From Prevotella sp. (GTDB taxonomy: Bacteria > Bacteroidota > Bacteroidia > Bacteroidales > Bacteroidaceae): a stretch of DNA of 64,000 bases. The notes beneath the pieces were generated by a model, which did no database searches, was not told the origin of the DNA, and saw only the letters and a list, made by a program, of their open reading frames with translations. The position numbers and the translations under genes were made by a program. The stretch is from contig JAFZRU010000047.1 of the NCBI GenBank assembly GCA_017619755.1, positions 1 to 64,000 on the forward strand, written 5' to 3'. This document shows, piece by piece, positions 1 through 64,000 of this stretch (the stretch's first letter is position 1; every line of letters starts with the position of its first letter).

Positions 1-2459
1 ACTTGAATATCGGTGATTGAACCATCTTTTTCAATGATAAAAGACACAACAACCCGTCCCTGAATACTATCCTTTACAACCTCTTCAGGATATTGGGTGT
101 TTTCACGAAGAAACGACCGGAGGGCTTCAAACCCTCCAGGGAAAGAAGCATGTGATTCATAAGGTTCCCAAAGAATTTTGTCAGACACTTCTTTTGTAAA
201 AGAATAGGGGGCACAGTCGTCTGCAATGCCACGTTGAAGATTGGGAACAGACTGCATCTGATAGGAGATGACACCTCCTTGGAGGAGGTCTGCATGCTCA
301 AGATAATTCTTGTCATAAGGCTGTCCGTTGAATGTCATCGTCCCAATGTATCTGTTGTCATCACCATTGTCACGAGCATGGATGACAAGTGTCTTTTCCT
401 GGGGGAGATGGAGCGTCATCTTGTCGAAATAGGGCGTGCCGAGCACATACTGTCCGCTTCCCGGGCATACGGGATAAAAGCCCATGGCCGAGAACACATA
501 CCAGGCCGATGTCTGACCGTTGTCCTCATCTCCACAATACCCATCGGGCTGTGCCGTGTAGAGGCGGTCCATCACCTCCCTCACCCAATATTGCGCCTTC
601 CAAGGCTGACCGGCGTAATTGTAGAGGTAAATCATGTGTTGGATGGGTTGGTTGCCGTGGGCGTAATTACCCATGTTCATGATCTGCATCTCACGGATTT
701 CATGGATGACACCACCATAATAACTCTCATCGAAGAGAGGCGGCACATTGAACACGGAATCGAGCATCTGAACAAAAATGTCTTTCCCACCCATGAGACG
801 AATCAGTCTCTCCGGGTCGTGGAACACCGACCAGGTGTAGTGCCATGCATTTCCTTCGGTGAAGGCGTCTCCCCATTTCAGCGGGTTGAAAGGTGACTGG
901 AACGACCCGTCGGTATTGCGTCCGCGCATCAATCGAGTTTCAGGGTCAAACAGGTTCTTAAAGTTCAAAACCCTTTTATAGAAGGGTAACCATTCTGTAA
1001 CATCCTTGCCCAATTGTTCCCCCAATCGGTAGATGCACCAGTCGTCATAGGCATATTCCAAGGTGCGGGCCACGCTCTCATTGATGCCGACGTCATAGGG
1101 TACATAGCCCAACTTGTTGTATTGTTCGTAACCTAAACGTCCTGTCGATGATACTTTCGGGTGCACGGCATTGGCACCGTGAACGACAGCCTCCCACAAG
1201 GTTTCGATGTCGTATCCACGCAAGCCTTTCAACCAGGCATCCGCCACCACGGAAGCCGAGTTGTTGCCCACCATGCACCTTCGATGTCCCGGACTTGCCC
1301 ATTCCGACAGGAATCCGCTTTCCTTGTAACAGTTTATCAGCCCTTCCTGCATCTTCACGTTCATCTCTGGATAGAGCAGGTTGAGCAACGGGAAGAGGGC
1401 TCGGAAAGTGTCCCAAAAGCCTGTGTCGGTGAAATAATATCCTGGGCAGACCTCACCGGTATGTGGACTATAGTGGATTGGCTTTCCATCGGCATCCATC
1501 TCGTAGAACTTCCTTGGAAAGAGCACAGAGCGGTATAAGCAGGAGTAGAATGTCCTTAAATGGTCGGCATTGCCATCTTCCACCTCCACACGCCCCAGCA
1601 CTTCGTTCCATCGCTGGCGTCCGTTGGCCTTGATTTCTTCGAAGGAACGGTGGCCGACTTCCTCAAGGTTGCGTATGGCCTGCTCCAGGCTGATGAATGA
1701 CGAAGCGACCCTCAGCGTCACCTGCTCTCCTCTTTTCATCGGCGGGAAACCGACGACTGCCCCTGTGTGCTTGCCAGATGCCTCTGTCCTGCCTTCCACC
1801 AGTCCATCGTCATCAGAATAGCATGCTTCAAAGGTGATGGGATGCGAGCAGTCGATAACAAAATAGTTTTTAAACCCCTCTGGCACACCTCCGGAATTCT
1901 TGGTGGTGAAACCTGTCACCCGTCGCCCGTCGGCATCGACGGCCACCTGCGAGCCTCCATCGAACGCATCGATGATGATGCGTGCCTCGGACGTTTCAGG
2001 AAAAGTCAGCCTGATGATAGCGGCACGTTCCGTAGGTGTGATTTCGGCCGTGACGTCCCAGTCGGCGAGGTAAACCTTGTAATAATACGGTGTGGCCACC
2101 TCGGCCTTGTGGGAGAACCACGACGCCCGTTCATCCTCGTTGAATACGGTGCGTGTGGTCGGCATGATGGCAAACTGACCATAATCGTTGATCCAAGGCG
2201 AGGGTTGGTGTGTCTGTTTCAGTCCGCGAATCTTGTCTTCCGTATAGACATATTGCCAACCATCACCCATCTTGCCCGTCTGGGGTGTCCAGAAATTCAT
2301 CCCCCAAGGCATGGCGATGGCAGGATAGGTGTTGCCAGTGGAAAGCGACTGTTTTGACTGCGTGCCTACAAGGGTGGACACATGATCCACAGGTCCGGCG
2401 ACAAGCACATGGCACAAGGCGGACACTGCCATCAAGAGAAGGAGCCTTGTTCTTTTCAT
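1..2459 (-). CDS. GH92 alpha-mannosidase with C-terminal TonB domain, partial (3' end outside window)
   Basis: The frame is open from the ATG at 2459 to the left edge (819 full codons, no stop). A signal peptide (MKRTRLLLLMAVSALCHVLVA) is followed by the standard GH92 start (GTQ..LSTGNTYPAIAMPWGMNFWTPQ). Later GH92 blocks are TEGNAWHYTW (E535), GNQPIQH (near 604) and GDEDNGQTSAWYVFSA (D644, D646). From memory, E535 and D644/D646 sit almost exactly where the catalytic acid and base of Bacteroides Bt3990 lie (E533, D642/D644), so the enzyme looks active: calcium-dependent exo-removal of alpha-mannose from N-glycans in the periplasm or at the surface. GH92 proteins normally end near the PYSF motif. 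Here, after about 20 linker residues, the frame continues into FPGGFEALRSFLRENTQYP and QGRVVVSFIIEKDGSITDI, a typical TonB C-terminal domain. No SusC/SusD pair is in view. Confidence 0.93.
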   Translation of the reverse strand, partial: MKRTRLLLLMAVSALCHVLVAGPVDHVSTLVGTQSKQSLSTGNTYPAIAMPWGMNFWTPQTGKMGDGWQYVYTEDKIRGLKQTHQPSPWINDYGQFAIMPTTRTVFNEDERASWFSHKAEVATPYYYKVYLADWDVTAEITPTERAAIIRLTFPETSEARIIIDAFDGGSQVAVDADGRRVTGFTTKNSGGVPEGFKNYFVIDCSHPITFEACYSDDDGLVEGRTEASGKHTGAVVGFPPMKRGEQVTLRVASSFISLEQAIRNLEEVGHRSFEEIKANGRQRWNEVLGRVEVEDGNADHLRTFYSCLYRSVLFPRKFYEMDADGKPIHYSPHTGEVCPGYYFTDTGFWDTFRALFPLLNLLYPEMNVKMQEGLINCYKESGFLSEWASPGHRRCMVGNNSASVVADAWLKGLRGYDIETLWEAVVHGANAVHPKVSSTGRLGYEQYNKLGYVPYDVGINESVARTLEYAYDDWCIYRLGEQLGKDVTEWLPFYKRVLNFKNLFDPETRLMRGRNTDGSFQSPFNPLKWGDAFTEGNAWHYTWSVFHDPERLIRLMGGKDIFVQMLDSVFNVPPLFDESYYGGVIHEIREMQIMNMGNYAHGNQPIQHMIYLYNYAGQPWKAQYWVREVMDRLYTAQPDGYCGDEDNGQTSAWYVFSAMGFYPVCPGSGQYVLGTPYFDKMTLHLPQEKTLVIHARDNGDDNRYIGTMTFNGQPYDKNYLEHADLLQGGVISYQMQSVPNLQRGIADDCAPYSFTKEVSDKILWEPYESHASFPGGFEALRSFLRENTQYPEEVVKDSIQGRVVVSFIIEKDGSITDIQ

Positions 2460-2555
2460 AAGGTTTGGTAGATTCTGCATACAAAAATACAACATCCATG
2501 GAAAATATGCAAAGGATTATCCCAAAAAAATTCACGAAGTTAATGAAATTAACGA

Positions 2556-2945
2556 CAATGGTTTTCAATTTCTTTCAAAGGTGTTTTCTTGTAATGCTGC
2601 ATCTTGGAATAGTCCTGCTTCCAATCATCCAATATTCGTTCTGGTGGTATAATATTGATTGTGTAAGGATGGTGTAGTGAATAGGCCCTGAGTCAATTTG
2701 ACAACCACGTTCTCTTCAACAAGTTTTGCAAGCACATTGCCTACAAATTCTGCATTGTATTGTGGGAAGTCCTGAAAATGCTGCGCATTTCAATTTTCGA
2801 CAACACGCCTAATTTGTATAGGTTGGTTGCTCCGCTCTTTCGTGAGGTATGAGAAGAAATCAGTTTGTATTTTGGGCGTATCACTTCAGCGAGTTTGTTG
2901 CGTTCCTATGATGGAGAACCATTCCGCGTTATAGAGTGATGCCTC
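2556..2945 (-). pseudogene. Decayed coding remnants, family unclear
   Basis: No intact gene lies here, but the minus strand shows protein-like fragments split over frames. In order they are RKSGATNLYKLGVLS, then QYNAEFVGNVLAKLVEEN with VVVKLTQGLF, then IIPPERILDDWKQDYSKM. The middle fragment resembles the winged-helix part of AbiEi/DUF6088-type antitoxins and the last resembles the end of AbiEii-type toxins, but both likenesses are weak and from memory. The rest of 2460-3060 shows nothing I can name. Plus-strand and minus-strand ORFs overlapping it lack start signals and look spurious. Confidence 0.3.
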
Positions 2946-3066
2946 TCCTGACGGTCGCTGATGTTGGTATTGTGATTGCGCCGACAATTATTTCAAATCG
3001 GAGCATTTCGACAGTGTTTTTGGTACTTTTAACGCCAATATCATACGATAATTCAATATAAATTAG

Positions 3067-3157
3067 TATCTTTGCAACCAAAGGCAGTGAGAACGGGCTG
3101 CGCCTCAGCAATTCAAGCAAGTTTAATTGCATTCGGCTTGCACTGTCCTTGCAGTTG
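3067..3157 (+). promoter_or_regulatory. Promoter with palindromic leader element
   Basis: TATCTTTG at 3067-3074 fits the Bacteroidota -7 box, giving a leader of about 110 bases before the ATG at 3192. The leader has imperfect inverted ends (TTTGCAACCAAAGGCAGTG near 3071-3089 against CACTGTCCTTGCAG at 3141-3154) around a GC-rich centre (GGGCTGCGCCTCAGC). I recall similar GCTGAGGCGCAGCC-type blocks repeated between genes in Bacteroidota genomes, so this may be a dispersed repeat that carries a promoter. Confidence 0.5.
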
Positions 3158-3191
3158 TAAACATACAAAATATTAAAAAATATACATCCGT

Positions 3192-3452
3192 ATGTCACGC
3201 GAGCAGATTATAGAAAATCATAAAAGTCTCTTTTGGTACACGCCCGAGGCGGACAAACAGCACATCAGCGATGCCCTGCTTGTGGAACGCATTCTCAACG
3301 ATGGTACGCTCGACGACTTCCGCGAACTAATGGCCACACTTGGCGCTAAGCGTGTGGCTGAGGTGTTTTTCTCCGCCACGGGTCGTCAGAAGCAGAACTA
3401 CTATCCCGAAATCTACCATTTCTTTTCACTCGTCTTGAAGAAATATGTATAA
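3192..3452 (+). CDS. Small protein, putative antitoxin partner (DUF6922-like)
   Basis: An 86-residue soluble protein. It resembles the DUF6922 family of short Bacteroidota proteins: W-TPE-A..HISDALLVERIL near the start, then a helical part with LGAKRVAEVFF and a QKQNYYPEIYHFF end. No catalytic motif is visible. The stop overlaps the start of the nucleotidyltransferase gene by 8 bases, so the two are translated together. That arrangement is typical of a toxin-antitoxin pair in which the small upstream protein neutralises the downstream enzyme. The antitoxin role is inferred from position and size; no DNA-binding motif is obvious. Confidence 0.6.
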   Translation: MSREQIIENHKSLFWYTPEADKQHISDALLVERILNDGTLDDFRELMATLGAKRVAEVFFSATGRQKQNYYPEIYHFFSLVLKKYV

Positions 3453-4071
3453 CGAGATACTTAGCGACCGACAAATCGAGCTGCTACCGCTTATGGGACA
3501 GTTCCGCCGTGAGTACTACCTCGTGGGTGGCACGGCAATAGCATTGTATATCGGTCACCGCCGCAGCATCGACTTCGACCTGTTCAAACCGTCGCCTATC
3601 AACCATAAACGTAATCTCGACAAAATCTCGGCTGTCCCCTTCGCTCATACAGTCACACGCCGTGTTACTGAGCAGATGAACCTCATAGTCAATGATGTCA
3701 AGGTCACTTTCTTCCAATATCCTTTTCCTGTAGAGGCCTCTGCCAAGTTCGAGACTTATTTCCGCTTACCTTCGTTGCTTCAGCTTGCTGCCATGAAGGC
3801 GTATGCCCTTGGCCGTCGTTCCAAGTGGAAGGATTATGTGGATCTCTATTTTCTGTTGAGCAACCATTTCACCATCGCTGACATCACTATCACAGCCACA
3901 CAAATCTTTGGCGAACTCTTTTCCGAAAAGATGTTCCGTTCACAACTCTGCTACTTCGATGATATCGACTACACCGAGACCGTGGATTGGCTCATTCCCA
4001 ATCCTCCCACAGATGACGAGATAAAGCAAACCTTGACTGAGATTGCAGTGCAAGGGTTAGAGGAAGTGTAA
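3445..4071 (+). CDS. Nucleotidyltransferase, AbiEii/AbiGii toxin-like
   Basis: A 208-residue protein with the nucleotidyltransferase core near its N-terminus: LVGGTAIAL (GG at 28-29) followed by HRRSIDFDLF, giving the paired aspartates D43 and D45 that bind metal. A second conserved block, LQLAAMKAYALGRRSKWKDYVDLYFLL (about 110-136), matches the K..A...R.KWKDYVDLYFLL signature of the AbiEii/AbiGii group. These enzymes act as toxins in abortive-infection systems by transferring nucleotides, in known cases to tRNA or to a partner. It overlaps the upstream 86-residue gene by 8 bases. It is shorter than classical AbiEii (about 300 residues), which is usual for the DUF6922-linked type. The toxin role is inferred. 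Confidence 0.75.
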   Translation: MYNEILSDRQIELLPLMGQFRREYYLVGGTAIALYIGHRRSIDFDLFKPSPINHKRNLDKISAVPFAHTVTRRVTEQMNLIVNDVKVTFFQYPFPVEASAKFETYFRLPSLLQLAAMKAYALGRRSKWKDYVDLYFLLSNHFTIADITITATQIFGELFSEKMFRSQLCYFDDIDYTETVDWLIPNPPTDDEIKQTLTEIAVQGLEEV

Positions 4072-4119
4072 AATATAGATGACATAAAAGGATATTTCGG
4101 CATTCTTTCAAATGATGTT

Positions 4120-4166
4120 ATGGAGGAAAATAGTGACAATACCATTGCCTTTCTATTTTCCTCCAT
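4120..4166. terminator. Inverted repeat between convergent genes
   Basis: ATGGAGGAAAATAG (4120-4133) and CTATTTTCCTCCAT (4153-4166) form a perfect 14-base-pair stem with a 19-base loop. It lies between the converging nucleotidyltransferase gene and the minus-strand operon, so a bidirectional terminator is the simplest reading. There is no long T tract. Confidence 0.5.
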
Positions 4167-4203
4167 CACACATCTTTTCGATGAAGACACTTTCAATTAT
4201 TCA

Positions 4204-4500
4204 TTACTTGGCATCATCCGTGAATTTCAAACTTCCTCTCTCTGACAAGTTTTCTGCTTGGGCTATGATATTTCCTTGTTCGTCATACACGACAATGTCA
4301 TAGTATGTACCACTCAGATTGTTATGCTTCATATAGGTTCTTATCGCATTGCATACTCCTTCTTCTGTAAGGAAATGGTCAATCTTTTCCGTTTCGCCAT
4401 TAGCATTCTTCTCGTAAATTGGAAGATTTTCGACTTCAATAGAACGGATTTCTGGACTGAATTTGAATTGAATAATATTTTTTTTCACCATTTTACTCAT
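4204..4500 (-). CDS. Hypothetical small protein
   Basis: A 98-residue protein with no signal peptide or membrane segment, rich in charged residues, of no recognised family. Readable features are IQFKFSPEIRSIEVENLP near the start, EEGVCNAIRTYMKHNNLSG in the middle and a beta-rich YDIVVYDEQGNIIAQAE stretch near the end. Its ATG directly follows the TAA of the upstream BspA-like gene with no gap, so it belongs to the same transcript. It is probably cytosolic, unlike its exported neighbours. Confidence 0.6.
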   Translation of the reverse strand: MSKMVKKNIIQFKFSPEIRSIEVENLPIYEKNANGETEKIDHFLTEEGVCNAIRTYMKHNNLSGTYYDIVVYDEQGNIIAQAENLSERGSLKFTDDAK

Positions 4501-6027
4501 TTATTTGATTAATACTTTACTGGTCTTACCATTTGTGTGGCGAATGATGTTGATACCCTTTTTTGCGGATTCCAATTTCATACCGTCCAAAGAATACCAA
4601 GTTTTTTCATCATCATTGGTGACTTTCTCCTCTTGAATACCTGTGGGTATCCCTTCTTTCATCCAAATAAATTGCTTCCATCCTTCCGTCGATTTATATT
4701 TGTCTTTTGTCCCTTCAGGAACATAGAGTGATGTATTCTTATAATGATCATTGGTAAATTGACTTTTTGTCAAAGCAAAAGGATTTTCAATTAATGAAAC
4801 AATGATGTATAGACTATTACAATCTGAAAAAGCGTATTGTCCAATGCTCGTAACACTTAGAGGGATGACCACGGAAGTCAGTCCATTACAGCCATAGAAT
4901 GCTCTCTCTCCTATGTTTGTTACGCAATTGGGAATGTCAATATATTTCAATCCAGAGCAGTTTTTGAAAGTTGAATTCTCTATGCTCTTCACATTGTTAC
5001 CAATGATTACGGATGTCAGTTTAGAACATCCTTCAAAAGCAGAATTTCCTATGCTTTTTGTACTGTTGGGGATTATTATAGATTCTATACCGGAACAATC
5101 ATAGAAAGCGAATTCTCCAATCATTGTGACGCTGTTAGGGATGTTAACGGATGATAAACTAGAAAAGCCTGCAAAACATCTTGCTCCAATCTTTTTTACG
5201 CCATCTGGTATAGTTAGATTAATTACTCTTTCTCCATTTAAATATAAATCTGGCGCATTAGGGTATGACTCAAAGTTTATGTTACACCAACAAGGGATAT
5301 CAGTTATGTTTACAGATTTCAGAGAAAAGCCATAGAAAGCCCAACTATATATGTGCTTCATACTTTTGGGAATAGTGATTGACACAGGCCCTCGACATTT
5401 GTAAAAACAAAATCTATTGATTTCTTTAACACCTTCTGGAATTATTAACTCTTTCATAATAGTATTTTCGTCGCTATAAAGATATGCATTTGTAACAGCC
5501 CAAGGATTACTAGGATTTCCAAATTCGTTTATAGAAAAAGTCACATGGCACCAAGCGGCAATATCTTTTATGATAACTTTTTTTAATTTATCATTATATG
5601 TAAAAGCATTTACTCCAATACTCTTTACTCTTTTACCGATTGTTAAAGTACTCAAATAAGAACAACTATAAAATGCTTCAGCACCTATAGTTTTCACGTT
5701 GTCTCCGATAATAAGGGTCTTCATTAATTGGTTTCCTGTTCTACAAAAAGCTCTACTTGAAATACTTGTGACTGGACGTGACCTGTTCATATAAGTTACA
5801 GAATCAGGTATAATCACATTGTATTTCCCATAATAATCAGCCATATGATTTGAATTATAAAAATTGAAATTGAACCCTACCAATTCCAATTCAGTTCCGT
5901 TATTAATATAATTGTAATTTAAGGTTACACTGTCCCCAGAGTTGACAGCGATGTCATATCCAAATACGTTGTTGCTTATCATACTCATAAGTATGGCAAG
6001 CAAAATGTTGATATTATTGTGTTTCAT
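4501..6027 (-). CDS. BspA-like leucine-rich repeat surface protein
   Basis: A 508-residue exported protein with an N-terminal signal peptide (ending near VFGYD) and a long run of BspA/TpLRR-type repeats of about 23 residues. The pattern is L(T/S)SV.IP.SVTSIG..AF..C, seen many times between about 85 and 430. Several repeats are interrupted by inserts such as DIAAWCHVTF and DIPCWCNINF. The C-terminus (YSLDGMKLESAKKGINIIR, then GKTSKVLIK) matches the short tail that I associate with type IX secretion or surface attachment in Prevotella. BspA-like proteins bind host matrix or other cells. The base composition is clearly AT-richer than the flanking core genes, suggesting acquisition. It is third in the operon that starts at 7457. 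Confidence 0.85.
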   Translation of the reverse strand: MKHNNINILLAILMSMISNNVFGYDIAVNSGDSVTLNYNYINNGTELELVGFNFNFYNSNHMADYYGKYNVIIPDSVTYMNRSRPVTSISSRAFCRTGNQLMKTLIIGDNVKTIGAEAFYSCSYLSTLTIGKRVKSIGVNAFTYNDKLKKVIIKDIAAWCHVTFSINEFGNPSNPWAVTNAYLYSDENTIMKELIIPEGVKEINRFCFYKCRGPVSITIPKSMKHIYSWAFYGFSLKSVNITDIPCWCNINFESYPNAPDLYLNGERVINLTIPDGVKKIGARCFAGFSSLSSVNIPNSVTMIGEFAFYDCSGIESIIIPNSTKSIGNSAFEGCSKLTSVIIGNNVKSIENSTFKNCSGLKYIDIPNCVTNIGERAFYGCNGLTSVVIPLSVTSIGQYAFSDCNSLYIIVSLIENPFALTKSQFTNDHYKNTSLYVPEGTKDKYKSTEGWKQFIWMKEGIPTGIQEEKVTNDDEKTWYSLDGMKLESAKKGINIIRHTNGKTSKVLIK

Positions 6028-6074
6028 TTTATAATAGATTTTGTATTAATGTCTGATTCTGTTTCTGATTGTTG

Positions 6075-6971
6075 TTATTCTGTCGAGCGATAGAATATTT
6101 GCCTTTCGTTAAATTCCCATTTTTCAGCTAATCCAAGTTTATTGTCAGTTATCATAAAGAGAATGTTTTTCTTGTTAACAGTTCCATTTTCTGATAAAAA
6201 TTGAAGTTGTTTATTCTTAGTGTCGATTTCATATATATAGGTGGTTGTCTTTAAAGAATAACCAGGTTCCTTTATTTCTTCGATAACCGTCCCATCATTA
6301 TTGAATGTAAGGTTATGATACCCTTTCCCATATTGATTGGATAGTTTTCTGCTCCATTTTCCGATTATGAACTGCTGATTTTGATTTATAAAAGCTTTGT
6401 GCGCTTCATCGAGTAATGTCAAAAATTTTTTCATATCAATCTGCATTGACTCCGTATTACCACTATCGTATAGATGGTTCCTAATTTTAACTGTATAGTT
6501 TTCTTTCCAATCAAAACTCATTGACCCAGTGGGCTCATAACCAAATGGAAGTGGAGTTTTATAATAACAATACATACTTCCGAACACAAATTCATCTTGG
6601 AACCATTCAGAATTAGCAGCATAAGATAAGACCTTTTTATAGTGAGCTTTATATATTTTCCCTATTTCCATTTTTTGAGATCCATGGTATTCGTAGCCAT
6701 CTAAAAAATATTGTCCATTCTCTTTTACAAGTGCCAAGCCACTAAAGCTGACACTTTTGAAGGCATCAGAGAAATCCCCTTCTTCGCATTGTGCAGCCAT
6801 TATAGTTTGCTCTTCCGAATATTGTTGTTTTATGTACTGCAAAAAAGATGAGCTGGTATAAAATTCATAAGGTTCTTCTGGTTCGATTTCTTTTTCATCG
6901 TCAGAGGAAGAACAAGCTGTGAATATGAGTGAGCCGAGTATAAGGCTCATAAATATCAATTGTTTTTTCAT
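6075..6971 (-). CDS. Hypothetical lipoprotein
   Basis: A 298-residue protein with a clear lipoprotein signal (MKKQLIFMSLILGSLIFTAC, cysteine 20) followed by SSSDDEKEIEPEEP, the acidic stretch that often marks surface-exported lipoproteins in Bacteroidota. The middle is unrecognised. The last 100 residues (IIGKWSRKL, LTFNNDGTVIEE, IYEIDTKNKQLQF) look like a lipocalin-type beta-sheet domain common in Bacteroidota lipoproteins; that likeness is tentative. It starts 6 bases after the stop of the HEPN gene and precedes the BspA-like gene by 47 bases. Confidence 0.75.
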   Translation of the reverse strand: MKKQLIFMSLILGSLIFTACSSSDDEKEIEPEEPYEFYTSSSFLQYIKQQYSEEQTIMAAQCEEGDFSDAFKSVSFSGLALVKENGQYFLDGYEYHGSQKMEIGKIYKAHYKKVLSYAANSEWFQDEFVFGSMYCYYKTPLPFGYEPTGSMSFDWKENYTVKIRNHLYDSGNTESMQIDMKKFLTLLDEAHKAFINQNQQFIIGKWSRKLSNQYGKGYHNLTFNNDGTVIEEIKEPGYSLKTTTYIYEIDTKNKQLQFLSENGTVNKKNILFMITDNKLGLAEKWEFNERQIFYRSTE

Positions 6972-6977
6972 TTTGTT

Positions 6978-7457
6978 TTATTTTGACTGATTGTCTAAAG
7001 ATTGGAACATAGCCTCTCTTTGGTCAAGGAATAAGAAGCAAAATTGCTTTAACATTTCACAATTGACAACACCGAGCATTGTTGTCTTTTCATTATGAAT
7101 GTCTCTAATGTAGAAGAGGTCTTTGTCACGTTTGATGTTGTAGTGTGCAAAAGCATTTCTCAAATGACGGAAGAAGGCTTGAGGTTTGATTTCTTTGTCA
7201 TTGCCATTCTTGTCCTTGTTGATTGTGAAAAGGATGGTATTTTTGTCCACGTTATTATTAATGTTGTCGCAATCCTCTATTGTTAACTTATTGGCCTCAA
7301 GAAATGATTTGATGGTATCATCCCATTCATACATTTTTGATAATTCTGTTAAATTATCTGTCGCAATATCATAATAGAAGAAGCGTAAGTCATCAGGTGT
7401 TAAAATCCCTTTACCCCATGGACTATCCCAAGTAAAAGAGTAGTTCATTTTGTTCAT
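6978..7457 (-). CDS. HEPN-domain protein
   Basis: A 159-residue cytosolic protein, all-helical by appearance. The block FFRHLRNAFAHYNI (about 95-108) carries the R-x4-H motif (R100, H105) that defines HEPN domains, many of which are RNases in toxin-antitoxin and defence systems. I read it as close to the pEK499_p136-like HEPN group. FFYYDIATDNLTEL near the start and EMLKQFCFLFLDQRE near the end are probably the outer helices. It is the first gene of an operon whose next two products are exported. No nucleotidyltransferase (MNT) partner is adjacent; the nearest one, at 3445, is on the other strand. Confidence 0.65.
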   Translation of the reverse strand: MNKMNYSFTWDSPWGKGILTPDDLRFFYYDIATDNLTELSKMYEWDDTIKSFLEANKLTIEDCDNINNNVDKNTILFTINKDKNGNDKEIKPQAFFRHLRNAFAHYNIKRDKDLFYIRDIHNEKTTMLGVVNCEMLKQFCFLFLDQREAMFQSLDNQSK

Positions 7458-7478
7458 AGTTTCATTTTTTTGCTCCTC

Positions 7479-7815
7479 TGTACACCCGAAAGAGGAATTA
7501 AAATGAAAAAGACGTGGGTGCCTCTACTGTCCGCCTATCCCGATGTAGGGCTCTCGCATCGCCTCAGCCAAGGATAAGCAACTCGAGTAGCCCACGCCGT
7601 GAGATATGACGGCCTATCACACTGTGGCAATAGCCATAGCGGATGGGTATCATACACCCAACGTGGACGCTCCGTTGCGTATCTTCTTGGCTTTGAATTT
7701 GCGAGATTCTACATCAGAAGATAACGTCCGTAAACGTCCTTTTACCAGTAAATATGACCCTCATTCCCTTGCGGGTCTATCGAGCCTTTTGTGACAGTGG
7801 TGTCAACCACCATTA
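7479..7815. other. Intergenic stretch with strong secondary structure; possible structured RNA or dispersed repeat
   Basis: This part of the 1.2-kb gap holds several stems. CCTCTttcgggtgtacAGAGG-type pairing lies at 7479-7499 (read on the minus strand). A long-range stem joins CGTGGG (7513-7518) and CTACT (7524-7528) to the contiguous AGTAG-CCCACG at 7586-7596. A short CCC/GGG hairpin sits inside it. A GTGGT-gtca-ACCAC hairpin lies near 7797-7810. Short ORFs here have no start signal. It does not match a known RNA I can name; a conserved non-coding element or an IS-derived remnant both fit. Confidence 0.35.
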
Positions 7816-7999
7816 CAATATGCAAAGAAAAACAAAAAACTCAAACATGCAAATATTTTCATCAGAATCTGAAAAAATGGACAAAAAAGATCAAGAATGG
7901 GGTGGAAAGTAATGATAGAATCCACCCTCATCGCAGCATGTCTTTTGTCTTCTCCTTTGTGCCCTGATGATGCTGTCGGTCTTCTGTATGAGGGCTTGC

Positions 8000-8192
8000 T
8001 CATAGGCCTTGACTATTGAATGAATCTTCTGCAGCCTTTTTTCGTCCTCCTTCACGTTTAAGGCATCCGTATTGCTGGAGTCTTCCGATATTGAATTTGA
8101 CGCCATTTTCTGTTATGTTGCCTATGGCTTCTGCAATTTCTTTCCTTGTTGCTTTGGGATTGGTCTTCAAGTAGTTAAGGATTGCTTTTGGG
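8000..8192 (-). pseudogene. Remnant of a winged-helix C-terminus (AlbA_2/ATP-binding regulator type)
   Basis: In one minus-strand frame, about 60 codons read ILNYLKTNPKATRKEIAEAI, then NGVKFNIGRLQQYGCLKREG. This matches the C-terminal winged helix found in Bacteroidota ATP-binding (AlbA_2-type) and Fic-type proteins. The stop is the TGA at 8002-8000. There is no start codon or upstream body of the gene, so only the tail has survived. Confidence 0.55.
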
Positions 8193-8330
8193 TAGTGGTT
8201 AGTGGTTTTTGGTTATTCCAACGTCACAATACTCACGAAGATAATTGCAAAAGGTTTTCCATTCTTGAATGAAGCCGCATCCTATCCGTTGGACAGCGTT
8301 GCTGAAAGAAGGCAACAGGCTTTTGATGGA

Positions 8331-8575
8331 CTAAAACTTCTTGATTTCGACCATGAACAACGGACGGCGACGATAGGTCTCGCGGAAATATTCTGCCAGT
8401 TGATGGGCTGCCGGTTTTCCGTCTTTGAGTTTCTGCATGGCCTCCATGGCTTGACGTATGCGTGCATAATGTTTGGCGCCCATGTTGTGAGAGGCGGTGG
8501 ATAAATCTTTGCAAATCGGTCATCTCTTTTTCTCTGCCTATGATGTCATAAGTCAGGATGTCGAGGATTTTATAA
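8331..8575 (-). pseudogene. Frameshifted C-terminal remnant, SWIM zinc-finger-protein-like
   Basis: The minus strand encodes ILDILTYDIIGREKEMTD in one frame and then, after a shift near 8520, HNMGAKHYARIRQAMEAMQK followed by HQLAEYFRETYRRRPLFMVE in another, ending with TAG at 8333-8331. The ending with KYK.RR..L/M.E is like the tail of SWIM zinc-finger family proteins. That family call is from memory and weak. Together with 8000-8192 this marks 7.9-8.6 kb as a site of gene decay. Confidence 0.45.
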
Positions 8576-8600
8576 TTTTATTCGAAAAAACTCTAAATAA

Positions 8601-8632
8601 TTTGTTTTTTCACTCGTTTAATCGTATCTTTG
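8601..8632 (+). promoter_or_regulatory. Bacteroidota-type promoter
   Basis: TTTG (8601-8604), a 20-base spacer, then TATCTTTG (8625-8632). This is a textbook match to the -33/-7 arrangement and lies 40 bases before the ATG of the ATPase gene. Confidence 0.8.
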
Positions 8633-8672
8633 CATGTTACTAATGGTATGATACCAAAAGGAAGATGAGATT

Positions 8673-9812
8673 ATGGGTAGGAAAAAAGATAATAAACTAA
8701 GAAATCCCTTTGTTTATGAGGGTTATGTAGGGCCAGACTATTTTTGTGACCGTACAGAGGAGACTGAAAAAGTCATCTCTAATTTGAAAAATGGAAGAAA
8801 TTTGACCCTTGTTTCTCCACGAAAAATTGGAAAAACAGGCTTAATCAAGCACGCTTTCCATCGTATTAAAGAGACGGTGCCAGATGCTGTTTGCATCTAT
8901 GCCGACATTTTTCACACGCACGACCAGTATGAACTTGCACAGACATTGGGAAAGGCCATCATTCAGGAACAGTTGTTCCGTTCTAAAAATGCCATCAACA
9001 AGGTTCTGCGGTTTTTCAGTATGTGGCGTCCTACCATCAGTTTCGATCCAATCACGGGCAGTCCTACAGTGTCTGTTAGTATGGAGCGCAGCCAGGCAGA
9101 ACACACCATCGACAACATTTTCCAATATCTTAAAAATTGCGGCAAGGAGGTCTTCTTCGCTATTGACGAATATCAAAACATTGCAGAATATCGCGAACAA
9201 GGAACCGAGGCCCTGCTCCGCTCACATATCCAGTTCATCCATAACACTCACTTTATCTTTTCCGGTAGCAGGCAGCACCTGATGTATGAGATGTTTGGGT
9301 CGCCCCAAAGACCTTTCTACCAAAGCACGGCCTTGATGAGCCTACAACCATTACATAAGGAAATTTATTACGATTTTGCCAATCGATTCTTCACGAATAG
9401 AGGCGGTAGTTTTTCCGAGCAAGTTTTCAATGACCTATACCAACTATTCGATGGATATACATGGTATATGCAATCAGTACTCAATCGGCTTTACGAACAA
9501 GAAAAGCGAGTTACAGATGATGGTCAGGTTAAAGAAGCTCTCCATACCATATTGACAGACAAGGTTGATCAGTATGCCACCCTGATGTCTTTTCTGAGTG
9601 TCAATCAACAACGGCTGTTGAAAGCCATTGCAAATGAAGGGAAGGTTGCACAGCCTCAGTCTAATTCGTTCATACAACGATATGGGCTGACGAGTGCCAG
9701 CAGCGTGAGGAAAGCCTTAACAACGTTGATTGACAAAGACCTTGTCTATCACACCACAGAGGGTTACATCGTTTATGACCGTTTCTTTGACTTATGGCTG
9801 AAAAGGATATAA
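8673..9812 (+). CDS. Archaeal-type AAA/STAND ATPase
   Basis: A 379-residue cytosolic protein of the ATPase_2 (archaeal ATPase) type common as orphan genes in Bacteroidota. The N-terminus has NPFVYEGYVGPDYFCDR, the usual lead-in. The Walker A motif is SPRKIGKTGL (48-57). Walker B is EVFFAIDEYQNI (D165, E166). A sensor-like SGSRQHLMYEMF block lies near 210 and a winged-helix C-terminus (about 310-379, SSVRKALTTLIDKDLVYHT) probably binds DNA or a partner. Function in the cell is unknown; relatives are found near mobile elements and have been suggested to take part in defence. It stands alone with its own promoter. Confidence 0.8.
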   Translation: MGRKKDNKLRNPFVYEGYVGPDYFCDRTEETEKVISNLKNGRNLTLVSPRKIGKTGLIKHAFHRIKETVPDAVCIYADIFHTHDQYELAQTLGKAIIQEQLFRSKNAINKVLRFFSMWRPTISFDPITGSPTVSVSMERSQAEHTIDNIFQYLKNCGKEVFFAIDEYQNIAEYREQGTEALLRSHIQFIHNTHFIFSGSRQHLMYEMFGSPQRPFYQSTALMSLQPLHKEIYYDFANRFFTNRGGSFSEQVFNDLYQLFDGYTWYMQSVLNRLYEQEKRVTDDGQVKEALHTILTDKVDQYATLMSFLSVNQQRLLKAIANEGKVAQPQSNSFIQRYGLTSASSVRKALTTLIDKDLVYHTTEGYIVYDRFFDLWLKRI

Positions 9813-9852
9813 AACAATAATGACACTACGGATGCGTTGTCCTGACAGACAA

Positions 9853-9874
9853 GCGGATGGACATAAAGTCCACC
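9853..9874. repeat. Short palindromic repeat, copy 1
   Basis: GGATGGACATAAAGTCCACC with GC before it. The core TGGAC-ataaa-GTCCA is a hairpin. The same 22 bases occur again at 13966-13987, 4.1 kb away and in the same orientation, each followed by a CTAC about one base later. Confidence 0.7.
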
Positions 9875-9936
9875 CCTACAGCAATCCCGCCCTCTTGGCA
9901 TTATTGGGAATTACTTGCGGAAGGATGATGATAAGT

Positions 9937-10050
9937 AACTGACACTAAGTAACGATAAATAAAAAAGTTGGGATAAATAATAAAGAACACGAATTATCCA
10001 TTAATTCTGACGCACAGCAATTTATGGTTAATTATATGGTAATTATATGT
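9937..10050. repeat. AT-rich intergenic repeat, copy A
   Basis: This stretch shares ordered blocks with 16405-16555: AACTGACACTAAGTAA, then AACACGAAT, then CACGAATTATCCATTAATTC, then TTAATTATATGGTAATTATATGT-type sequence. The spacing differs between copies, so they have diverged. No ORF lies in it. The rest of 9813-10185 holds only the short palindrome and an inverted repeat. Confidence 0.65.
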
Positions 10051-10115
10051 TGACAATCGTACCAAGTTATTTTTTCACTTTTAGTGAATAATAAGTAGCC
10101 TTTTCCAATGGTAAA

Positions 10116-10145
10116 TCTGGAGGTGGCATCACTGCGACCTCCAGA
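10116..10145 (-). terminator. Inverted repeat after the BlaR1-like gene
   Basis: TCTGGAGGT (10116-10124) and ACCTCCAGA (10137-10145) form a perfect 9-base-pair stem, 41 bases past the stop of the minus-strand gene. It is a plausible terminator although the T run is short. Confidence 0.45.
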
Positions 10146-10185
10146 ATTGTCCCGGGAAACGATTTTAACCTTTACTATACTTGTT

Positions 10186-11943
10186 TTAATTCAATCTATA
10201 GGTTACTGGGAGGGTGTAATAGCATCTCACAGCCTTTCCGCCCTGTTTTCCTGGAGTCCACCGAGGCATTGCGTTGACCACGCGGATGGCCTCTTCATTC
10301 AAGGCTTTCACTCCTGCGTTGTGAACTTCGGCATCCTGGCGTTCTTTATCACCCATATAGGTTGTGACTTCTATCGGGGTTGTTTCGCCGATGCCTGGTG
10401 ATGTTGCCACCACCTCTGGATTTGTCAGGCTGCCGTCCTTTTCGACAATGAACCGAACCAACACCCGGCCTTGCACACCATTCTCTATGGCAGTTTTCGG
10501 ATATTTGATGTTACGGGCAATGAACTGCATCAGTTCTGCTTCGCCGCCAGGGAACTGTGGCATCTGTTCGCAGATAACAAAGACCTTGTCATCGCCCGGC
10601 TTCTTGGTCTGCACCATCACCGCCGTGTCTGCATCCTTGTGCAATGCTTCCTTGATGGTTTCTCTTGTTCCTATCACGTCAACAGAAGCGATGTCTTCAT
10701 GACGTAAGTTGCTGACCGCTTTCTCCGTGACTTCCTCGTCGTCCACGATATAAATCTTCTTTCCCCTCTCTGATTCCGTCACTATGTTGATCGTGTATTG
10801 AGCGGAACCAGTCTCAGTCAGGTGGATTTCTTTTAGCGCCCCTATTGGTATGTCGAACAGAGTAGCTTCGTCCACAGGTTTGCCGTTGACCAGCATCGTG
10901 GTCTTCGACACTTCGAGGGCGATGGCTCGGCCATTGGGTATTTTCTCTTCATGGCCGTTACGGAAGAAACTGACACCTGGTTGACAGCGTATCTGATAGC
11001 AATCGCCCTTGCCGTTTGTTTTCTCTTTGAACATACGAACAGCGTTGTTGTCTTCCGGTTTGTCTGTCTCATAGACGACAACGGTTTTTGCGGTCATGGC
11101 TAACGATGCCATTACGATGGGAACGACATACAGGGCTTTGAGCCATGTGCTTCGTTTTGATTTCGTTTTGAGTATCATGAGGATTCGTTTTTTAGTTTTA
11201 GGTGTTCGGATGCCATTGGCGAGGGCGCAGGCCTGAATGCCCGTCGCTTTTTGCATCAACAGGTGGATGTACTGGCTTTCGTTGAAGCCGTGGGAGAGGA
11301 CGGATGCGTCGGCCTCATACTCGTGGAGGATGCGCAGTTCCTGACGCATAAACCATGCCACGGGGTTGAACCACTGTAGGGCCGTGAGCAATTCTACTAC
11401 TACAACGTCGTAGCTATGACGATGGCGCACGTGCGCCTCTTCGTGTGCAAGGATTGACGGCGATGGCGATGGCCATTCTGTGGTGGGCAGCACAATGGTT
11501 TTCATCCAAGAGAACGGAGCAAATGGGGCATCTACCGCGCAAACCTTTGTGCCAGAGGGCAGCGTGTGCTTTTCGCCGCCACTGATGATTTTGTTCAGTT
11601 TCCTGTAACTTTGTGTCAAATGGAGCAGACGAATAAAAGTACCTGCAAGCAGCAGGGCCGCCAGTGCTGTTGTCCAATCAAAACGTTGCTTAAAGGCTTC
11701 CTCCAAGGGCAGGGGGGCTGCATTGTCGATGGTGTTGGATGCCATGGGCATGTTGACGACCACCGTGCGATGCAGAGTGACAATGCACAGGGGCAATACC
11801 GCAGAGAGGATGATGCAAGAGAGCAGTACCATGCGGTTCAATGAATGTGTCGTCTCTCGTGCAAGCAGAAGCTTGTAAAAGAGGTAAAACACGGCTGTCA
11901 GCGTCGCCACTTTCAGGTCGTAGTAAATGAGATTATCCAGCAT
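10186..11943 (-). CDS. BlaR1-like M56 metallopeptidase with C-terminal TonB domain
   Basis: A 585-residue inner-membrane protein. Membrane segments lie near 10-27, 40-58 and 92-108. A zinc-peptidase HEEAH motif is at 167-171, followed by HEYEAD near 207-212, the M56 arrangement. Another membrane segment (LYVVPIVMASLAMTA) lies near 270-285. The C-terminal part has the TonB signature PQFPGGEAELMQFIARNIKYP, then QGRVLVRFIVEKDGSL and RWTPGKQGGKAVRCYYTLPV. A charged insert (about 515-545) sits inside the TonB fold. BlaR1 proteins sense a signal and cleave the BlaI repressor. Bacteroidota versions usually carry TonB-type ends and mostly do not sense beta-lactams. It overlaps the blaI-like gene by 11 bases. 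Confidence 0.88.
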   Translation of the reverse strand: MLDNLIYYDLKVATLTAVFYLFYKLLLARETTHSLNRMVLLSCIILSAVLPLCIVTLHRTVVVNMPMASNTIDNAAPLPLEEAFKQRFDWTTALAALLLAGTFIRLLHLTQSYRKLNKIISGGEKHTLPSGTKVCAVDAPFAPFSWMKTIVLPTTEWPSPSPSILAHEEAHVRHRHSYDVVVVELLTALQWFNPVAWFMRQELRILHEYEADASVLSHGFNESQYIHLLMQKATGIQACALANGIRTPKTKKRILMILKTKSKRSTWLKALYVVPIVMASLAMTAKTVVVYETDKPEDNNAVRMFKEKTNGKGDCYQIRCQPGVSFFRNGHEEKIPNGRAIALEVSKTTMLVNGKPVDEATLFDIPIGALKEIHLTETGSAQYTINIVTESERGKKIYIVDDEEVTEKAVSNLRHEDIASVDVIGTRETIKEALHKDADTAVMVQTKKPGDDKVFVICEQMPQFPGGEAELMQFIARNIKYPKTAIENGVQGRVLVRFIVEKDGSLTNPEVVATSPGIGETTPIEVTTYMGDKERQDAEVHNAGVKALNEEAIRVVNAMPRWTPGKQGGKAVRCYYTLPVTYRLN

Positions 11944-12391
11944 GGCTTCGGTTTTTCAGAATGGTTAGTATTTCGTTGATGTCTTCTTGCGTCAGCTGGT
12001 CTTCTTCGGCAAAAAAAGACACCAGTGATTTCACAGAGCCGCCGAAGAACGTGTCCTTCACGTCGTCCATCACCATCCTGCGATAACGCTCACGGGTGAG
12101 GAGCGGGGAAAAGACATAAGTCTTGCCCGTGCGACCTTTGCGCTTTTCGACGAAGCCTTTCTGTTCCATGATTTTCAGAAACGTGGCAATGGTGGTGTAA
12201 GCAGGTTGCGGCTCAGGGAACAGTTTCTGGATTTCGGCGATACAGGCGCCGTGCTGCAAGTCCCACAGGATGTTCATCACCTTCATTTCCCCTTTGGTCA
12301 GTGCCTGAATTTTCACGTTCTGTCCCGCTCCTCTTTGTGAGGTGCTGTCCGAGCCTGTTCGGCTCTGCTCTTCCTTCGTTTGTCGTTTCAT
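11933..12391 (-). CDS. BlaI/MecI-family transcriptional repressor
   Basis: A 152-residue protein. The winged helix covers about 32-105 (LTKGEMKVMNILWDLQHG, PAYTTIATFLKIMEQKGFVE, KRKGRTGKTYVFSPL), followed by the dimerisation helices (LVSFFAEEDQLTQEDINEIL). The first 28 residues are a polar tail without clear role. It is expected to dimerise on TACTAAA-type palindromes and to repress its own operon until the M56 partner triggers its cleavage. Its stop overlaps the start of that partner. The operator and promoter lie directly upstream. Confidence 0.92.
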   Translation of the reverse strand: MKRQTKEEQSRTGSDSTSQRGAGQNVKIQALTKGEMKVMNILWDLQHGACIAEIQKLFPEPQPAYTTIATFLKIMEQKGFVEKRKGRTGKTYVFSPLLTRERYRRMVMDDVKDTFFGGSVKSLVSFFAEEDQLTQEDINEILTILKNRSHAG

Positions 12392-12417
12392 ACGCCTTGC
12401 TTTTTGGTTTGCATGGC

Positions 12418-12455
12418 CAAAATTACTAAGAGTTTAGAATACTAAATGTTTAGTA
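12418..12455 (-). promoter_or_regulatory. BlaI operator pair overlapping the blaI promoter
   Basis: Reading leftwards, TAATTTTG (complement of 12418-12425) is the -7 box, 27 bases before the ATG. A perfect dyad TACTAAA-TG-TTTAGTA lies at 12440-12455, and an imperfect copy TACTAAgagTTTAGAA lies directly beside it at 12424-12439, a 16-base period. More half-sites (TTAGTAA) occur near 12497 and 12522. The arrangement predicts autorepression by side-by-side BlaI dimers covering the promoter. Confidence 0.8.
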
Positions 12456-12742
12456 GATAGAAAAAACTCGAAAACGCCCGATTTTTAACGTTCATTCTTA
12501 GTAATTGGCGAGGGGTTATTAGTAATTAACGCTTTAGGGTGTCCAATAATATGTAATCAATTTATCGGAAATTAGAGAATTATAGCATTACAATGGCTTG
12601 TGTTGTTGGAATCTTGTCACCAATTATCAGAGCCGGCTCGGATAGTCCCACACGGATGTAACTCTCAAAGACCTTTTCCGATTACGATGATTCCATACGT
12701 TGATTTTTTCACATTATTCTTTCTATTTTGGAAAATATTTAT
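12456..12742. other. Intergenic region, one possible coding fragment
   Basis: Apart from the extra BlaI half-sites, the minus strand at about 12575-12690 reads SEKVFESYIRVGLSEPALII and on to PTTQAIVML before a stop, interrupted upstream by a stop codon. It may be the tail of a lost gene. I do not recognise it. Confidence 0.25.
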
Positions 12743-12750
12743 TAACTTTG
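12743..12750 (+). promoter_or_regulatory. -7 box of the DinD-RhuM gene
   Basis: TAACTTTG ends 17 bases before the ATG at 12768. A TTTG lies at 12727-12730, closer than the usual 20-base spacing. The short distance implies a very short leader and places the gene start after the promoter, so no missing N-terminal part can be encoded upstream. Confidence 0.55.
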
Positions 12751-12767
12751 TAGTCAGATTATGACAA

Positions 12768-13979
12768 ATGATCAAGAAGGAAAAGGGGTTGGACTTGAAA
12801 GATCACATAGTGGAGATTGAAGAGATGGCAAAACTTGGTTCAGGAGCGACACGGCAAGTGAAATCATATCTTCTTTCGCGAACAGCCTGTATTGCCATTG
12901 CTTTAAATGCTGACCAAAGGAAGCCTGTAGTGAAAGCGGCCAAGGAATTCTTTATGAACAATATGAGTTCTGCAGAGTTGGCTACGAGCGTTGAAGGAAA
13001 TGTACTCATCTACCGTTCAAGTACTGGCAAAGTGAACGTAAGTGTGCTTTTCAATAACGAAACATTCTGGTTGTCACAACGTAGGATGTCAGAGCTGTTT
13101 GCTGTTGATGTATCTACCATTAACTATCACCTGAAACAGATTAACGAGAGTGGAGAAATCCATTTGTCTGAAGCAATTAGAAAAATTCAAATTCCGTTGG
13201 AAAAATGGGAAGAACAGGGCGTCCTGATGTACAATCTCGATGTCATCATCGCCGTAGGTTATCGTGTGAACAGCTATGAAGCCACACAGTTCCGCATTTG
13301 GGCACGCGAAGTGTTGAAGGAGTTTATTATCAAAGGCTTCGTTATGGACGATGAACGGTTAAAGGGTAAAAATCCATTTGGTGCTGACTATTTTGAGGAA
13401 TTGTTGGAACGTATCCGTGAGATTCGTACTTCAGAGCGTCGCTACTATCAAAAGATAACAGACATCTATGCCGAATGTAGCAGTGGCTATGATAAAGACA
13501 GTGAGATTACACGGACATTCTATAAGACAGTACAAAATATGATGCACTACGCCGTAACCCACCAGACGGCAGCGGAGATAATATATGACTGTGCTGATGC
13601 TGAAAAACCTCACATGGGTCTGATGACTTGGAAGAATGCGCCTGACGGGAGAATTATCAAAAGCGACGTGACAATAGCAAAGAATTATCTGTCGGAGCAG
13701 GAAGTAGAGAGTCTTAACTTGTTGACAACGGCATTCCTTGATTTGGCAGAAGATAGAGCCAGAAGGCATCTCGTAATGAAGATGGCAGACTGGAAAATGG
13801 TGTTGGAGCGCTATTTGAACCTCCAAGATCGAGATGTTCTACTCGATGTGGGTTCTGTATCGCATGAGGAAGCCGTAGCTAAGGCGTTGGGAGAGTATGA
13901 GAAGTTCTGGAGGATTCAAGACCAGAATTTTCTGTCTGACTTTGACAAGTTTATAGAGGATTTGAGCGGATGGACATAA
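12768..13979 (+). CDS. DinD-core/RhuM-family chimeric protein
   Basis: A 403-residue cytosolic protein made of two parts. Residues 1-66 match the middle of DinD/BRO-type antirepressors: DHIVEIEEMAKLGSGATRQV and SYLLSRTACIAIALNADQRK, then PVV..A.EFF. The usual DinD N-terminal BRO part is missing. From about 78 it is a full RhuM-type protein: GNVLIYRSSTGKVNVSVLF, FWLSQRRMSELFAVDVSTIN (a helix-turn-helix), MYNLDVIIAVGYRVNS, FRIWAREVLKEFIIKGF, MDDERLKG. RhuM proteins are widespread accessory genes of unknown biochemistry, often near defence or restriction loci. The last residues (SGWT and the stop) are encoded by a short palindromic repeat that also occurs at 9853, so the original C-terminus may have been replaced. 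Confidence 0.85.
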   Translation: MIKKEKGLDLKDHIVEIEEMAKLGSGATRQVKSYLLSRTACIAIALNADQRKPVVKAAKEFFMNNMSSAELATSVEGNVLIYRSSTGKVNVSVLFNNETFWLSQRRMSELFAVDVSTINYHLKQINESGEIHLSEAIRKIQIPLEKWEEQGVLMYNLDVIIAVGYRVNSYEATQFRIWAREVLKEFIIKGFVMDDERLKGKNPFGADYFEELLERIREIRTSERRYYQKITDIYAECSSGYDKDSEITRTFYKTVQNMMHYAVTHQTAAEIIYDCADAEKPHMGLMTWKNAPDGRIIKSDVTIAKNYLSEQEVESLNLLTTAFLDLAEDRARRHLVMKMADWKMVLERYLNLQDRDVLLDVGSVSHEEAVAKALGEYEKFWRIQDQNFLSDFDKFIEDLSGWT

Positions 13980-13987
13980 AGTCCACC
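13966..13987. repeat. Short palindromic repeat, copy 2
   Basis: Identical over 22 bases to 9853-9874 (core GGATGGACATAAAGTCCACC). It overlaps the end of the RhuM-type gene and supplies its TAA stop codon. Confidence 0.7.
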
Positions 13988-14067
13988 ACTACGGAAACAC
14001 CAACCTTACCTATGGCGTTGCCATGGGCTGATATCTCGTTGGCCTTTTTATCATCCCAAGCGCATTT

Positions 14068-14964
14068 TCATTTCCCCGAACGGTATTCGGCGGGAGTAAA
14101 GCCGGTAAGCCGGCGAAAATATTTCGTAAAAAACGATGATGAAGGGAAATGCAGTTCGTCGGCTATCTGTGCCACCGCCTTGTCGGAATGTTTGAGTATC
14201 ACCTTCGCCTCGGTCACGAGGGCACGGTCTATCCACTCTTTCGCCGTGGTGCCGCTCACCTCGCGCACCACATGTCCTAAATAGCGCTGCGTCAAGCACA
14301 TGCGGTCGGCATAATAGCCCAATTTATGCTCTTGCCGGACGTGGCTGTTCACCAATTGGATGAAACGGTTGAAGATGTCGGTGATGTGCGACGGACTCAC
14401 CTTCCGCTCTGTTTCCAAGCTAAACAAGTGATTGTAGTAGTGCATGAGTGTGGCCACCTGGTTGTCGAAAGCCTCACGGCAGAAAGGATTGACATGTGCC
14501 ATCAGCCAGAGGCTTTCGATGAATTGTGAGATGATGGCCTGCTGGCTTGGCTCCACCTGCATCTGGATGTCACGCACACTGCCATTGAAGAGCGCGGGTA
14601 CCCTGCCCCCCGTGAACGGCAGGTCGTTGAACAAAGCCACGCCCTTGATCTGCAAGTCGGTGGAGATGCTGATGGGCTCCACGATGCTTCCCGGGCCAAT
14701 GAAGGCTATCGTTCCCGCCGTGATATGCCGTTCGATAAGGTTGATACGCCCTCTTATCTCTCCCCGCACCACCATCCCCATGCGATAGTCGTTGATGAGG
14801 AGCGGCACTCTTCGGCTGAAAAAATAGTGGAACAGGCTTGCACCGGGGCCATGCAGCACCGCGAAGTCGGGGTTGAGGAAGAATTCCAATGCAGGGTCGT
14901 TATTGTGTTCCATGGCCTCACGTATCAGTGATAGGTCGAAGTGTTCGGGGCGTTGTCCTTTCAT
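14068..14964 (-). CDS. AraC-family transcriptional regulator
   Basis: A 298-residue regulator. The N-terminal half (about 20-160) is a cupin-like sensor (DYRMGMVVRGEIRGRINL, GTIAFIGPGSIVEPI). The C-terminal 100 residues hold the two AraC helix-turn-helix motifs (LGYYADRMCLTQRYLGHVVR and VAQIADELHFPSSSFFTKYF) and end RRLTGFTPAEYR. An in-frame ATG exists at 15039, but a promoter -7 box (TATCTTTG, complement of 15000-15007) lies inside that extension, while the ATG at 14964 follows AAGGAG at good distance, so I chose 14964. It is transcribed divergently from the efflux operon at 15140 and very probably controls it. Confidence 0.9.
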   Translation of the reverse strand: MKGQRPEHFDLSLIREAMEHNNDPALEFFLNPDFAVLHGPGASLFHYFFSRRVPLLINDYRMGMVVRGEIRGRINLIERHITAGTIAFIGPGSIVEPISISTDLQIKGVALFNDLPFTGGRVPALFNGSVRDIQMQVEPSQQAIISQFIESLWLMAHVNPFCREAFDNQVATLMHYYNHLFSLETERKVSPSHITDIFNRFIQLVNSHVRQEHKLGYYADRMCLTQRYLGHVVREVSGTTAKEWIDRALVTEAKVILKHSDKAVAQIADELHFPSSSFFTKYFRRLTGFTPAEYRSGK

Positions 14965-14999
14965 TTCCTTTTTCTCCTTTTTTTGGTGGTTTCCAAGCG

Positions 15000-15113
15000 C
15001 AAAGATAGTCAAAAAACTGCCATTTTGTACTTTAACCAACTAAAAATCGTACAAAAAGCACATTATTCGCTCCTTTTGGATAGGCTTTCGGTAAGATTTT
15101 AGATGTAATTTTG
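15000..15113. promoter_or_regulatory. Divergent promoters of the AraC gene and the efflux operon
   Basis: Leftward: TATCTTTG (complement of 15000-15007), 36 bases before the ATG at 14964. Rightward: TAATTTTG (15106-15113), 27 bases before the ATG at 15140, with TTTG at 15075-15078. AraC binding sites are expected in between, but I see no clear direct repeat. Confidence 0.65.
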
Positions 15114-15139
15114 CCGCCGAGAAACCAATCATCCAAAAT

Positions 15140-16402
15140 ATGAGACAACTATTGACCGCATTGGCCATGCTGCCGCTCAGCCTTTTCGCACAGACCATCG
15201 AAGAGTGCTGGCAAGCTGCCGAGCGCAATTACCCGCTCATCCGCCAGTACAACCTCATTGAGAAGACCACCGAACTGACGGTGGCCAATATCCAGAAGGG
15301 GTGGCTGCCGCAGGTCTCCGCCTCCGCACAGGCCACGTATCAGAACGATGTCGCCAGTTTCCCTGACCAGTTCAGGCAACTCTACCAGCAGATGGGCCTT
15401 GACATGAAAGGCTTGAAAAAGGACCAGTATCGTGTGGGAATCGACATCAACCAGACCGTGTATGATGGAGGCATGATCAGCAGTCAGAAGGAGATGGCTC
15501 GTGAGCAGGGGATGGTGCAGGCCGCACAGACAGAGGTGAACCTCTATCAAGTGCGCAAGCGCGTGAACGAGATGTATTTCTCTTTGTTGATGCTCGACGA
15601 TCAGATACAGTTGAACAACGACTTGCAGGAGTTGTTGGCCGCCAACGAGAAGAAACTGACATCGATGGTGAAGAACGGCATTGCAGCAGAGAGCGACCTG
15701 AAGAACGTCAAGGCGGAACGCTTGAACGTCGCCCAGCAGGGCACCAGTTTGCAGTCTCAAAAGCGTATGCTGCAGACTATGCTCTCCACCTTCTGCGGTA
15801 TGGAGGTGAAAAACGCCAGGAAGCCGGTTGTCACAGAGACAGGAGGTACGAACAACCGCCCGGAGATGCGTCTCTTCGACGCACAGCTGCGCTTGGCCGA
15901 TGCACAGAAGAAGGTCCTCAATGCCGCACTGATGCCGAAGTTCGGCGTGTTTGCACAGGGTTTCTATGGCTATCCTGGCTACAATATGTTTGAGGACATG
16001 GTGCGTCACGACTGGAGCCTCAACGGGATGGTCGGCGCCCGTCTGACGTGGAATATCGGCGCGCTCTACACTCGTAAGAACGACAAGGCGAAGATACAGT
16101 TGCAGCGTGAACTGACAGAGAACAATCGCGAGGTGTTCCTCTTCAACAACCGGTTGGAGCAGATGCAGGAAAATGAGGAGATGGAACGCTACAGGAAGAT
16201 GATGGCCGACGACGAGGAAATCATCTCGCTGCGCACCGCCGTGCGCAAGGCCGCCGAGTCGAAACTCTCACACGGCATCATCGACGTGAACGACTTGATA
16301 AGGGAAATCAACCAGGAGAATGTGGCCAAGGTGCAGCAGTCGATGCACGAGATACAGATGCTGAAACAGCTATATGAAAGCAAATACACCTCCAACCACT
16401 AA
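15140..16402 (+). CDS. TolC-family outer-membrane efflux protein
   Basis: A 420-residue protein with a signal peptide (cleaved after LSLFAQ) and the TolC repeat pattern: TIEECWQAAERNYPLIRQYN at the mature start, long alpha-helical hairpins rich in Q, E, K and N, and a second half repeating the design (RPEMRLFDAQLRLADAQKKV, then NGMVGARLTWNIG). It forms the outer-membrane channel for the pump encoded by the next four genes. The gap to the HlyD gene is 196 bases and holds an AT-rich repeat, which is unusual inside an operon. Confidence 0.92.
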   Translation: MRQLLTALAMLPLSLFAQTIEECWQAAERNYPLIRQYNLIEKTTELTVANIQKGWLPQVSASAQATYQNDVASFPDQFRQLYQQMGLDMKGLKKDQYRVGIDINQTVYDGGMISSQKEMAREQGMVQAAQTEVNLYQVRKRVNEMYFSLLMLDDQIQLNNDLQELLAANEKKLTSMVKNGIAAESDLKNVKAERLNVAQQGTSLQSQKRMLQTMLSTFCGMEVKNARKPVVTETGGTNNRPEMRLFDAQLRLADAQKKVLNAALMPKFGVFAQGFYGYPGYNMFEDMVRHDWSLNGMVGARLTWNIGALYTRKNDKAKIQLQRELTENNREVFLFNNRLEQMQENEEMERYRKMMADDEEIISLRTAVRKAAESKLSHGIIDVNDLIREINQENVAKVQQSMHEIQMLKQLYESKYTSNH

Positions 16403-16404
16403 GG

Positions 16405-16555
16405 AACTGACACTAAATAAAGTTTATAAATGAGGTCTGAAACTTAAAATCATTTCGATGAATTATACGAGATTTTTTAACACGAATAACCACGAATTAT
16501 TCATTAATTCCTTGGTTTCCAAAATTATATGATTAATTATATGGTAATTATATGT
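16405..16555. repeat. AT-rich intergenic repeat, copy B
   Basis: Shares the ordered blocks AACTGACACTAAATAA, AACACGAAT, CACGAATTATTCATTAATTC and ATTAATTATATGGTAATTAT with 9937-10050. It fills most of the gap between the TolC and HlyD genes and may separate or tune their expression. Confidence 0.65.
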
Positions 16556-16598
16556 GAAAAATCAACGTATGGAATTATCATAAATAGTCTAAACAATT

Positions 16599-17579
16599 AT
16601 GAAAAAGATATTCGCACTGGCAAGCCTGACACTGATGGTGGCCGCTTGCGGAAACAAAGAAAAGGAATATGATGCCACCGGCATCTTCGAGGCCACGGAG
16701 GTCACCGTCTCCGCTAAATCGACGGGCGAGTTGAAGTTCTTCGATGTCGTGGAGGGAGGAGAGGTGGAAAACGGACATGTCGTGGGGCGCATCGACGCCT
16801 ATCAGTTGCAATTAAAAAAAGAGCAGCTTGAGACCTCACGAGGGCAGTTGGCTGCCAACAAGAAGCAACTTTCTTCTTCGAGGAAGGCCACTGACAGTCG
16901 GCAGCTCGACCTCGAAAAGCAACTGTCGTCCATCAGCCAGCAAATCGCCAATGCACAGCGCGAGCGTCAGCGTTTCAGCGAATTGGTGAGAGACGGCGCC
17001 GTGCCGCGCAAGCAACTCGATGACATCAACTACCAGATCAAGGTGCTGGAGAAACAGTTGGAAGCCACTCGCGAACAGATACGCAGCAACAACGTTAGTC
17101 TCTCGGAACAGAGTGCAAGCATCGGAGCACAGATGGAGGGCATCGACGCCCAGGCTGCCGGCTTGGAGGCGCAGATACGCCAAATCGACGACCAGATAGC
17201 CAACACCGAGGTGGTGGCGCCCTTGACAGGCACCGTCTTGGAAAAATACGTCGAGCTGGGGGAGTTCGTCACCACGGGCAAGCCGTTGTTCAAAATGGCC
17301 GACACAAAAAATATGTTCATAAGGGCATACGTCACCTCCGCACAGCTCCAGGAGGTCAAGGTGGGGCAGCAGGTGAAGGTGTTCGCAGACTATGGCAACG
17401 GGCAGAAGAAGGAGTATGATGGCATGGTATCGTGGATTTCATCACGCTCGGAGTTCACCCCAAAGACCATCCTCACCGATGACGAGCGTGCCGACTTGGT
17501 GTATGCGGTGAAGGTGGCCGTCAAGAACGATGGTTTTGTCAAAATCGGCATGTACGGAGAAGTGAAGTTCAATAAATGA
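16599..17579 (+). CDS. HlyD-family membrane-fusion lipoprotein of ABC exporter
   Basis: A 326-residue periplasmic adaptor. The lipoprotein signal is MKKIFALASLTLMVAAC. The biotinyl-lipoyl halves are ATEVTVSAKSTGELKFFDVV near 30-50 and VVAPLTGTVLEKYVELGEF near 205-225, separated by a long coiled coil (about 70-200, rich in Q, E, R and K) that contacts the TolC channel. A beta-barrel follows (KNMFIRAYVTSAQLQEVKVG). It is the YbhG/EmrA-like adaptor type that pairs with ABC-2 transporters. The next gene starts 13 bases later. Confidence 0.93.
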   Translation: MKKIFALASLTLMVAACGNKEKEYDATGIFEATEVTVSAKSTGELKFFDVVEGGEVENGHVVGRIDAYQLQLKKEQLETSRGQLAANKKQLSSSRKATDSRQLDLEKQLSSISQQIANAQRERQRFSELVRDGAVPRKQLDDINYQIKVLEKQLEATREQIRSNNVSLSEQSASIGAQMEGIDAQAAGLEAQIRQIDDQIANTEVVAPLTGTVLEKYVELGEFVTTGKPLFKMADTKNMFIRAYVTSAQLQEVKVGQQVKVFADYGNGQKKEYDGMVSWISSRSEFTPKTILTDDERADLVYAVKVAVKNDGFVKIGMYGEVKFNK

Positions 17580-17592
17580 TGAAAGAAAAAAT

Positions 17593-19053
17593 ATGAACGC
17601 CATAGAGGTTAAGAACATCAGCAAGTCTTACGGCAAGGTGAAAGCCCTCGACGACGTGTCGTTCTGCGTTGGCAAGGGAGAACTATTCGGGTTGATTGGT
17701 CCGGACGGTGCTGGGAAGACCTCGATGTATCGCATCCTCTGCTCGCTCCTCCTGCCGCAGTCGGGAACCGCCAAGGTGGAGGGCTTCGACGTGGTGGGTC
17801 AGATGACGGAAATCAGGAAGCGCGTGGGGTACATGCCCGGCAAGTTCTCGCTTTACCAGGACCTGACCGTGGAGGAGAACCTGAAATTCTTCGCCACACT
17901 CTTCGGCACCACCATTGAAGAGGGCTACGACAGCATCAAGGCCATCTATTCACAGATAGAGCGGTTCAAAAACCGCAGGGCGGGGGCGCTCTCCGGTGGC
18001 ATGAAACAAAAACTGGCTCTTTCCTGCGCCCTCGTACACCAGCCAAGTGTGCTTTTCCTCGACGAACCGACGACGGGCGTTGACCCCGTGAGCCGGAAGG
18101 AGTTCTGGGAGATGCTTGCCTTGCTGAAAGAGCGGGGCCTCACCATCATGGCCTCCACACCCTATTTGGACGAGGTGCGCCGCTGCGAGCGCGTGGCCTT
18201 CCTCGACCATGGCAGGATACGCGGCATCGACACGCCGGAGGTGGTTCTCGAACAATTCAAAGACATCTTCAATCCGCTGGGCATCGAGCGCGAGAAGGCT
18301 GCGGAGGCCATGGACGAGAACGTCATCGAGGTGGAGCACTTGGTAAAGGCTTTCGGCTCGTTCCATGCCGTTGACGACATTTCGTTCACCGTGAAGAAAG
18401 GTGAGATTTTCGGTTTCCTTGGAGCCAACGGCGCGGGCAAGACCACCGCCATGCACATGCTGACCGGCCTCCACCAACCCACAAGCGGCACGGGGCGCGT
18501 GGTGGGCTATGACATCCGCACGGAGTATGAGCAAGTCAAAAAGCACATCGGCTACATGTCGCAGAAATTCTCACTCTACGAGGACCTCACCGTCGCCGAG
18601 AACATCCGGCTCTTCGCCGGCATCTACGGCATGAATGACAAGGTGATCGCACGGAAAACCGACGAACTCTTGGAGCGTCTGCACTTCGCCGACCATAAGA
18701 ACACCCTCGTGGCGTCCCTCCCGTTGGGCTGGAAACAGAAACTGGCATTCTCCGTGAGCATCTTCCACGAGCCAGGGGTGGTGTTTCTCGACGAACCCAC
18801 CGGAGGGGTGGACCCCGCCACCCGCCGACAGTTCTGGGAACTCATCTACGACGCCGCCGAGCGTGGCATCACCGTCTTCGTCACCACACACTACATGGAC
18901 GAGGCAGAATACTGCGACCGCATCTCCATCATGGTGGACGGCAAGATCAAGGCCATCGGCACCCCCGACGAACTGAAACACAAATTCCACCAACCCGACA
19001 TGGACCATGTGTTCACCCACTTGGCGCGGCAAGCGACGAGGAAGGAGGGGTGA
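17593..19053 (+). CDS. Tandem ABC-transporter ATPase (two nucleotide-binding domains)
   Basis: A 486-residue cytosolic protein with two ATPase domains, YbhF-like. Domain 1 (about 1-230): Walker A GPDGAGKTS, signature LSGGMKQKL, Walker B VLFLDEPTTGVDP. Domain 2 (about 245-480): Walker A GANGAGKTT, Walker B VVFLDEPTGGVDP, and a signature that reads LPLGWKQKL instead of LSGG. That degenerate signature is usual in YbhF-type proteins. It powers export through the two ABC-2 permeases that follow. The gap of 99 bases to the first permease contains a short tandem repeat. Confidence 0.94.
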   Translation: MNAIEVKNISKSYGKVKALDDVSFCVGKGELFGLIGPDGAGKTSMYRILCSLLLPQSGTAKVEGFDVVGQMTEIRKRVGYMPGKFSLYQDLTVEENLKFFATLFGTTIEEGYDSIKAIYSQIERFKNRRAGALSGGMKQKLALSCALVHQPSVLFLDEPTTGVDPVSRKEFWEMLALLKERGLTIMASTPYLDEVRRCERVAFLDHGRIRGIDTPEVVLEQFKDIFNPLGIEREKAAEAMDENVIEVEHLVKAFGSFHAVDDISFTVKKGEIFGFLGANGAGKTTAMHMLTGLHQPTSGTGRVVGYDIRTEYEQVKKHIGYMSQKFSLYEDLTVAENIRLFAGIYGMNDKVIARKTDELLERLHFADHKNTLVASLPLGWKQKLAFSVSIFHEPGVVFLDEPTGGVDPATRRQFWELIYDAAERGITVFVTTHYMDEAEYCDRISIMVDGKIKAIGTPDELKHKFHQPDMDHVFTHLARQATRKEG

Positions 19054-19083
19054 TTTCCGGGATGAAGGGATGGCGGAAAGCCG

Positions 19084-19131
19084 GAATCACGGAATGACGG
19101 AATAACGGAATAACGTAATAACGAAATAACG
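19084..19131 (+). repeat. 8-base tandem repeat, six copies
   Basis: GAATCACG, GAATGACG, GAATAACG, GAATAACG, TAATAACG, AAATAACG in direct succession, preceded by related sequence (GGAAAGCC). It lies between the ATPase and permease genes, 22 bases before the permease ATG. Confidence 0.8.
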
Positions 19132-19152
19132 AAAAACCTCAAAAAAACCACC

Positions 19153-20208
19153 ATGCATCATTTCCACAGCTTTGTCATCAAGGAGGCGAAGCACATCCTG
19201 CGCGACAAGCGGACGATGCTGATACTTTTCGGCATGCCGTTGGTGCTGATGCTGCTTTTCGGCTTCGCCATCACCAACGACGTGAGGAACGTGCGCACGG
19301 TGGTGGTGACAGCCAATGCCGACCACGCCACCCGGCAGGCTGTGGAAAAACTCTCGCAGTCGGAGTATTTCACCATCGTCAAGACCGTCGCCACGCCAAA
19401 GGAAGCCGAGAGTGTCATCAGGAACCAGAAAGCCGACATGGCCGTGGTCTTCGGGCAGCAGTTTGCATCGAAACGCGGCGTGCAGTTCATCGTCGATGGC
19501 GCCGACCCCAATATGGCTCAACAGTGGACGAATTACGCCACTCAAGTGCTGCTGAACCCTTCCAGCGGCCTCGTCAACGCGAAGATGCTCTACAACCCGC
19601 AGATGAAATCGGCCTACAATTTCGTGCCGGCCATCATGGGCATGCTCTTGATGCTTGTCTGCGCCATGATGACCTCTATCAGCATCGTACGTGAGAAGGA
19701 GAGAGGCACGATGGAGGTGTTGTTGGTCTCGCCCGTCAAACCACTGATGATCATCGTCGCCAAGGCGGTGCCTTATTTGGTGCTGGCATTCACCATCCTC
19801 GTCGTCATCCTGCTCATGGCACGCTTTGTGTTAGGCGTTCCGCTCGTTGGCTCGCTCTTCTGGATATTCGTCATCTCCACCATCTACATCCTGCTGGCCC
19901 TGTCATTGGGACTGCTCGTTTCCAATATGGCGGAGACACAATTGGTGGCCCTGCTCATATCGGCCATGGTGATGCTCATGCCCATCGTTATGCTCTCCGG
20001 TATGATATTTCCCGTGGAGTCAATGCCGCGAATCCTGCAGTGGCTCTCGGCCATCGTACCCACCCGATACTACATCTCCGCCATGCGCAAGTTGATGATC
20101 ATGGGCGTGGGGGTTGACCAAGTGCTGTTCGAACTCACCGTGCTTACGGGTATGCTCGTCGCATTGCTCTTGCTGTCTCTCGCAACATTTAACAAAAGAT
20201 TGGAGTAA
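19153..20208 (+). CDS. ABC-2 type permease 1
   Basis: A 351-residue inner-membrane protein. One N-terminal membrane segment (TMLILFGMPLVLMLLFGFAI) leads into a periplasmic domain (about 45-165), followed by five membrane segments between about 175 and 350, the YhhJ/YbhS plan. EKERGTMEVLLVSPV near 183-197 is the usual ABC-2 signature that touches the ATPase. It forms a heterodimer with the product of the next gene, whose ATG lies 6 bases after this stop. Confidence 0.93.
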   Translation: MHHFHSFVIKEAKHILRDKRTMLILFGMPLVLMLLFGFAITNDVRNVRTVVVTANADHATRQAVEKLSQSEYFTIVKTVATPKEAESVIRNQKADMAVVFGQQFASKRGVQFIVDGADPNMAQQWTNYATQVLLNPSSGLVNAKMLYNPQMKSAYNFVPAIMGMLLMLVCAMMTSISIVREKERGTMEVLLVSPVKPLMIIVAKAVPYLVLAFTILVVILLMARFVLGVPLVGSLFWIFVISTIYILLALSLGLLVSNMAETQLVALLISAMVMLMPIVMLSGMIFPVESMPRILQWLSAIVPTRYYISAMRKLMIMGVGVDQVLFELTVLTGMLVALLLLSLATFNKRLE

Positions 20209-20213
20209 GCCGT

Positions 20214-21299
20214 ATGACACTGAAATATCTCATTTGGAAGGAGTTCACGCAAATTCGACGCAATCCGTTCCTGCCTCGTCTCATCGTTGTCTTTCCCATC
20301 ATGGTCATGTGCGTCATGCCGTGGGTGATGAACATGGAGGTGAAGAACGTCGTCGTGGATGTGGTCGATCTCGACCGTTCCACTCAGTCGCAGCGGCTTG
20401 TCCACGACATCGAGCACAACAGCTATTTCATCTTCCACGGCCAAAAATCTACTTACGCCGAGGCCCTGAGGGACATTGAGCACACCGAAGCCGACGTGGT
20501 GCTGGTCATACCGCAGGACTACTCCAAAGACCTTGCCAAGGGACTTCAACCCCAGGTGTTGATAGCGGCCAATGCCGTCAACGGCACCAAGGGGAGCATT
20601 GGCACGGCCTATCTAAGCCAGATCGTGACAGCCAACGCCAATCCCGGTGCCGCAGCCATCCAAGCGAAGCTGTCCACCTTATATTTATATAACAAGCATC
20701 TGAATTTCAAGTTGTTCATGATACCGGCCCTCTTCGCCATCGTGATGATGCTGATGACGGGTTTCCTGCCGGCGCTGAACATCGTGGGGGAGAAGGAGAG
20801 AGGCACCATCGAGCAAATCAACGTCACGCCAGTCTCGAAATGGAGTTTCATACTCGCCAAACTCATCCCTTATTGGGTCATGGCCTTGTTTGTCATCACC
20901 GTCTGCCTCTTCTTGGCTTGGCTCGTCTATGGCATCACCCCCGTGGGGCCGCTGTGGCTCATCTACTTGTTGGCGATGCTCTTGGCCATGTTCTTCTCGT
21001 CCTTGGGCCTCATCGTTTCCAATTACTCCGACACCATGCAGCAGGCCGTCTTCGTGATATGGTTTTTCGTGGTCATCCTGCTTCTGCTCTCTGGCCTCTT
21101 CACTCCTACGCGCTCCATGCCCTCGTGGTCGTATCTCACGACGTACGTCAACCCCGTATGCTATTTCATCGAGGCCGTGCGAACCGTCTTTGTCAGGGGT
21201 GGCGACTGGCAAAGCATCTGGCGTCAGGTGCTCGCCCTCATGGGCATCGGCCTTTTCATGGGCTGCTGGGCCGTGCAGAGTTATAAGAAAAACGACTGA
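20214..21299 (+). CDS. ABC-2 type permease 2
   Basis: A 361-residue partner of the preceding permease, YbhR-like. It has the same plan: an N-terminal membrane segment (LIVVFPIMVMCVMPWVMNME), a periplasmic domain, EKERGTIEQINVTPVSKW near 185-202, and five C-terminal membrane segments. It is the last gene of the efflux operon. The substrate cannot be told from sequence; relatives move drugs, bile salts or lipids. The convergent LytTR gene ends 11 bases away, with no obvious terminator in between. Confidence 0.93.
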   Translation: MTLKYLIWKEFTQIRRNPFLPRLIVVFPIMVMCVMPWVMNMEVKNVVVDVVDLDRSTQSQRLVHDIEHNSYFIFHGQKSTYAEALRDIEHTEADVVLVIPQDYSKDLAKGLQPQVLIAANAVNGTKGSIGTAYLSQIVTANANPGAAAIQAKLSTLYLYNKHLNFKLFMIPALFAIVMMLMTGFLPALNIVGEKERGTIEQINVTPVSKWSFILAKLIPYWVMALFVITVCLFLAWLVYGITPVGPLWLIYLLAMLLAMFFSSLGLIVSNYSDTMQQAVFVIWFFVVILLLLSGLFTPTRSMPSWSYLTTYVNPVCYFIEAVRTVFVRGGDWQSIWRQVLALMGIGLFMGCWAVQSYKKND

Positions 21300-21309
21300 T
21301 GCCTTGCAC

Positions 21310-22197
21310 TCACTTGTCTTTGATGGCTTTCTTCAGTCCGGCCATGTTGCTGCGGGAAACGGGAATGGTTTCGTGGCTGTGCTTGATGAGCAACTGCATG
21401 GTGCCGGAGTGGGAGATGATTTGCTCCACCTGTTCGAGGTTGACGAGGAAGGCGCGGTGGCAGCGGACAATCATCGGGTAGTTGTCAAGGTCGTTTTCCA
21501 TCTGCTTGGAAGTGGCGCGTAGCAAGTCGGAATGCACCTTGCCGTCCTTGTTTTGATACACTTTCACGTAGTTGCCCACAGCCTCAATGTACAGGAGGTC
21601 GGAAATCTGTAGCGTAACCGACTCGTTGGTGGTGCCGGTCAAGGTGACTGTTTCAGGCTGTTGGACGACGGGTGAGGGCTTGGGCTGCATATTTTTCAGT
21701 TGTTCGTTCAACATCCGTGTTTCCTCCAACTCCGAGGCCAAGTATTTACTTCTGAACTTGAAACGCCAGTAGAGTCCGATGGCGAAGGAGCAGAAGGCGA
21801 TGATGAGCAGGGTCTCCAAGAAATTGCTCCAAGAAAGCTGGTTCCCCTCCACGCGGTCGCTCAACAAGTAGTGGCGGTAGAGGCAGATCATCAGGGATTC
21901 AAGGACGGTGTTGATGATTTGATAGTAAAGGTTGCGGCGAATGAAATAGTTGATGTCCGGCAGGTTGGGGGTCTTGTTGATGTCGGCCATGCTGCGAGGC
22001 TTCCGTATGAAAAAATTCATCACGACATCGGTCAGAAGGCATACCAAGATGCCGAGAATGAAAATGATCAGCAGGTGTATGTACGCCTGCCACCGCCATG
22101 CCTCAAGGCCGAAAGGCTTGAACACCGCCAAGGCCAGCACCACGAAAAAGGTGCTGATGACACGGATGCGTAGGATGTCTTTTTGCTCGTCTTTCAT
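21310..22197 (-). CDS. LytTR-family membrane-bound regulator
   Basis: A 295-residue protein. Four membrane segments occupy about 10-160 (ISTFFVVLALAVFKPFGLEA, YIHLLIIFILGILVCLLTDV, and two more up to FCSFAIGLYWRF). A short coiled coil follows, and the C-terminal 95 residues are a LytTR DNA-binding domain (SDLLYIEAVGNYVKVYQ, IVRCHRAFLVNLEQVEQI, IPVSRSNMAGLKKAI). A sensor domain in the membrane joined directly to LytTR is common in Bacteroidota and needs no histidine kinase. It is divergent from the LiaF-like gene, its likely target. Confidence 0.88.
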   Translation of the reverse strand: MKDEQKDILRIRVISTFFVVLALAVFKPFGLEAWRWQAYIHLLIIFILGILVCLLTDVVMNFFIRKPRSMADINKTPNLPDINYFIRRNLYYQIINTVLESLMICLYRHYLLSDRVEGNQLSWSNFLETLLIIAFCSFAIGLYWRFKFRSKYLASELEETRMLNEQLKNMQPKPSPVVQQPETVTLTGTTNESVTLQISDLLYIEAVGNYVKVYQNKDGKVHSDLLRATSKQMENDLDNYPMIVRCHRAFLVNLEQVEQIISHSGTMQLLIKHSHETIPVSRSNMAGLKKAIKDK

Positions 22198-22241
22198 AAG
22201 TGAATCGAACCCGTATGGTTTTCGTTTGTCGTTTCGAGCTG

Positions 22242-22362
22242 CAAATATACAAAAGTATTCTGTTTTAATCCCTTCATGACGTTAAAAAGTGATGCTATTC
22301 ATCACAAACCCTTGCAGATTATCCCATAAATTTGTGGTGATGGCGATAGCGTCATAATTTTG
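22242..22362. promoter_or_regulatory. Divergent promoters of the LytTR and LiaF-like genes
   Basis: Leftward: TATATTTG (complement of 22242-22249), 45 bases before the LytTR ATG. Rightward: TTTG (22331-22334), 20-base spacer, TAATTTTG (22355-22362), 44 bases before the LiaF-like ATG. Confidence 0.7.
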
Positions 22363-22406
22363 CACTGGCAATTCATGCCAAAGAAGTGTAATCAAAAAGG
22401 AAAAAT

Positions 22407-22964
22407 ATGACAAGAAGAAAAGTTATCGGAATCATTTTCGTGGTGGCCGCACTGATGAAGCTCGCCGACATGTGGGGAATCGTCAACCTTGACTGGTTGT
22501 GGCGGCAGCCTTTGACAGCCTATTTCGGGCCGTTGCTGATTCTCTACATCGGTGTGGAACTCATCATCAGCAGTTACCAACACAACTCACACCAATGGTT
22601 GAAACGCCCCATTCCGCCCATGGATGAAGGCAAGCGCATCTGCTGTTCCGTGCATTACGGAGGAGACGAGTACGTCTATCGGGGGGAAGTGTTCAAGGGG
22701 GCGCGTCTCGACGCCTTTTGCGGCGGCATACGCTTGGACTTGCGGGAAGCTCTCATCACCGAGGACGAGGAGATAGACATCCACACCTTCATGGGCGGCG
22801 TGGAACTGCTTGTGCCTCAGACGGTGAACGTGTTGGTGAAGAGTCGCAGCTTCATTGGCGGAGTGAGCAATGAGACAGAGAGAAACGCGAAGTCCGACAT
22901 CCCTTGCATCCATGTTGTCGTCAGCAATTTCTTGGGAGGAGTGAGCATCAGGAATGAGAAATAA
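22407..22964 (+). CDS. LiaF-like membrane protein (cell-wall-stress response type)
   Basis: A 185-residue protein. Two N-terminal membrane segments (VIGIIFVVAALMKLADMWGI and LTAYFGPLLILYIGVELIIS) form a DUF5668-like part. The C-terminal half is a LiaF/DUF2154-type beta-helical domain with repeated glycine-rich turns: LDAFCGGIRLDLREALI, IDIHTFMGGVELLVP, SRSFIGGVSNE, VSNFLGGVSIRNE. In Firmicutes LiaF holds back a cell-envelope stress regulator. Here the divergent LytTR gene suggests a similar envelope-stress pair. Confidence 0.82.
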   Translation: MTRRKVIGIIFVVAALMKLADMWGIVNLDWLWRQPLTAYFGPLLILYIGVELIISSYQHNSHQWLKRPIPPMDEGKRICCSVHYGGDEYVYRGEVFKGARLDAFCGGIRLDLREALITEDEEIDIHTFMGGVELLVPQTVNVLVKSRSFIGGVSNETERNAKSDIPCIHVVVSNFLGGVSIRNEK

Positions 22965-23032
22965 AGAACTGGAGATATAATAAATATGTGAAAAACTCCG
23001 GCCCAATGACAAGAATTATCCGAGAAAAGTGC

Positions 23033-23074
23033 TATCTTTGCGGCTAATAATTTAATGGGGGCGACGCCGCCCCC
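23033..23074 (+). promoter_or_regulatory. Promoter and GC-rich leader hairpin of the DUF3667 gene
   Basis: The -7 box TATCTTTG is at 23033-23040. A hairpin GGGGGC-gacgcc-GCCCCC (23057-23074) lies in the 57-base leader before the ATG at 23098 and could hinder ribosome loading. Confidence 0.55.
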
Positions 23075-23097
23075 CGACAACACTATTTCGGACATCG

Positions 23098-24102
23098 ATG
23101 AAAACCATTCGCTATCTTACAGACAAGCATCAGCGTACTGTGTGGCTGCGGGCTTTCCGCATGTGGCAGCGCAGGCCACACGAGGTGGCTCCACTTTCGG
23201 AAGAACTCCATAAATGCTCGACATGTGGAACGGAGTATCAAGGGAATTACTGCCCTCGATGCGGCCAGGCTGCCGCCGTGGGGCGTTTTTCCTTCAAGAA
23301 AGCCTTTTTGCTCTTCTTGGATGTATGGGGGTTGGGCAACCGTGGCATGTTCCGCAGCATACGCGACTTGGCGCTCCGTCCGGGCTATATGATTCGCGAC
23401 TATCTGAGTGGCATGCAGATGGCGTATTTCCCCCCATTCAAGATGTTCTTCCTGCTCACGGCCCTCTCCTTGGTGGTGGAGCATGGCTTCAGTTTTGGCC
23501 TTGATGGGACAGAGAATGAGGAGGCGAATCCCCCAAAGGAGGTGGTCACCGAGATGGAAAAAGAGGATGGAGAATGGGACATGAAACCTAGAGCGGAAGC
23601 GGCAGAGGAAGCTGCGGAGGAGGCTGCAGAGGAAGCGGCAGAGAAACAGGCGGCGGGTTCGACAGGGAAAGTGAGTCTCAAAGAGGAAAATTTTAGGAAG
23701 TCCTTGTCTTGGGCCGCTATGAAGTTTGCCAATACGATGGATGCACTTAGGAAGAAGAACACGGCCATTTTCGCCCTTTTGACGTTGATGCTCTTCTCCT
23801 TGCCTCTTTACATATTCTTCCGCTCCACGCCGGCTATTCCCGACCTCCGTTTTTCGGAGTTCTTTGTGGCTCTTGTCTATACCTCCAATGCCTATAGTAT
23901 CTATTCCATTGCAGGAAACTTGCTGCATTCCGGCATCATCGGTGCCATCGCCGTGCTGATTGTGTTTGTGGCGCTCAAGCAACTGTCGGGCTTCTCCAAG
24001 ATGCGTGTGTTCTGGTACATTGTATTGGCTTCGCTGATTACCCTTGTGGTACTGATTGGCTTGATTTCCACAGGAATCTACATTATCTATCTCCTGTCAT
24101 AG
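23098..24102 (+). CDS. DUF3667 membrane protein with zinc ribbon
   Basis: A 334-residue protein. A four-cysteine zinc ribbon (CSTCGTEYQGNYCPRCGQ) lies near 40-57, followed by the DUF3667 body with FKKAFLLFLDVWGL, IRDLALRPGYMIRDYLSG and YFPPFKMFFLLTALSLV. A charged alanine/glutamate stretch (about 160-190, repeats of EAAEEAAEEA) lies between membrane segments. Four hydrophobic segments end the protein. The family is common in Bacteroidota; its function is unknown. The following gene starts 38 bases later and may be co-transcribed. Confidence 0.85.
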   Translation: MKTIRYLTDKHQRTVWLRAFRMWQRRPHEVAPLSEELHKCSTCGTEYQGNYCPRCGQAAAVGRFSFKKAFLLFLDVWGLGNRGMFRSIRDLALRPGYMIRDYLSGMQMAYFPPFKMFFLLTALSLVVEHGFSFGLDGTENEEANPPKEVVTEMEKEDGEWDMKPRAEAAEEAAEEAAEEAAEKQAAGSTGKVSLKEENFRKSLSWAAMKFANTMDALRKKNTAIFALLTLMLFSLPLYIFFRSTPAIPDLRFSEFFVALVYTSNAYSIYSIAGNLLHSGIIGAIAVLIVFVALKQLSGFSKMRVFWYIVLASLITLVVLIGLISTGIYIIYLLS

Positions 24103-24139
24103 GTGTGTCGTGGACGCCTGAGAGGTCGTAACTCTTTGT

Positions 24140-26182
24140 ATGAACGTCTTATTAAAGAAAACGTTTGGCTCAAAAAGTACAGCAAGGATGGTGCTTGTCG
24201 GCCTCTTCGTGCTGCTTGGCGCCTCCGTGGGCGTGGCTCAGGAGGTGCGGCCTTGGGAGGTGTATCTGGGCGAGTTATCTACACAGGACGATGTGGAGAG
24301 TACGGAGTGGGAGGACACCTACGAGATGCTCTGCGACTTGGAGCAGCACCCCATCGACATCAACAGTGCCACTCGTGAGGAATTGCTGCGACTGCCTTTC
24401 CTCAACGACCACCAAGTGGAGGACATTCAGGCCTACATCCATTTCTACGGCGGGATGAAGTCGGCTGGCGAGTTGGCCATGGTGCCTTCGGTGGATTACA
24501 CCACGCGGTGCCTCCTCTCGCATTTCATCGTCTGCGGCGAGCAAAAGCGTTCCAATATCCTGCGGTGGAAAGACGTGCTGAAATACGGGCATGGTGACTT
24601 GGTGGCCGATGCGAACATCCCCTTCTACGAGCGGCGGGGCGACAAGGAAGGTTATTTGGGATATCCCTACCGCCACACGGTGAGGTGCAGTTACAGCTAT
24701 TCCGACCGCCTGCGCGTGGGAGTGCTTGGTGCACAGGATGCCGGCGAACCTTTTTTCGCCAACAAGAACGGGGCGGGCTATGACTACTATTCGCTGTATG
24801 CCGAGGCGCGCCGTTTGGGCTGTGTCCAGACGTTGGTCGCTGGACGTTACCGCGCCTCTTTCGGCATGGGGCTGGTGATTGGCAACAGTTTCAGCATGGG
24901 CAAGATGTCGGTTCTCACTTCTCTTGGCAGCCGCGCCGGAGGGTTGAGGGCGCACACCGCACGCTCGCCAGGACGATACCTGCAAGGGGCGGGAGCCACC
25001 GTGCAACTTGCGCGAGGGCTGGAACTTTCTGCCTGGGGTTCCTGGCGCAAGGTGGACGCCACGCTGCGCCACGGCGCCGACTCCACTTATGGCATCTCCT
25101 CCGTGGTGACCGACGGCTACCATCGTACAGCAACGGAGATGGGTCGCAAGAACAATGCAAGCGAGGGTGTCGCCGGAGGGCATCTGTCGTGGCGCAAGAA
25201 CGGCTTCCACGCTGGTGTCACCACCTCCTTCACCTCCTATGACAAGCCGCTGCTCCCTGACACAAGCGTGACTTACCGTCGTTATTACCCCATGGGTCGT
25301 CGCTTTTGGAATGTCGGGGCCGACTACGGCTATACTGGCCCGCATTTCATCCTGCACGGTGAGACGGCCACCGGTGACGGCGGAGTATGGGCCACCATCA
25401 ACACGGTGGCGTTCACGCCCTCGCCGCAACTGTCGCTCATGGCTCTCCATCGCTTTTACGGCAAGCGTTACAACGCCCTCCATGCCAGTGGCTTCAGCGA
25501 GGGTGGGGCGGTGCGCAACGAGAGTGGCCTCTATGCCGGGGTGTCCTGGCAGGCTATGCCGCATTTGCGCGTGATGGCCTATACAGACTATGCCTATTTC
25601 GCCGCCGCAAAATATCAAGCCTCCGTCTCATCGGATGCATGGGACAACCTTGTTCAGGTGCAGTACAACACCGACCGTCTGACGCTCACCGCCCGCTACC
25701 GGCTGAAAATGAGGGGGTATGACAACAGTGAGAAGACAGCCCTGCTCACCAAGACGACGCACCATGCACGTTTGATGGCAACTGTCACGCGAGGGGCGTG
25801 GAGGTTCGGAGCCACCACAGACATGGCCCTTGCGCACCACGAGGAAAACAGCAGAGGGTGGTTGGCGGGATGCCATGTTGGTTACAGTACGCGATGGTTG
25901 CGATTGACAGGCAGTATGGTATGGTTTGATGCCGACGACAGCGACAGCAAGGTGTATGCCTACGAGCAGGGGCTGTTGTATGCCTACTCCTATCTCTCGT
26001 TTCAGGGAAAGGGGGTGAGGTGGTCGCTCTCGGCACGTGCCGACCTCGGGAAGCGCGTGATGCTGCTGGCACATCTCGCCACCACCGACTACTTGGACCG
26101 CGACCACATCTCCACTGGATACCAGCAAATAGACAGTTCCTCAAAAACAGACCTGGCCCTCCAATTGAAATGGAGGTTTTAA
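24140..26182 (+). CDS. Helix-hairpin-helix protein with predicted outer-membrane barrel
   Basis: A 680-residue exported protein. The signal peptide ends near GVAQE; an in-frame ATG at residue 17 would give a more compact signal (MVLVGLFVLLGASVGVAQ) and may be the true start. Residues about 70-125 hold a ComEA-like helix-hairpin-helix pair (DINSATREELLRLPFLNDHQ, SAGELAMVPSVDYTTR). The remaining 530 residues show alternating beta-strand patterns with aromatic girdles and end in LALQLKWRF with a terminal phenylalanine, typical of an outer-membrane barrel. Such proteins occur throughout Bacteroidota; a link to DNA uptake is suspected from the first domain but unproven. Confidence 0.8.
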   Translation: MNVLLKKTFGSKSTARMVLVGLFVLLGASVGVAQEVRPWEVYLGELSTQDDVESTEWEDTYEMLCDLEQHPIDINSATREELLRLPFLNDHQVEDIQAYIHFYGGMKSAGELAMVPSVDYTTRCLLSHFIVCGEQKRSNILRWKDVLKYGHGDLVADANIPFYERRGDKEGYLGYPYRHTVRCSYSYSDRLRVGVLGAQDAGEPFFANKNGAGYDYYSLYAEARRLGCVQTLVAGRYRASFGMGLVIGNSFSMGKMSVLTSLGSRAGGLRAHTARSPGRYLQGAGATVQLARGLELSAWGSWRKVDATLRHGADSTYGISSVVTDGYHRTATEMGRKNNASEGVAGGHLSWRKNGFHAGVTTSFTSYDKPLLPDTSVTYRRYYPMGRRFWNVGADYGYTGPHFILHGETATGDGGVWATINTVAFTPSPQLSLMALHRFYGKRYNALHASGFSEGGAVRNESGLYAGVSWQAMPHLRVMAYTDYAYFAAAKYQASVSSDAWDNLVQVQYNTDRLTLTARYRLKMRGYDNSEKTALLTKTTHHARLMATVTRGAWRFGATTDMALAHHEENSRGWLAGCHVGYSTRWLRLTGSMVWFDADDSDSKVYAYEQGLLYAYSYLSFQGKGVRWSLSARADLGKRVMLLAHLATTDYLDRDHISTGYQQIDSSSKTDLALQLKWRF

Positions 26183-26204
26183 AAGGCCTGTTATCGCCTT
26201 TTTT
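26181..26204 (+). terminator. Intrinsic terminator
   Basis: AAAAGGC, an 8-base loop and GCCTTTT followed by further T residues, directly at the stop codon of the helix-hairpin-helix gene. Confidence 0.65.
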
Positions 26205-26267
26205 GCCTTTTTTGCTACACCTTGTAATGTTTTTCTCACTTTTTTTGCCTTTGTGAAGATAATTGTC

Positions 26268-26275
26268 TAATTTTG
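26268..26275 (+). promoter_or_regulatory. -7 box of the acyltransferase gene
   Basis: TAATTTTG lies 26 bases before the ATG at 26302. A TTTG at 26250-26253 lies closer than the usual spacing. Confidence 0.5.
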
Positions 26276-26301
26276 CACCCTTGTAGTCAAAAAGTTTATC
26301 C

Positions 26302-27396
26302 ATGACAAAAGACCAATCCATTCAGAAGGAGGAATTGCAACCGGCAGCCTCGTCTTTCCTTAGCCGTGCAGAGTGCAACTTCATGCGTGGCTTTGCCATC
26401 CTCATCATCATCATCGACAATTTCACCCATGCGCTGCGCGGCGTGTGGCTTGATAACGAATATCGGTATAGTACACGTGCTGTGAATGGTTTCCTCAACA
26501 ACCTGGCACATCCCGATGGTCTCCTTCCTTATAATTTCATCTCTTTCTACTGCCCCTACGGTGTGATGCTGTTCATCTTCCTAAGCGGGTACGGTCTGAC
26601 GTTGAAATACGAAAAAGGAAACGGGCAGGGGGTGTCGTGCAAGGATTACCTCTTCAGCCATTACAGCAAGTTGTTCACCATGCATTTGAAAGGCTTTGCC
26701 CTCTTCCTCACCATTTTCCTGCTCTTCAACCCAACGGAAACCATAGATGGCTCGTCGGTGCTTTTGCAGTCGCTTCTCTTGATCAATCTCAGTCCCTACC
26801 ACATGGTTTACCCGGGTCCCTATTGGTTTTTTGGCATGATCTTGGAGATGTATGTCATCTATCGCTTGGTGATTTACCGTCGCAGCGACGTCGTGACGTG
26901 GGTGTTGGTGGCGGTCTCGTTGGTGACGATGGCCCTTTTCGAACCCATCAGCGGCCGTATGGTCTATCTGCGCATCAACTGCTTCCTGGCCATCCTTCCT
27001 TTCTGCATGGGTGTGCTGGCTGCCAGACACCTCGACGCCAAGTGGTTGTCGCTAAACAAGCCCTTGGCCTGCTTGGGGTGGTTTGTCTTGGCTTTCATTC
27101 TCCTCACCTTGGTGAAGTTCAATTTCTACACTTGGCTGATCATGCCCATCTTCGTTGTTGCCACTGCGGTGACGATTGTGAAGTTGATGACCCGCAGCAA
27201 CTTGCTCAATGTCATTTTTGGCTGGCTGGGTGGCTTGTCGGGCGTGTTGTTCGTCGTCCATCCAACGGTGCGCGAATTCCTTATCCATCGTGTCAACGAG
27301 AACGGCCATTACGCCGGGGGGGTGTGTCTATACCTCATCATCACCTTTGGTCTGAGCCTCATACTCAGGCCGGTGTTCAGCGGGAAAAAGAAATAA
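26302..27396 (+). CDS. Membrane acyltransferase (acyltransferase-3 type)
   Basis: A 364-residue integral membrane protein with about ten hydrophobic segments. The N-terminal block ECNFMRGFAILIIIIDNFTH carries an arginine and the position usually held by the catalytic histidine, here the final histidine of that block. YGVMLFIFLSGYGLTLKYE matches the conserved F.FLSGY/F segment of acyltransferase-3 enzymes. They move acetyl or other acyl groups onto extracellular sugars. It ends at a strong terminator shared with the converging glycosyltransferase operon, and may act on the polymer those enzymes build. Confidence 0.8.
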   Translation: MTKDQSIQKEELQPAASSFLSRAECNFMRGFAILIIIIDNFTHALRGVWLDNEYRYSTRAVNGFLNNLAHPDGLLPYNFISFYCPYGVMLFIFLSGYGLTLKYEKGNGQGVSCKDYLFSHYSKLFTMHLKGFALFLTIFLLFNPTETIDGSSVLLQSLLLINLSPYHMVYPGPYWFFGMILEMYVIYRLVIYRRSDVVTWVLVAVSLVTMALFEPISGRMVYLRINCFLAILPFCMGVLAARHLDAKWLSLNKPLACLGWFVLAFILLTLVKFNFYTWLIMPIFVVATAVTIVKLMTRSNLLNVIFGWLGGLSGVLFVVHPTVREFLIHRVNENGHYAGGVCLYLIITFGLSLILRPVFSGKKK

Positions 27397-27406
27397 TCGG
27401 GTTTCG

Positions 27407-27449
27407 CGGCCTTCCATACTAAGAAATGGAAGGCCGTGAGGTTTTTTTC
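27407..27449. terminator. Strong terminator between convergent genes
   Basis: CGGCCTTCCAT (27407-27417) and ATGGAAGGCCG (27426-27436) form a perfect 11-base-pair stem with an 8-base loop. A T run (27442-27448) lies on the plus side. Confidence 0.85.
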
Positions 27450-28488
27450 AGAGCAGTCCCAGCTCCTTCAGGAATTGTGTCGTGACCACATGGTCGGTGT
27501 CGAAGCGCTTGCATTGCTCTTGGCATTTGCGCCCCATCTCCTCTGCTTTTTCCGGGTGACGTATGAGATGCTCCATGGCCTCGGCGAGTTTCTCTGCACT
27601 CCTGTTTTGGACGATGATGCCAGTTTCGCCGTCACGCACAATCTCGCTGTTGAGGCTCCAGTCGGTGGCGATGACGGGTAGTCCGGCGATGAAGGCGTCG
27701 ATGAAGATGCCGGCAAACCCCTCGCCGTAGAAGAAAGTGGGGAAGAGCATGGCGCCGTATCCGGCAAGCACCTCGTAGTTGGACTTGTCAAGCAGGTTGA
27801 GGAAACCCTTGTATTCCACGTTGGGCAGGCGGTTGGTCTCATCGGTGAACTTTTCCTTGTACCTGTCGGCCACCGCTCCGTAGTAGTCGATGACGTATTT
27901 TCCGGCCAGCCCCTTCTCGTTGAGCAGTTCCGCCGCCCTGTTGATGTATCCGCACCCCTTGTCCTCGTCAATCCTTGAAAGGAAGACGAACCTCATGGGG
28001 GCGTCCGGCTTTTTGGGCTGCTTGGCTGGTATGAAGTCGATGGGTTTGAAATTGGGGAGTGTCGTCACGTTATTGAGCCCTGCGATGCGCAACGTCTCCT
28101 CCATCCGCTTTCCCTCGACAATGATTTTGCGCACGTTGGCGTAGGGCTTCACGTTCACCAAGTTACAGTGTAACAAGTTGGGGAAGTCACCCCCCACCAC
28201 CCAGTAGATGACGTCCTTGATGCGCAGCACGTTCATGAGACTCAGCATCTTGTACGCGCCCATCGTGCTTGCCGAGACGATGAACTTTCCCTTGCGGTGC
28301 TTGATGATGCTCCACACGGCCTTGGCGGCGAGCCATGGCGACTGTCGGTAATAGTTGGTGTCGATGATGTTGAGTTTGACCGACAGCTTTTCCAACTGCT
28401 TGGTGAGGTGCAGGTTTTTCAGACTGTCTCCGCTTGTCATTTCTCCCACCTTTCCAAGTGGGCCGATGAAGTACACTTGTTGGTTCAT
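27448..28488 (-). CDS. Glycosyltransferase family 4
   Basis: A 346-residue GT-B enzyme. It starts MNQQVYFIGPLGKVGEMTSG, a GT4 N-terminal glycine loop. The C-terminal donor site reads FVFLSRIDEDKGCGYINRA (about 190-210) and GEGFAGIFIDAFIAGLPVIA (about 268-287), matching the EGFP..EA.A.G.PV motif, though the usual first glutamate context is GEGF. The in-frame extension upstream is unrelated low-complexity sequence, so the ATG at 28488 was chosen. It overlaps the stop of the preceding glycosyltransferase as ATGA. It probably transfers a sugar in capsule, O-antigen or exopolysaccharide synthesis. Confidence 0.88.
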   Translation of the reverse strand: MNQQVYFIGPLGKVGEMTSGDSLKNLHLTKQLEKLSVKLNIIDTNYYRQSPWLAAKAVWSIIKHRKGKFIVSASTMGAYKMLSLMNVLRIKDVIYWVVGGDFPNLLHCNLVNVKPYANVRKIIVEGKRMEETLRIAGLNNVTTLPNFKPIDFIPAKQPKKPDAPMRFVFLSRIDEDKGCGYINRAAELLNEKGLAGKYVIDYYGAVADRYKEKFTDETNRLPNVEYKGFLNLLDKSNYEVLAGYGAMLFPTFFYGEGFAGIFIDAFIAGLPVIATDWSLNSEIVRDGETGIIVQNRSAEKLAEAMEHLIRHPEKAEEMGRKCQEQCKRFDTDHVVTTQFLKELGLL

Positions 28489-29576
28489 GGTTGCAGTAGT
28501 TTGAGGTATTCGCTTTCGAACTTTCCGGGTGCGAAGAGTTGTACGGCTCTTTCGCGGTTGGCTTCTCCGATGGCTCTGAGCTGACGACTGTCGAGTTGGC
28601 AGAATTGTTCGATTTTTGCTTTCATGTCGGCGATGTCGTATGGGTCGAACAGCAGGTTGCCGTTCTCCTCTCCCACGATGAGGCGGTTGTCGCATACGTC
28701 GCCGCACACCACGGGGAGTGCGCAGCTCATCGCTTCTCCCACGACGTTGGGGAAGCCCTCGAAGATGGATGGCAGGCACAGCGCGTCGTAGTTGCAGTAG
28801 AGCTTCTCCACCTGGCTCGCTGCCGGGTGGATGTGGAGCATGTCGGAGACCCCTTGCTCCTCCATCATATTCAGGCACTCCGTGTGATAAGGCTCAAAAT
28901 GTTGCCCGTACCAGTCGATGTGGAGCCGGAAGCCATCGTCCTTCACTCCCTTGAGAGCTTGTATGAAGCGTTTGGTGTTTTTTTGCGGTGCGATGCGGGC
29001 CAAGACAAGCATGCGTCTCTCCGTGGAGGTTCTGTCGGGTGTGGCGGGTTTGAAATGCGTGGTGTCAAGGTAGTTGTTGATGACCACAGTCTTTTCCGCC
29101 AGGAAGGATGCGTTGCGCTTGATGAACTCGGCTTGCGAGGTGGAGTTGCTCACCACATGGTCGGCCAAGCGGTACAGTTGGAAGCGGAGACGCTCCATGG
29201 CGCTCGCCTTTTGCGAGGTGTTGCGCTCCGAGACGATGAGGCGGAAGTGTTGCATGGCGCGCAGGACGCACAAGATCATGGAGGATGATTCGGAATAGGA
29301 GAAGACGGCTGTTGGCTTCTCCCTTTTCAGCACTTTCCAAAAGTCAGCGATGCGCTTTGCCTTCGACCCCATGGGAAGTTCTACATGGCGGATGCCGCGC
29401 CTCTCTAATTCCGGGGCATAGAAATTGTCGTGATAATAGGTGACAAAAACGGGTTGGAAGGTGTTGCGCTGCAGCATGTCCGCCAGGGCGATCAGTTGAC
29501 GTTGCGCCCCTCCGGCCTCTAAGCTTTCTATGAAGCAGAGGATGGTGCCGCCTGCTGCTTGGTGTGTGCTTTCCAT
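28485..29576 (-). CDS. Glycosyltransferase family 4
   Basis: A 363-residue GT-B enzyme. The N-terminal domain has ILCFIESLEAGGAQRQLIAL, a classic GT4 GG-x-R loop. The C-terminal domain has LVLARIAPQKNTKRFIQAL and CLPSIFEGFPNVVGEAMSCA LPVV, where EGFPNVVGEAM is the donor-binding motif. It lies second in a three-gene glycosyltransferase operon and overlaps the third gene by 4 bases. The acceptor is not predictable. Confidence 0.92.
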   Translation of the reverse strand: MESTHQAAGGTILCFIESLEAGGAQRQLIALADMLQRNTFQPVFVTYYHDNFYAPELERRGIRHVELPMGSKAKRIADFWKVLKREKPTAVFSYSESSSMILCVLRAMQHFRLIVSERNTSQKASAMERLRFQLYRLADHVVSNSTSQAEFIKRNASFLAEKTVVINNYLDTTHFKPATPDRTSTERRMLVLARIAPQKNTKRFIQALKGVKDDGFRLHIDWYGQHFEPYHTECLNMMEEQGVSDMLHIHPAASQVEKLYCNYDALCLPSIFEGFPNVVGEAMSCALPVVCGDVCDNRLIVGEENGNLLFDPYDIADMKAKIEQFCQLDSRQLRAIGEANRERAVQLFAPGKFESEYLKLLQP

Positions 29577-29607
29577 GTTTTCACCTTATATAATTAGCAG
29601 CCACAGG

Positions 29608-30648
29608 CTACCTGTCGATGGTGTAGTGGAGCGATTTGCGTCCAAACATGCTTATAAAGCCCTTGAGGTAGCCTATGCCGTATGCGAAGTGCATGCAGGT
29701 GAAGGTGATAGGTATCTGCAATAACAGCAAGGGTTTCTTGCTTTTGAAAGCCTCGATGGCTGCGATGATCAGGACGATGGCATAATATAGCGCCAGTATG
29801 ATCAACACCAAGGTGAGGATGGTGGAGGAGAAAATGCCGAGGATGAGTCCCAAGACGACGGCGATGACGAAGAGTGGTGGTGCGAACTGCCTGTATGATA
29901 CCGCATTGCCCACTTTCTTGTTCACCAAGGGCTTCCATAGTCCGTAGTGGTAGAACATCCTGGTCATCTTGCTCAGGTTGTTGCGGGCCATGTAGCGTAT
30001 CTCCACCTCCGGGATGAGGTAAATCTTTCCTCCCTGGCGTTTGATGCGTCCGTTGAGTTCCTCGTCCTCGTTTCTGAGCATGTCTTCGTCAAACAGCCCC
30101 ACTTTGTCAAAAAACTCTTTCCTGAAGCAGCCGAATGGTACGGTGTCGGTCTCCGTCACCGTGGGGCACCCTATCCTGAAGAGCGATGGCCCCGTGCCGA
30201 ATGGATGGCTCATGCAGAAGGCGATGGCCTGGCAAAGGGTGCTGTCGTCGGCTGGGATGGTGATGCACACCCCTCCCACGTTGGCCGCTTTCAACTCAAT
30301 CAGTTTTCTCACAAGGGTGGACATGTAGTTGACGGGGTAGATGCAATGGCAGTCCATGCGCATGATGATGTCGCCCTTGGCGGCCCTGATGCCTATGTTC
30401 ATGGCACACGGCACAATGCGCTTCTTGTTTTCCAGCAGCTTGATTCTTGAATCTTTATGACACATGCGCTCGATGATGTCACGGGTGCCATCATCGCTCA
30501 TACCATCGACGACCAAAATTTCCATTTGGCTCGCCGGGTAATCTTGTGCTGATATGGAGTTGAGGCAATTCTCAACGTGTAGAGCTTCATTCAATACCGG
30601 TATGATGACCGACACGAAATGGGCTGTGGTATCGGGCTGCATGTCCAT
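29608..30648 (-). CDS. Glycosyltransferase family 2, membrane-bound
   Basis: A 346-residue GT-A enzyme. The start FVSVIIPVLNEALHVENCLN and ILVVDGMSDDGTRDIIER are the nucleotide-binding blocks. MRMDCHCIYPVNY holds the metal-binding position usually written DxD, here D-C-H. The block DEELNGRIKRQGGKIYLIPE holds the ED-type catalytic base. The C-terminus has two membrane segments (LFVIAVVLGLILGIFSSTIL and LVLIILALYYAIVLIIAAI). It is first in the operon. The family adds sugars to lipid carriers at the inner face of the membrane. Confidence 0.9.
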   Translation of the reverse strand: MDMQPDTTAHFVSVIIPVLNEALHVENCLNSISAQDYPASQMEILVVDGMSDDGTRDIIERMCHKDSRIKLLENKKRIVPCAMNIGIRAAKGDIIMRMDCHCIYPVNYMSTLVRKLIELKAANVGGVCITIPADDSTLCQAIAFCMSHPFGTGPSLFRIGCPTVTETDTVPFGCFRKEFFDKVGLFDEDMLRNEDEELNGRIKRQGGKIYLIPEVEIRYMARNNLSKMTRMFYHYGLWKPLVNKKVGNAVSYRQFAPPLFVIAVVLGLILGIFSSTILTLVLIILALYYAIVLIIAAIEAFKSKKPLLLLQIPITFTCMHFAYGIGYLKGFISMFGRKSLHYTIDR

Positions 30649-30784
30649 TTACAAGAGTTGTTATGACTATGACCTATTCCATTGTTACCACATCGCCTCC
30701 TGTTAATTTGGCAATGTGCTGGAAATCAGATAGAAATGATGCGAAAAGCTATGGTTGACATCGCAAAACTTTCCTATTGGTGTG

Positions 30785-30792
30785 CAAAAGTA
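30785..30792 (-). promoter_or_regulatory. -7 box of the glycosyltransferase operon
   Basis: TACTTTTG (complement of 30785-30792), giving a leader of about 130 bases before the ATG at 30648. The rest of 30793-31020 shows nothing I can name. Confidence 0.55.
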
Positions 30793-31028
30793 GCAATTTT
30801 TCCGCATCAAACCAAAAAATAAGTGTAAAAAGTAAATTATTAAGGTTGAAAATCCATGCCTTTGTGTTTTGGCGTCCTCCTTGTGCGGATTGTTGTCCAG
30901 CACACGCTTCAGTGCTTTGTGATGCTATTTTCAAGTTAAAAAACGCTTCAATAGTTAAATAAATTTAAATCTTCGCATCTAATGGGGGTTTGAAATCCAT
31001 ATAATTAGGAATATTCATACAAAGTTAG

Positions 31029-31036
31029 TACCTTTG
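31029..31036 (+). promoter_or_regulatory. -7 box of the ribosomal operon
   Basis: TACCTTTG followed by CAGC, 85 bases before the rpsL ATG. It is the only good promoter match before rpsL and probably drives much of the 18-kb block. Confidence 0.65.
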
Positions 31037-31121
31037 CAGCCCAAATGGTGTGCCGGAGGTATGCCATATATTAATGTGTAAACAACAATACAACAATAAA
31101 TATCAACAAAAAATTAAAAAA

Positions 31122-31502
31122 ATGCCAACAATTTCGCAATTAGTAAGAAAAGGCAGAAAGGAATTGGTTGACAAGAGCAAGTCGCCTGCTTTGGACGCAT
31201 GTCCGCAGCGTCGAGGCGTATGCGTTCGCGTCTATACCACCACTCCTAAGAAGCCTAATTCGGCAATGAGAAAAGTTGCCCGTGTAAGACTGACCAACCA
31301 GAAGGAGGTGAACTCCTACATCCCCGGTGAGGGCCACAACCTCCAGGAGCACAGCATCGTGCTGGTGAGAGGCGGTCGTGTAAAGGACCTTCCCGGTGTA
31401 CGCTACCACATCGTTCGCGGCACGCTCGACACCGCCGGCGTGGCCAACCGCACACAACGTCGCTCGAAGTACGGCGCCAAGCGTCCCAAGCAGAAGAAAT
31501 AA
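31122..31502 (+). CDS. rpsL: 30S ribosomal protein uS12
   Basis: A 126-residue protein, usual length for the phylum. [20 protein letters not shown] is the standard start; an upstream in-frame ATG at 31050 is not conserved. [20 protein letters not shown] (decoding-centre loop with lysine, where streptomycin resistance arises) and [18 protein letters not shown] are intact. The wild-type K in TPKKPNSA suggests streptomycin sensitivity at this locus. First gene of the str-S10-spc-alpha block. Confidence 0.98.
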
Positions 31503-31659
31503 ACTATAACCGGAGAAGGTTAGAAGAGCAAAAGACGCTAAAAACCATTCATTCACAACTGTTTTGCTGGAGAAATGTCACTAAAGGTTGAGTAAATGCT
31601 CTCGTGTGAGCGTTGAAGAACAAGACACAACAACCCAAGCAGAAATTATTTCAAACAAT

Positions 31660-32136
31660 ATGAGAAAAGCAAAACCCAAGAAGCGTGTGGTCCTTCCCGA
31701 CCCCGTCTTCAACGACCAGAAGGTCTCCAAATTTGTCAACCATCTCATGTATGATGGGAAGAAATCCATTTCATACGAAATCTTCTACAAGGCTCTGGAC
31801 ATTGTCAAGGGCAAGATGTCGAAGGAGGAGAAGACCCCCCTCGAGATATGGAAAACGGCTCTCGACAACATCACTCCCCAGGTGGAGGTGAAGAGTCGCC
31901 GCATTGGTGGCGCCACATTCCAGGTGCCTACTGAGATACGCCCTGACCGCAAGGAGAGCGTGTCGATGAAGAACATGATCAACTTTGCCCGCAAGCGTGG
32001 TGGAAAGAGCATGGCTGAGAAGCTGGCTGCTGAAATCATGGACGCTTACAACAATCAGGGCGGTGCCTTCAAGCGCAAGGAAGACATGCACCGCATGGCA
32101 GAGGCCAACAGGGCCTTCGCACATTTCAGGTTTTAA
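31660..32136 (+). CDS. rpsG: 30S ribosomal protein uS7
   Basis: A 158-residue protein that nucleates assembly of the small-subunit head and lies at the exit site. The start is [20 protein letters not shown] at 31660; the longer frame from 31588 lacks conserved sequence. [20 protein letters not shown] and the C-terminal [12 protein letters not shown] are as expected. The 157-base gap after rpsL is long for this block and holds no other gene. Confidence 0.98.
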
Positions 32137-32172
32137 CACACACACAGGATAGGTATTTAAGGTAAAAAGAAA

Positions 32173-34296
32173 ATGGCAAAGCAAGACTTGCATCTCACAC
32201 GCAACATCGGCATCATGGCTCACATCGACGCCGGCAAGACGACGACTTCCGAGCGCATCCTCTTCTATACTGGGAAGACCCACAAGATAGGCGAGGTGCA
32301 TGACGGAGCCGCCACAATGGACTGGATGGCCCAGGAGCAGGAGCGTGGCATCACCATCACCTCCGCAGCCACCACTTGCGCGTGGGAATGGAATGGCAAA
32401 AAATTCAAAATCAACCTCATCGACACTCCGGGACACGTGGACTTCACCGCCGAGGTGGAGCGTTCCCTGCGCGTCCTTGACGGAGCCGTGGCAACCTACT
32501 CCGCCGCCGACGGCGTACAGCCCCAGTCAGAGACGGTGTGGCGCCAGGCCGACAAATACAACGTGCCTCGCATAGGTTATGTGAACAAGATGGACCGCTC
32601 GGGAGCCGACTTCTTCGAGACGGTGCAGCAGATGAAGGACATCCTGGGTGCCAACCCCTGTCCGGTTCAAATCCCCATCGGCGCCGAGGAGCATTTCGTC
32701 GGCGTTGTGGACCTCATCCGCATGAAGGCCATTATTTGGAACGACGAGTCCATGGGTGCCGAGTACGACATCGAGGACATCCCCGCCGAACTGATGGACG
32801 AGGCTGAGGAGTGGCGCGACAAGATGTTGGAGACCGCCTCCAACTATGACGACGCCCTCATGGAGAAATACCTTGACGGACAGGAAATCAGCGAGGATGA
32901 AATCATCGCCGCCATCAGGAAGGGCACCGTGGCCATGGAAATCACTCCCATGGTGTGCGGCTCTTCTTACAAGAACAAGGGTGTGCAGCCGCTGCTCGAC
33001 TATGTCTGCGCCTTCCTTCCCTCACCCATCGACGCGGTGAACATCGTGGGTACCAACCCCGAAACGGAGGAGGAAGAGGACCGCAAGCCCTCCGAGGACG
33101 AGCCAACATCCGCCCTGGCCTTCAAGATTGCCACCGACCCCTATATGGGACGCCTCGTGTTCTTCCGCGTTTATTCCGGAAAAGTGGAGGCCGGCTCCTA
33201 CGTCTATAACCCACGCTCGGGCAAGAAGGAGCGCATCAGCCGCCTCTTCCAGATGAACTCCAACAAGGAAATCCCCATGGATTCCATCGACGCTGGAGAC
33301 ATCGGAGCAGGAGTGGGCTTCAAGGACATCCACACCGGCGACACCCTCTGCGACGAGGCTCACCCCATCGTCTTGGAGTCGATGACCTTCCCCGACCCCG
33401 TGATTGGCATCGCCGTGGAGCCCAAGTCGCAGGCCGACGTTGACAAACTCGGCATCGGACTGGCCAAGCTTGCTGAGGAGGACCCCACCTTCACCGTGAG
33501 GACCGACGAGCAGAGTGGACAGACCATCATCTCCGGCATGGGCGAGCTGCACCTCGACATCATCATCGACCGCCTCAAGAGGGAGTTCAAGGTGGAATGC
33601 AACCAAGGCAAGCCACAGGTGAACTACAAGGAGGCCATCACTCGCACGGTGGAACTGGAAGAGGTGTACAAGAAGCAGACCGGCGGTCGCGGAAAGTATG
33701 CCAAAATCCTCGTGCAGGTGGGCCCGGTGGACGAAGACTACGACGTCAAGGCCAACGGCGGACTTCAGTTCGTCAACGAGGTGAAGGGCGGCAACATCCC
33801 CAAGGAATTCATCCCCTCCATTCAGAAGGGCTTCGAGCAGGCCATGAAGAACGGCATCCTCGGAGGTTATCCTATGGACTCGCTGAAAGTGACCGTCGTC
33901 GATGGCGGCTTCCACCCCGTGGACTCCGACCAGCTGTCGTTTGAGATTGCCGCCATCCAGGCCTACAAGTCAGCCTGCGTGAAGGCCAAGCCAGTGCTCA
34001 TGGAGCCCATCATGAAACTCGAGGTGGTCACACCGGAGGAGAGCATGGGCGATGTCATCGGCGACCTCAACAAGCGTCGCGGACAAGTGCTCGGCATGGA
34101 CGAGGCACGTTCCGGCGGCCGCATCGTGAAGGCCCTTGTGCCACTCGCAGAAACCTTCGGCTACGTCACCGCCCTCCGCACGATCACATCGGGCAGGGCC
34201 ACCTCCTCGATGGAGTACGACCACCACGCACCGCTTGCCAGCGGCCTCGCCAAGGAAGTGCTCACCGAAGTGAACGGACGTGCCGACTTGGTATGA
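32173..34296 (+). CDS. fusA: Elongation factor G
   Basis: A 707-residue translational GTPase. The G1 motif is [13 protein letters not shown]2 [11 protein letters not shown]3 DTPGHVDFT and G4 NKMDRSG, followed by domains II-V ([14 protein letters not shown] in domain [16 protein letters not shown] in domain IV). It moves tRNA and mRNA after peptide transfer and helps recycle ribosomes. A second EF-G copy elsewhere is usual in this phylum. It lies between rpsG and rpsJ, its conserved place. Confidence 0.98.
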
Positions 34297-34307
34297 ACAA
34301 ACAACCC

Positions 34308-34363
34308 GTGACGTGCCCGCTACGACTTAGCGTATGACTCTTAAGCCGCTGCCGGCGCGTCAC
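34308..34363 (+). promoter_or_regulatory. Folded element between fusA and rpsJ
   Basis: An outer stem of GTGACGTGCC (34308-34317) with GGCGCGTCAC (34354-34363), one wobble, encloses a perfect inner hairpin CGCTA-cgact-TAGCG (34318-34332). It sits 26 bases before rpsJ. There is no T run, so a ribosomal-protein binding leader is as likely as a terminator. Confidence 0.5.
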
Positions 34364-34389
34364 ACAACAACCATCAAACCAACAAAATC

Positions 34390-34695
34390 ATGAGTCAAAA
34401 AATCAGAATCAAACTGAAGTCCTACGACCACAAGCTCGTGGACAAGTCGGCCGAGAAAATCGTCAAGGCCGTGAAAGCAACAGACGCCGTCGTGAGCGGC
34501 CCCATCCCCCTGCCCACGCACAAGCGCATCTACACCGTCAACAGGAGCACCTTCGTCAACAAGAAGGCTCGCGAGCAATTCCAGCTCAGCGACTACAAGC
34601 GCCTGATCGACATCTACAGCTCCACAGCAAAGACCATCGACGCCCTGATGAAGCTCGAACTCCCCAGCGGCGTGGAAGTGGAGATCAAAGTATAG
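34390..34695 (+). CDS. rpsJ: 30S ribosomal protein uS10
   Basis: A 101-residue protein of the small-subunit head that also binds NusB in antitermination. [20 protein letters not shown] and the [17 protein letters not shown] loop are canonical. It opens the S10 part of the block. Confidence 0.98.
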
Positions 34696-34734
34696 TACAT
34701 TCATATTCACAACAACCTTTAAACAACAATTGAA

Positions 34735-35349
34735 ATGCCAGGATTAATAGGAAGAAAAATCGGAATGACATCCGTTTTCAGTGCCGACGGCAAAAACGTG
34801 CCGTGCACTGTTATCGAAGCTGGTCCATGTGTTGTAACCCAGGTGAAGACGAACGAGAAGGACGGCTATGACGCTTACCAACTCGCTTTCGGAGAGGCTA
34901 AGGAGAAGAATACCACCAAGCCCCTCATGGGTATCTTCAAGAAAGCCGGGACAACACCCAAGAAGCACTTGGCCGAGTTCAAATTCGACGAGGAATACAA
35001 CCTCGGAGACACCATCACCGTTGAAATCTTCAACGACTCCACCTACGTTGACGTCACAGGCACGTCCAAGGGTAAAGGTTTCCAGGGCGTCATGAAGCGC
35101 CATGGCTTCGGCGGTGTTGGACAGCAGACACACGGCCAGGACGACCGTGCCAGGAAGCCGGGCTCCATCGGAGCTTGCTCCTATCCCGCCAAAGTGTTCA
35201 AGGGCATGAGAATGGCCGGACACATGGGATGCGACCGCGTCACCACCAAAAACCTCAGAGTGTTAAAAGTCATCCCTGAGCACAACCTCCTCCTCGTGAA
35301 GGGCTCTTGCGCCGGATGCATTGGTTCAACCGTCTTAATTTGGAAATAA
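34735..35349 (+). CDS. rplC: 50S ribosomal protein uL3
   Basis: A 204-residue protein binding 23S rRNA near the peptidyl-transferase centre. [20 protein letters not shown] starts it, and the long loop [20 protein letters not shown] reaches the active site. Its TAA overlaps the ATG of rplD by one base (TAATG), coupling translation of the two proteins. Confidence 0.98.
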
Positions 35350-35978
35350 TGGAAGTCAACGTTTTAAACATCAAAGGTCAGGAGACGGGCCGCACGGCCA
35401 CTCTGAATGACGAGATTTACGGCATCGAACCAAACGACCACGTGCTCTACCTCGACGTCAAGCAGTACTTGGCCAACCAGCGCCAAGGCACACACAAGGC
35501 CAAGGAAAGAAGCGAGCACAAGGGCAGTACACGCAAGCTCGGACGCCAAAAGGGCGGCGGCGGTGCACGCCATGGTGACATCAACTCACCTCTGATGAGA
35601 GGCGGCGGACGTGTCTTCGGACCGCGCCCACGCGACTACCGTCAGAAACTCAACAAAAAAGTAAAGATTCTTGCACGCAAGAGCGCCCTCTCCTACAAGG
35701 TTCAGGAGGATGCACTCATCGTGGTGGAGGATTTCACTTTCGACGCTCCAAAGACTAAAGAATACTTAAATGTTGTTAAAAATCTTAAAGTCGATGGCAA
35801 GAAAGTGCTTCTCGTTTTGCCAGAAGCAAATAAAAACGTATATTTGTCGGCTCGTAACTTGCAGCGCAACGAGGTCATCCTTGCATCATCACTCAATGCT
35901 TACAAAGTTTTGAATGCTGATGTTCTTGTTGTGACCGAAAATTCGCTGAAGACCATCGACACAATCTTAACTAAATAA
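35349..35978 (+). CDS. rplD: 50S ribosomal protein uL4
   Basis: A 209-residue protein lining the exit tunnel. The start is the ATG at 35349 ([20 protein letters not shown]); the open frame 42 bases upstream lies inside rplC. The tunnel loop [20 protein letters not shown] is intact. In E. coli L4 represses the S10 operon; whether that holds here is unknown. Confidence 0.97.
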
Positions 35979-35993
35979 TCAAGGAGAAAAGAC

Positions 35994-36287
35994 ATGGCAT
36001 TTATTTTGCGTCCTCTGGTCACTGAGAAGATGACCAAGGTAACCGACAAGCGACCCAACCGTTATGGTTTCATCGTTCGTCCGGAAGCTAACAAACTCCA
36101 GATACAGGAAGAAGTCGAGCGTCTGTACAATGTTACAGTGGTCGACGTCAACACGTTGAAGTATGCCGGCAAACGCGTGCAGAGATACACCAAGGCCGGA
36201 ATGGTAAAAGGCCAGAAACCCGCCTTCAAAAAGGCTATCGTCACTCTCAAGGAGGGCGAGACTATAGATTTCTACAGCAATATCTAA
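35994..36287 (+). CDS. rplW: 50S ribosomal protein uL23
   Basis: A 97-residue protein at the tunnel exit, docking site for trigger factor and the signal recognition particle. RPLVTEKMTKVTDKRPNRYG and the RYTKAGMVKGQKPAFKKAIV tail match the family. It begins 15 bases after rplD. Confidence 0.97.
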   Translation: MAFILRPLVTEKMTKVTDKRPNRYGFIVRPEANKLQIQEEVERLYNVTVVDVNTLKYAGKRVQRYTKAGMVKGQKPAFKKAIVTLKEGETIDFYSNI

Positions 36288-36294
36288 ATAAAAA

Positions 36295-37125
36295 ATGGCA
36301 GTACGTAAATTAAAGCCCGTTACACCGGGCCAAAGACACAAGATTATTGGTACCTTCGAAGAGATTACTGCATCGGTACCAGAGAAGTCTCTCGTCACAG
36401 GCAAGCGCGCCACCGGAGGACGTAACAGCTCCGGTAAGATGACCGTCAGATACAGAGGCGGTGGCCACAAGAGAAGGCTGCGCGACGTAGATTTCAAACG
36501 AGAGAAAGATGGTGTTCCAGCAGTCGTGAAGACTATCGAGTACGACCCCAACCGCTCTGCTCGCATCGCGCTGCTCTTCTATGCTGATGGCGAAAAACGC
36601 TACATCATTGCTCCCATTGGACTGAAGGTGGGTGACCAGCTCAATTCTGGCCCCGACGCCGTTCCCGAAGTAGGAAACGCCCTTCCTTTGGCCAATATTC
36701 CGGTTGGTACAGTGATCCACAACATCGAGTTACGCCCGGGACAGGGTGCCAAGCTCGTGCGCTCCGCCGGAAACTTCGCTCAGTTGACTTCACGAGAGGG
36801 TGACTATTGCGTCATCAAGCTCCCCTCGGGTGAAACACGCAAGATCCTCAGCGCCTGCAAGGCCACTGTGGGTAGCGTAGGCAACTCCGACCACGCCCTG
36901 GAGCAGTCGGGCAAGGCCGGTCGCTCACGCTGGCTCGGCAGAAGGCCGCACAACCGCGGCGTCGTCATGAACCCGCACGACCACCCGATGGGCGGTGGCG
37001 AGGGACGCCAGTCTGGAGGACACCCGCGCTCACGTACCGGACTCTATGCCAAGGGACTCAAGACTCGTGCTCCCAAGAAGCATTCCAACAAGTACATTAT
37101 CGAGAGAGCTAACAAGAAGAAATAG
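36295..37125 (+). CDS. rplB: 50S ribosomal protein uL2
   Basis: A 276-residue protein needed for subunit joining and peptidyl transfer. [37 protein letters not shown] and the C-terminal [20 protein letters not shown] (with the conserved active-site histidine region) are all present. Usual length. Confidence 0.98.
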
Positions 37126-37141
37126 TTAACAAGAGCATATT

Positions 37142-37408
37142 ATGAGTCGTTCAATTAAGAAAGGTCCATATATCAACGTAGCTCTCGAGAAGAAAATTCT
37201 CGCCATGAACGAGAGCGGCAAGAAAACTGTTGTAAAGACTTGGGCCAGGGCATCGATGATCTCACCCGACTTCGTGGGTCATACTGTTGCAGTTCATAAC
37301 GGAAACAAATTCATCCCTGTTTACATCACAGAGAACATGGTGGGCCACAAACTCGGAGAGTTCTCTCCAACGAGAAGGTTCGGCGGCCATGCCGGCAACA
37401 AGAAGTAA
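37142..37408 (+). CDS. rpsS: 30S ribosomal protein uS19
   Basis: An 88-residue protein of the small-subunit head that contacts uS13. [20 protein letters not shown] and [20 protein letters not shown] are canonical. It starts 16 bases after rplB. Confidence 0.97.
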
Positions 37409-37442
37409 GCAGCATCACCATTGAATAAAAAAGAACAACATA

Positions 37443-37850
37443 ATGGGAGCAAGAAAAAAACTCGCGGCCGAGAAAAGAAAAGAGGCCGCTAAAAACCTCT
37501 ACTTCGCCAAACTGGTAGGGGTTCCCTCATCCCCCCGGAAAATGCGTTATGTCGTCGACATGATACGCGGCATGGAGGTCAACAAGGCACTTGGCGTGCT
37601 CAAGTTCTCCACCAAGAAAGCTGCCATCGACGTGGAGAAACTCCTCCGCTCGGCAGTCGCCAACTGGGAGGCCAAGAACGACCGCAAGGCCGAGGATGGA
37701 GAACTTTTCGTCTCCAAGGTCTTCGTCGATGAGGGCGTCACATGGAAGAGAATGAGGCCCGCGCCTCAAGGACGTGGATACCGCATCCGCAAGCGCAGCA
37801 ACCACGTCACGCTTTTCGTAGATACAAGGAATAATGACGATAAAGACTAA
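37443..37850 (+). CDS. rplV: 50S ribosomal protein uL22
   Basis: A 135-residue protein whose long beta hairpin lines the exit tunnel. [20 protein letters not shown] and [20 protein letters not shown] (the hairpin tip where macrolide resistance changes arise) are present without deletion. Confidence 0.97.
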
Positions 37851-37855
37851 AGAGA

Positions 37856-38584
37856 ATGGGACAGAAAGTTAATCCAATCAGCAACCGTCTGGGAATTATA
37901 AGAGGCTGGGATAGCAATTGGTTCGGAGGAAAGAACTTCGGAGACAACTTGCTGGAAGACCAGAAGATTCGCAAATATCTCAACGAGCGTCTTGCTTCGT
38001 CGAGCATTTCCCGCATCGTCATTGAGCGCACCCTCAAGCTCGTCACCATCACCATCTGCACCGCCAGGCCAGGCAAGGTCATCGGCGCTGGAGGCAAGGA
38101 TGTGGACAAGCTGAAGGAGGAACTGAAGAAGCTTTCCAACAAGGAAATCCAGATCAACATCCACGAGGTGAAGAAGCCCGACCTGGATGCCACCATCGTA
38201 GCCAACAACATCGCCCGCCAGTTGGAGGGAAAGATTGCCTATCGTCGTGCCATCAAGCAGGCCATTGCCAACGCCATGAGGGCTGGAGCAGAGGGCATCA
38301 AAGTCCAAATCACCGGTCGTCTCAACGGCGCCGAGATGGCTCGCAAGGAGATGTACAAGGAAGGCAGGACGCCTCTGCACACTTTCCGTGCCGACGTGGA
38401 CTACTGCCAAGCTGAGGCGCTCACGAAAGTGGGTATCCTGGGCATCAAGGTGTGGATCTGCCGCGGTGAGATTTATGGAAAGGTGGACCTGGCTCCCAAC
38501 TTCACACAGGAGAAGAGCGGTGGTCGCCGCGAGGGCGGCGGACGCCAGGGACGTGGCGGCCGCAAGAGAAACAATAACCGTTAA
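37856..38584 (+). CDS. rpsC: 30S ribosomal protein uS3
   Basis: A 242-residue protein with two KH domains at the mRNA entry site. [20 protein letters not shown] starts it and [20 protein letters not shown] is the KH GxxG loop. The C-terminal 30 residues are an arginine/glycine-rich tail ([17 protein letters not shown]) longer than in E. coli, common in the phylum. It starts 5 bases after rplV. Confidence 0.97.
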
Positions 38585-38598
38585 AACAAGAAGCTACA

Positions 38599-39027
38599 AT
38601 GTTACAGCCAAAAAGAGTAAAATATAGAAGACCTCAGGACGGACGCGGCAAGAAAGGCAACTCCCACCGGGGCACTGAGCTTTCCTTTGGCTCGTTCGGC
38701 ATCAAGACGCTCGAGCACAAATGGATTGACAGCCGTCAAATCGAGGCTGCGCGTGTGGCCGTGAACAGGTACATGCAGCGCGAGGGTCAGGTGTGGATCA
38801 GGATTTTCCCGGACAAACCCATCACCCGCAAGCCCGCAGACGTGCGTATGGGTAAGGGCAAGGGCGACCCCGCAGGATGGGTGGCTCCAGTACAGCCCGG
38901 ACGTATTCTCTTCGAGGTGGAGGGCGTCAGTTTCGACATCGCCAAGGAGGCTCTTCGCCTGGCAGCCCAGAAACTTCCCGTTAAAACCAAGTTTGTAGTA
39001 CGCCGTGACTATGATAAAAACGCATAA
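38599..39027 (+). CDS. rplP: 50S ribosomal protein uL16
   Basis: A 142-residue protein at the A-site side of the large subunit. [20 protein letters not shown] and [20 protein letters not shown] match; the arginine hydroxylated in some bacteria is part of the latter block. Confidence 0.97.
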
Positions 39028-39030
39028 ACG

Positions 39031-39225
39031 ATGAAGATAAATGAAATAAAGGAGCTCTCCACTCCTGACTTGGAGGAGAGACTTGAGGGTGCAGTGGCCA
39101 ACCTTCAGCAGTTGAAGCTCAACCACGCCATCACTCCACTGGAGAATCCATCTCAGATAAAGTTGGTGCGTCGTGACATCGCACGTATGAAAACCGTTCT
39201 CCGTCAAAGAGAGCTTAACAAATAA
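39031..39225 (+). CDS. rpmC: 50S ribosomal protein uL29
   Basis: A 64-residue two-helix protein near the tunnel exit. [18 protein letters not shown] and [20 protein letters not shown] match the family. It lies 3 bases after rplP and 2 before rpsQ. Confidence 0.96.
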
Positions 39226-39227
39226 CA

Positions 39228-39494
39228 ATGGTCCAGATGGAAACAAGAAATTTAAGAAAAACGAGAATGGGTGTTGTCGTGAGCAACAAGATGGATAAAA
39301 CCATTGTTATCGCGTCCAAATTCAAGGAGATGCACCCCATCTATGGAAAGTTCGTGCAGAAGACAAAGAAGTATCACGCGCACGACGAGAAGAATGAGGC
39401 CAACATCGGTGACACGGTGCTCATCATGGAAACCCGTCCCTTGAGCAAGACCAAGAGATGGAGATTGGTTCAAATAATTGAAAAAGCTAAGTAA
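39228..39494 (+). CDS. rpsQ: 30S ribosomal protein uS17
   Basis: An 88-residue OB-fold assembly protein. Two starts are possible: ATG at 39228 ([11 protein letters not shown]) or ATG at 39237 (METRNLRK), the latter closer to relatives I remember. [20 protein letters not shown] and [20 protein letters not shown] are conserved. Confidence 0.96.
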
Positions 39495-39496
39495 TC

Positions 39497-39862
39497 ATGA
39501 TACAGGCAGAAACAAGACTTAATGTTTGCGACAACAGCGGCGCTCGCGAGGCCCTCTGCATCCGTGTACTTGGCGGCACCCGCCGTCGTTACGCCAGTGT
39601 GGGCGACATCATCGTGGTGGCTGTGAAGAACGTCATCCCATCGAGCGACCTGAAGAAGGGAGCCGTGTCGAAGGCGCTCATCGTTCGCACGAAGAAAGAA
39701 GTACGTCGTGCCGACGGTTCATACATCCGTTTCGATGACAATGCTTGTGTGCTGCTCAACAACGCTGGCGAGCTTAGGGGAAGCCGTATCTTCGGCCCCG
39801 TGGCACGTGAGCTGAGGGCGGTCAACATGAAGGTGGTGTCTCTCGCACCCGAGGTTCTTTAA
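39497..39862 (+). CDS. rplN: 50S ribosomal protein uL14
   Basis: A 121-residue protein at the subunit interface. [20 protein letters not shown] and the C-terminal [20 protein letters not shown] are near invariant. It starts 2 bases after rpsQ. Confidence 0.98.
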
Positions 39863-39886
39863 ACATTTTAATTAGCACTACACCAA

Positions 39887-40207
39887 ATGATCAAGTTACA
39901 TATCAAAAAGGGCGACACCGTGACGGTACTTGCCGGCGAGGACAAGGGAAGGACCGGGAAGGTGCTGAAGGTGGACCGCGAGAAGATGCGCGCCATCGTC
40001 GAGGGTGTCAACATTGTCACCAAGAGCGCCAAGCCGTCTGCCAAGAACCCGCAGGGCGGTTTCGTGAAGGTAGAGGCTCCCATCCACATCTCCAACCTCA
40101 GTCTCATCGACCCCAAGAGCGGCAAGCCCACACGCATTGCCATCAAGGTCAACGAGGATGGCAAGAAAGTACGCATCGCTAAAAAATCAGGGGAGGAGAT
40201 CAAATAA
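39887..40207 (+). CDS. rplX: 50S ribosomal protein uL24
   Basis: A 106-residue KOW-domain assembly initiator. [20 protein letters not shown] is the KOW motif. Its TAA overlaps the rplE ATG by one base (TAATG). Confidence 0.97.
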
Positions 40208-40761
40208 TGAATACAGCACAGTTAAAGAAGCAATACACAGAGGTCATCGCGCCGGCCCTGATGAAGCAGTTCAACTACAAGTCGGCCATGCAGATCCCCA
40301 CGCTCAAGAAGATTGTCATCAACCAGGGCTTGGGCGACGCCACCCAGGAGAAGAAACTCATCGACGTGGCTGTGAACGAGCTGACGCTCATCACCGGCCA
40401 GAAGGCTGTTGCCACTTACTCCAAGAAGGACATCGCCAACTTCAAGTTGCGTAAGAAGATGCCCATCGGTGTCATGGTGACCCTTCGCCGCGAGCGCATG
40501 TACGAGTTCCTGGAGAAACTGGTTCGCGTGGCGCTCCCCCGTATCCGTGACTTCAAGGGCATTGAGACCAAGCTTGACGGCCGTGGCAACTACACCCTCG
40601 GCATCGAGGAGCAGATCATCTTCCCGGAGATCAACCTCGACACCATCGAGCGCATCCAGGGTATGAACATCACCTTCGTCACGTCAGCCAACACCGACGA
40701 GGAGGGCTTCGCCCTGCTCAAGGCTTTCGGTCTTCCTTTCAAAAACGCTAAAAACGCATAA
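40207..40761 (+). CDS. rplE: 50S ribosomal protein uL5
   Basis: A 184-residue protein binding 5S rRNA in the central protuberance. [40 protein letters not shown] and [19 protein letters not shown] are conserved. Confidence 0.98.
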
Positions 40762-40764
40762 ACC

Positions 40765-41067
40765 ATGGCAAAAGAATCTATGAAGGCCAGGGAGGTCAAA
40801 AGAGCACGCCTCGTGGCCAAGTATGCCGAGAAGAGAGCCGCCCTGAAGCAAATCATCGCCAAGACCGATGACCCGGCTGAGGCATACGAGGCAGCACGCA
40901 AGCTGCAGAGCATCCCTCGCAACGCCAACCCCATCCGTCTGCACAACAGGTGCAAGATCACCGGACGTCCAAAGGGATACATGCGCCAGTTCGGCCTCTC
41001 ACGTATCCAGTTCCGCGAGATGGCATCTGCAGGCCTCATCCCGGGCGTGAAGAAAGCCAGCTGGTAA
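40765..41067 (+). CDS. rpsN: 30S ribosomal protein uS14 (zinc-free long form)
   Basis: A 100-residue protein. The zinc-ribbon cysteines of the short form are absent (only one C, in [13 protein letters not shown]), so this is the zinc-independent type. RKFGLSR-type ending reads [20 protein letters not shown]. Confidence 0.97.
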
Positions 41068-41093
41068 TGGCATCGAGAAGCATTAACTTTTAA

Positions 41094-41119
41094 TATTGTC
41101 GGGGGAGTCCCGATCAATT
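41094..41119 (+). other. Small hairpin between rpsN and rpsH
   Basis: TCGGG-ggagt-CCCGA with flanking ATTG/CAAT pairing in a 66-base gap. It may be a weak processing or regulatory site at the start of the second half of the spc genes. Confidence 0.35.
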
Positions 41120-41133
41120 AAACTTTATATTTT

Positions 41134-41529
41134 ATGACAGATCCAATAGCAGACTATCTGACAAGGCTCAGAAACGCAATCATGGCACATCACCGTGTCG
41201 TGGAGGTGCCGGCGTCAAATCTCAAGAAGGAAATCACCAAGATCCTCTTCGAGAAGGGCTACATCCTCAACTACAAGTTCATCGAGGACGGCCCTCAGGG
41301 CACCATCAAGGTCGCGCTCAAGTATGACCCCGCGACCAAGGCCAACGCCATCAAGAAACTCAAGAGAGTTTCCACTCCTGGTCTCCGCAAATATACGGGG
41401 TACAAGGACATGCCGAGAGTAATCAACGGATTGGGCATCGCCATCCTGTCCACATCCAAAGGTGTAATGACTGACAAAGAGGCCAAGGAGCTGAAAATCG
41501 GCGGCGAGGTCCTTTGCTACGTCTATTAA
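41134..41529 (+). CDS. rpsH: 30S ribosomal protein uS8
   Basis: A 131-residue rRNA-binding protein, translational repressor of spc genes in E. coli. DPIADYLTRLRNAIMAHHRV and GLGIAILSTSKGVMTDKEAK are conserved. Confidence 0.97.
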   Translation: MTDPIADYLTRLRNAIMAHHRVVEVPASNLKKEITKILFEKGYILNYKFIEDGPQGTIKVALKYDPATKANAIKKLKRVSTPGLRKYTGYKDMPRVINGLGIAILSTSKGVMTDKEAKELKIGGEVLCYVY

Positions 41530-41547
41530 TCATGGGAGGAAAGACTT

Positions 41548-42120
41548 ATGTCAAGAATAGGTAAATTGCCCATCGTCATCCCTGCTGGCGTGGAAATCAA
41601 GCAGGACAAAGCCACTCACGTCATCACCGTGAAAGGCCCCAAGGGCGAACTCTCGCAGAAAGTGGACCCCTCCATCAACGTGAACATTGAGAATGGCGAG
41701 ATGGTGTTCTCCATCAACGAGGACAGCCCCGTCAACGTGAAGCAGAAGCAGGCCTTCCACGGCCTCTACCGCGCACTCGTCAACAACATGGTTGTCGGTG
41801 TGAGCCAGGGCTTCCAGAAGACCCTCGAACTGGTGGGCGTGGGATACCGCGTTTCCAACCAAGGCAACCTCTTGGAATTTGCTCTCGGTTACACGCACCC
41901 CATCTTCATCATGCTTCCACCAGAGGTGAAAGTGGAGACCAAGTCGGAGAGAAACCAGAACCCTGTCATCATCCTCGAGTCCTGCGACAAGCAGTTGCTC
42001 GGACTCATCTGTGCAAAGATTCGCTCCTTCCGCATGCCTGAGCCTTACAAGGGCAAGGGTGTCCTGTTCAAGGGTGAGGTCATCCGCAGGAAGTCGGGTA
42101 AGTCGGCCTCGGCCAAGTAA
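41548..42120 (+). CDS. rplF: 50S ribosomal protein uL6
   Basis: A 190-residue protein near the sarcin-ricin loop. MSRIGKLPIVIPAGVEIKQD and the C-terminal PEPYKGKGVLFKGEVIRRKS are conserved. Its start is preceded by GGGAGGAAAG, one of few real Shine-Dalgarno sequences in the window. Confidence 0.97.
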   Translation: MSRIGKLPIVIPAGVEIKQDKATHVITVKGPKGELSQKVDPSINVNIENGEMVFSINEDSPVNVKQKQAFHGLYRALVNNMVVGVSQGFQKTLELVGVGYRVSNQGNLLEFALGYTHPIFIMLPPEVKVETKSERNQNPVIILESCDKQLLGLICAKIRSFRMPEPYKGKGVLFKGEVIRRKSGKSASAK

Positions 42121-42138
42121 CTTTAATAATTTACGATT

Positions 42139-42564
42139 ATGACAACGAAAAAAGTAGAAAGACGAATCAAGATAAAGTACAGAATTCGCAAGAGGGTGAA
42201 TGGTACTGCCGAGCGCCCGCGCATGACTGTTTTCCGCAGCAACAAGGGCATCTATGTGCAAATCGTGGATGACTCCTGGGTGAACACTGAGAAGCCTTTC
42301 GTCTCCTTGGTGACGAAGAAGCACCCCAAGCGGAAGGTCGAGGTGAAGAACTATCCGAAGGGCAAGACGCTTGTCTCCGCCTCTTCCTTGGGTATGGAGA
42401 AGATGCCGAAATCACAGCAGGCAGAGAAGGTTGGCGAGCTGATTGCCGAGAAGGCAAAGGCTGCCGGCATCACTGCAGTGGTGTTCGATAGAAACGGATA
42501 TCTTTATCACGGCAGAGTGAAGCAACTGGCTGACGCAGCCCGTAAAGGTGGACTTAATTTTTAA
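42139..42564 (+). CDS. rplR: 50S ribosomal protein uL18 with internal insertion
   Basis: A 141-residue 5S-rRNA-binding protein. The start ([20 protein letters not shown]) and end ([20 protein letters not shown]) are standard. Between QIVDD (residue 45) and GKTLVSASS (residue 75) lie about 27 extra, lysine-rich residues (with [20 protein letters not shown]). Relatives I remember are about 114 residues long and join these blocks directly. The frame is intact, so the insertion is real sequence and not an error of reading. Confidence 0.95.
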
Positions 42565-42570
42565 GCGGTT

Positions 42571-43083
42571 ATGGCAATAAATAGAGTAAAAATCAACAGT
42601 GAATCAGAGTTGAAGGACCGCCTGGTGGCTATCAACCGCGTCACGAAGGTGACAAAGGGTGGTCGCACGTTCACATTCGCAGCCATTGTCGTCGTTGGCG
42701 ATGGTAATGGTGTCATCGGATGGGGACTCGGAAAGGCCGGCGAGGTCACCGCAGCTATCGCCAAGGGCGTTGAGGCTGCCAAGAAGAACCTTGTGAAGGT
42801 TTCCGTGCTCAAGGGTACCATCCCTCATGAGATAGAGAAGTCTTTTGGCGGTGCCACAGTGTTCCTCAAGCCCGCAGCTCCCGGTACCGGGATGGTTGCC
42901 GGCGGTGCCATGCGCGCCGTGTTGGAGAGCGCCGGCATCACCGACGTGCTGGCCAAGTCGAAGGGTTCTTCCAACCCTCACAACCTCGTGAAAGCCACCA
43001 TCAGCGCACTCTGCGAAATACGCGACGCCTACACCGTTGCCGGAGAGCGCGGCATTTCCATGCAAAAAGTTTTTAGAGGATAA
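42571..43083 (+). CDS. rpsE: 30S ribosomal protein uS5
   Basis: A 170-residue protein at the decoding site and mRNA entry. [20 protein letters not shown] (spectinomycin-site loop, unaltered) and [20 protein letters not shown] are conserved. Confidence 0.97.
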
Positions 43084-43095
43084 GGAGGTTTAGAT

Positions 43096-43272
43096 ATGGC
43101 TACTATCAAAATCAAGCAAGTCAAGAGCAAAATCGGTTATCCGGTTGACCAGAAGCGTACCTTGAAGGCCCTCGGCCTTCACAAGATCTCCCAAGTGGTG
43201 GAGAAGGAGGACTGCCCGACCATCCGTGGCATGATTCGCAAAGTGCATCACCTGGTGACCATAGTTGAATAA
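43096..43272 (+). CDS. rpmD: 50S ribosomal protein uL30
   Basis: A 58-residue protein read directly from the sequence: [20 protein letters not shown], then [20 protein letters not shown], then a [17 protein letters not shown] end and TAA. It has the usual place between rpsE and rplO and a strong AGGAGG ribosome site (43083-43088). Confidence 0.97.
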
Positions 43273-43302
43273 TCATCACAACATTATTAAAAGCGTAAGA
43301 TC

Positions 43303-43749
43303 ATGAAATTGCATACGTTAAAACCCGCTCCAGGTTCCACACACTCGCGCCGCCGCATCGGTCGCGGCCCGGGCTCAGGTTTGGGCGGCACTTCCACTCG
43401 TGGCCACAAGGGCGCCAAGTCCCGTTCCGGTTACAAGAGAAAGATTGGTTTCGAGGGTGGACAGATGCCTCTCCAGCGCCGTGTGCCGAAGGCTGGTTTC
43501 AAAAACATCAACCACAAGGAGTATTTCGCTGTCAACCTCTCCACTCTCCAGAAGCTTGCCGAGAGCAAGAACTTGACGAAGATTGGCATTGAGGAGCTCA
43601 AGGCCGCTGGCCTGACCAACGGCAAGGAGCTTGTGAAAATCCTTGGCATGGGCGAGTTGACTGCAAAGTTGGAAGTGTCGGCTCACGCCTTCTCGAAGAC
43701 TGCAGAGGCCGCCATCAAGGCCGCCGGTGGTATCACAACTATAATCTAA
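43303..43749 (+). CDS. rplO: 50S ribosomal protein uL15
   Basis: A 148-residue late-assembly protein. MKLHTLKPAPGSTHSRRRIG and GSGLGGTSTRGHKGAKSRSG form the extended N-terminal rRNA-binding tail. It starts 30 bases after rpmD and ends 4 before secY. Confidence 0.97.
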   Translation: MKLHTLKPAPGSTHSRRRIGRGPGSGLGGTSTRGHKGAKSRSGYKRKIGFEGGQMPLQRRVPKAGFKNINHKEYFAVNLSTLQKLAESKNLTKIGIEELKAAGLTNGKELVKILGMGELTAKLEVSAHAFSKTAEAAIKAAGGITTII

Positions 43750-43753
43750 GTAA

Positions 43754-45094
43754 ATGAAAAAGTTTATCGAGACACTGAAGAACATTTGGAAGGTGGAGGA
43801 CTTGCGCCAGCGTGTCCTCATCACCATCCTGTTCACGGCTATTTATCGTTTCGGTTCGTTCGTCGTGCTTCCCGGCATCGACCCGGACAAGTTGAAGAAC
43901 CTGCAGGCCCAGACCGAGGGTGGCTTGATGTCGCTCCTCGATATGTTCTCCGGTGGTGCTTTTTCCAACGCGTCGATATTCGCGCTTGGAATCATGCCTT
44001 ACATCTCCGCTTCGATTGTCATGCAGCTGCTCGCCGTGGCTGTGCCTTATTTCCAGAAGATGCAGCGCGAGGGTGAGAGTGGCAGGAAGAAGATCATGTG
44101 GTACACCCGTCTTCTGACGGTGGCCATCCTTCTCTTCCAGGCTCCCTCTTACCTCATCAACCTGAAGATGCAGTCTGCCGGAGCGTTGAACCCGGCCATC
44201 TCCTGGAACTGGTTCATGTGGACGGGCTTGATTATCCTCGCCGCAGGCAGCATGTTCATCCTCTGGTTGGGAGAGCGCATCACCGACAAGGGTGTTGGCA
44301 ACGGCATATCGCTCATCATTATGATTGGCATCATCGCCCGCCTTCCGAGTGCTTTCATGCAGGAGGTGACCAACCGCTTCACTGAGGCAAGGGGCGGCGG
44401 CATCGTGATGCTCATCATCGAGTTGCTCATCCTCTTCGCCGTGGTGTGTGCGTCCATCCTGTTGGTGCAGGCAGTGCGCAAGGTTCCCGTGGAGTATGCC
44501 CGCCGCGTGCAGGGCAACAAGACCTACGGTGGCGGCGCCCGCCAGTACATCCCCCTGAAGCTGTTCGCCGCCAACGTGATGCCTATCATCTTCGCCCAGG
44601 CGTTGATGTTCATCCCACTGGCTCTCGTGCAGTATTCCACCAACAGCACCAACTATGTGATGCGTTCACTGCTCGACCACACAAGTCTGCTGTACAACGT
44701 GATTTTCGCCATCCTGATCATCGCGTTCACCTACTTCTATACAGCTATCACGCTCAACCCGACGCAGATGGCTGAGGACATGAAGCGCAACAACGGGTTC
44801 ATCCCCGGCATCAAGCCTGGAAAGCCGACGGCCGACTACATCGACACGATCATGTCGCGCATCACACTTCCCGGTTCGCTCTTCATCGCCTTCATCGCCG
44901 TCATGCCGGCGCTGGCCAGCCTTCTGGGTGTACCCCAAGGCTTTGCCCAGTTCTTCGGCGGCACCTCGCTGCTGATTCTCGTTGGTGTGGTCATCGACAC
45001 GCTGCAGCAGATTCAGAGCCATCTGATGATGCGGCACTATGACGGCCTGCTCAATTCCGGGCGCACTCGTTCCAACGGCGTGTCGGCTTATTGA
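43754..45094 (+). CDS. secY: Protein translocase channel subunit SecY
   Basis: A 446-residue inner-membrane protein with ten membrane segments. The plug region follows FSGGAFSNASIFALGIMPYI, and the cytosolic loops include QGNKTYGGGARQYIPLK and FNPTQMAEDMKRNNGFIPGI-type sequence (read here with LNPTQMAED) with the following GKPTADYI. It forms the export channel with SecE and SecG, used by the many exported proteins of this window. Confidence 0.97.
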   Translation: MKKFIETLKNIWKVEDLRQRVLITILFTAIYRFGSFVVLPGIDPDKLKNLQAQTEGGLMSLLDMFSGGAFSNASIFALGIMPYISASIVMQLLAVAVPYFQKMQREGESGRKKIMWYTRLLTVAILLFQAPSYLINLKMQSAGALNPAISWNWFMWTGLIILAAGSMFILWLGERITDKGVGNGISLIIMIGIIARLPSAFMQEVTNRFTEARGGGIVMLIIELLILFAVVCASILLVQAVRKVPVEYARRVQGNKTYGGGARQYIPLKLFAANVMPIIFAQALMFIPLALVQYSTNSTNYVMRSLLDHTSLLYNVIFAILIIAFTYFYTAITLNPTQMAEDMKRNNGFIPGIKPGKPTADYIDTIMSRITLPGSLFIAFIAVMPALASLLGVPQGFAQFFGGTSLLILVGVVIDTLQQIQSHLMMRHYDGLLNSGRTRSNGVSAY

Positions 45095-45099
45095 CGCAC

Positions 45100-45900
45100 A
45101 TGAACATATTTCTGAAGACAGAGGACGAGATAGAGCTGATGCGGCGGGCCAACCGGCTGGTAGGCCTCACGCTCGCCGAATTGGCACAACATGTGAAACC
45201 TGGTGTGACCACGCAGCAACTCGACAAGATTGCTGGCGAGTTCATACGCGACCACGGAGCGACGCCCACCTTCAAGGGGTTCCCCAACCCCTACGGTGGG
45301 CCGTTCCCCGCCAACATTTGCACGTCGGTCAACGACGTGGTGGTGCATGGCGTTCCCGGTGCCTCCACCGTGCTCAAGGATGGCGACATCATCTCCATCG
45401 ACTGCGGCACGTTGCTTGACGGCTATAACGGCGACTCGTGCTACACGTTCTACGTGGGCGAGGTGAGTGCTGAGGTGAGACGCCTGTGTGTCACCACCTA
45501 TGAGGCTCTTTACAAGGCCATCGATGTGGCCGTCGCCGGAAACCGCGTTGGCGACATCGGCGCCACGGTGCAGGACTACTGCCAGGAGCGTGGTTACGGC
45601 ATCGTTCGAGAGCTGACCGGCCATGGCATCGGTCGCAAGATGCACGAGGACCCCATGGTGCCCAACTATGGACGCCACGGCAACGGCCCCCTGTTGAAGG
45701 CGGGCATGTGCATCGCCATCGAGCCAATGGTGACCATGGGCAACAAGGCCATCTACTTGGACGATGACAAATGGACGGTGCACACACGCGACGGGTTACC
45801 CGCGGCACACTACGAGCACACGATTGCCATCAGAAGGGGCAAGTCGGAAATTTTGTCTTCTTTCGAGGAAATAGAGTCAATAGTAGGAAAAATCAGTTAG
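45100..45900 (+). CDS. map: Type I methionine aminopeptidase
   Basis: A 266-residue cytosolic metalloenzyme that removes the first methionine. I chose ATG 45100 over a TTG nine bases upstream that overlaps secY. Metal ligands fall in [20 protein letters not shown] (two aspartates), [18 protein letters not shown] (histidine) and the two later glutamates (IAIEPM and YEHTIAI regions). It sits between secY and infA as in most bacteria. Confidence 0.97.
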
Positions 45901-45904
45901 CAAT

Positions 45905-46123
45905 ATGGCAAAGCAAGCTGCAATAGAGCAGGACGGCACCATCGTGGAGGCTCTCTCCAACGCGATGTTTCGTGTCGAGTTAGAGAATGGATGTCCCATC
46001 ACGGCCCACATCTCGGGCAAGATGAGAATGCACTACATCAAGATTTTGCCCGGCGACAAGGTGAAGGTGGAGATGAGCCCCTACGACCTTACGAAGGGAA
46101 GGATAGTGTTTAGATACAAATAA
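45905..46123 (+). CDS. infA: Translation initiation factor IF-1
   Basis: A 72-residue OB-fold protein that blocks the A site during initiation. [20 protein letters not shown] and [16 protein letters not shown] are conserved. It starts 4 bases after map. Confidence 0.98.
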
Positions 46124-46133
46124 TACGTGAGTT

Positions 46134-46250
46134 ATGAAGACAAGAGCATCAATCAAGAAGCGCACTCCCGAATGCAAGATCGTACGTCGCAAGGGTCGCC
46201 TTTTTGTCATCAACAAGAAGAACCCTAAGTACAAGCTTCGCCAAGGGTAA
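46134..46250 (+). CDS. rpmJ: 50S ribosomal protein bL36 (zinc-free form)
   Basis: A 38-residue protein read directly: [20 protein letters not shown], then [18 protein letters not shown] and TAA. Only one cysteine remains, so it is the zinc-independent type usual in Bacteroidota. Confidence 0.96.
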
Positions 46251-46311
46251 GCATCAACTGGGCTACAGGCCCATTAACCAATCAAACTTTTTTTAATCAT
46301 CAAACAGTAAA

Positions 46312-46692
46312 ATGGCAATAAGAATTGTTGGAGTAGATTTGCCCCAGAACAAGCGTGGCGAAATCGCATTGACCTACATCTACGGAATAGGTCGAAGTAG
46401 TTCAGCAAAGATATTGGACAAGGCTGGCGTAAGCCGTGACCTGAAGGTCAACGAGTGGTCTGACGACCAGGCAGCTAAAATCCGTGAGATCATCGGCGCT
46501 GAGTACAAAGTTGAAGGTGACCTCCGCTCGGAGGTTCAAATGAACATCAAGCGTCTCATGGACATCGGCTGCTACCGTGGCGTGAGACACCGCAACGGTC
46601 TTCCTGTGCGCGGACAAAGCACGAAGAACAACGCTCGCACTCGTAAAGGAAAGAAGAAGACTGTCGCTAACAAGAAAAAGGCTACCAAGTAA
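46312..46692 (+). CDS. rpsM: 30S ribosomal protein uS13
   Basis: A 126-residue head protein that contacts the P-site t[23 protein letters not shown] and [20 protein letters not shown] are conserved, with a basic tail. Confidence 0.97.
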
Positions 46693-46713
46693 TCAAAAAG
46701 AATCGTTTAGATC

Positions 46714-47103
46714 ATGGCAAAGAAAACAGTCACTTCGAAAAAGAGAAATGTCAAGGTGGATGCTCTCGGACAGTTGCACGTCCACAGTTCTTTCAACAAT
46801 ATTATCGTTACATTGGCCAACGGCGAGGGTCAGGTCATCTCATGGTCGTCTGCCGGAAAGATGGGCTTCCGTGGCTCGAAGAAGAATACTCCGTACGCCG
46901 CCCAAATGGCCGCAGAGGACTGCGCAAAGGTTGCGTTCGACCTCGGTTTGCGCAAGGTGAAGGCTTACGTCAAGGGCCCCGGAAACGGTCGTGAGTCCGC
47001 CATCCGTGCCGTCCACGGTGCCGGCATCGAAGTGGTGGAGATTGTTGATGTCACCCCGCTGCCTCACAACGGCTGCCGTCCCCCGAAGCGCCGTCGCGTG
47101 TAA
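46714..47103 (+). CDS. rpsK: 30S ribosomal protein uS11
   Basis: A 129-residue platform protein. [40 protein letters not shown] and [15 protein letters not shown] are near invariant. Confidence 0.98.
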
Positions 47104-47166
47104 CATTTCATCGCCCGCGCCCTTCTGATGGCCGGGCATATCCAAACAAGATACATTTTCAATAGT

Positions 47167-47772
47167 ATGGCAAGATATATAGGACCGAAATCAAAAATTG
47201 CGCGCCGCTTCGGAGAACCGATCTTCGGCGCCGACAAAGTTTTGTCCAGGAGAAACTTCCCTCCTGGACAGCATGGCAACAACCGTCGCCGCAAGCAGTC
47301 GGAGTATGCTGTCATGTTGGCAGAGAAGCAAAAGGCCAAGTACACCTACGGCGTGCTTGAGCGCCAGTTCCGCAACATGTTTGAGAAGGCCGCCAAGGCT
47401 GAAGGCATCACTGGTGAGGTGCTCCTTCAGAATTTGGAGAGCCGTCTCGACAACGTGGTGTTCCGCATGGGCATCGCCCCAACTCGCGCTGCTGCCCGCC
47501 AATTGGTGAGCCACAAGCACATCGTCGTTGATGGGCAGGTGGTCAACATTCCTTCATATTCAGTTAAGCCCGGACAAGTGGTGGGCGTGCGTGAGAAGGC
47601 CAAGTCCCTCGAAGTGATCGAGGCCTCCCTCGCAGGGTTCAACCACAGCAAGTATGCCTGGATTGAGTGGGACGAGAGCTCCAAGAGCGGCAAGTACCTG
47701 CACAAGCCGGACCGTGCTGACATTCCCGAGCAAATCAAGGAGCAGTTAATCGTTGAGTTGTACTCCAAATAA
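47167..47772 (+). CDS. rpsD: 30S ribosomal protein uS4
   Basis: A 201-residue assembly protein. The start is [20 protein letters not shown] at 47167; the frame from 47128 adds unconserved residues. The S4 RNA-binding domain ([20 protein letters not shown]) is intact. In E. coli S4 represses the alpha operon. Confidence 0.97.
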
Positions 47773-47783
47773 TCATTAAATTA

Positions 47784-48773
47784 ATGGCGATATTAGCATT
47801 TCAAAAACCCGACAAAGTCGTAATGTTGGAGGCGAACGATAAGTTCGGTAAGTTCGAATTCCGTCCTCTCGAGCCAGGCTTTGGCGTTACCATCGGCAAC
47901 GCCTTGAGGCGAATTCTTCTCTCCTCCCTCGAGGGCTATGCCATCAACACCATCAAGATTGGTGGCGTTGAGCACGAGTTCTCGTCGGTGCCCGGAGTGA
48001 AGGAGGATGTGACCAACATTATCTTGAATCTCAAGCAAGTGAGGTTCAAGCAAGTAGTAGAAGAATTCGAGAATGAGAAAGTTAGTATCACCGTGGAGAA
48101 TTCCACAGAATTCAAGGCTGGTGATATAACCAAGTATCTGACTGGATTTGAAGTGTTAAACCCAGATTTGGTGATTTGTCATTTGGATGTCAAAGCGTCG
48201 ATGCAGCTCGACATAACCATCAACAAGGGTCGTGGCTACGTTCCTGCTGATGAGAACCGCGATTTCTGCACCGATGTCAACGTAATACCAATCGATTCTA
48301 TCTACACCCCAATCCGCAACGTCAGGTATTCTGTAGAGCCCTACCGTGTCGAGCAGAAGACTGACTACGACAAACTCGTATTAGAGGTGTCGACGGATGG
48401 TTCCATTCACCCGAAGGATGCGCTCAAGGAGGCTGCGAAGATCTTGATCCACCACTTCATGCTCTTCTCGGACGAGAAGATCACGCTGGAGAGTCCCGAG
48501 ACCAACGGCAACCAGGAGTTCGACGAGGAGGTGCTTCACATGCGTCAACTGCTCAAGACCAAGCTTGTGGAGATGAACCTCAGTGTTCGTGCTCTCAACT
48601 GCTTGAAGGCAGCCGACGTGGAGACGCTTGGCGACTTGGTGCAGTTCAACAAGACCGACCTGCTCAAGTTCCGCAACTTCGGCAAGAAATCGCTTTCAGA
48701 GCTTGATGATTTGCTCGAGAGTCTGAATCTTTCGTTTGGAACCGATATTTCAAAGTACAAACTTGAAAAGTAA
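47784..48773 (+). CDS. rpoA: RNA polymerase alpha subunit
   Basis: A 329-residue protein. The N-terminal domain ([20 protein letters not shown]) drives dimer and core assembly. The C-terminal domain (about 255-320, [20 protein letters not shown]-type helix-hairpin-helix, read here with [16 protein letters not shown]) binds upstream DNA and activators. It starts 11 bases after rpsD. Confidence 0.98.
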
Positions 48774-48781
48774 AACGAAAA

Positions 48782-49273
48782 ATGAGACACAATAAGAAAT
48801 TCAATCATTTGAGTCGTACTGCAGACCACCGCAGCGCCATGTTGGCCAACATGACCATTTCGCTGATCATGCACAAAAGAATCACTACGACTCTGGCCAA
48901 GGCCAAGGCGCTGAAGAAATACGCCGAGCCGCTGATCACCCGCTGCAAGGACGATTCCACGCACTCACGTCGTGTCGTCTTCAGCTATCTTCAGAACAAG
49001 GAGGCCCTCAAGGAACTCTACGGGCCCGTTGCCGAGAAAGTGGGCGACCGCCCCGGTGGCTACACCCGCATCATCAAACTCGGTCACCGTTTGGGTGATG
49101 GTGCTCAGACCTGCTTCATCGAGCTTGTTGACTTCGACGAGAACATGGCCAAGACCCCGAAGGCTGCCAAGAAGACACGCCGCAGCCGCAGGTCTTCAGC
49201 AAAGGCAGAGAACGCCGCAGAGGCCACTCCCGCCGCAGAGGCCGCTCCCGCAGAGGAGACAGCAGCTGAGTAA
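48782..49273 (+). CDS. rplQ: 50S ribosomal protein bL17
   Basis: A 163-residue protein near the tunnel exit. [20 protein letters not shown] starts the conserved 120-residue core. A 40-residue extension follows, first basic ([10 protein letters not shown]) then alanine/glutamate-rich ([15 protein letters not shown]), as in other Bacteroidota. Last gene of the block. Confidence 0.97.
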
Positions 49274-49298
49274 TCACCATTAACTTCATATCAGGAAG

Positions 49299-49324
49299 CC
49301 CCCGGCAATGCTGTCGGGGGTTTT
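49299..49324 (+). terminator. Terminator of the ribosomal block
   Basis: CCCCCGGCA-atgc-TGTCGGGGG followed by TTTT, 25 bases after rplQ. Confidence 0.9.
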
Positions 49325-49450
49325 CTGGCTCATGTCGTCTTCTCCGAACTAAATGATGAGCGTGTCTTTTAAAAACTTTTTCATCTCCAGTTTTCCTATC
49401 CCATTTTATATTCTTCTAATATAGAAATTTTTCTTCTATCTTTTCAAAGA

Positions 49451-49476
49451 AAAGGCCACCTATTGGTGGCTTTTTT
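49451..49476. terminator. Bidirectional terminator at the end of the kinase operon
   Basis: GCCACC-tatt-GGTGGC with A residues on one side and six T residues on the other. It lies at the stop codon of the minus-strand gene. Confidence 0.8.
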
Positions 49477-50033
49477 CATAGAAATTCGAAGCCCACTCCT
49501 TTTTTCTTTCCACAGACGTATGCGATGGGCGCACGACCTTCTTGGACGAGATGGTCAAGATAGAGAGGCTCTCCTTCTATCACTAAGCTACACTGAAATG
49601 TGTCACCAGGGTGGAGGCGGGTCTTCTCTGATGCCACCACGCGAAAGTCGAGACCTCCCATATATTCAATGTCGCAGATCCTCCCCGGCAACCAAATGAG
49701 ACGTACACGGTCACCGGGATGAAGTTCTTCTGTCACGCTGAGCCTGCGGCTATACACGGGGTCGCTCTGCTGCTCTTCTGGCAGCATGGCGTTTTGATGA
49801 TACTCATTCCAGTCGTGATATCCTAAGAATTTTGCCAGGATGTTCAACGTGCTGCTGCGTGGCTGCCCCCCATTGGAAAGGTAGCCCCAAAGACGCTTCA
49901 GTGTTGTGGCACTTAGCATAATATGAAGCCGTGCATAAATACGTTTGCTAAGATAGTCAAAGTCTCGGGGGGTCTGCATTTGGCAAGCCAACGCATTCTC
50001 TATGTCTCTCCGAAGTTTCTCTATTTCATTCAT
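49476..50033 (-). CDS. Hypothetical regulator-like protein, kinase partner
   Basis: A 185-residue cytosolic protein. The N-terminal 75 residues (IEKLRRDIENALACQMQTPR, FDYLSKRIYARLHIMLSATT, LKRLWGYLSNGG, LAKFLGYHDWNEY) are a module I have seen at the start of many Bacteroidota proteins and that looks like a helix-turn-helix. The C-terminal half has two beta-rich segments around LHPGDRVRLIWLPGRICDIE and HPGDTFQCSLVIEGEPLYLD that resemble each other. The start at 50033 overlaps the kinase stop as ATGA; an ATG 18 bases upstream is also possible. It is probably regulatory and translated with the kinase. Confidence 0.7.
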   Translation of the reverse strand: MNEIEKLRRDIENALACQMQTPRDFDYLSKRIYARLHIMLSATTLKRLWGYLSNGGQPRSSTLNILAKFLGYHDWNEYHQNAMLPEEQQSDPVYSRRLSVTEELHPGDRVRLIWLPGRICDIEYMGGLDFRVVASEKTRLHPGDTFQCSLVIEGEPLYLDHLVQEGRAPIAYVCGKKKGVGFEFL

Positions 50034-51364
50034 CTTATCACCGTTTTCCATTTTTTTGAAGCGAGATCTTTTTGATGCTGGTTCAAGGCAATCATTATTT
50101 CGACGATTTCATTTTCTTCAAACTTCCCCCTCAAGGTCTCTTGATATTTTATTTTCGCTTTATCCAAAACCGCATTGTTTTCGACAATCCCGATATACAT
50201 TTCAGGATTGATTTCTTTATAAATCATCGTGCCAAATTTCCACATCGCCTCATCCACAACTAAAAAGCCTTTTTGCTTGGCATCATCAATTCGCTGTTTT
50301 CGCTCGGATTCGACTTTTTCCTTTTCTTGCATCCGGATGTTTTCATTGGTCAAAATCGTCAAGCTGTCTGTTAGTTTCTTGACAGTTTTTCGCTGTGCAG
50401 ATTGCTCGTTTTTTGCCAACCGGGTTTCCTCCTCCAAAATGGTCATCTTTATCCGTTGTGCATCCATTTCCTTGTCCTGTGATTCCAACAACATTTGCTG
50501 GCTTTGGGTGATTTGGCGTTGGATATGCCATTGCCAAGCCATCCAACCTACAGTGGCCATCAACAGAAGGAAAGGAAGTGATATGGTGAAGAATAACATG
50601 CGCATCCGTCTCTTTTTGAACCTCTGGATGTCATCCCTTATTTCATCTACATTCTGGTATCGTTCCTCTGCCGGTCTAAGGCATCTTTTGATTACCTTCT
50701 GATAAATGCCTCCAAGATTCATCTGCCCAAGTATGATTCCCAAACTATATATATCGTTCCGAACATCGGCTTTCGAATATTGCTTCTGTTCCGGAGACAT
50801 GTACTTGGGTGTGCCAGCAGGCTGTTTGAACACACAATGGCTATCTGAGTCCGCAAGACCAAAATCCACCAGTTTGATATGACCACCATTGGCTGTCACC
50901 ATAATGTTCGAAGGTTTGAGGTCTCTGTGTATGATACCCTTGGCGTGGATATGTTTCACGGCCTCCAAAAGTTCTTCTGCCATTCTTCTACGTTGGTGAA
51001 GCAAAGTGTTTCTTTTGGCCAATACTGTTGCTAAGGTTTGACCCTCCACATACTCCATCACGATGCATTCTCCCAAACCATCAACGCTCTCCAGTCCGAC
51101 AACCGTCACGATGGCAGGATGTTGCAACTGGGTCATCAACTCAAATTCTTTTCGTAGTCGTTGTCGGAAGTTTTCTTGTTGGGCCAATTCTGGACGCAAT
51201 GATTTTAGCAACCACCATCGTCCATAGCGTTTAGCTTTTGCCACTACATTTATTTCCGATTCATGGATGATTTCCATATCGGTGAAAGTGCGGCTAATCC
51301 CTTCAAAAGAATCAATGATATAGCCAGAGTCTGAAGAGTCGAAAAGGTCGTTCATAATGTTCAA
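50030..51364 (-). CDS. Membrane Ser/Thr protein kinase
   Basis: A 444-residue protein. The kinase domain covers about 28-250: the ATP-site lysine is in RWWLLKSL (K54), the catalytic loop is HRDLKPSN (146-153), the metal loop VDFGLAD (DFG at 167-169), and the activation segment ends GTPKYMSPEQ (184-193). The glycine-rich loop is not recognisable. One membrane segment (about 257-279, LFFTISLPFLLLMATVGWMA) follows, then a coiled coil (about 283-365, rich in Q, E and K) and a C-terminal domain of about 80 residues outside the membrane. This is the Hanks-type receptor plan without PASTA domains. It is divergent from a cluster of exported proteins, which it probably serves. Confidence 0.88.
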   Translation of the reverse strand: MNIMNDLFDSSDSGYIIDSFEGISRTFTDMEIIHESEINVVAKAKRYGRWWLLKSLRPELAQQENFRQRLRKEFELMTQLQHPAIVTVVGLESVDGLGECIVMEYVEGQTLATVLAKRNTLLHQRRRMAEELLEAVKHIHAKGIIHRDLKPSNIMVTANGGHIKLVDFGLADSDSHCVFKQPAGTPKYMSPEQKQYSKADVRNDIYSLGIILGQMNLGGIYQKVIKRCLRPAEERYQNVDEIRDDIQRFKKRRMRMLFFTISLPFLLLMATVGWMAWQWHIQRQITQSQQMLLESQDKEMDAQRIKMTILEEETRLAKNEQSAQRKTVKKLTDSLTILTNENIRMQEKEKVESERKQRIDDAKQKGFLVVDEAMWKFGTMIYKEINPEMYIGIVENNAVLDKAKIKYQETLRGKFEENEIVEIMIALNQHQKDLASKKWKTVIR

Positions 51365-51391
51365 GTTAATCTTACTCTACTTTGGTATTCA

Positions 51392-51399
51392 CAAATATA
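51392..51399 (-). promoter_or_regulatory. -7 box of the kinase operon
   Basis: TATATTTG (complement of 51392-51399), 27 bases before the kinase ATG. Confidence 0.6.
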
Positions 51400-51554
51400 A
51401 TAATGTGGCTTTTATTCGATTTTTCCGTGCGGAAAGGTTTCCTATCCTCTTTTCTTACTGCGAAGATAGTACATTTATGTTAAACCGCCAATTAATTTTG
51501 CCATAAAAAATGAAAAGAACCAATTTGGACTAATCTACATCTGCATAAAATAGT

Positions 51555-51622
51555 TATTTTTGCCGCAATGTAAAAAAAACAGCTCACAATGAAACAACTT
51601 TCAAAAACTTTTGCTATCTTTG
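51555..51622 (+). promoter_or_regulatory. Two possible promoters of the exported-protein cluster
   Basis: TATTTTTG (51555-51562) with TTTG at 51524-51527, and TATCTTTG (51615-51622). Both point right. The first would place the inverted repeat at 51580 inside the transcript. The leader to the first gene is then about 370 or 310 bases. Confidence 0.55.
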
Positions 51623-51943
51623 CAAATGCGGAAGTGAGAAATCCTTCCCTACGGCCATCTGCGTATGCGGGTGGCAGACATCGAGGAGAGCAAACAGGCT
51701 TTTACCCGTCTGAGAATCTGGAAAATTCAAGTGAAAGGGGAAAAAGACTGAAAGCTGTTCCTCCTGTAGAATGTATCTACCGTGTTCCCAAGAATGCGGC
51801 TCATATACATACCTACAGGTGTGAGCTGATTTTCATTCTTTCTTTCACGGGTATTCCAGAACCTTCAGACGAGGAATGTCATGAAGGCCCACACCTCTTG
51901 TGTTGTGAAAATAATCTTAAATGTTAATGCAACAACCAGCTTA
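51570..51943 (+). ncRNA. Long folded-looking leader, possible cis-regulatory or independent RNA
   Basis: CAGCTCAC (51580-51587) pairs perfectly with GTGAGCTG (51821-51828), closing a 250-base region. Inside are GGAAG/CTTCC near 51630-51648, a 9-base-pair stem GCCATCTGC/GCGGGTGGC (51654-51675) with wobbles, an AGAC/GTCT pair, and a CTGTAG/CTAC hairpin. A 112-codon frame (51589-51927) crosses it, but its ATG lies before the second promoter and the product has no exported or known features. I favour RNA. Confidence 0.4.
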
Positions 51944-52462
51944 ATGAAGAAAAAAATGATGAAAATAAACGCATTCATATTGGTGCTGGCTACCTTGATG
52001 GTCTCACCACATGTCTCTTTTGCCCAACCTAATGCATCATTACAAGATATAAGGGTGGAATGTCTTGGCGTGGAACATGATGGTTCTCAGACACTTCTTG
52101 TACAGGGAATGGGGCATAACAAGGCCGATGCCAAGGAACAAGCCAAAAAAAACGCTGTCATGGCGGTGCTCTTCATTGGAGTGAGAAGCGGACTTGGCGG
52201 ATGTGAAATTAGACCCTTGATAACAGAAGTTAATGCCAGAGAAAAATATGCACGTTATTTCGACATCTTCTTTATGGACAAAGGAGAATATGTCAACTAT
52301 GTGTCAATGGAAGACACACGACCACACAGCCAAACAAAGAAAAAAGGAAAGGAACAAAGAAAAATCACTATTACCGTACGCGTTCTGAGAAGCCAACTTG
52401 CTGAAAGATTGCAAAACGATGGCATCCTAAACGAGGAGAAATCCAACATTGAATATTATTAA
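51944..52462 (+). CDS. Exported protein, LPP20/FlgP-like, paralogue of 54098 gene
   Basis: A 172-residue protein. The start at 51944 gives a signal peptide ending SFAQP. The block LLVQGMGHNKADAKEQAKKN AVMAVLF has the spacing (V.G.G.....DA...AK..A) of LPP20/FlgP-type envelope proteins. YARYFDIFFMDKGEYVNYVS follows, and a conserved ITVRVLRSQLAERLQNDGIL ends it. The protein at 54098 shares this order of blocks. First gene of a nine-gene same-strand cluster; 17 bases before the next gene. Confidence 0.7.
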   Translation: MKKKMMKINAFILVLATLMVSPHVSFAQPNASLQDIRVECLGVEHDGSQTLLVQGMGHNKADAKEQAKKNAVMAVLFIGVRSGLGGCEIRPLITEVNAREKYARYFDIFFMDKGEYVNYVSMEDTRPHSQTKKKGKEQRKITITVRVLRSQLAERLQNDGILNEEKSNIEYY

Positions 52463-52479
52463 CCAAACATATCAACATT

Positions 52480-54081
52480 ATGAAAAAATCGTTAGTTTTA
52501 TTGGCTATACTCTCTTTTTTTGGAGCAGCCAAAGCACAGGATGAATCCAACATGCTCACTACAAGGGCAACATCACTTACAAGAGAATACCTGCGGCCAT
52601 CACTCACCAGAATTTATCTCGTTGATGGCTCATCGAATGCAATGGCGGGGGTAAAAGCCATGGAAGATGTGGCACAGAAGAATATGAAGTTTGACATCAA
52701 TCTCATTGAAAGCCGTATCTTTCAAATGAATGCCATACCCGAAAACGCCAACAAGGCACAACGTGACTTGCATGTGAAAGCAACTGCGGAAAAAATCATA
52801 AGAGAGAAGAAAATTGGCAATCAAGTGATGAAGGTATGGTTTCCCGAATTTATCAATGGTAGTTATTCTGTGGAAAAACTACTGCAACGAGGGCAATATG
52901 CAGCCACCGACAATGACGTGCTAAAGCAAAACGCCAGTGCCAGACAAAGTTTGATGTACGAACTGGGAGAGAAACTAATAGACCGCTCATACGTCATTTT
53001 TTATTTTGTGCAGGACAAAACACGAAATAACGACCCTCAAGTTTCTTACATTCCCTATGTTTACAAACTCGATTTCAACGAACTGGTTCGGACCAATTTC
53101 TATAACAACTATTTCAATGTGAAGGATGGTATCGATCAGTGTGAATTCCCTCTCAAATTCATCACCAACGCACATGATGGAGAAATCAAAACCATCAGTA
53201 ATTTTAGTGAGGATGATGACGAGGAAATCTTCACCAGAATTCGCAAAGTAGCAGATTTTCAGGCCAAGGTGCCAATCATCGCAACCCACCCTGTCAGGGC
53301 AAAGATTGGCATAAAAGAAGGTGTGAAGAAAGGTAAACGATACGTGGCAATGGAGAACAAACAGATGGAGAATGGCAGCATCATCTCAAGGAGAATAGCC
53401 ACGCTTAGAGCCGGGTCAGTGGCAGACAACGACAAGAGAGCCACTGGCGACAGTCAAGACCTCTCCAGCTTCTTTTACATCAAGGGAAGCCCCGTGCATG
53501 AAGGAATGACATTGGTGGAGAACCCAGACTTCGGTACGTCCATTGAGGCACAATACAATCTCTCTGAAATCAGCGCAACTTTGGCACTACGTATTTCCGG
53601 CACCAAAGGCTCGTTTATTTATCTCAAAGCGGGTATGGTGAACAATGAAGATGGCAAGATGATGAAAGTGCATGCCGTAACAAAAGGGGACAAAAACAAT
53701 TACAAGGAGGAGAATGTCAACGTACTGAAAGCAGGTCTCGGACTTGGTTGTGAGTTGAATTTCGGAAGAATGTTCTGTTTCACACCATGCATCGGTGGTG
53801 GCATTCTATGGCCTTTAGGAGCCCAAAAACTCAACATCGAAGGAGGTTCTGTTACTGTAGAAGACAAAACATCAGTGGAATCCTATTATGTGGAGGGGGC
53901 TGTGAGACTTGGCTACTATATGACTCGTAACATCCAAATCTTTGGCGAAATCGGCTATAACCTCTATCTACTTGGTGATGAATTCAAGTATATGCGGGAT
54001 TGGTATTCAAAAGAAGAGAATATTGAGGCAAAAGACCCTATGGCCATACGCCTTGGAGGAGGTATCAAAATCTGTTTCTAA
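52480..54081 (+). CDS. Exported protein with C-terminal outer-membrane barrel
   Basis: A 533-residue protein with a signal peptide (MKKSLVLLAILSFFGAAKAQ). Residues about 25-330 are an unrecognised soluble domain: LRPSLTRIYLVDGSSNAMAG, MYELGEKLIDRSYVIFYFVQ, YIPYVYKLDFNELVRTNFYN. From about 355 the pattern turns to amphipathic strands, with GLGLGCELNFGRMFCFTPCI, YYVEGAVRLGYYMTRNIQIF and the ending AIRLGGGIKICF, a terminal phenylalanine as in outer-membrane barrels. It may anchor a complex formed with the products around it. It starts 17 bases after the first gene and ends 16 before the third. Confidence 0.75.
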   Translation: MKKSLVLLAILSFFGAAKAQDESNMLTTRATSLTREYLRPSLTRIYLVDGSSNAMAGVKAMEDVAQKNMKFDINLIESRIFQMNAIPENANKAQRDLHVKATAEKIIREKKIGNQVMKVWFPEFINGSYSVEKLLQRGQYAATDNDVLKQNASARQSLMYELGEKLIDRSYVIFYFVQDKTRNNDPQVSYIPYVYKLDFNELVRTNFYNNYFNVKDGIDQCEFPLKFITNAHDGEIKTISNFSEDDDEEIFTRIRKVADFQAKVPIIATHPVRAKIGIKEGVKKGKRYVAMENKQMENGSIISRRIATLRAGSVADNDKRATGDSQDLSSFFYIKGSPVHEGMTLVENPDFGTSIEAQYNLSEISATLALRISGTKGSFIYLKAGMVNNEDGKMMKVHAVTKGDKNNYKEENVNVLKAGLGLGCELNFGRMFCFTPCIGGGILWPLGAQKLNIEGGSVTVEDKTSVESYYVEGAVRLGYYMTRNIQIFGEIGYNLYLLGDEFKYMRDWYSKEENIEAKDPMAIRLGGGIKICF

Positions 54082-54097
54082 TAAAATGTGGAAAGTT

Positions 54098-54589
54098 ATG
54101 AAAAAAATAGTGACATTATGCATCCTTTTCACCATGATTGCCTGCGTTGCTGCCATAGCCGGAGGGAAAAAGACAAAAGAATATAGATATGAAATAGTTC
54201 CTATGGGCGTAGGAAGCCAAGGAACCACACTGATAAAAGTATATTCGTATGCTAAAAGCGAAAAAGCAGCAGTGGAACTTGCAAAAGAGAATGCCGTTCA
54301 TGGTGTGATGTTCAAAGGAGTGGTAGGGGGGAATGGCTCCTCCGCTCAGCCACCTCTTGTAAAACCTGAAGAGAAAGAAATGCATCAAGACTTCTTCTAC
54401 GACTTCTTCGAGAATGGTACATATTTACAATATGTCAGTTTGTCTTCTGATGGAATAGTGTCCTCAAACGACAGACTAAAAGTGGGAAACCTATATAAAA
54501 TAGGTATCATTGTGTCTGTCAACAAAGCCGAATTAAGAAAATATCTTGAGAACGAAGGGGTCATCAAGAAATTTGGTTCCATATTTTAA
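54098..54589 (+). CDS. Exported protein, LPP20/FlgP-like, paralogue of 51944 gene
   Basis: A 163-residue protein; the start at 54098 gives a signal (MKKIVTLCILFTMIACVAAI) that includes a cysteine but not a clean lipobox. The order of blocks equals the protein at 51944: LIKVYSYAKSEKAAVELAKE then NAVHGVMFKGV, a DFFYDFFENGTYLQYVSLSS block, and KIGIIVSVNKAELRKYLENE near the end. The two flank the barrel-protein gene. Identity by eye is modest, so the duplication is old. Confidence 0.7.
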   Translation: MKKIVTLCILFTMIACVAAIAGGKKTKEYRYEIVPMGVGSQGTTLIKVYSYAKSEKAAVELAKENAVHGVMFKGVVGGNGSSAQPPLVKPEEKEMHQDFFYDFFENGTYLQYVSLSSDGIVSSNDRLKVGNLYKIGIIVSVNKAELRKYLENEGVIKKFGSIF

Positions 54590-54673
54590 TTCAGCGATGA
54601 AGGAAAACCCAAGCTTGATTGAACTATATTGAGAGAAAACTATCTATAAAACGACTTTTAAAAACGAAACAGA

Positions 54674-55543
54674 ATGAAATATTTTCATAACCTTTTCTTG
54701 GTTATCGGCCTGCTTATGGTTTCCATACAGGCCTTTAGCCAAGCAAAAAAACCACAACTCGTAGTTATTCCATCAGATGCACTGATGAACCAAATGGGGC
54801 TTCTTCAGTTGGCTGATGATATGGGAGAGGTCAATTATGTGCAAAACTATAAGCAAGCATTCCTTGATACGGATTTGAAAGCATGTATTTCGAAAATCTC
54901 CGAGATGTTCAACGACCGTGGATTTCCTCTCACCATGCTCGAGGCTCAACTCCGTAACGCACAGGGACGCAGCATACCCATTACCATCGATTTGAGGTTG
55001 GAACTCAACTACAAGATAAACAAGCAAGGACCACGTGACATCCTTTATTTCGAACTATCCGCCATTGATGCCTATAGTTCAAAACAGGTGGGAGCCACCA
55101 GTGGGCAAAGCAAGCCTGCCATAGGTGAAACTAAAGTCAACCTGCTACAAGAAGCCGTTATCGACAAAATCGACAAGTTCGCTGCAGACCTCGACTCCTA
55201 TTTTGAGTCATTGGCACAGTCGGGGAGAGAATCCAGATTAACAATTGAATCGGAGAACCCATTACCTGATGATCTTATCGACGTGGTGGAGGAATGGCTC
55301 TCTGCAAATTGTGTCAACGGCGTATTCTCCACAGACAACATCGATGACAACATCATTCAAGTGTCACAAGCGATGATGCCACTCTATGGCCCCAATGGCA
55401 AATCCCTGGACGCTCGAAACTTCTACCGTCCTTTAAGGAACGTACTAACCAACCAAGGTCTCAACGTCAAACAAGTGGCAAGCAAGAATGCTTCTTTCTC
55501 AGTAGGGGGTACGCTTGGTGACGGACATTTCGTTATCGAATAA
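54674..55543 (+). CDS. DUF6175-family exported protein
   Basis: A 289-residue protein with a signal peptide ending QAFSQ. It follows the DUF6175 pattern as I remember it: KPQLVVIPSDALM near the mature start, NYKQAFLDTDLKACISKISE, RGFPLTMLEAQL, GPRDILYFELSAIDAYSSKQ, LLQEAVIDKIDKFAADLDSY, SGRESRLTIESENP, LYGPNGKSLDARNFYRPLRN. The middle part (beta strand, DAYS.K, then a long helix) is similar in plan to CsgG/TolB-N/LpoB-type domains. The family has no known function. It precedes a distant relative by 11 bases. Confidence 0.75.
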   Translation: MKYFHNLFLVIGLLMVSIQAFSQAKKPQLVVIPSDALMNQMGLLQLADDMGEVNYVQNYKQAFLDTDLKACISKISEMFNDRGFPLTMLEAQLRNAQGRSIPITIDLRLELNYKINKQGPRDILYFELSAIDAYSSKQVGATSGQSKPAIGETKVNLLQEAVIDKIDKFAADLDSYFESLAQSGRESRLTIESENPLPDDLIDVVEEWLSANCVNGVFSTDNIDDNIIQVSQAMMPLYGPNGKSLDARNFYRPLRNVLTNQGLNVKQVASKNASFSVGGTLGDGHFVIE

Positions 55544-55554
55544 TGTGAACAAAT

Positions 55555-56499
55555 ATGAAAAGATTAAACAAAACTGTGCTATTGTGTCTCATGATGTGGT
55601 GGACTATGTTTGCAAGTGGGCAAAGTCTTAACGTTGCGCCAGCGCACCTGATGTGCGACTATGATGTTCCTGAGAAACTTGACACACAAGTGAGGACAAA
55701 ATTGCAGCGAGCACTCTCAAAATATGACATCAGTTCGGAAACGGGAGTGTCTCGATTCGCCATGGTGCCGTCGGTGGCAATCATCGACGAGCGTACAACA
55801 GCTACAGTTCCCGTATTTTGCGATATGGATTTTGATTTTGTCATATCTTTACAAGATGCATATAGTGGAAAAGTCTTCGCTTCTTTCACAAAGCAAATCA
55901 CCAGCCGAGGCACCAACAAAGCAAATTCCATTGCAAAGGGTATTTCTACCCTCAGACTCGAAACACCCGAATTCACAAGATTTTGTAAAGAAGCAAAAGA
56001 TAAGGTTTTCGACTATTATGAGAGCCAAATAGAATCCATTATTGCCAAGGCAAAACAAGCTGCTGGACAGCGGAATTTCGAGGAGGCCATTTTCATTTTG
56101 GCTGAAGTACCTGAAGACAGCCCCTCCTTTAATTCTATAATTCTCCCAGTAATGACGCAATATTATATGCAGGAAAGAGATCTTTTTGGTGAGAAAGTTC
56201 TTGCTGAAGCTCGTGCAGCATGGGCGGCAGCTCCCAATGAGCAGGGTGCAGCCCAAGTAGCAGAAATACTCGCCAATATGCCCCCCTCATGTGCCTCATC
56301 GGCATCTGCAAGACAATTCGTCAGCCAAATAACAAACAAAGTAGAGGCAATAGAAAATTGGGAGCGCAGATACCTTGATAGGGAACAAGCAATGAGACAT
56401 GATGAGCGAAAAGCTACGATTGAGGCTGCTCGCGCCGTTGCTGTTGCTTATGCTAATAGCCAACCACGATATGTGACAAAGGTGTATCTATGGAGATAA
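55555..56499 (+). CDS. Exported protein, distantly DUF6175-like N-terminus, helical repeats
   Basis: A 314-residue protein with a signal peptide ending FASGQ. The N-terminal domain (about 25-160) reads FDFVISLQDAYSGKVFASFT followed by a helix, the same plan as the ISAIDAYS block of the preceding protein. From about 160 two similar helical units follow (RNFEEAIFILAEVPEDSPSF and QGAAQVAEILANMPPSCASS), TPR-like in spacing. The end is a charged helix with alanines (EAARAVAVAYANSQ). Probably periplasmic; it may assemble with the DUF6175 protein. Confidence 0.65.
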   Translation: MKRLNKTVLLCLMMWWTMFASGQSLNVAPAHLMCDYDVPEKLDTQVRTKLQRALSKYDISSETGVSRFAMVPSVAIIDERTTATVPVFCDMDFDFVISLQDAYSGKVFASFTKQITSRGTNKANSIAKGISTLRLETPEFTRFCKEAKDKVFDYYESQIESIIAKAKQAAGQRNFEEAIFILAEVPEDSPSFNSIILPVMTQYYMQERDLFGEKVLAEARAAWAAAPNEQGAAQVAEILANMPPSCASSASARQFVSQITNKVEAIENWERRYLDREQAMRHDERKATIEAARAVAVAYANSQPRYVTKVYLWR

Positions 56500-56598
56500 T
56501 TTTCCAATTTATGGTAACATTGCACAAATTCCGTCAAACACGTCTGCAAAATAAGCTTTTGGCAAAAGATGAAATAATAAACCTATAAAAACATAATA

Positions 56599-57372
56599 AT
56601 GAAAAAAGAAATCTTTTTACTATGTGTCTTGCTGGGTGTTTTATGCTCATGCCACAAAACCACGTATATCATACCTTCAAAAGACACATTGGCGTTTCCC
56701 ATCCAAGGAGGGGAAATTCTTGATACCATCCATACTGACGGCGATTGGGAGGTGACCCTCAGCCCAGATTGGGTGCAGATAGATATACAAGACAGCATTT
56801 TGAAATGCGTCGTGACCGAAAACAAGGTGGGAAAGAAGCGCGATGGAATAATCACCCTGAGAGGGGATGATACTCAGCAATCCATCACCATCACCCAAGC
56901 GTATATCTGTACACACATCACTCCAGAAAACACCTCATTGACCTTTGAAAAAGAGGGTGGCACACAAACCATAGGCATCGACACTGATGGTAGTGACATC
57001 AAGGTGGATGTGAGCGGAAACTTCACCACAAAATATGACAATGGCAAACTGGTGGTGGAGGCACCTGCTAACAACACGGTTTCCTCAACAGGCAAAATCG
57101 TACTGACTTGCGACTCACAAGTTGCCGAAATCAATGTCGCCTTGAAAGGGTTGATTTGTCCCAAATGCGGAGGAAAGGGCCGGTTGATATGCACCAAATG
57201 TGGTGGTTCAGGATATGTCTGGATGGAAAACGATGACATGACCTATGGGTGTACCAAATGTGGAGGTGGTGGCTGTGGCTATCTCGCAGAATATTATAAT
57301 GATAATGCGGACGATTTGAGAAAAGGTTCTGGCCAGATGGTATGCCCCGTATGCAATGGACAAGGAAATTGA
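56599..57372 (+). CDS. Lipoprotein with BACON domains and DnaJ-type cysteine-rich domain
   Basis: A 257-residue protein. The signal MKKEIFLLCVLLGVLCSCHK carries a lipobox cysteine. Two BACON-type domains follow: IPSKDTLAFPIQGGEILDTI to QQSITITQA (about 25-100) and ITPENTSLTFEKEGGTQTIG to VALKG (about 103-190). The end (about 192-257) holds four CxxCxGxG units: CPKCGGKG, CTKCGGSG, CTKCGGGG and CPVCNGQG, the zinc-binding pattern of the DnaJ cysteine-rich domain, here without a J domain. BACON domains are adhesion or linker domains of surface proteins. Joining them to a DnaJ-type zinc domain outside the cytoplasm is unusual. Confidence 0.85.
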   Translation: MKKEIFLLCVLLGVLCSCHKTTYIIPSKDTLAFPIQGGEILDTIHTDGDWEVTLSPDWVQIDIQDSILKCVVTENKVGKKRDGIITLRGDDTQQSITITQAYICTHITPENTSLTFEKEGGTQTIGIDTDGSDIKVDVSGNFTTKYDNGKLVVEAPANNTVSSTGKIVLTCDSQVAEINVALKGLICPKCGGKGRLICTKCGGSGYVWMENDDMTYGCTKCGGGGCGYLAEYYNDNADDLRKGSGQMVCPVCNGQGN

Positions 57373-57424
57373 TATGCCTAAAAAATCGTAAAGATAATAT
57401 TGAATACCTAACAAAAAAAGAAAA

Positions 57425-58654
57425 ATGAAAAGCTACCCAAAATTATTAGCTGCGGTTTTTTGCCTTATAGGTATAACCGCATACACCTCTGATGACCCGA
57501 AAGCAGAGGTAACGGCACTCGCCAACCGCTTCGCTTCTTATGTGGCACAAAACCAATTGGACTCCATCCGTGCTATTTATCCCGATGCAGCGGAGTGCGA
57601 TTCTTTTGCTATCAGCTACATCACTGATAGTTTGAAAGTGGAGGCCGACTCACAACCTGAAACATTCAAAGTGAGTGTGGGCAATAGTGCCGATTTCGTG
57701 ATGACAAGAGACAAAGACGGAAAATGGAGCGTTACAAGTTCGCACGGACTGGTGGCGTTCAATGCCGACGACCTTGCTTTTGCCAAGAGCGTAGGACAAT
57801 ACAAAGAAGGATTGACCGATGTCCAACTGGCACGACGGATGAGCGTGAAAGAGTTCAAGGAGAGTCTGGTGTTCAATTTTGTCAAGGACCTGCAGTCGAA
57901 AGTGAAGACGGGACGAATCAACAGAGATATCCATTTCCCGGAATTTATGGCTGACGAAGGGATAGGTGCTGTCACCGTGACCAATGCAACGGGGAAGACC
58001 ATCGATGGTAAAGACTATGTGATTGACATCTTTGCCGATGGGCAACACGGCTCTGGGTCGTATCAGGAAAAAGGGAAGAACATTCCTGCCAATGGCTCCA
58101 CCGATATTCGTTTCACCTATGCCGGCAATAGTTACGTCACCGGAGCCCTGCTGACTTTCGTCATCCCCGACCAGCAAATATTTGTCAAGTATTTCGACGC
58201 TAAGGGAAATGAGTTTGATGAGTATCTCAAGGCTAACAATATTGACCTCGATGTCGTGACAAAAGAACAGAAAACAGATGGCGTTGAAACAGCCTCCACC
58301 ACGGAAATCCCTGCCGAGGAGGATGCTGCCGCAGAGCAATTCATACGCAAGTTCTATATGACCTACGTGCTGTCAGATACCGAGTTCGCCCCTGTGGCAA
58401 AGAAATACTGTTCACCGAAACTCTTGAAGAAACTGAAGGCCGACTATGACTTCGATGATGGTGGCTATGCCATTTGGGATTTCAGAAGCGGTCAGCAAGA
58501 TGGAACTGGGGCATCGGAAGTGAAGAGTGTAAAACGGGTGCATGACGGACTCGTTTATGAGATCGAAATTCTCGATATGGGGCATCCACACACCGCATTG
58601 GTGTCACTGGTGACGTCTTCGGATGGTGCCTTCCTCTTCGATGACGTGAAATGA
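57425..58654 (+). CDS. Exported hypothetical protein
   Basis: A 409-residue protein with a hydrophobic N-terminus (LLAAVFCLIGITAYTS) that is a signal peptide with possible lipid-like context but no cysteine at the right place. The N-terminal part (EVTALANRFASYVAQNQLDS) resembles a helical NTF2-like start. The middle (IDGKDYVIDIFADGQ) is beta-rich. The C-terminal 120 residues begin AAAEQFIRKFYMTYVLSDTE and continue KYCSPKLLKKLKADYDFDDG, like DUF3828-type domains of Bacteroidota. No enzyme motif. Follows the BACON gene by 52 bases. Confidence 0.6.
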   Translation: MKSYPKLLAAVFCLIGITAYTSDDPKAEVTALANRFASYVAQNQLDSIRAIYPDAAECDSFAISYITDSLKVEADSQPETFKVSVGNSADFVMTRDKDGKWSVTSSHGLVAFNADDLAFAKSVGQYKEGLTDVQLARRMSVKEFKESLVFNFVKDLQSKVKTGRINRDIHFPEFMADEGIGAVTVTNATGKTIDGKDYVIDIFADGQHGSGSYQEKGKNIPANGSTDIRFTYAGNSYVTGALLTFVIPDQQIFVKYFDAKGNEFDEYLKANNIDLDVVTKEQKTDGVETASTTEIPAEEDAAAEQFIRKFYMTYVLSDTEFAPVAKKYCSPKLLKKLKADYDFDDGGYAIWDFRSGQQDGTGASEVKSVKRVHDGLVYEIEILDMGHPHTALVSLVTSSDGAFLFDDVK

Positions 58655-58685
58655 AATGTATTTGATGATATTAAAAAAAAGAATT

Positions 58686-59903
58686 ATGAAAAAGAAATGT
58701 TCATTGTTGTTTTTCATATTGGGCATTATTGTCAATATGAATGCACAGAAAAATCCAGTTCATCTATCTGTTTATTATACTAATAAGGCAACGACTATTA
58801 AATATACGGAAACCGATTATAATCAACGTGTAATTAAAGGTTATGTTCTTGCTGAAGTTGTAGATGGTGGTGGTTGTGAAACAACTGTTACGGAAAATGG
58901 AAGTAAATATTTGATTGAAAGAGTTTTTGGTTCTGAACCTGAACTATTTCAAGTATCAAAAGCCGATGTTGATATTAAATTATTTGAAATATCCCCTTTT
59001 CCTGTGTCAATGATAGGAAATGGCTTGAATTTCGCAACAAGTGATGGGCTGAAAGCACGAGTGTTTAAATCCAATTCCAATGGTCATAAATATATGGCTT
59101 CTTCGTATTCAAAAGAATTAGGCACAAGCCTAAGTTCTTGTTATGTGTTATGTATGGAATGCATCAATGAATATGATGGGAAAAAAAATTATGTAGAGAA
59201 TCCTGTCGCGGTAAAGAATGGCAACATTTTGAATGATGGTATTTTCCCTATCGTCTGGGCGTCTGGATTAGGATCCGAACGGTCGTCTTATGATAAAACA
59301 GGAAAGTTACTCTATAACCAAAGATGTGATTTTGATGGACAAAATTTAATTGTTGCCTACATCGGCTCTGAGAAAGCCTTGTACTTTGATGGAAAGTTTT
59401 ACTATCTTGTTGATTCTTCCACTCAATCGACTGCAGGGGCAAGAAACGAGTCTTCAACTGCTCAAACACTTGATGACCTGCCCATCTCTGACATTTTGAA
59501 ACTGATAGAATATGAGGGTGATTATGGGGATATTCTCAAAAACAATGGATACAAGTATGTGGGTGAATATTCCACCGCAGCATGTCGTTGTGCTATCTCT
59601 ACTTGGTGTAGGAATTGCACAGCTTCAAAATCAGGAGATGTCCTGCAATTCCAGAAAGGCACATCCTGTATCGTCTGTCATTGTATGGCGATGGGTGATT
59701 ACCCTACACTCACCATTGAGGTGTTCAACATCAATGCAAGGGATATCATCGTCAACGAATTGAGAAAAATTGGATTCGTTGAAAATGGAGGAGATAGCAA
59801 TCAAAGATATTTTAGCCGTGAAAATGTCGATTATGGAACTGATGCTACCTTGGTGAAGACCAAAAAGGGGTGGAAGTTCAGTCTCTACCCTGTTGCATCT
59901 TAA
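58686..59903 (+). CDS. Exported hypothetical protein, cysteine-rich middle, AT-rich gene
   Basis: A 405-residue protein; the start at 58686 gives a signal peptide ending NMNAQ. No family recognised. A cluster of cysteines near 305-345 (CRCAISTWCRNC, then CIVCHCMAMGDYP) could bind metal or form disulphides. The end is beta-strand like (LTIEVFNINARDIIVNELRK). The gene is visibly AT-richer than its neighbours in its first two thirds, suggesting separate origin. Ten bases separate it from the SH3b gene. Confidence 0.6.
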   Translation: MKKKCSLLFFILGIIVNMNAQKNPVHLSVYYTNKATTIKYTETDYNQRVIKGYVLAEVVDGGGCETTVTENGSKYLIERVFGSEPELFQVSKADVDIKLFEISPFPVSMIGNGLNFATSDGLKARVFKSNSNGHKYMASSYSKELGTSLSSCYVLCMECINEYDGKKNYVENPVAVKNGNILNDGIFPIVWASGLGSERSSYDKTGKLLYNQRCDFDGQNLIVAYIGSEKALYFDGKFYYLVDSSTQSTAGARNESSTAQTLDDLPISDILKLIEYEGDYGDILKNNGYKYVGEYSTAACRCAISTWCRNCTASKSGDVLQFQKGTSCIVCHCMAMGDYPTLTIEVFNINARDIIVNELRKIGFVENGGDSNQRYFSRENVDYGTDATLVKTKKGWKFSLYPVAS

Positions 59904-59913
59904 ACACAATAAT

Positions 59914-60348
59914 ATGATGAAAAAACTATTTTTGATGTCAGCAGCCTTGTTGTGCTGTTTGGCTATATCGGCTCAGAGTATGAAAATGGTGGTTGACACA
60001 GGAGGAAATGTAGTTGGGCGTTATGTTCGAACCAATGCCAACACCTACACGGTGGAAGTGCAGGATACTTACGACGTGCCAAAGGCTGGTAAAAAGGTGG
60101 TCACCTTCAGCGCAGCCAACGGTCAAGGCATCTGCTACCGAAATCAGGACCGCAAGGGCAACATCAACGTGCGGAAAGGTCCATCACTTAATTATGCCGT
60201 AGTGGCCAAGATTCCCGATTTTGACGATTTGCCGGAATGCTATCCTTGCCTGGGTGAAACCAATGGATGGTACAAGATTAGCATCAATGGCAAGGTTGGG
60301 TATGTCCGCCAAGACATGGCCAATTGGGATGGCATGTGCACTTTCTGA
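59914..60348 (+). CDS. Exported SH3b-domain protein
   Basis: A 144-residue protein with a signal peptide ending AISAQS. After a short beta segment (VVGRYVRTNANTYTVEVQD) comes a bacterial SH3 domain: NINVRKGPSLNYAVVAKIPD, then GWYKISINGKVGYVRQDM. SH3b domains bind peptidoglycan or proteins at the wall. Last gene of the cluster. Confidence 0.8.
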   Translation: MMKKLFLMSAALLCCLAISAQSMKMVVDTGGNVVGRYVRTNANTYTVEVQDTYDVPKAGKKVVTFSAANGQGICYRNQDRKGNINVRKGPSLNYAVVAKIPDFDDLPECYPCLGETNGWYKISINGKVGYVRQDMANWDGMCTF

Positions 60349-60418
60349 TAAACTTTTGACATAGACCTTAATTATATTTATATAATGTGATATTGCCCTT
60401 TGTTAATCAAGGTATGTC

Positions 60419-60453
60419 TTCGGGTGGATTTGCAAAGAGCAAGTCCGCCCGAA
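60419..60453. terminator. Hairpin after the SH3b gene
   Basis: TTCGGGTGGA (60419-60428) pairs with TCCGCCCGAA (60444-60453), one wobble in ten pairs. It lies 70 bases after the cluster and may end its transcript, though no T run follows. Confidence 0.45.
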
Positions 60454-60502
60454 ATGGCTTTCTATGCTTTCTAGGATTTCTAAACTGAACAAAATAATAA
60501 GA

Positions 60503-60542
60503 TATGAGGCTGCAAAGGTAAAAACTTCTTTGCAGCCTCATA
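60503..60542. repeat. Perfect 15-base inverted repeat carrying promoter-like sequence
   Basis: TATGAGGCTGCAAAG (60503-60517) and CTTTGCAGCCTCATA (60528-60542) around a 10-base loop. The left arm with the loop contains, on the minus strand, TACCTTTGCAGC, the same 12 bases as at 60644-60655 on the plus strand and at the ribosomal promoter (31029-31040). The remaining part of 60349-60750 holds no convincing gene. Confidence 0.55.
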
Positions 60543-60750
60543 ATACGTCTTATTTCGGATGGTTTTGGAAAACTATTCCCTTTCATAGGGTTTCCCCTAT
60601 GCTCTTTTGGGGATTTTCCGATGGTGGTGTGTCGTGGTTTGCATACCTTTGCAGCGAAAAATGACATCTGTGCTGCCATACTACGGCGGGAAAAATAGTC
60701 AAAAAAGGCTGAATTGTCGCTTTGTGACGCACAGTGTCGGAAAAAAATGC

Positions 60751-60758
60751 TATATTTG
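60751..60758 (+). promoter_or_regulatory. -7 box of the glycine-zipper gene
   Basis: TATATTTG lies 21 bases before the ATG at 60780. It lies inside a longer open frame starting at 60714, so 60780 is the start. Confidence 0.65.
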
Positions 60759-60779
60759 CACATTCAATATATTACGACC

Positions 60780-61595
60780 ATGAGAAAAGTATTCATCTAC
60801 ACCGCATGTGCAGCCTTCTTGCTTGCCGGCTGCGGAACATACACTGGCTCCGGTGCGTTCACTGGCGCACATTTCGGAACAATCCTGGGTTCGGCCATTG
60901 GAGGCATCTCCGGCGGACCACGTGGCAGCGACGTGGGCACCATCATCGGCATGGCCGGCGGTGCCGTGGTAGGTGCGGCCATCGGCAGTGCCGCCGACAA
61001 CGCCAACCGCCGCGAGGTGCACGAGCGCTATGAGCAGGTGCAGCGCAACAAGCAGCAGCGTGACAACGGCCGTTACAACGACAACAGCCGTTACGATGAC
61101 AGGGATTATTATGACCCCACTGGTTCTGGCGACGATCGTCTGTATGATTTCAGCAGCTCCGACTATACGGGCGACTATTCCGCTTCGAGCGCCCGCGTGA
61201 TGTCTCCGGGTTCGTCGAGCATCGAGGAAATCAGCTCCGGCTATTCTGTCAACACCCAGATAGAGGTGCGCAACCCTCGCTTCGTCGATGACAACCGCGA
61301 CGGCTATATCAACTCCAACGAGGTGAGCAAGGTGATTTTCGAGGTTTATAACAACTCCTCCCACACGCTCTACGACCTGCAACCTATCGTCGTCGAGTCG
61401 TCGGGTGTGAAAAATCTCTACATTTCTCCTTCCGTCCACGTGGAGCAGCTTGCTCCAGGCAAGGGCATCCGCTACACCGCCATGGTGAAGACGGGAAGGA
61501 TGAAGAATGGCAACGCCACCTTCTGCCTCTCCGTGCTGCAAGGCAACCGCGTGATGTCCAACGTCACCGAGTTTACCGTGATGACCACGAAATAG
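60780..61595 (+). CDS. Glycine-zipper lipoprotein
   Basis: A 271-residue protein with a lipoprotein signal (MRKVFIYTACAAFLLAGC). Residues 20-75 are a glycine-zipper region (GAFTGAHFGTILGSAIGGIS, VGTIIGMAGGAVVGAAIGSA) that inserts in membranes. A charged, tyrosine-rich linker (repeats of RYDD/YNDNSRY) leads to a C-terminal beta-sandwich (about 170-271, IEVRNPRFVDDNRDGYINSN with an EF-like DDNRDGYIN loop). The fold of the end resembles domains that detect or scaffold envelope parts; its function is unknown. It is a single gene with its own promoter. Confidence 0.82.
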   Translation: MRKVFIYTACAAFLLAGCGTYTGSGAFTGAHFGTILGSAIGGISGGPRGSDVGTIIGMAGGAVVGAAIGSAADNANRREVHERYEQVQRNKQQRDNGRYNDNSRYDDRDYYDPTGSGDDRLYDFSSSDYTGDYSASSARVMSPGSSSIEEISSGYSVNTQIEVRNPRFVDDNRDGYINSNEVSKVIFEVYNNSSHTLYDLQPIVVESSGVKNLYISPSVHVEQLAPGKGIRYTAMVKTGRMKNGNATFCLSVLQGNRVMSNVTEFTVMTTK

Positions 61596-61815
61596 AGGCA
61601 TCTTACTTATCTGTCTTCCCCCATCTCGTCGCCCCATGGGCGGCGGGGTGGGGGATGACTTTGTGTACCTTCAGTGTATGTTGGATGCCGTGTTTGTGGT
61701 GCAAAAATCTTGGTGTGAGCAAACAGAACCGTTAAAAGATTTTAAAAATTGGCTTATTTGGCGGTTGTGCGCGAAAAAATCTTTCCTCTTTCTCACGTGT
61801 TTGGAAAACTTTTCG

Positions 61816-61823
61816 TATCTTTG
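61816..61823 (+). promoter_or_regulatory. -7 box before a small membrane-protein frame
   Basis: TATCTTTG, 62 bases before the ATG at 61886. The stretch 61596-61810 before it shows nothing I can name. Confidence 0.5.
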
Positions 61824-61885
61824 CGGTCTAAAGAGAGAAGATCAGCATTGTTTTGAAGAAGAGTATTTCTGCATTAATAGAATAT

Positions 61886-62071
61886 ATGGTATTTTCCTTG
61901 TGCAGACACATGATGACAGTCGTTCTGATGCTCCTCCTCGGTGGTGGGGCGATGGCGTATGGTTGTGGCGGTATGTTTTCCGCGACAGTTTTTGTGATAT
62001 GTGTATGCATTTTCGGGGCATTGCTTTCTTCTCGACATGATAGGAATATTTTCACACAACTGACATGCTAA
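61886..62071 (+). CDS. Possible small membrane protein
   Basis: A 61-residue frame with two hydrophobic segments (MTVVLMLLLGGGAMAYG and FSATVFVICVCIFGALLS) and a positively charged end (SSRHDRNIF). A promoter box lies upstream and an intrinsic terminator at 62187-62222, so the stretch is very likely transcribed. A TTG start at 61853 would add 11 residues. No family recognised and no clear ribosome site; the transcript could instead be a small RNA. Confidence 0.4.
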   Translation: MVFSLCRHMMTVVLMLLLGGGAMAYGCGGMFSATVFVICVCIFGALLSSRHDRNIFTQLTC

Positions 62072-62186
62072 ATATACTACAGATGTCGGGACGGTCAGCG
62101 GACTGCCCATTAGGAATATACATCGAAAAAGGTAAGAAGTTAATAGTGAAATAAGTGACCTTTTTTTTAAGTTTTGAATGAATGGG

Positions 62187-62222
62187 GGCTGCGGCGATTG
62201 GTTCGTCGCAGTCTCGTTTTTT
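62187..62222 (+). terminator. Intrinsic terminator
   Basis: GGCTGCGGCGA-ttggt-TCGTCGCAGTC (two wobbles) followed by TCGTTTTTT. It points right and sits against the stop of the converging HAD gene. Confidence 0.8.
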
Positions 62223-62937
62223 ATGCCCGTCGTCCATGGGGCATCAGCAGCGCAGGCAGTTCGCTGATGCTGTCGATGCGTGCGATGTTGCTATGGTCGA
62301 ACTCCTCTGTCTGTTCGTGAGCCCATGTCACCTTGAATGGAATGTGTACGGCCATCCCTCCCAAACTCACCACAGGCTCGATGTCCGACTTGAAGCTGTT
62401 GCCCACCATGAGCAGTTCGCTGATGCCGATGCCGAACATGGCACATAGTTCGCGGTACTGCCTCGGTGTCTTGTCGGCCACCACCTCCACCCGGTCGAAA
62501 TAGTCCCACAGGCCGGAGCGCAGCAACTTGTTCTCCTGGTCGAGGATTTCTCCCTTGGTGAACACCACCATCTTGTATCTCGCCATGGCCCTGATGGCCT
62601 TCAGTGCCTCCTCCACCCCTTCCAACGGCGTGGCTGGCAACCTCAGCAGGCTTCTCCCTAACTCTTGTATCTGGAGCAGGGTGTGGGCGCTCACCCTCCC
62701 CTTGCTCACCTTGACGGCGTTCTCCACCAACGAGAGGGTGAATGCCTTGCTGCCATAGCCCAGTTCGGGCATGTTAGCCGTCTCTGTCTTGAACAGTTCT
62801 GCGGAGATGTGTGCTGCGTCTCCGTATGGCGCGAGCAGTGCGCAATAGTCGCGCTCCACGGCCTCGAAATGCGATTGGCAGTCCCATAGTGTGTCGTCGG
62901 CGTCGAAAGCCACGAGTTTCGTTTGTTCGGTTGTCAT
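62221..62937 (-). CDS. HAD-family hydrolase
   Basis: A 238-residue cytosolic phosphatase-type enzyme. Motif I is LVAFDADDTLWD (D10 or so and D12), motif II KMVVFTKGE with the threonine, the lysine of motif III is in VEVVADKTPRQY, and motif IV is LLMVGNSFKSDIEPVVSLG. A helical cap lies between about 20 and 110. The substrate is not predictable; YjjG-like nucleotide or sugar phosphatases have this plan. Own transcription unit, converging on the small gene. Confidence 0.88.
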   Translation of the reverse strand: MTTEQTKLVAFDADDTLWDCQSHFEAVERDYCALLAPYGDAAHISAELFKTETANMPELGYGSKAFTLSLVENAVKVSKGRVSAHTLLQIQELGRSLLRLPATPLEGVEEALKAIRAMARYKMVVFTKGEILDQENKLLRSGLWDYFDRVEVVADKTPRQYRELCAMFGIGISELLMVGNSFKSDIEPVVSLGGMAVHIPFKVTWAHEQTEEFDHSNIARIDSISELPALLMPHGRRA

Positions 62938-63013
62938 GCTTCTGTTTCTGAAATGCCTTGCAAAGATAGTGCATTTCTTTCACCCATGTCTTTGCCATAA
63001 GGGAAAAAAATCG

Positions 63014-63021
63014 TATTTTTG
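63014..63021 (+). promoter_or_regulatory. -7 box of the 63050 gene
   Basis: TATTTTTG lies 28 bases before the ATG at 63050 and inside the longer open frame that begins at 62891, which settles the start. Confidence 0.6.
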
Positions 63022-63049
63022 CAAACAAAAAAGAAAAAAAACTACGATT

Positions 63050-63646
63050 ATGGCAAAAAGTAAGAAAAAGAAGCCGCAGCAGGAGTTCCTTTCCCCGGAG
63101 AGGTTCATGCGCGAGCGTGTTCGCTCCCTTCAGCTCGGCCCGTGTTATTTTCCCACAGAGATGGATGAGCGTGGCGAAGGCATAGCCATTGTTTCCCGCG
63201 TGCATACCGGCGGCCGTGTGAGTTTCGCTGTTTATTTGATTGATTCTTGGTGTACGGGTGTGAAGGACACCTATTTCCGCCTTCGCATGGAGGAGGATGA
63301 GTTCCAATCATACGTGGAGAGGATGGGCGACCATGTGAGGCCGGCGAGTTACAACGAGGTGCACAACCTGATTTACGGAGCCTTGGAGTTCGCTGAAGAG
63401 GCCGGCATCCCTCCCCACAAGGATTTCGCCGTCACCAAATACATGCTGGAGGAGGACACCGATGACATCCCCCTCATTGAGTATTCCTACGGCAAGGACG
63501 GCAAGCACTTCCTCGTGGTCACTGGCAAGCTGGAGGCCAGCCGCTACCTGCAGTTTATGCGCCGGCATCTGAAGGAGGGTGAATACGACTACATCATCGC
63601 CCTTGATCCCGATGAAATGGACTTCTCCCCGGAAGAAGACGAATAA
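63050..63646 (+). CDS. Conserved hypothetical protein
   Basis: A 198-residue soluble protein. MAKSKKKKPQQEFLSPERFM starts it; HTGGRVSFAVYLIDSWCTGV and KDTYFRLRMEEDEF are the recognisable core of a Bacteroidota family I have seen before but cannot assign a function. The acidic end (DPDEMDFSPEEDE) is typical. It may share a transcript with glnN, whose ATG follows 40 bases later. Confidence 0.75.
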   Translation: MAKSKKKKPQQEFLSPERFMRERVRSLQLGPCYFPTEMDERGEGIAIVSRVHTGGRVSFAVYLIDSWCTGVKDTYFRLRMEEDEFQSYVERMGDHVRPASYNEVHNLIYGALEFAEEAGIPPHKDFAVTKYMLEEDTDDIPLIEYSYGKDGKHFLVVTGKLEASRYLQFMRRHLKEGEYDYIIALDPDEMDFSPEEDE

Positions 63647-63686
63647 GCATCACATCCATTAAAAGACATACCACGACAAGACAATC

Positions 63687-64000
63687 ATGGCCAACTTGAG
63701 ATTTCAGGTGGTGGAGGAGGCGTTCAAGAAGAAGCCCCTCGACGTGACAGCGCCGGCTGAGCGCCCCTCGGAGTATTTCGGGAAATATGTGTTCACCCGC
63801 GACAAGATGTTCAAGTATCTCCCTCGCGACATTTACATGAAGATGGTGGACGTCATCGACAATGGTGCGCGTCTCGACCGCTCCATCGCCAATGCCGTGG
63901 CCAAGGGCATCAAGCAGTGGGCGGAGGAGAACGGTGTGACGCACTACACCCACTGGTTCCAGCCGCTCACGGAGGGCACGGCGGAGAAGCACGATGCCTT
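63687..64000 (+). CDS. glnN: Glutamine synthetase type III, partial (3' end outside window)
   Basis: The first 104 residues are in view. LRFQVVEEAFKKKPLDV, YFGKYVFTRDKMFKYLPRDI and GVTHYTHWFQPLTEGTAEKH are the conserved N-terminal blocks of GlnN, the 700-residue type found in Bacteroidota. It makes glutamine from glutamate and ammonia. The catalytic part lies beyond the window. Confidence 0.93.
   Translation, partial: MANLRFQVVEEAFKKKPLDVTAPAERPSEYFGKYVFTRDKMFKYLPRDIYMKMVDVIDNGARLDRSIANAVAKGIKQWAEENGVTHYTHWFQPLTEGTAEKHDA

Follow-up and report, generated by a model that had tools for sequence, protein, structure and literature searches.

An exported-protein operon around DUF6175 in Prevotella headed by a large structured leader RNA, a putative kinase-controlled attenuator

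The window analyzed in this work is a stretch of 64,000 nucleotides from Prevotella sp. (contig JAFZRU010000047.1). The locus of interest comprises eleven genes, all of which were recovered where a preliminary description of the sequence had placed them. Two genes on the reverse strand, g1 (49476..50051) and g2 (50030..51364), overlap by 22 nt and are divergent, across a single gap, from nine genes on the forward strand (51938-60348). With the starts chosen here, the eight gaps between g3 and g11 are 17, 4, 84, 11, 99, 52, 31, and 13 nt; five lie in or under the range of 10 to 50 nt that had been proposed for most of them, whereas those of 84, 99, and 52 nt exceed it. The start of g3 was set at 51938 and not at 51881, since the latter would fall within the RNA element described below. 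A 112-amino-acid ORF at 51589-51927 overlaps this element and has no support beyond the frame itself.

The view of g2 as a Ser/Thr kinase was borne out by a Pkinase match of 3e-38 in the Pfam scan. Its translation contains one hydrophobic membrane stretch as well as HRDLKPSN and DFG, which we take to be the Hanks-type catalytic motifs. PASTA domains were not detected in the Pfam scan, and the PknB_PASTA model covers residues 42-215 only, with 161 of the 450 bits needed. By these features, g2 is a membrane Hanks-type kinase and not a PASTA kinase (PknB/Stk1). Its partner g1, of 191 amino acids, matched no Pfam family above the cut-off. It has a C-terminal beta region and a helical N-terminal region, presumably HTH-like as judged by motif; in a single-sequence model (pLDDT 44.7, too poor for a fold search) the latter was helical at low confidence.

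The forward-strand genes comprise core and accessory members. The core consists of g3 (51938..52462), a small exported protein of the lppA family; g4 (52480..54081), a c2-family protein with a C-terminal barrel-like extension; g5 (54086..54589), a g3 paralogue of the lppB family; g6 (54674..55543), a DUF6175 protein (2.8e-51); and g7 (55555..56499), which adjoins DUF6175. The accessory genes encode the BACON/zinc-ribbon lipoprotein g8 (56599..57372; BACON, 2.1e-6) and the exported proteins g9 (57425..58654), g10 (58686..59903; no Pfam family), and g11 (59917..60348; SH3_3, 8.6e-9). Pfam matches thus agree with the DUF6175, BACON, and SH3b members named earlier, and other assignments need modification. 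As proposed, g3 and g5 are paralogues (28% identity), but none of the 28 members of their family matched Pfam LPP20 at an E value of ≤0.1 in the sequence search, which leaves their mutual kinship and not their LPP20/FlgP-like label. The supposed barrel protein g4 reached only E = 0.019 for OMP_b-brl, below the cut-off. Described as a relative of DUF6175, g7 gave no DUF6175 match at E ≤ 1 in the Pfam scan and constitutes a conserved family of its own. Pfam LPP20 matches another neighbour family (3e-7). We also considered whether g4 might be a 'Rosetta' fusion that joins the c2 family to a separate small barrel (c7), and rejected this because the C-terminal part of g4 had no c7 profile match at E ≤ 10.

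Clear conservation emerges for the core. Among 80 named Bacteroidota loci, taken as the best of 559 that represent one DUF6175 subfamily, all five families (lppA, lppB, c2, DUF6175, and g7) were found in 60, and many contigs end early. DUF6175 was present in 78 of these loci, lppA in 76, g7 in 75, and c2 and lppB in 73 each. Because this sample represents one subfamily, the divergent DUF6175 type of the window is under-sampled. The window carries all five families in one run, in a different gene order, and judged by these neighbourhoods the five-family core is a conserved operon. The accessory genes have scattered relatives: locus L066 contains a homologue of g8 and two of g9, one of which carries YARHG, and a g10 relative is present in L250.

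The predicted structure of DUF6175 (pLDDT 88) has an N-domain resembling CsgG/PelC/FlgT, in line with the CsgG-like plan suggested earlier, and the model places this domain in that fold class. DUF6175 shares about 6-10% identity with the CsgG, PelC, FlgT, and TolB N-domains of this class, residues about 185-289 are barely covered, and Foldseek returned no match at E ≤ 0.001. A sequence search of solved structures with profiles of g1, g3/g5, g4, and g7 gave a best E value of 0.045. We know of no counterpart of g4 or g7 in the CsgG, PelC, FlgT, and TolB systems, and the name DUF6175 was not found in the literature searched. What the five core proteins (g3, g4, g5, DUF6175, and g7) build is probably an assembly in the outer membrane that belongs to the CsgG/PelC/FlgT fold class.

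The position of the kinase relative to this operon is a different matter. Among the 80 named loci, one has it, at a distance of about 8 kb; among 40 further DUF6175 loci of the genus and family it was found in one (L046), and orthologues of the kinase and partner elsewhere adjoin other operons. Conserved co-occurrence of the kinase with at least four of the nine exported proteins had been named in advance as support for a single system; one other locus, L247, shows it, with g1 and g2 followed by g4-type, g5-type, DUF6175, and g7 genes. It is seen in part in L250 and L046 (g1, g2, DUF6175, and g7, with an additional g10-type gene in L250) and in L240 (g1, g2, and a g4-type gene). These loci, the shared intergenic gap, the tight same-strand genes, and the CsgG/FlgT-like fold are what speaks for the original view of a single machine, dedicated to envelope assembly or export and made up of the kinase, its partner, and all nine proteins. 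We regard that view as very unlikely, given the neighbourhood counts and the rarity of g8-g11 relatives beside the core, and a role of the kinase as a part of the DUF6175 machine was set aside on these counts in spite of L247. What stands of it is a widely conserved envelope-type operon of g3, the N-terminal part of g4, g5, g6, and g7, outside of which the kinase and its partner appear as a separate, portable pair. In viral contigs, g1 was not found by exact peptide patterns, and one element pattern had no exact match. In all four loci mentioned (L247, L250, L046, and L240) the RNA element stands between the pair and the core genes; the link therefore looks regulatory, by way of the leader, rather than one of the kinase as an assembly component.

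This leader is a structured RNA of ~334 nt (51572..51905, forward strand, as are all its parts), supported by a covariance model (CM R1) and a fold z score of -6.0. It is preceded by a candidate promoter, P1, with the -7 box TATTTTTG (51555..51562). The Bacteroidetes -7 consensus is TAnnTTTG, and a similar TAnTTTTGC occurs upstream of several aligned copies. The A-box CAGCTCACA (51580..51588) is followed by a small predicted hairpin (51654..51675) and by a long imperfect hairpin (51697..51889) that contains the CM R1 helices. Within the latter, the M strand GGTGTGAGCTG (51818..51828) is predicted to pair with the A-box, to which it is complementary, with the left arm, or with its 3' partner, the C-box GGCCCACACC (51886..51895). 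A U-rich run follows (51896-51903), terminator-like and weak in the window copy.

No Rfam 15 family covers the element, either in the window at E ≤ 1 (one weak Phe_leader match lies elsewhere), in seven out-of-family loci at E ≤ 0.5, or, at the gathering threshold, in L046, L049, L056, L059, L063, L166, and L176, in 13 further loci, and in 11 genus loci. CM R1 found it in 77 of 150 genus genomes (E ≤ 1e-3), 63 of 201 family genomes (E ≤ 1e-10), and 34 of 247 order genomes (E ≤ 1e-6); a regular expression recovered few copies. By these searches, it is a large structured RNA family of the Bacteroidota without an Rfam match. In the genus set (60 regions taken by rank beyond loci already used; 61 rows, one per locus plus a second in L264, with second copies in L234 and L248 uncounted), a same-strand ORF starts within 120 nt downstream of 50 of the 61 copies, at a median of 44 nt for these, and the mirror image occurs in 3. 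Such an ORF lies just downstream of 32 of 40 copies in other genera and of 14 of 20 in other families (20 of 51 order-level rows). The 40 were taken by rank from 100 rows, excluding the own genus, earlier loci, and most rows near a contig start; the loci are new, but some genomes (e.g., G044 and G128) had given earlier ones. In the 80 named core loci CM R1 had 11 hits (E values of 4e-13 to 0.08); each is followed, at -35 to 112 nt, by an ORF on its own strand that leads into the core operon.

Comparative evidence for pairing is extensive. In 83 copies, of which 82 are distinct, the proportion of paired cells is 91.1%, both sides have changed in at least one copy for 57 of the 59 predicted pairs, covariation is 0.588 as compared to 0.190 in shuffled and 0.066-0.082 in slid controls, and G-U pairs number 623 against 79 A-C mismatches, in an alignment (A5) that was fitted to the covariance model and so favours pairs and G-U. 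Another alignment (A3) leaves out L178, cut by a contig end, and L174. The A-box and M are paired in 93.8% of cells, with 25 double-change cells (5.0 shuffled, 0-7 slid). For M and the C-box the values are 98.5% and 4 (0.6 shuffled, slid controls up to 10), a modest covariation. Of 70 copies with a recognised C-box, 53 have five or more T among the next 8 nt, the run being short in several copies, including that of the window. Enforcing the helix costs a median of 2.5 kcal/mol for the A-box (46 copies) and 7.8 for the C-box (53 copies), and the fold with the C-box helix lies above the energy minimum. Alignment A10 omitted 30 of the 83 copies, namely weaker or more distant ones and a single copy lying too near a contig end. 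The M strand thus takes part in conserved, mutually exclusive helices, one of them terminator-like, and with its gene-proximal, same-strand position the element has the predicted features of an attenuator leader.

That the element acts as a DNA hairpin, in recombination or as a mobile repeat, and not as RNA is suggested by the long imperfect inverted repeat beside variable payload genes and by model scores of about 20 bits on the wrong strand too. It appears extremely improbable in view of the excess of G-U over A-C, a strand that is fixed with respect to the following ORF and a narrow range of distances to it, the U-run at the 3' end, and the alternative pairing of M. A mobile repeat was rejected, as a DNA search found one full-strength copy in the window's genome, to which the model adds three weaker relatives. 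One more relative was found by the model within the window.

Association of the leader with the kinase goes together with the A-box. With 3.5 kb flanks, A-box-bearing leaders were linked to the kinase and partner in 22 cases and not in 6, as compared to 0/16 (linked/not linked) for leaders without an A-box (Fisher p = 3.6e-7); all usable rows gave 23/10 against 1/24, and the other genera 9/8 against 1/16 (p = 0.007). The A-box-bearing copies are mutually related, and these p values therefore overstate independence. The first test used 58 of the 61 rows (the other three either lacked a usable 5' region or were absent from A5), of which 44 had flanks of 3.5 kb or more on each side, and the threshold of 8 pairs for calling an A-box was fixed after viewing the first set. 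The pair is encoded within 5 kb of 25 of the 61 copies and of none of the other 36, in some for want of flank; the RNA can therefore probably work without it. This last count fits a leader that is a real cis-regulator answering a ligand, translation, Rho, or NusG-type factors, with the kinase pair a frequent neighbour acting at the promoter as a DNA-binding system. Hairpin leaders also precede DUF6175-core operons in other loci at which no kinase was found, the candidate promoter is close to the A-box, and g1, with its helical N-terminal region (low-confidence model), might bind DNA at GCTCACA boxes. Such an input seems rather unlikely to us, as the pair is tied to leaders that bear an A-box, and within the RNA this box and M covary.

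From these sequence comparisons, we consider it reasonably probable that the cluster is an operon for exported proteins and that the leader RNA at its head serves as a kinase-controlled transcription attenuator, with g2 and g1 as its trans-acting input, a role suggested by genomic association. The leader would attenuate transcription upstream of the operon: pairing of M with the C-box would form the terminator (off), and pairing with the A-box or the left arm would prevent it (on). The membrane kinase may sense the envelope or extracellular state and phosphorylate g1 or another factor, shifting the leader between states through the A-box. More tentatively, a eukaryotic-type membrane kinase might control a whole class of exported-protein operons via a three-state leader, phosphorylation of g1 altering A-box pairing and deciding terminator formation. 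If this three-state reading is true, Ser/Thr phosphorylation would be coupled to RNA attenuation in a new signalling route, used by Bacteroidota as a portable cassette. The best reading of the DUF6175 operon is that it is one among the exported-protein operons headed by such leaders, and the leader suggests that in Bacteroidota of the gut and rumen such gene clusters are switched by kinases by way of RNA, which would give the membrane kinases of these bacteria a concrete, testable output. This work also adds a large structured RNA family to these dominant gut and rumen bacteria and delimits, around DUF6175, a conserved envelope operon of five families.

Several known systems bear comparison. 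A fragment of this element may be among the candidates of PMC8040213, which describes palindromic RNAs from Bacteroidetes that reach 132 bp. The DUF805 and DUF805b RNAs (RF03081 and RF02914) are likewise cis-regulatory structured RNAs, but their models, of 68 and 35 positions, score at separate places and leave the element uncovered. In L284 and L293 the element is followed by DUF805 after 38-42 nt. DUF805b is found further downstream, 0.9-2.3 kb past the element and on its strand, in 5 of the 11 genus loci and also occurs in L166, and neither was found in 13 other element-bearing loci. UpxY proteins exert NusG-type antitermination of long operons. The same is described for LoaP in the extract of PMC12691694. 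Control of long operons by read-through, here predicted, would be common to these systems and the leader, which differs from them, as far as that extract goes, in its conserved RNA structure. Another is the ANTAR/EutV system, which the extracts of PMC3369936 and PMC3369931 present as an attenuator with competing terminator and antiterminator helices acted on by a signalling protein pair. Judged by these extracts, mutually exclusive helices, one of which is terminator-like, occur in both leader RNAs, and the EutV pair acts on its leader, whereas the pair described here is encoded nearby. On the same basis, this system is set apart by its Hanks-type membrane Ser/Thr kinase, an unclassified partner, a hairpin of ~190 nt, a third competing pairing, and its occurrence in Bacteroidota.

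The eleven genes of the preliminary description (g1 to g11, 49476..60348) were all found as described in a source genome of 67 contigs (3.7 Mb, 86% complete). The membrane Ser/Thr kinase g2, which combines a Pkinase domain (3e-38 in the domain search) with a membrane stretch, overlaps its partner g1 by 22 nt, and nine genes follow on the plus strand. Domain searches confirmed the labels DUF6175 (g6, 2.8e-51), BACON (2.1e-6) and SH3_3 (8.6e-9); the proposed barrel nature of g4 finds weak support (OMP_b-brl, E=0.019). Pfam did not bear out the name LPP20, which matched 0 of 28 family members. For g1, Pfam matches were weak at best (top E 0.0017, in 1 of 34 members), a sequence search identified no related solved structure, and the single-sequence structure model was too poor for use.

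Kinase, partner and the nine exported proteins had been proposed to form a single envelope assembly or export machine. Searches with g2 and g1 retrieved relatives with identities of up to 60% and 63%, respectively, and the displayed neighbours in 20 regions around such matches were diverse (TerB-like, BspA-like and radical-SAM-like by eye) and included no gene of the DUF6175 core, namely, g3, the N-terminal part of g4, g5, g6, and g7. The pair appears to be a unit separate from this core. A conserved stretch of the gap between g2 and g3 was found by DNA comparison near g1 and/or g2 in 10 of the 20 regions, and also in a DUF6175 locus, L066, in which a g1-type domain is fused to an LRR protein. 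In favour of the proposed grouping, the pair, this element and core genes co-occur in the window and at four other loci (L046, L240, L247, and L250), with four core genes in L247.

The element, of about 334 nt (51572-51905, plus strand), occurs once in the window's own genome according to a DNA search, and no Rfam match to it was found in the window. Among 11 aligned copies, 28 of 58 predicted pairs had changed on both sides, and the fold z was -6.0 for the window copy and -3.7 for that of locus L167. A covariance model (R1) built on the hairpin portion served to align 83 copies: 91.1% of cells pair (66.9% shuffled, 38-46% slid), both sides have changed in 57 of 59 pairs, and the covariation score is 0.588 (0.190 shuffled, 0.066-0.082 slid). 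These pairing and covariation figures are flattered because the alignment was fitted to the model. G-U pairs outnumber A-C mismatches by 623 to 79, and by 528 to 73 among the 72 copies from outside the source loci of R1. A same-strand ORF starts within 120 nt downstream of 50 of 61 copies obtained through the model alone (median 44 nt), compared with 3 of the 61 when the direction is mirrored, which establishes the leader position; such an ORF also follows 32 of 40 copies from other genera (40 of 100) and 14 of 20 from other families (20 of 51). Judged by sequence comparison, the element is a structured leader RNA.

Matches to R1 were present at genus level in 77 of 150 genomes (E<=1e-3), at family level in 63 of 201, across 19 of 30 genera (E<=1e-10), and at order level in 34 of 247 (E<=1e-6). 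The 80 named core loci (the best 80 of 559) gave 11 matches, five of them at E 0.002 to 0.08, and all 11 directly precede the gene leading into the core operon. Weaker relatives (22-58 bits) lie ahead of DUF6175-type operons in L049, L052, L056, L057, L059, L063, and L071, and the kinase was not found in these seven loci. The window itself holds a second, weaker relative (7505-7733, minus strand; 31 bits, E 3e-7 within the window), which stops 48 nt ahead of a same-strand 159-aa ORF starting at 7457. In the single-contig genome of L176, two very similar leaders (10510-10815 and 14897-15202) lie 4.4 kb apart, each followed by a different gene.

Central to the leader is the strand M (51818-51828), GGTGTGAGCTG, part of the long hairpin's right arm, for which two alternative partners were identified. 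The A-box (51580-51588), which precedes the hairpin by about 73 nt, pairs with M in 93.8% of cells in 53 copies, with 25 double-change cells versus 5.0 +/- 1.9 shuffled and 0-7 slid. The C-box at the 3' end (51886-51895) pairs with M in 98.5% of cells, with 4 double-change cells versus 0.6 shuffled, although one slid control reached 10. This box is recognisable by pattern in 70 of 83 copies; the 8 nt after it contain a mean of 5.2 T, where the flank composition predicts 2.3, and 53 of the 70 copies have five T or more there. Enforcing the A-box helix costs a median of 2.5 kcal/mol over the minimum fold (46 copies), and enforcing the C-box helix 7.8 kcal/mol (53 copies). The conserved leader is switchable, and its anatomy is that of an attenuator with competing folds, in which the M:C pairing would terminate transcription.

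Either g1 or g2 lies within 5 kb of 25 of 61 copies (26 with domain profiles); by our estimate far fewer than one linked copy is expected by chance, because g1 matches number about one per genome of some 3 Mb. An A-box was called where 8 or more uninterrupted pairs with M formed at the expected position. Among copies whose two flanks each reach 3.5 kb or more, 22 with an A-box were linked and 6 were not, against 0 and 16 A-box-less copies (p=3.6e-7). This was repeated at the same threshold in 40 other-genera loci (of 100), with 9 linked and 8 unlinked A-box copies versus 1 and 16 lacking the box (p=0.007). Both p-values are optimistic because the copies are related to each other. With any flank, the counts were 23 and 10 against 1 and 24. 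The leader is associated with the pair via the A-box, and the kinase link is, on these counts, specific to A-box-bearing leaders. The main rival reading keeps the RNA leader and has the kinase act elsewhere. In the mechanism that we propose, the kinase/g1 pair would tip the balance between the leader folds, and the products of the operon would build an envelope structure.

Payloads vary. The second kinase/partner pair of the source genome (L185, contig 43, 3628-11184) also has a leader (7412-7627), with an operon encoding a membrane protein of 196 aa and another protein, of 1029 aa, whose GGTGGK motif gives it a tubulin-like look by eye. The leaders of L234, L238, and L244 precede payloads of comparable size (about 200 and 1030 aa). 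In L046, a nucleotidyltransferase/HEPN-like gene pair (by eye; 8454-9024) lies between kinase and DUF6175-operon leader. In L050, L073, L075, L076, L077, and L080, the DUF6175 protein is longer (414-427 aa) and carries an lpp-like extension at its N terminus, hinting that DUF6175 and lpp-type proteins touch. Downstream of the DUF6175 operon of L096, a 556-aa exported protein (14930-16600) has a long CxxC-motif run and a BACON-like part, and matches the g8 profile weakly (3e-5).

In the open-licence literature searched, no paper on DUF6175 was found, and the portions of it that were accessible held nothing equivalent on attenuation with kinases in Bacteroides or on leader RNAs and long hairpins, DUF805 and structured-RNA surveys. 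An attenuator leader is of a known kind; for its type of partner, no precedent was found in those portions. An Rfam DUF805 RNA lies immediately downstream of the element in L284 (6680-6745) and L293 (5470-5538), and DUF805b further downstream on the same strand in L166, L219, L220, L222, L226, and L230. The abiF RNA (RF03085) was observed within a few kb of the DUF6175 operons of L049 (12630-12666) and L063 (7506-7542). DUF805 and DUF805b are the nearest catalogued RNAs, and these RNA types and the element may be parts of one regulon.
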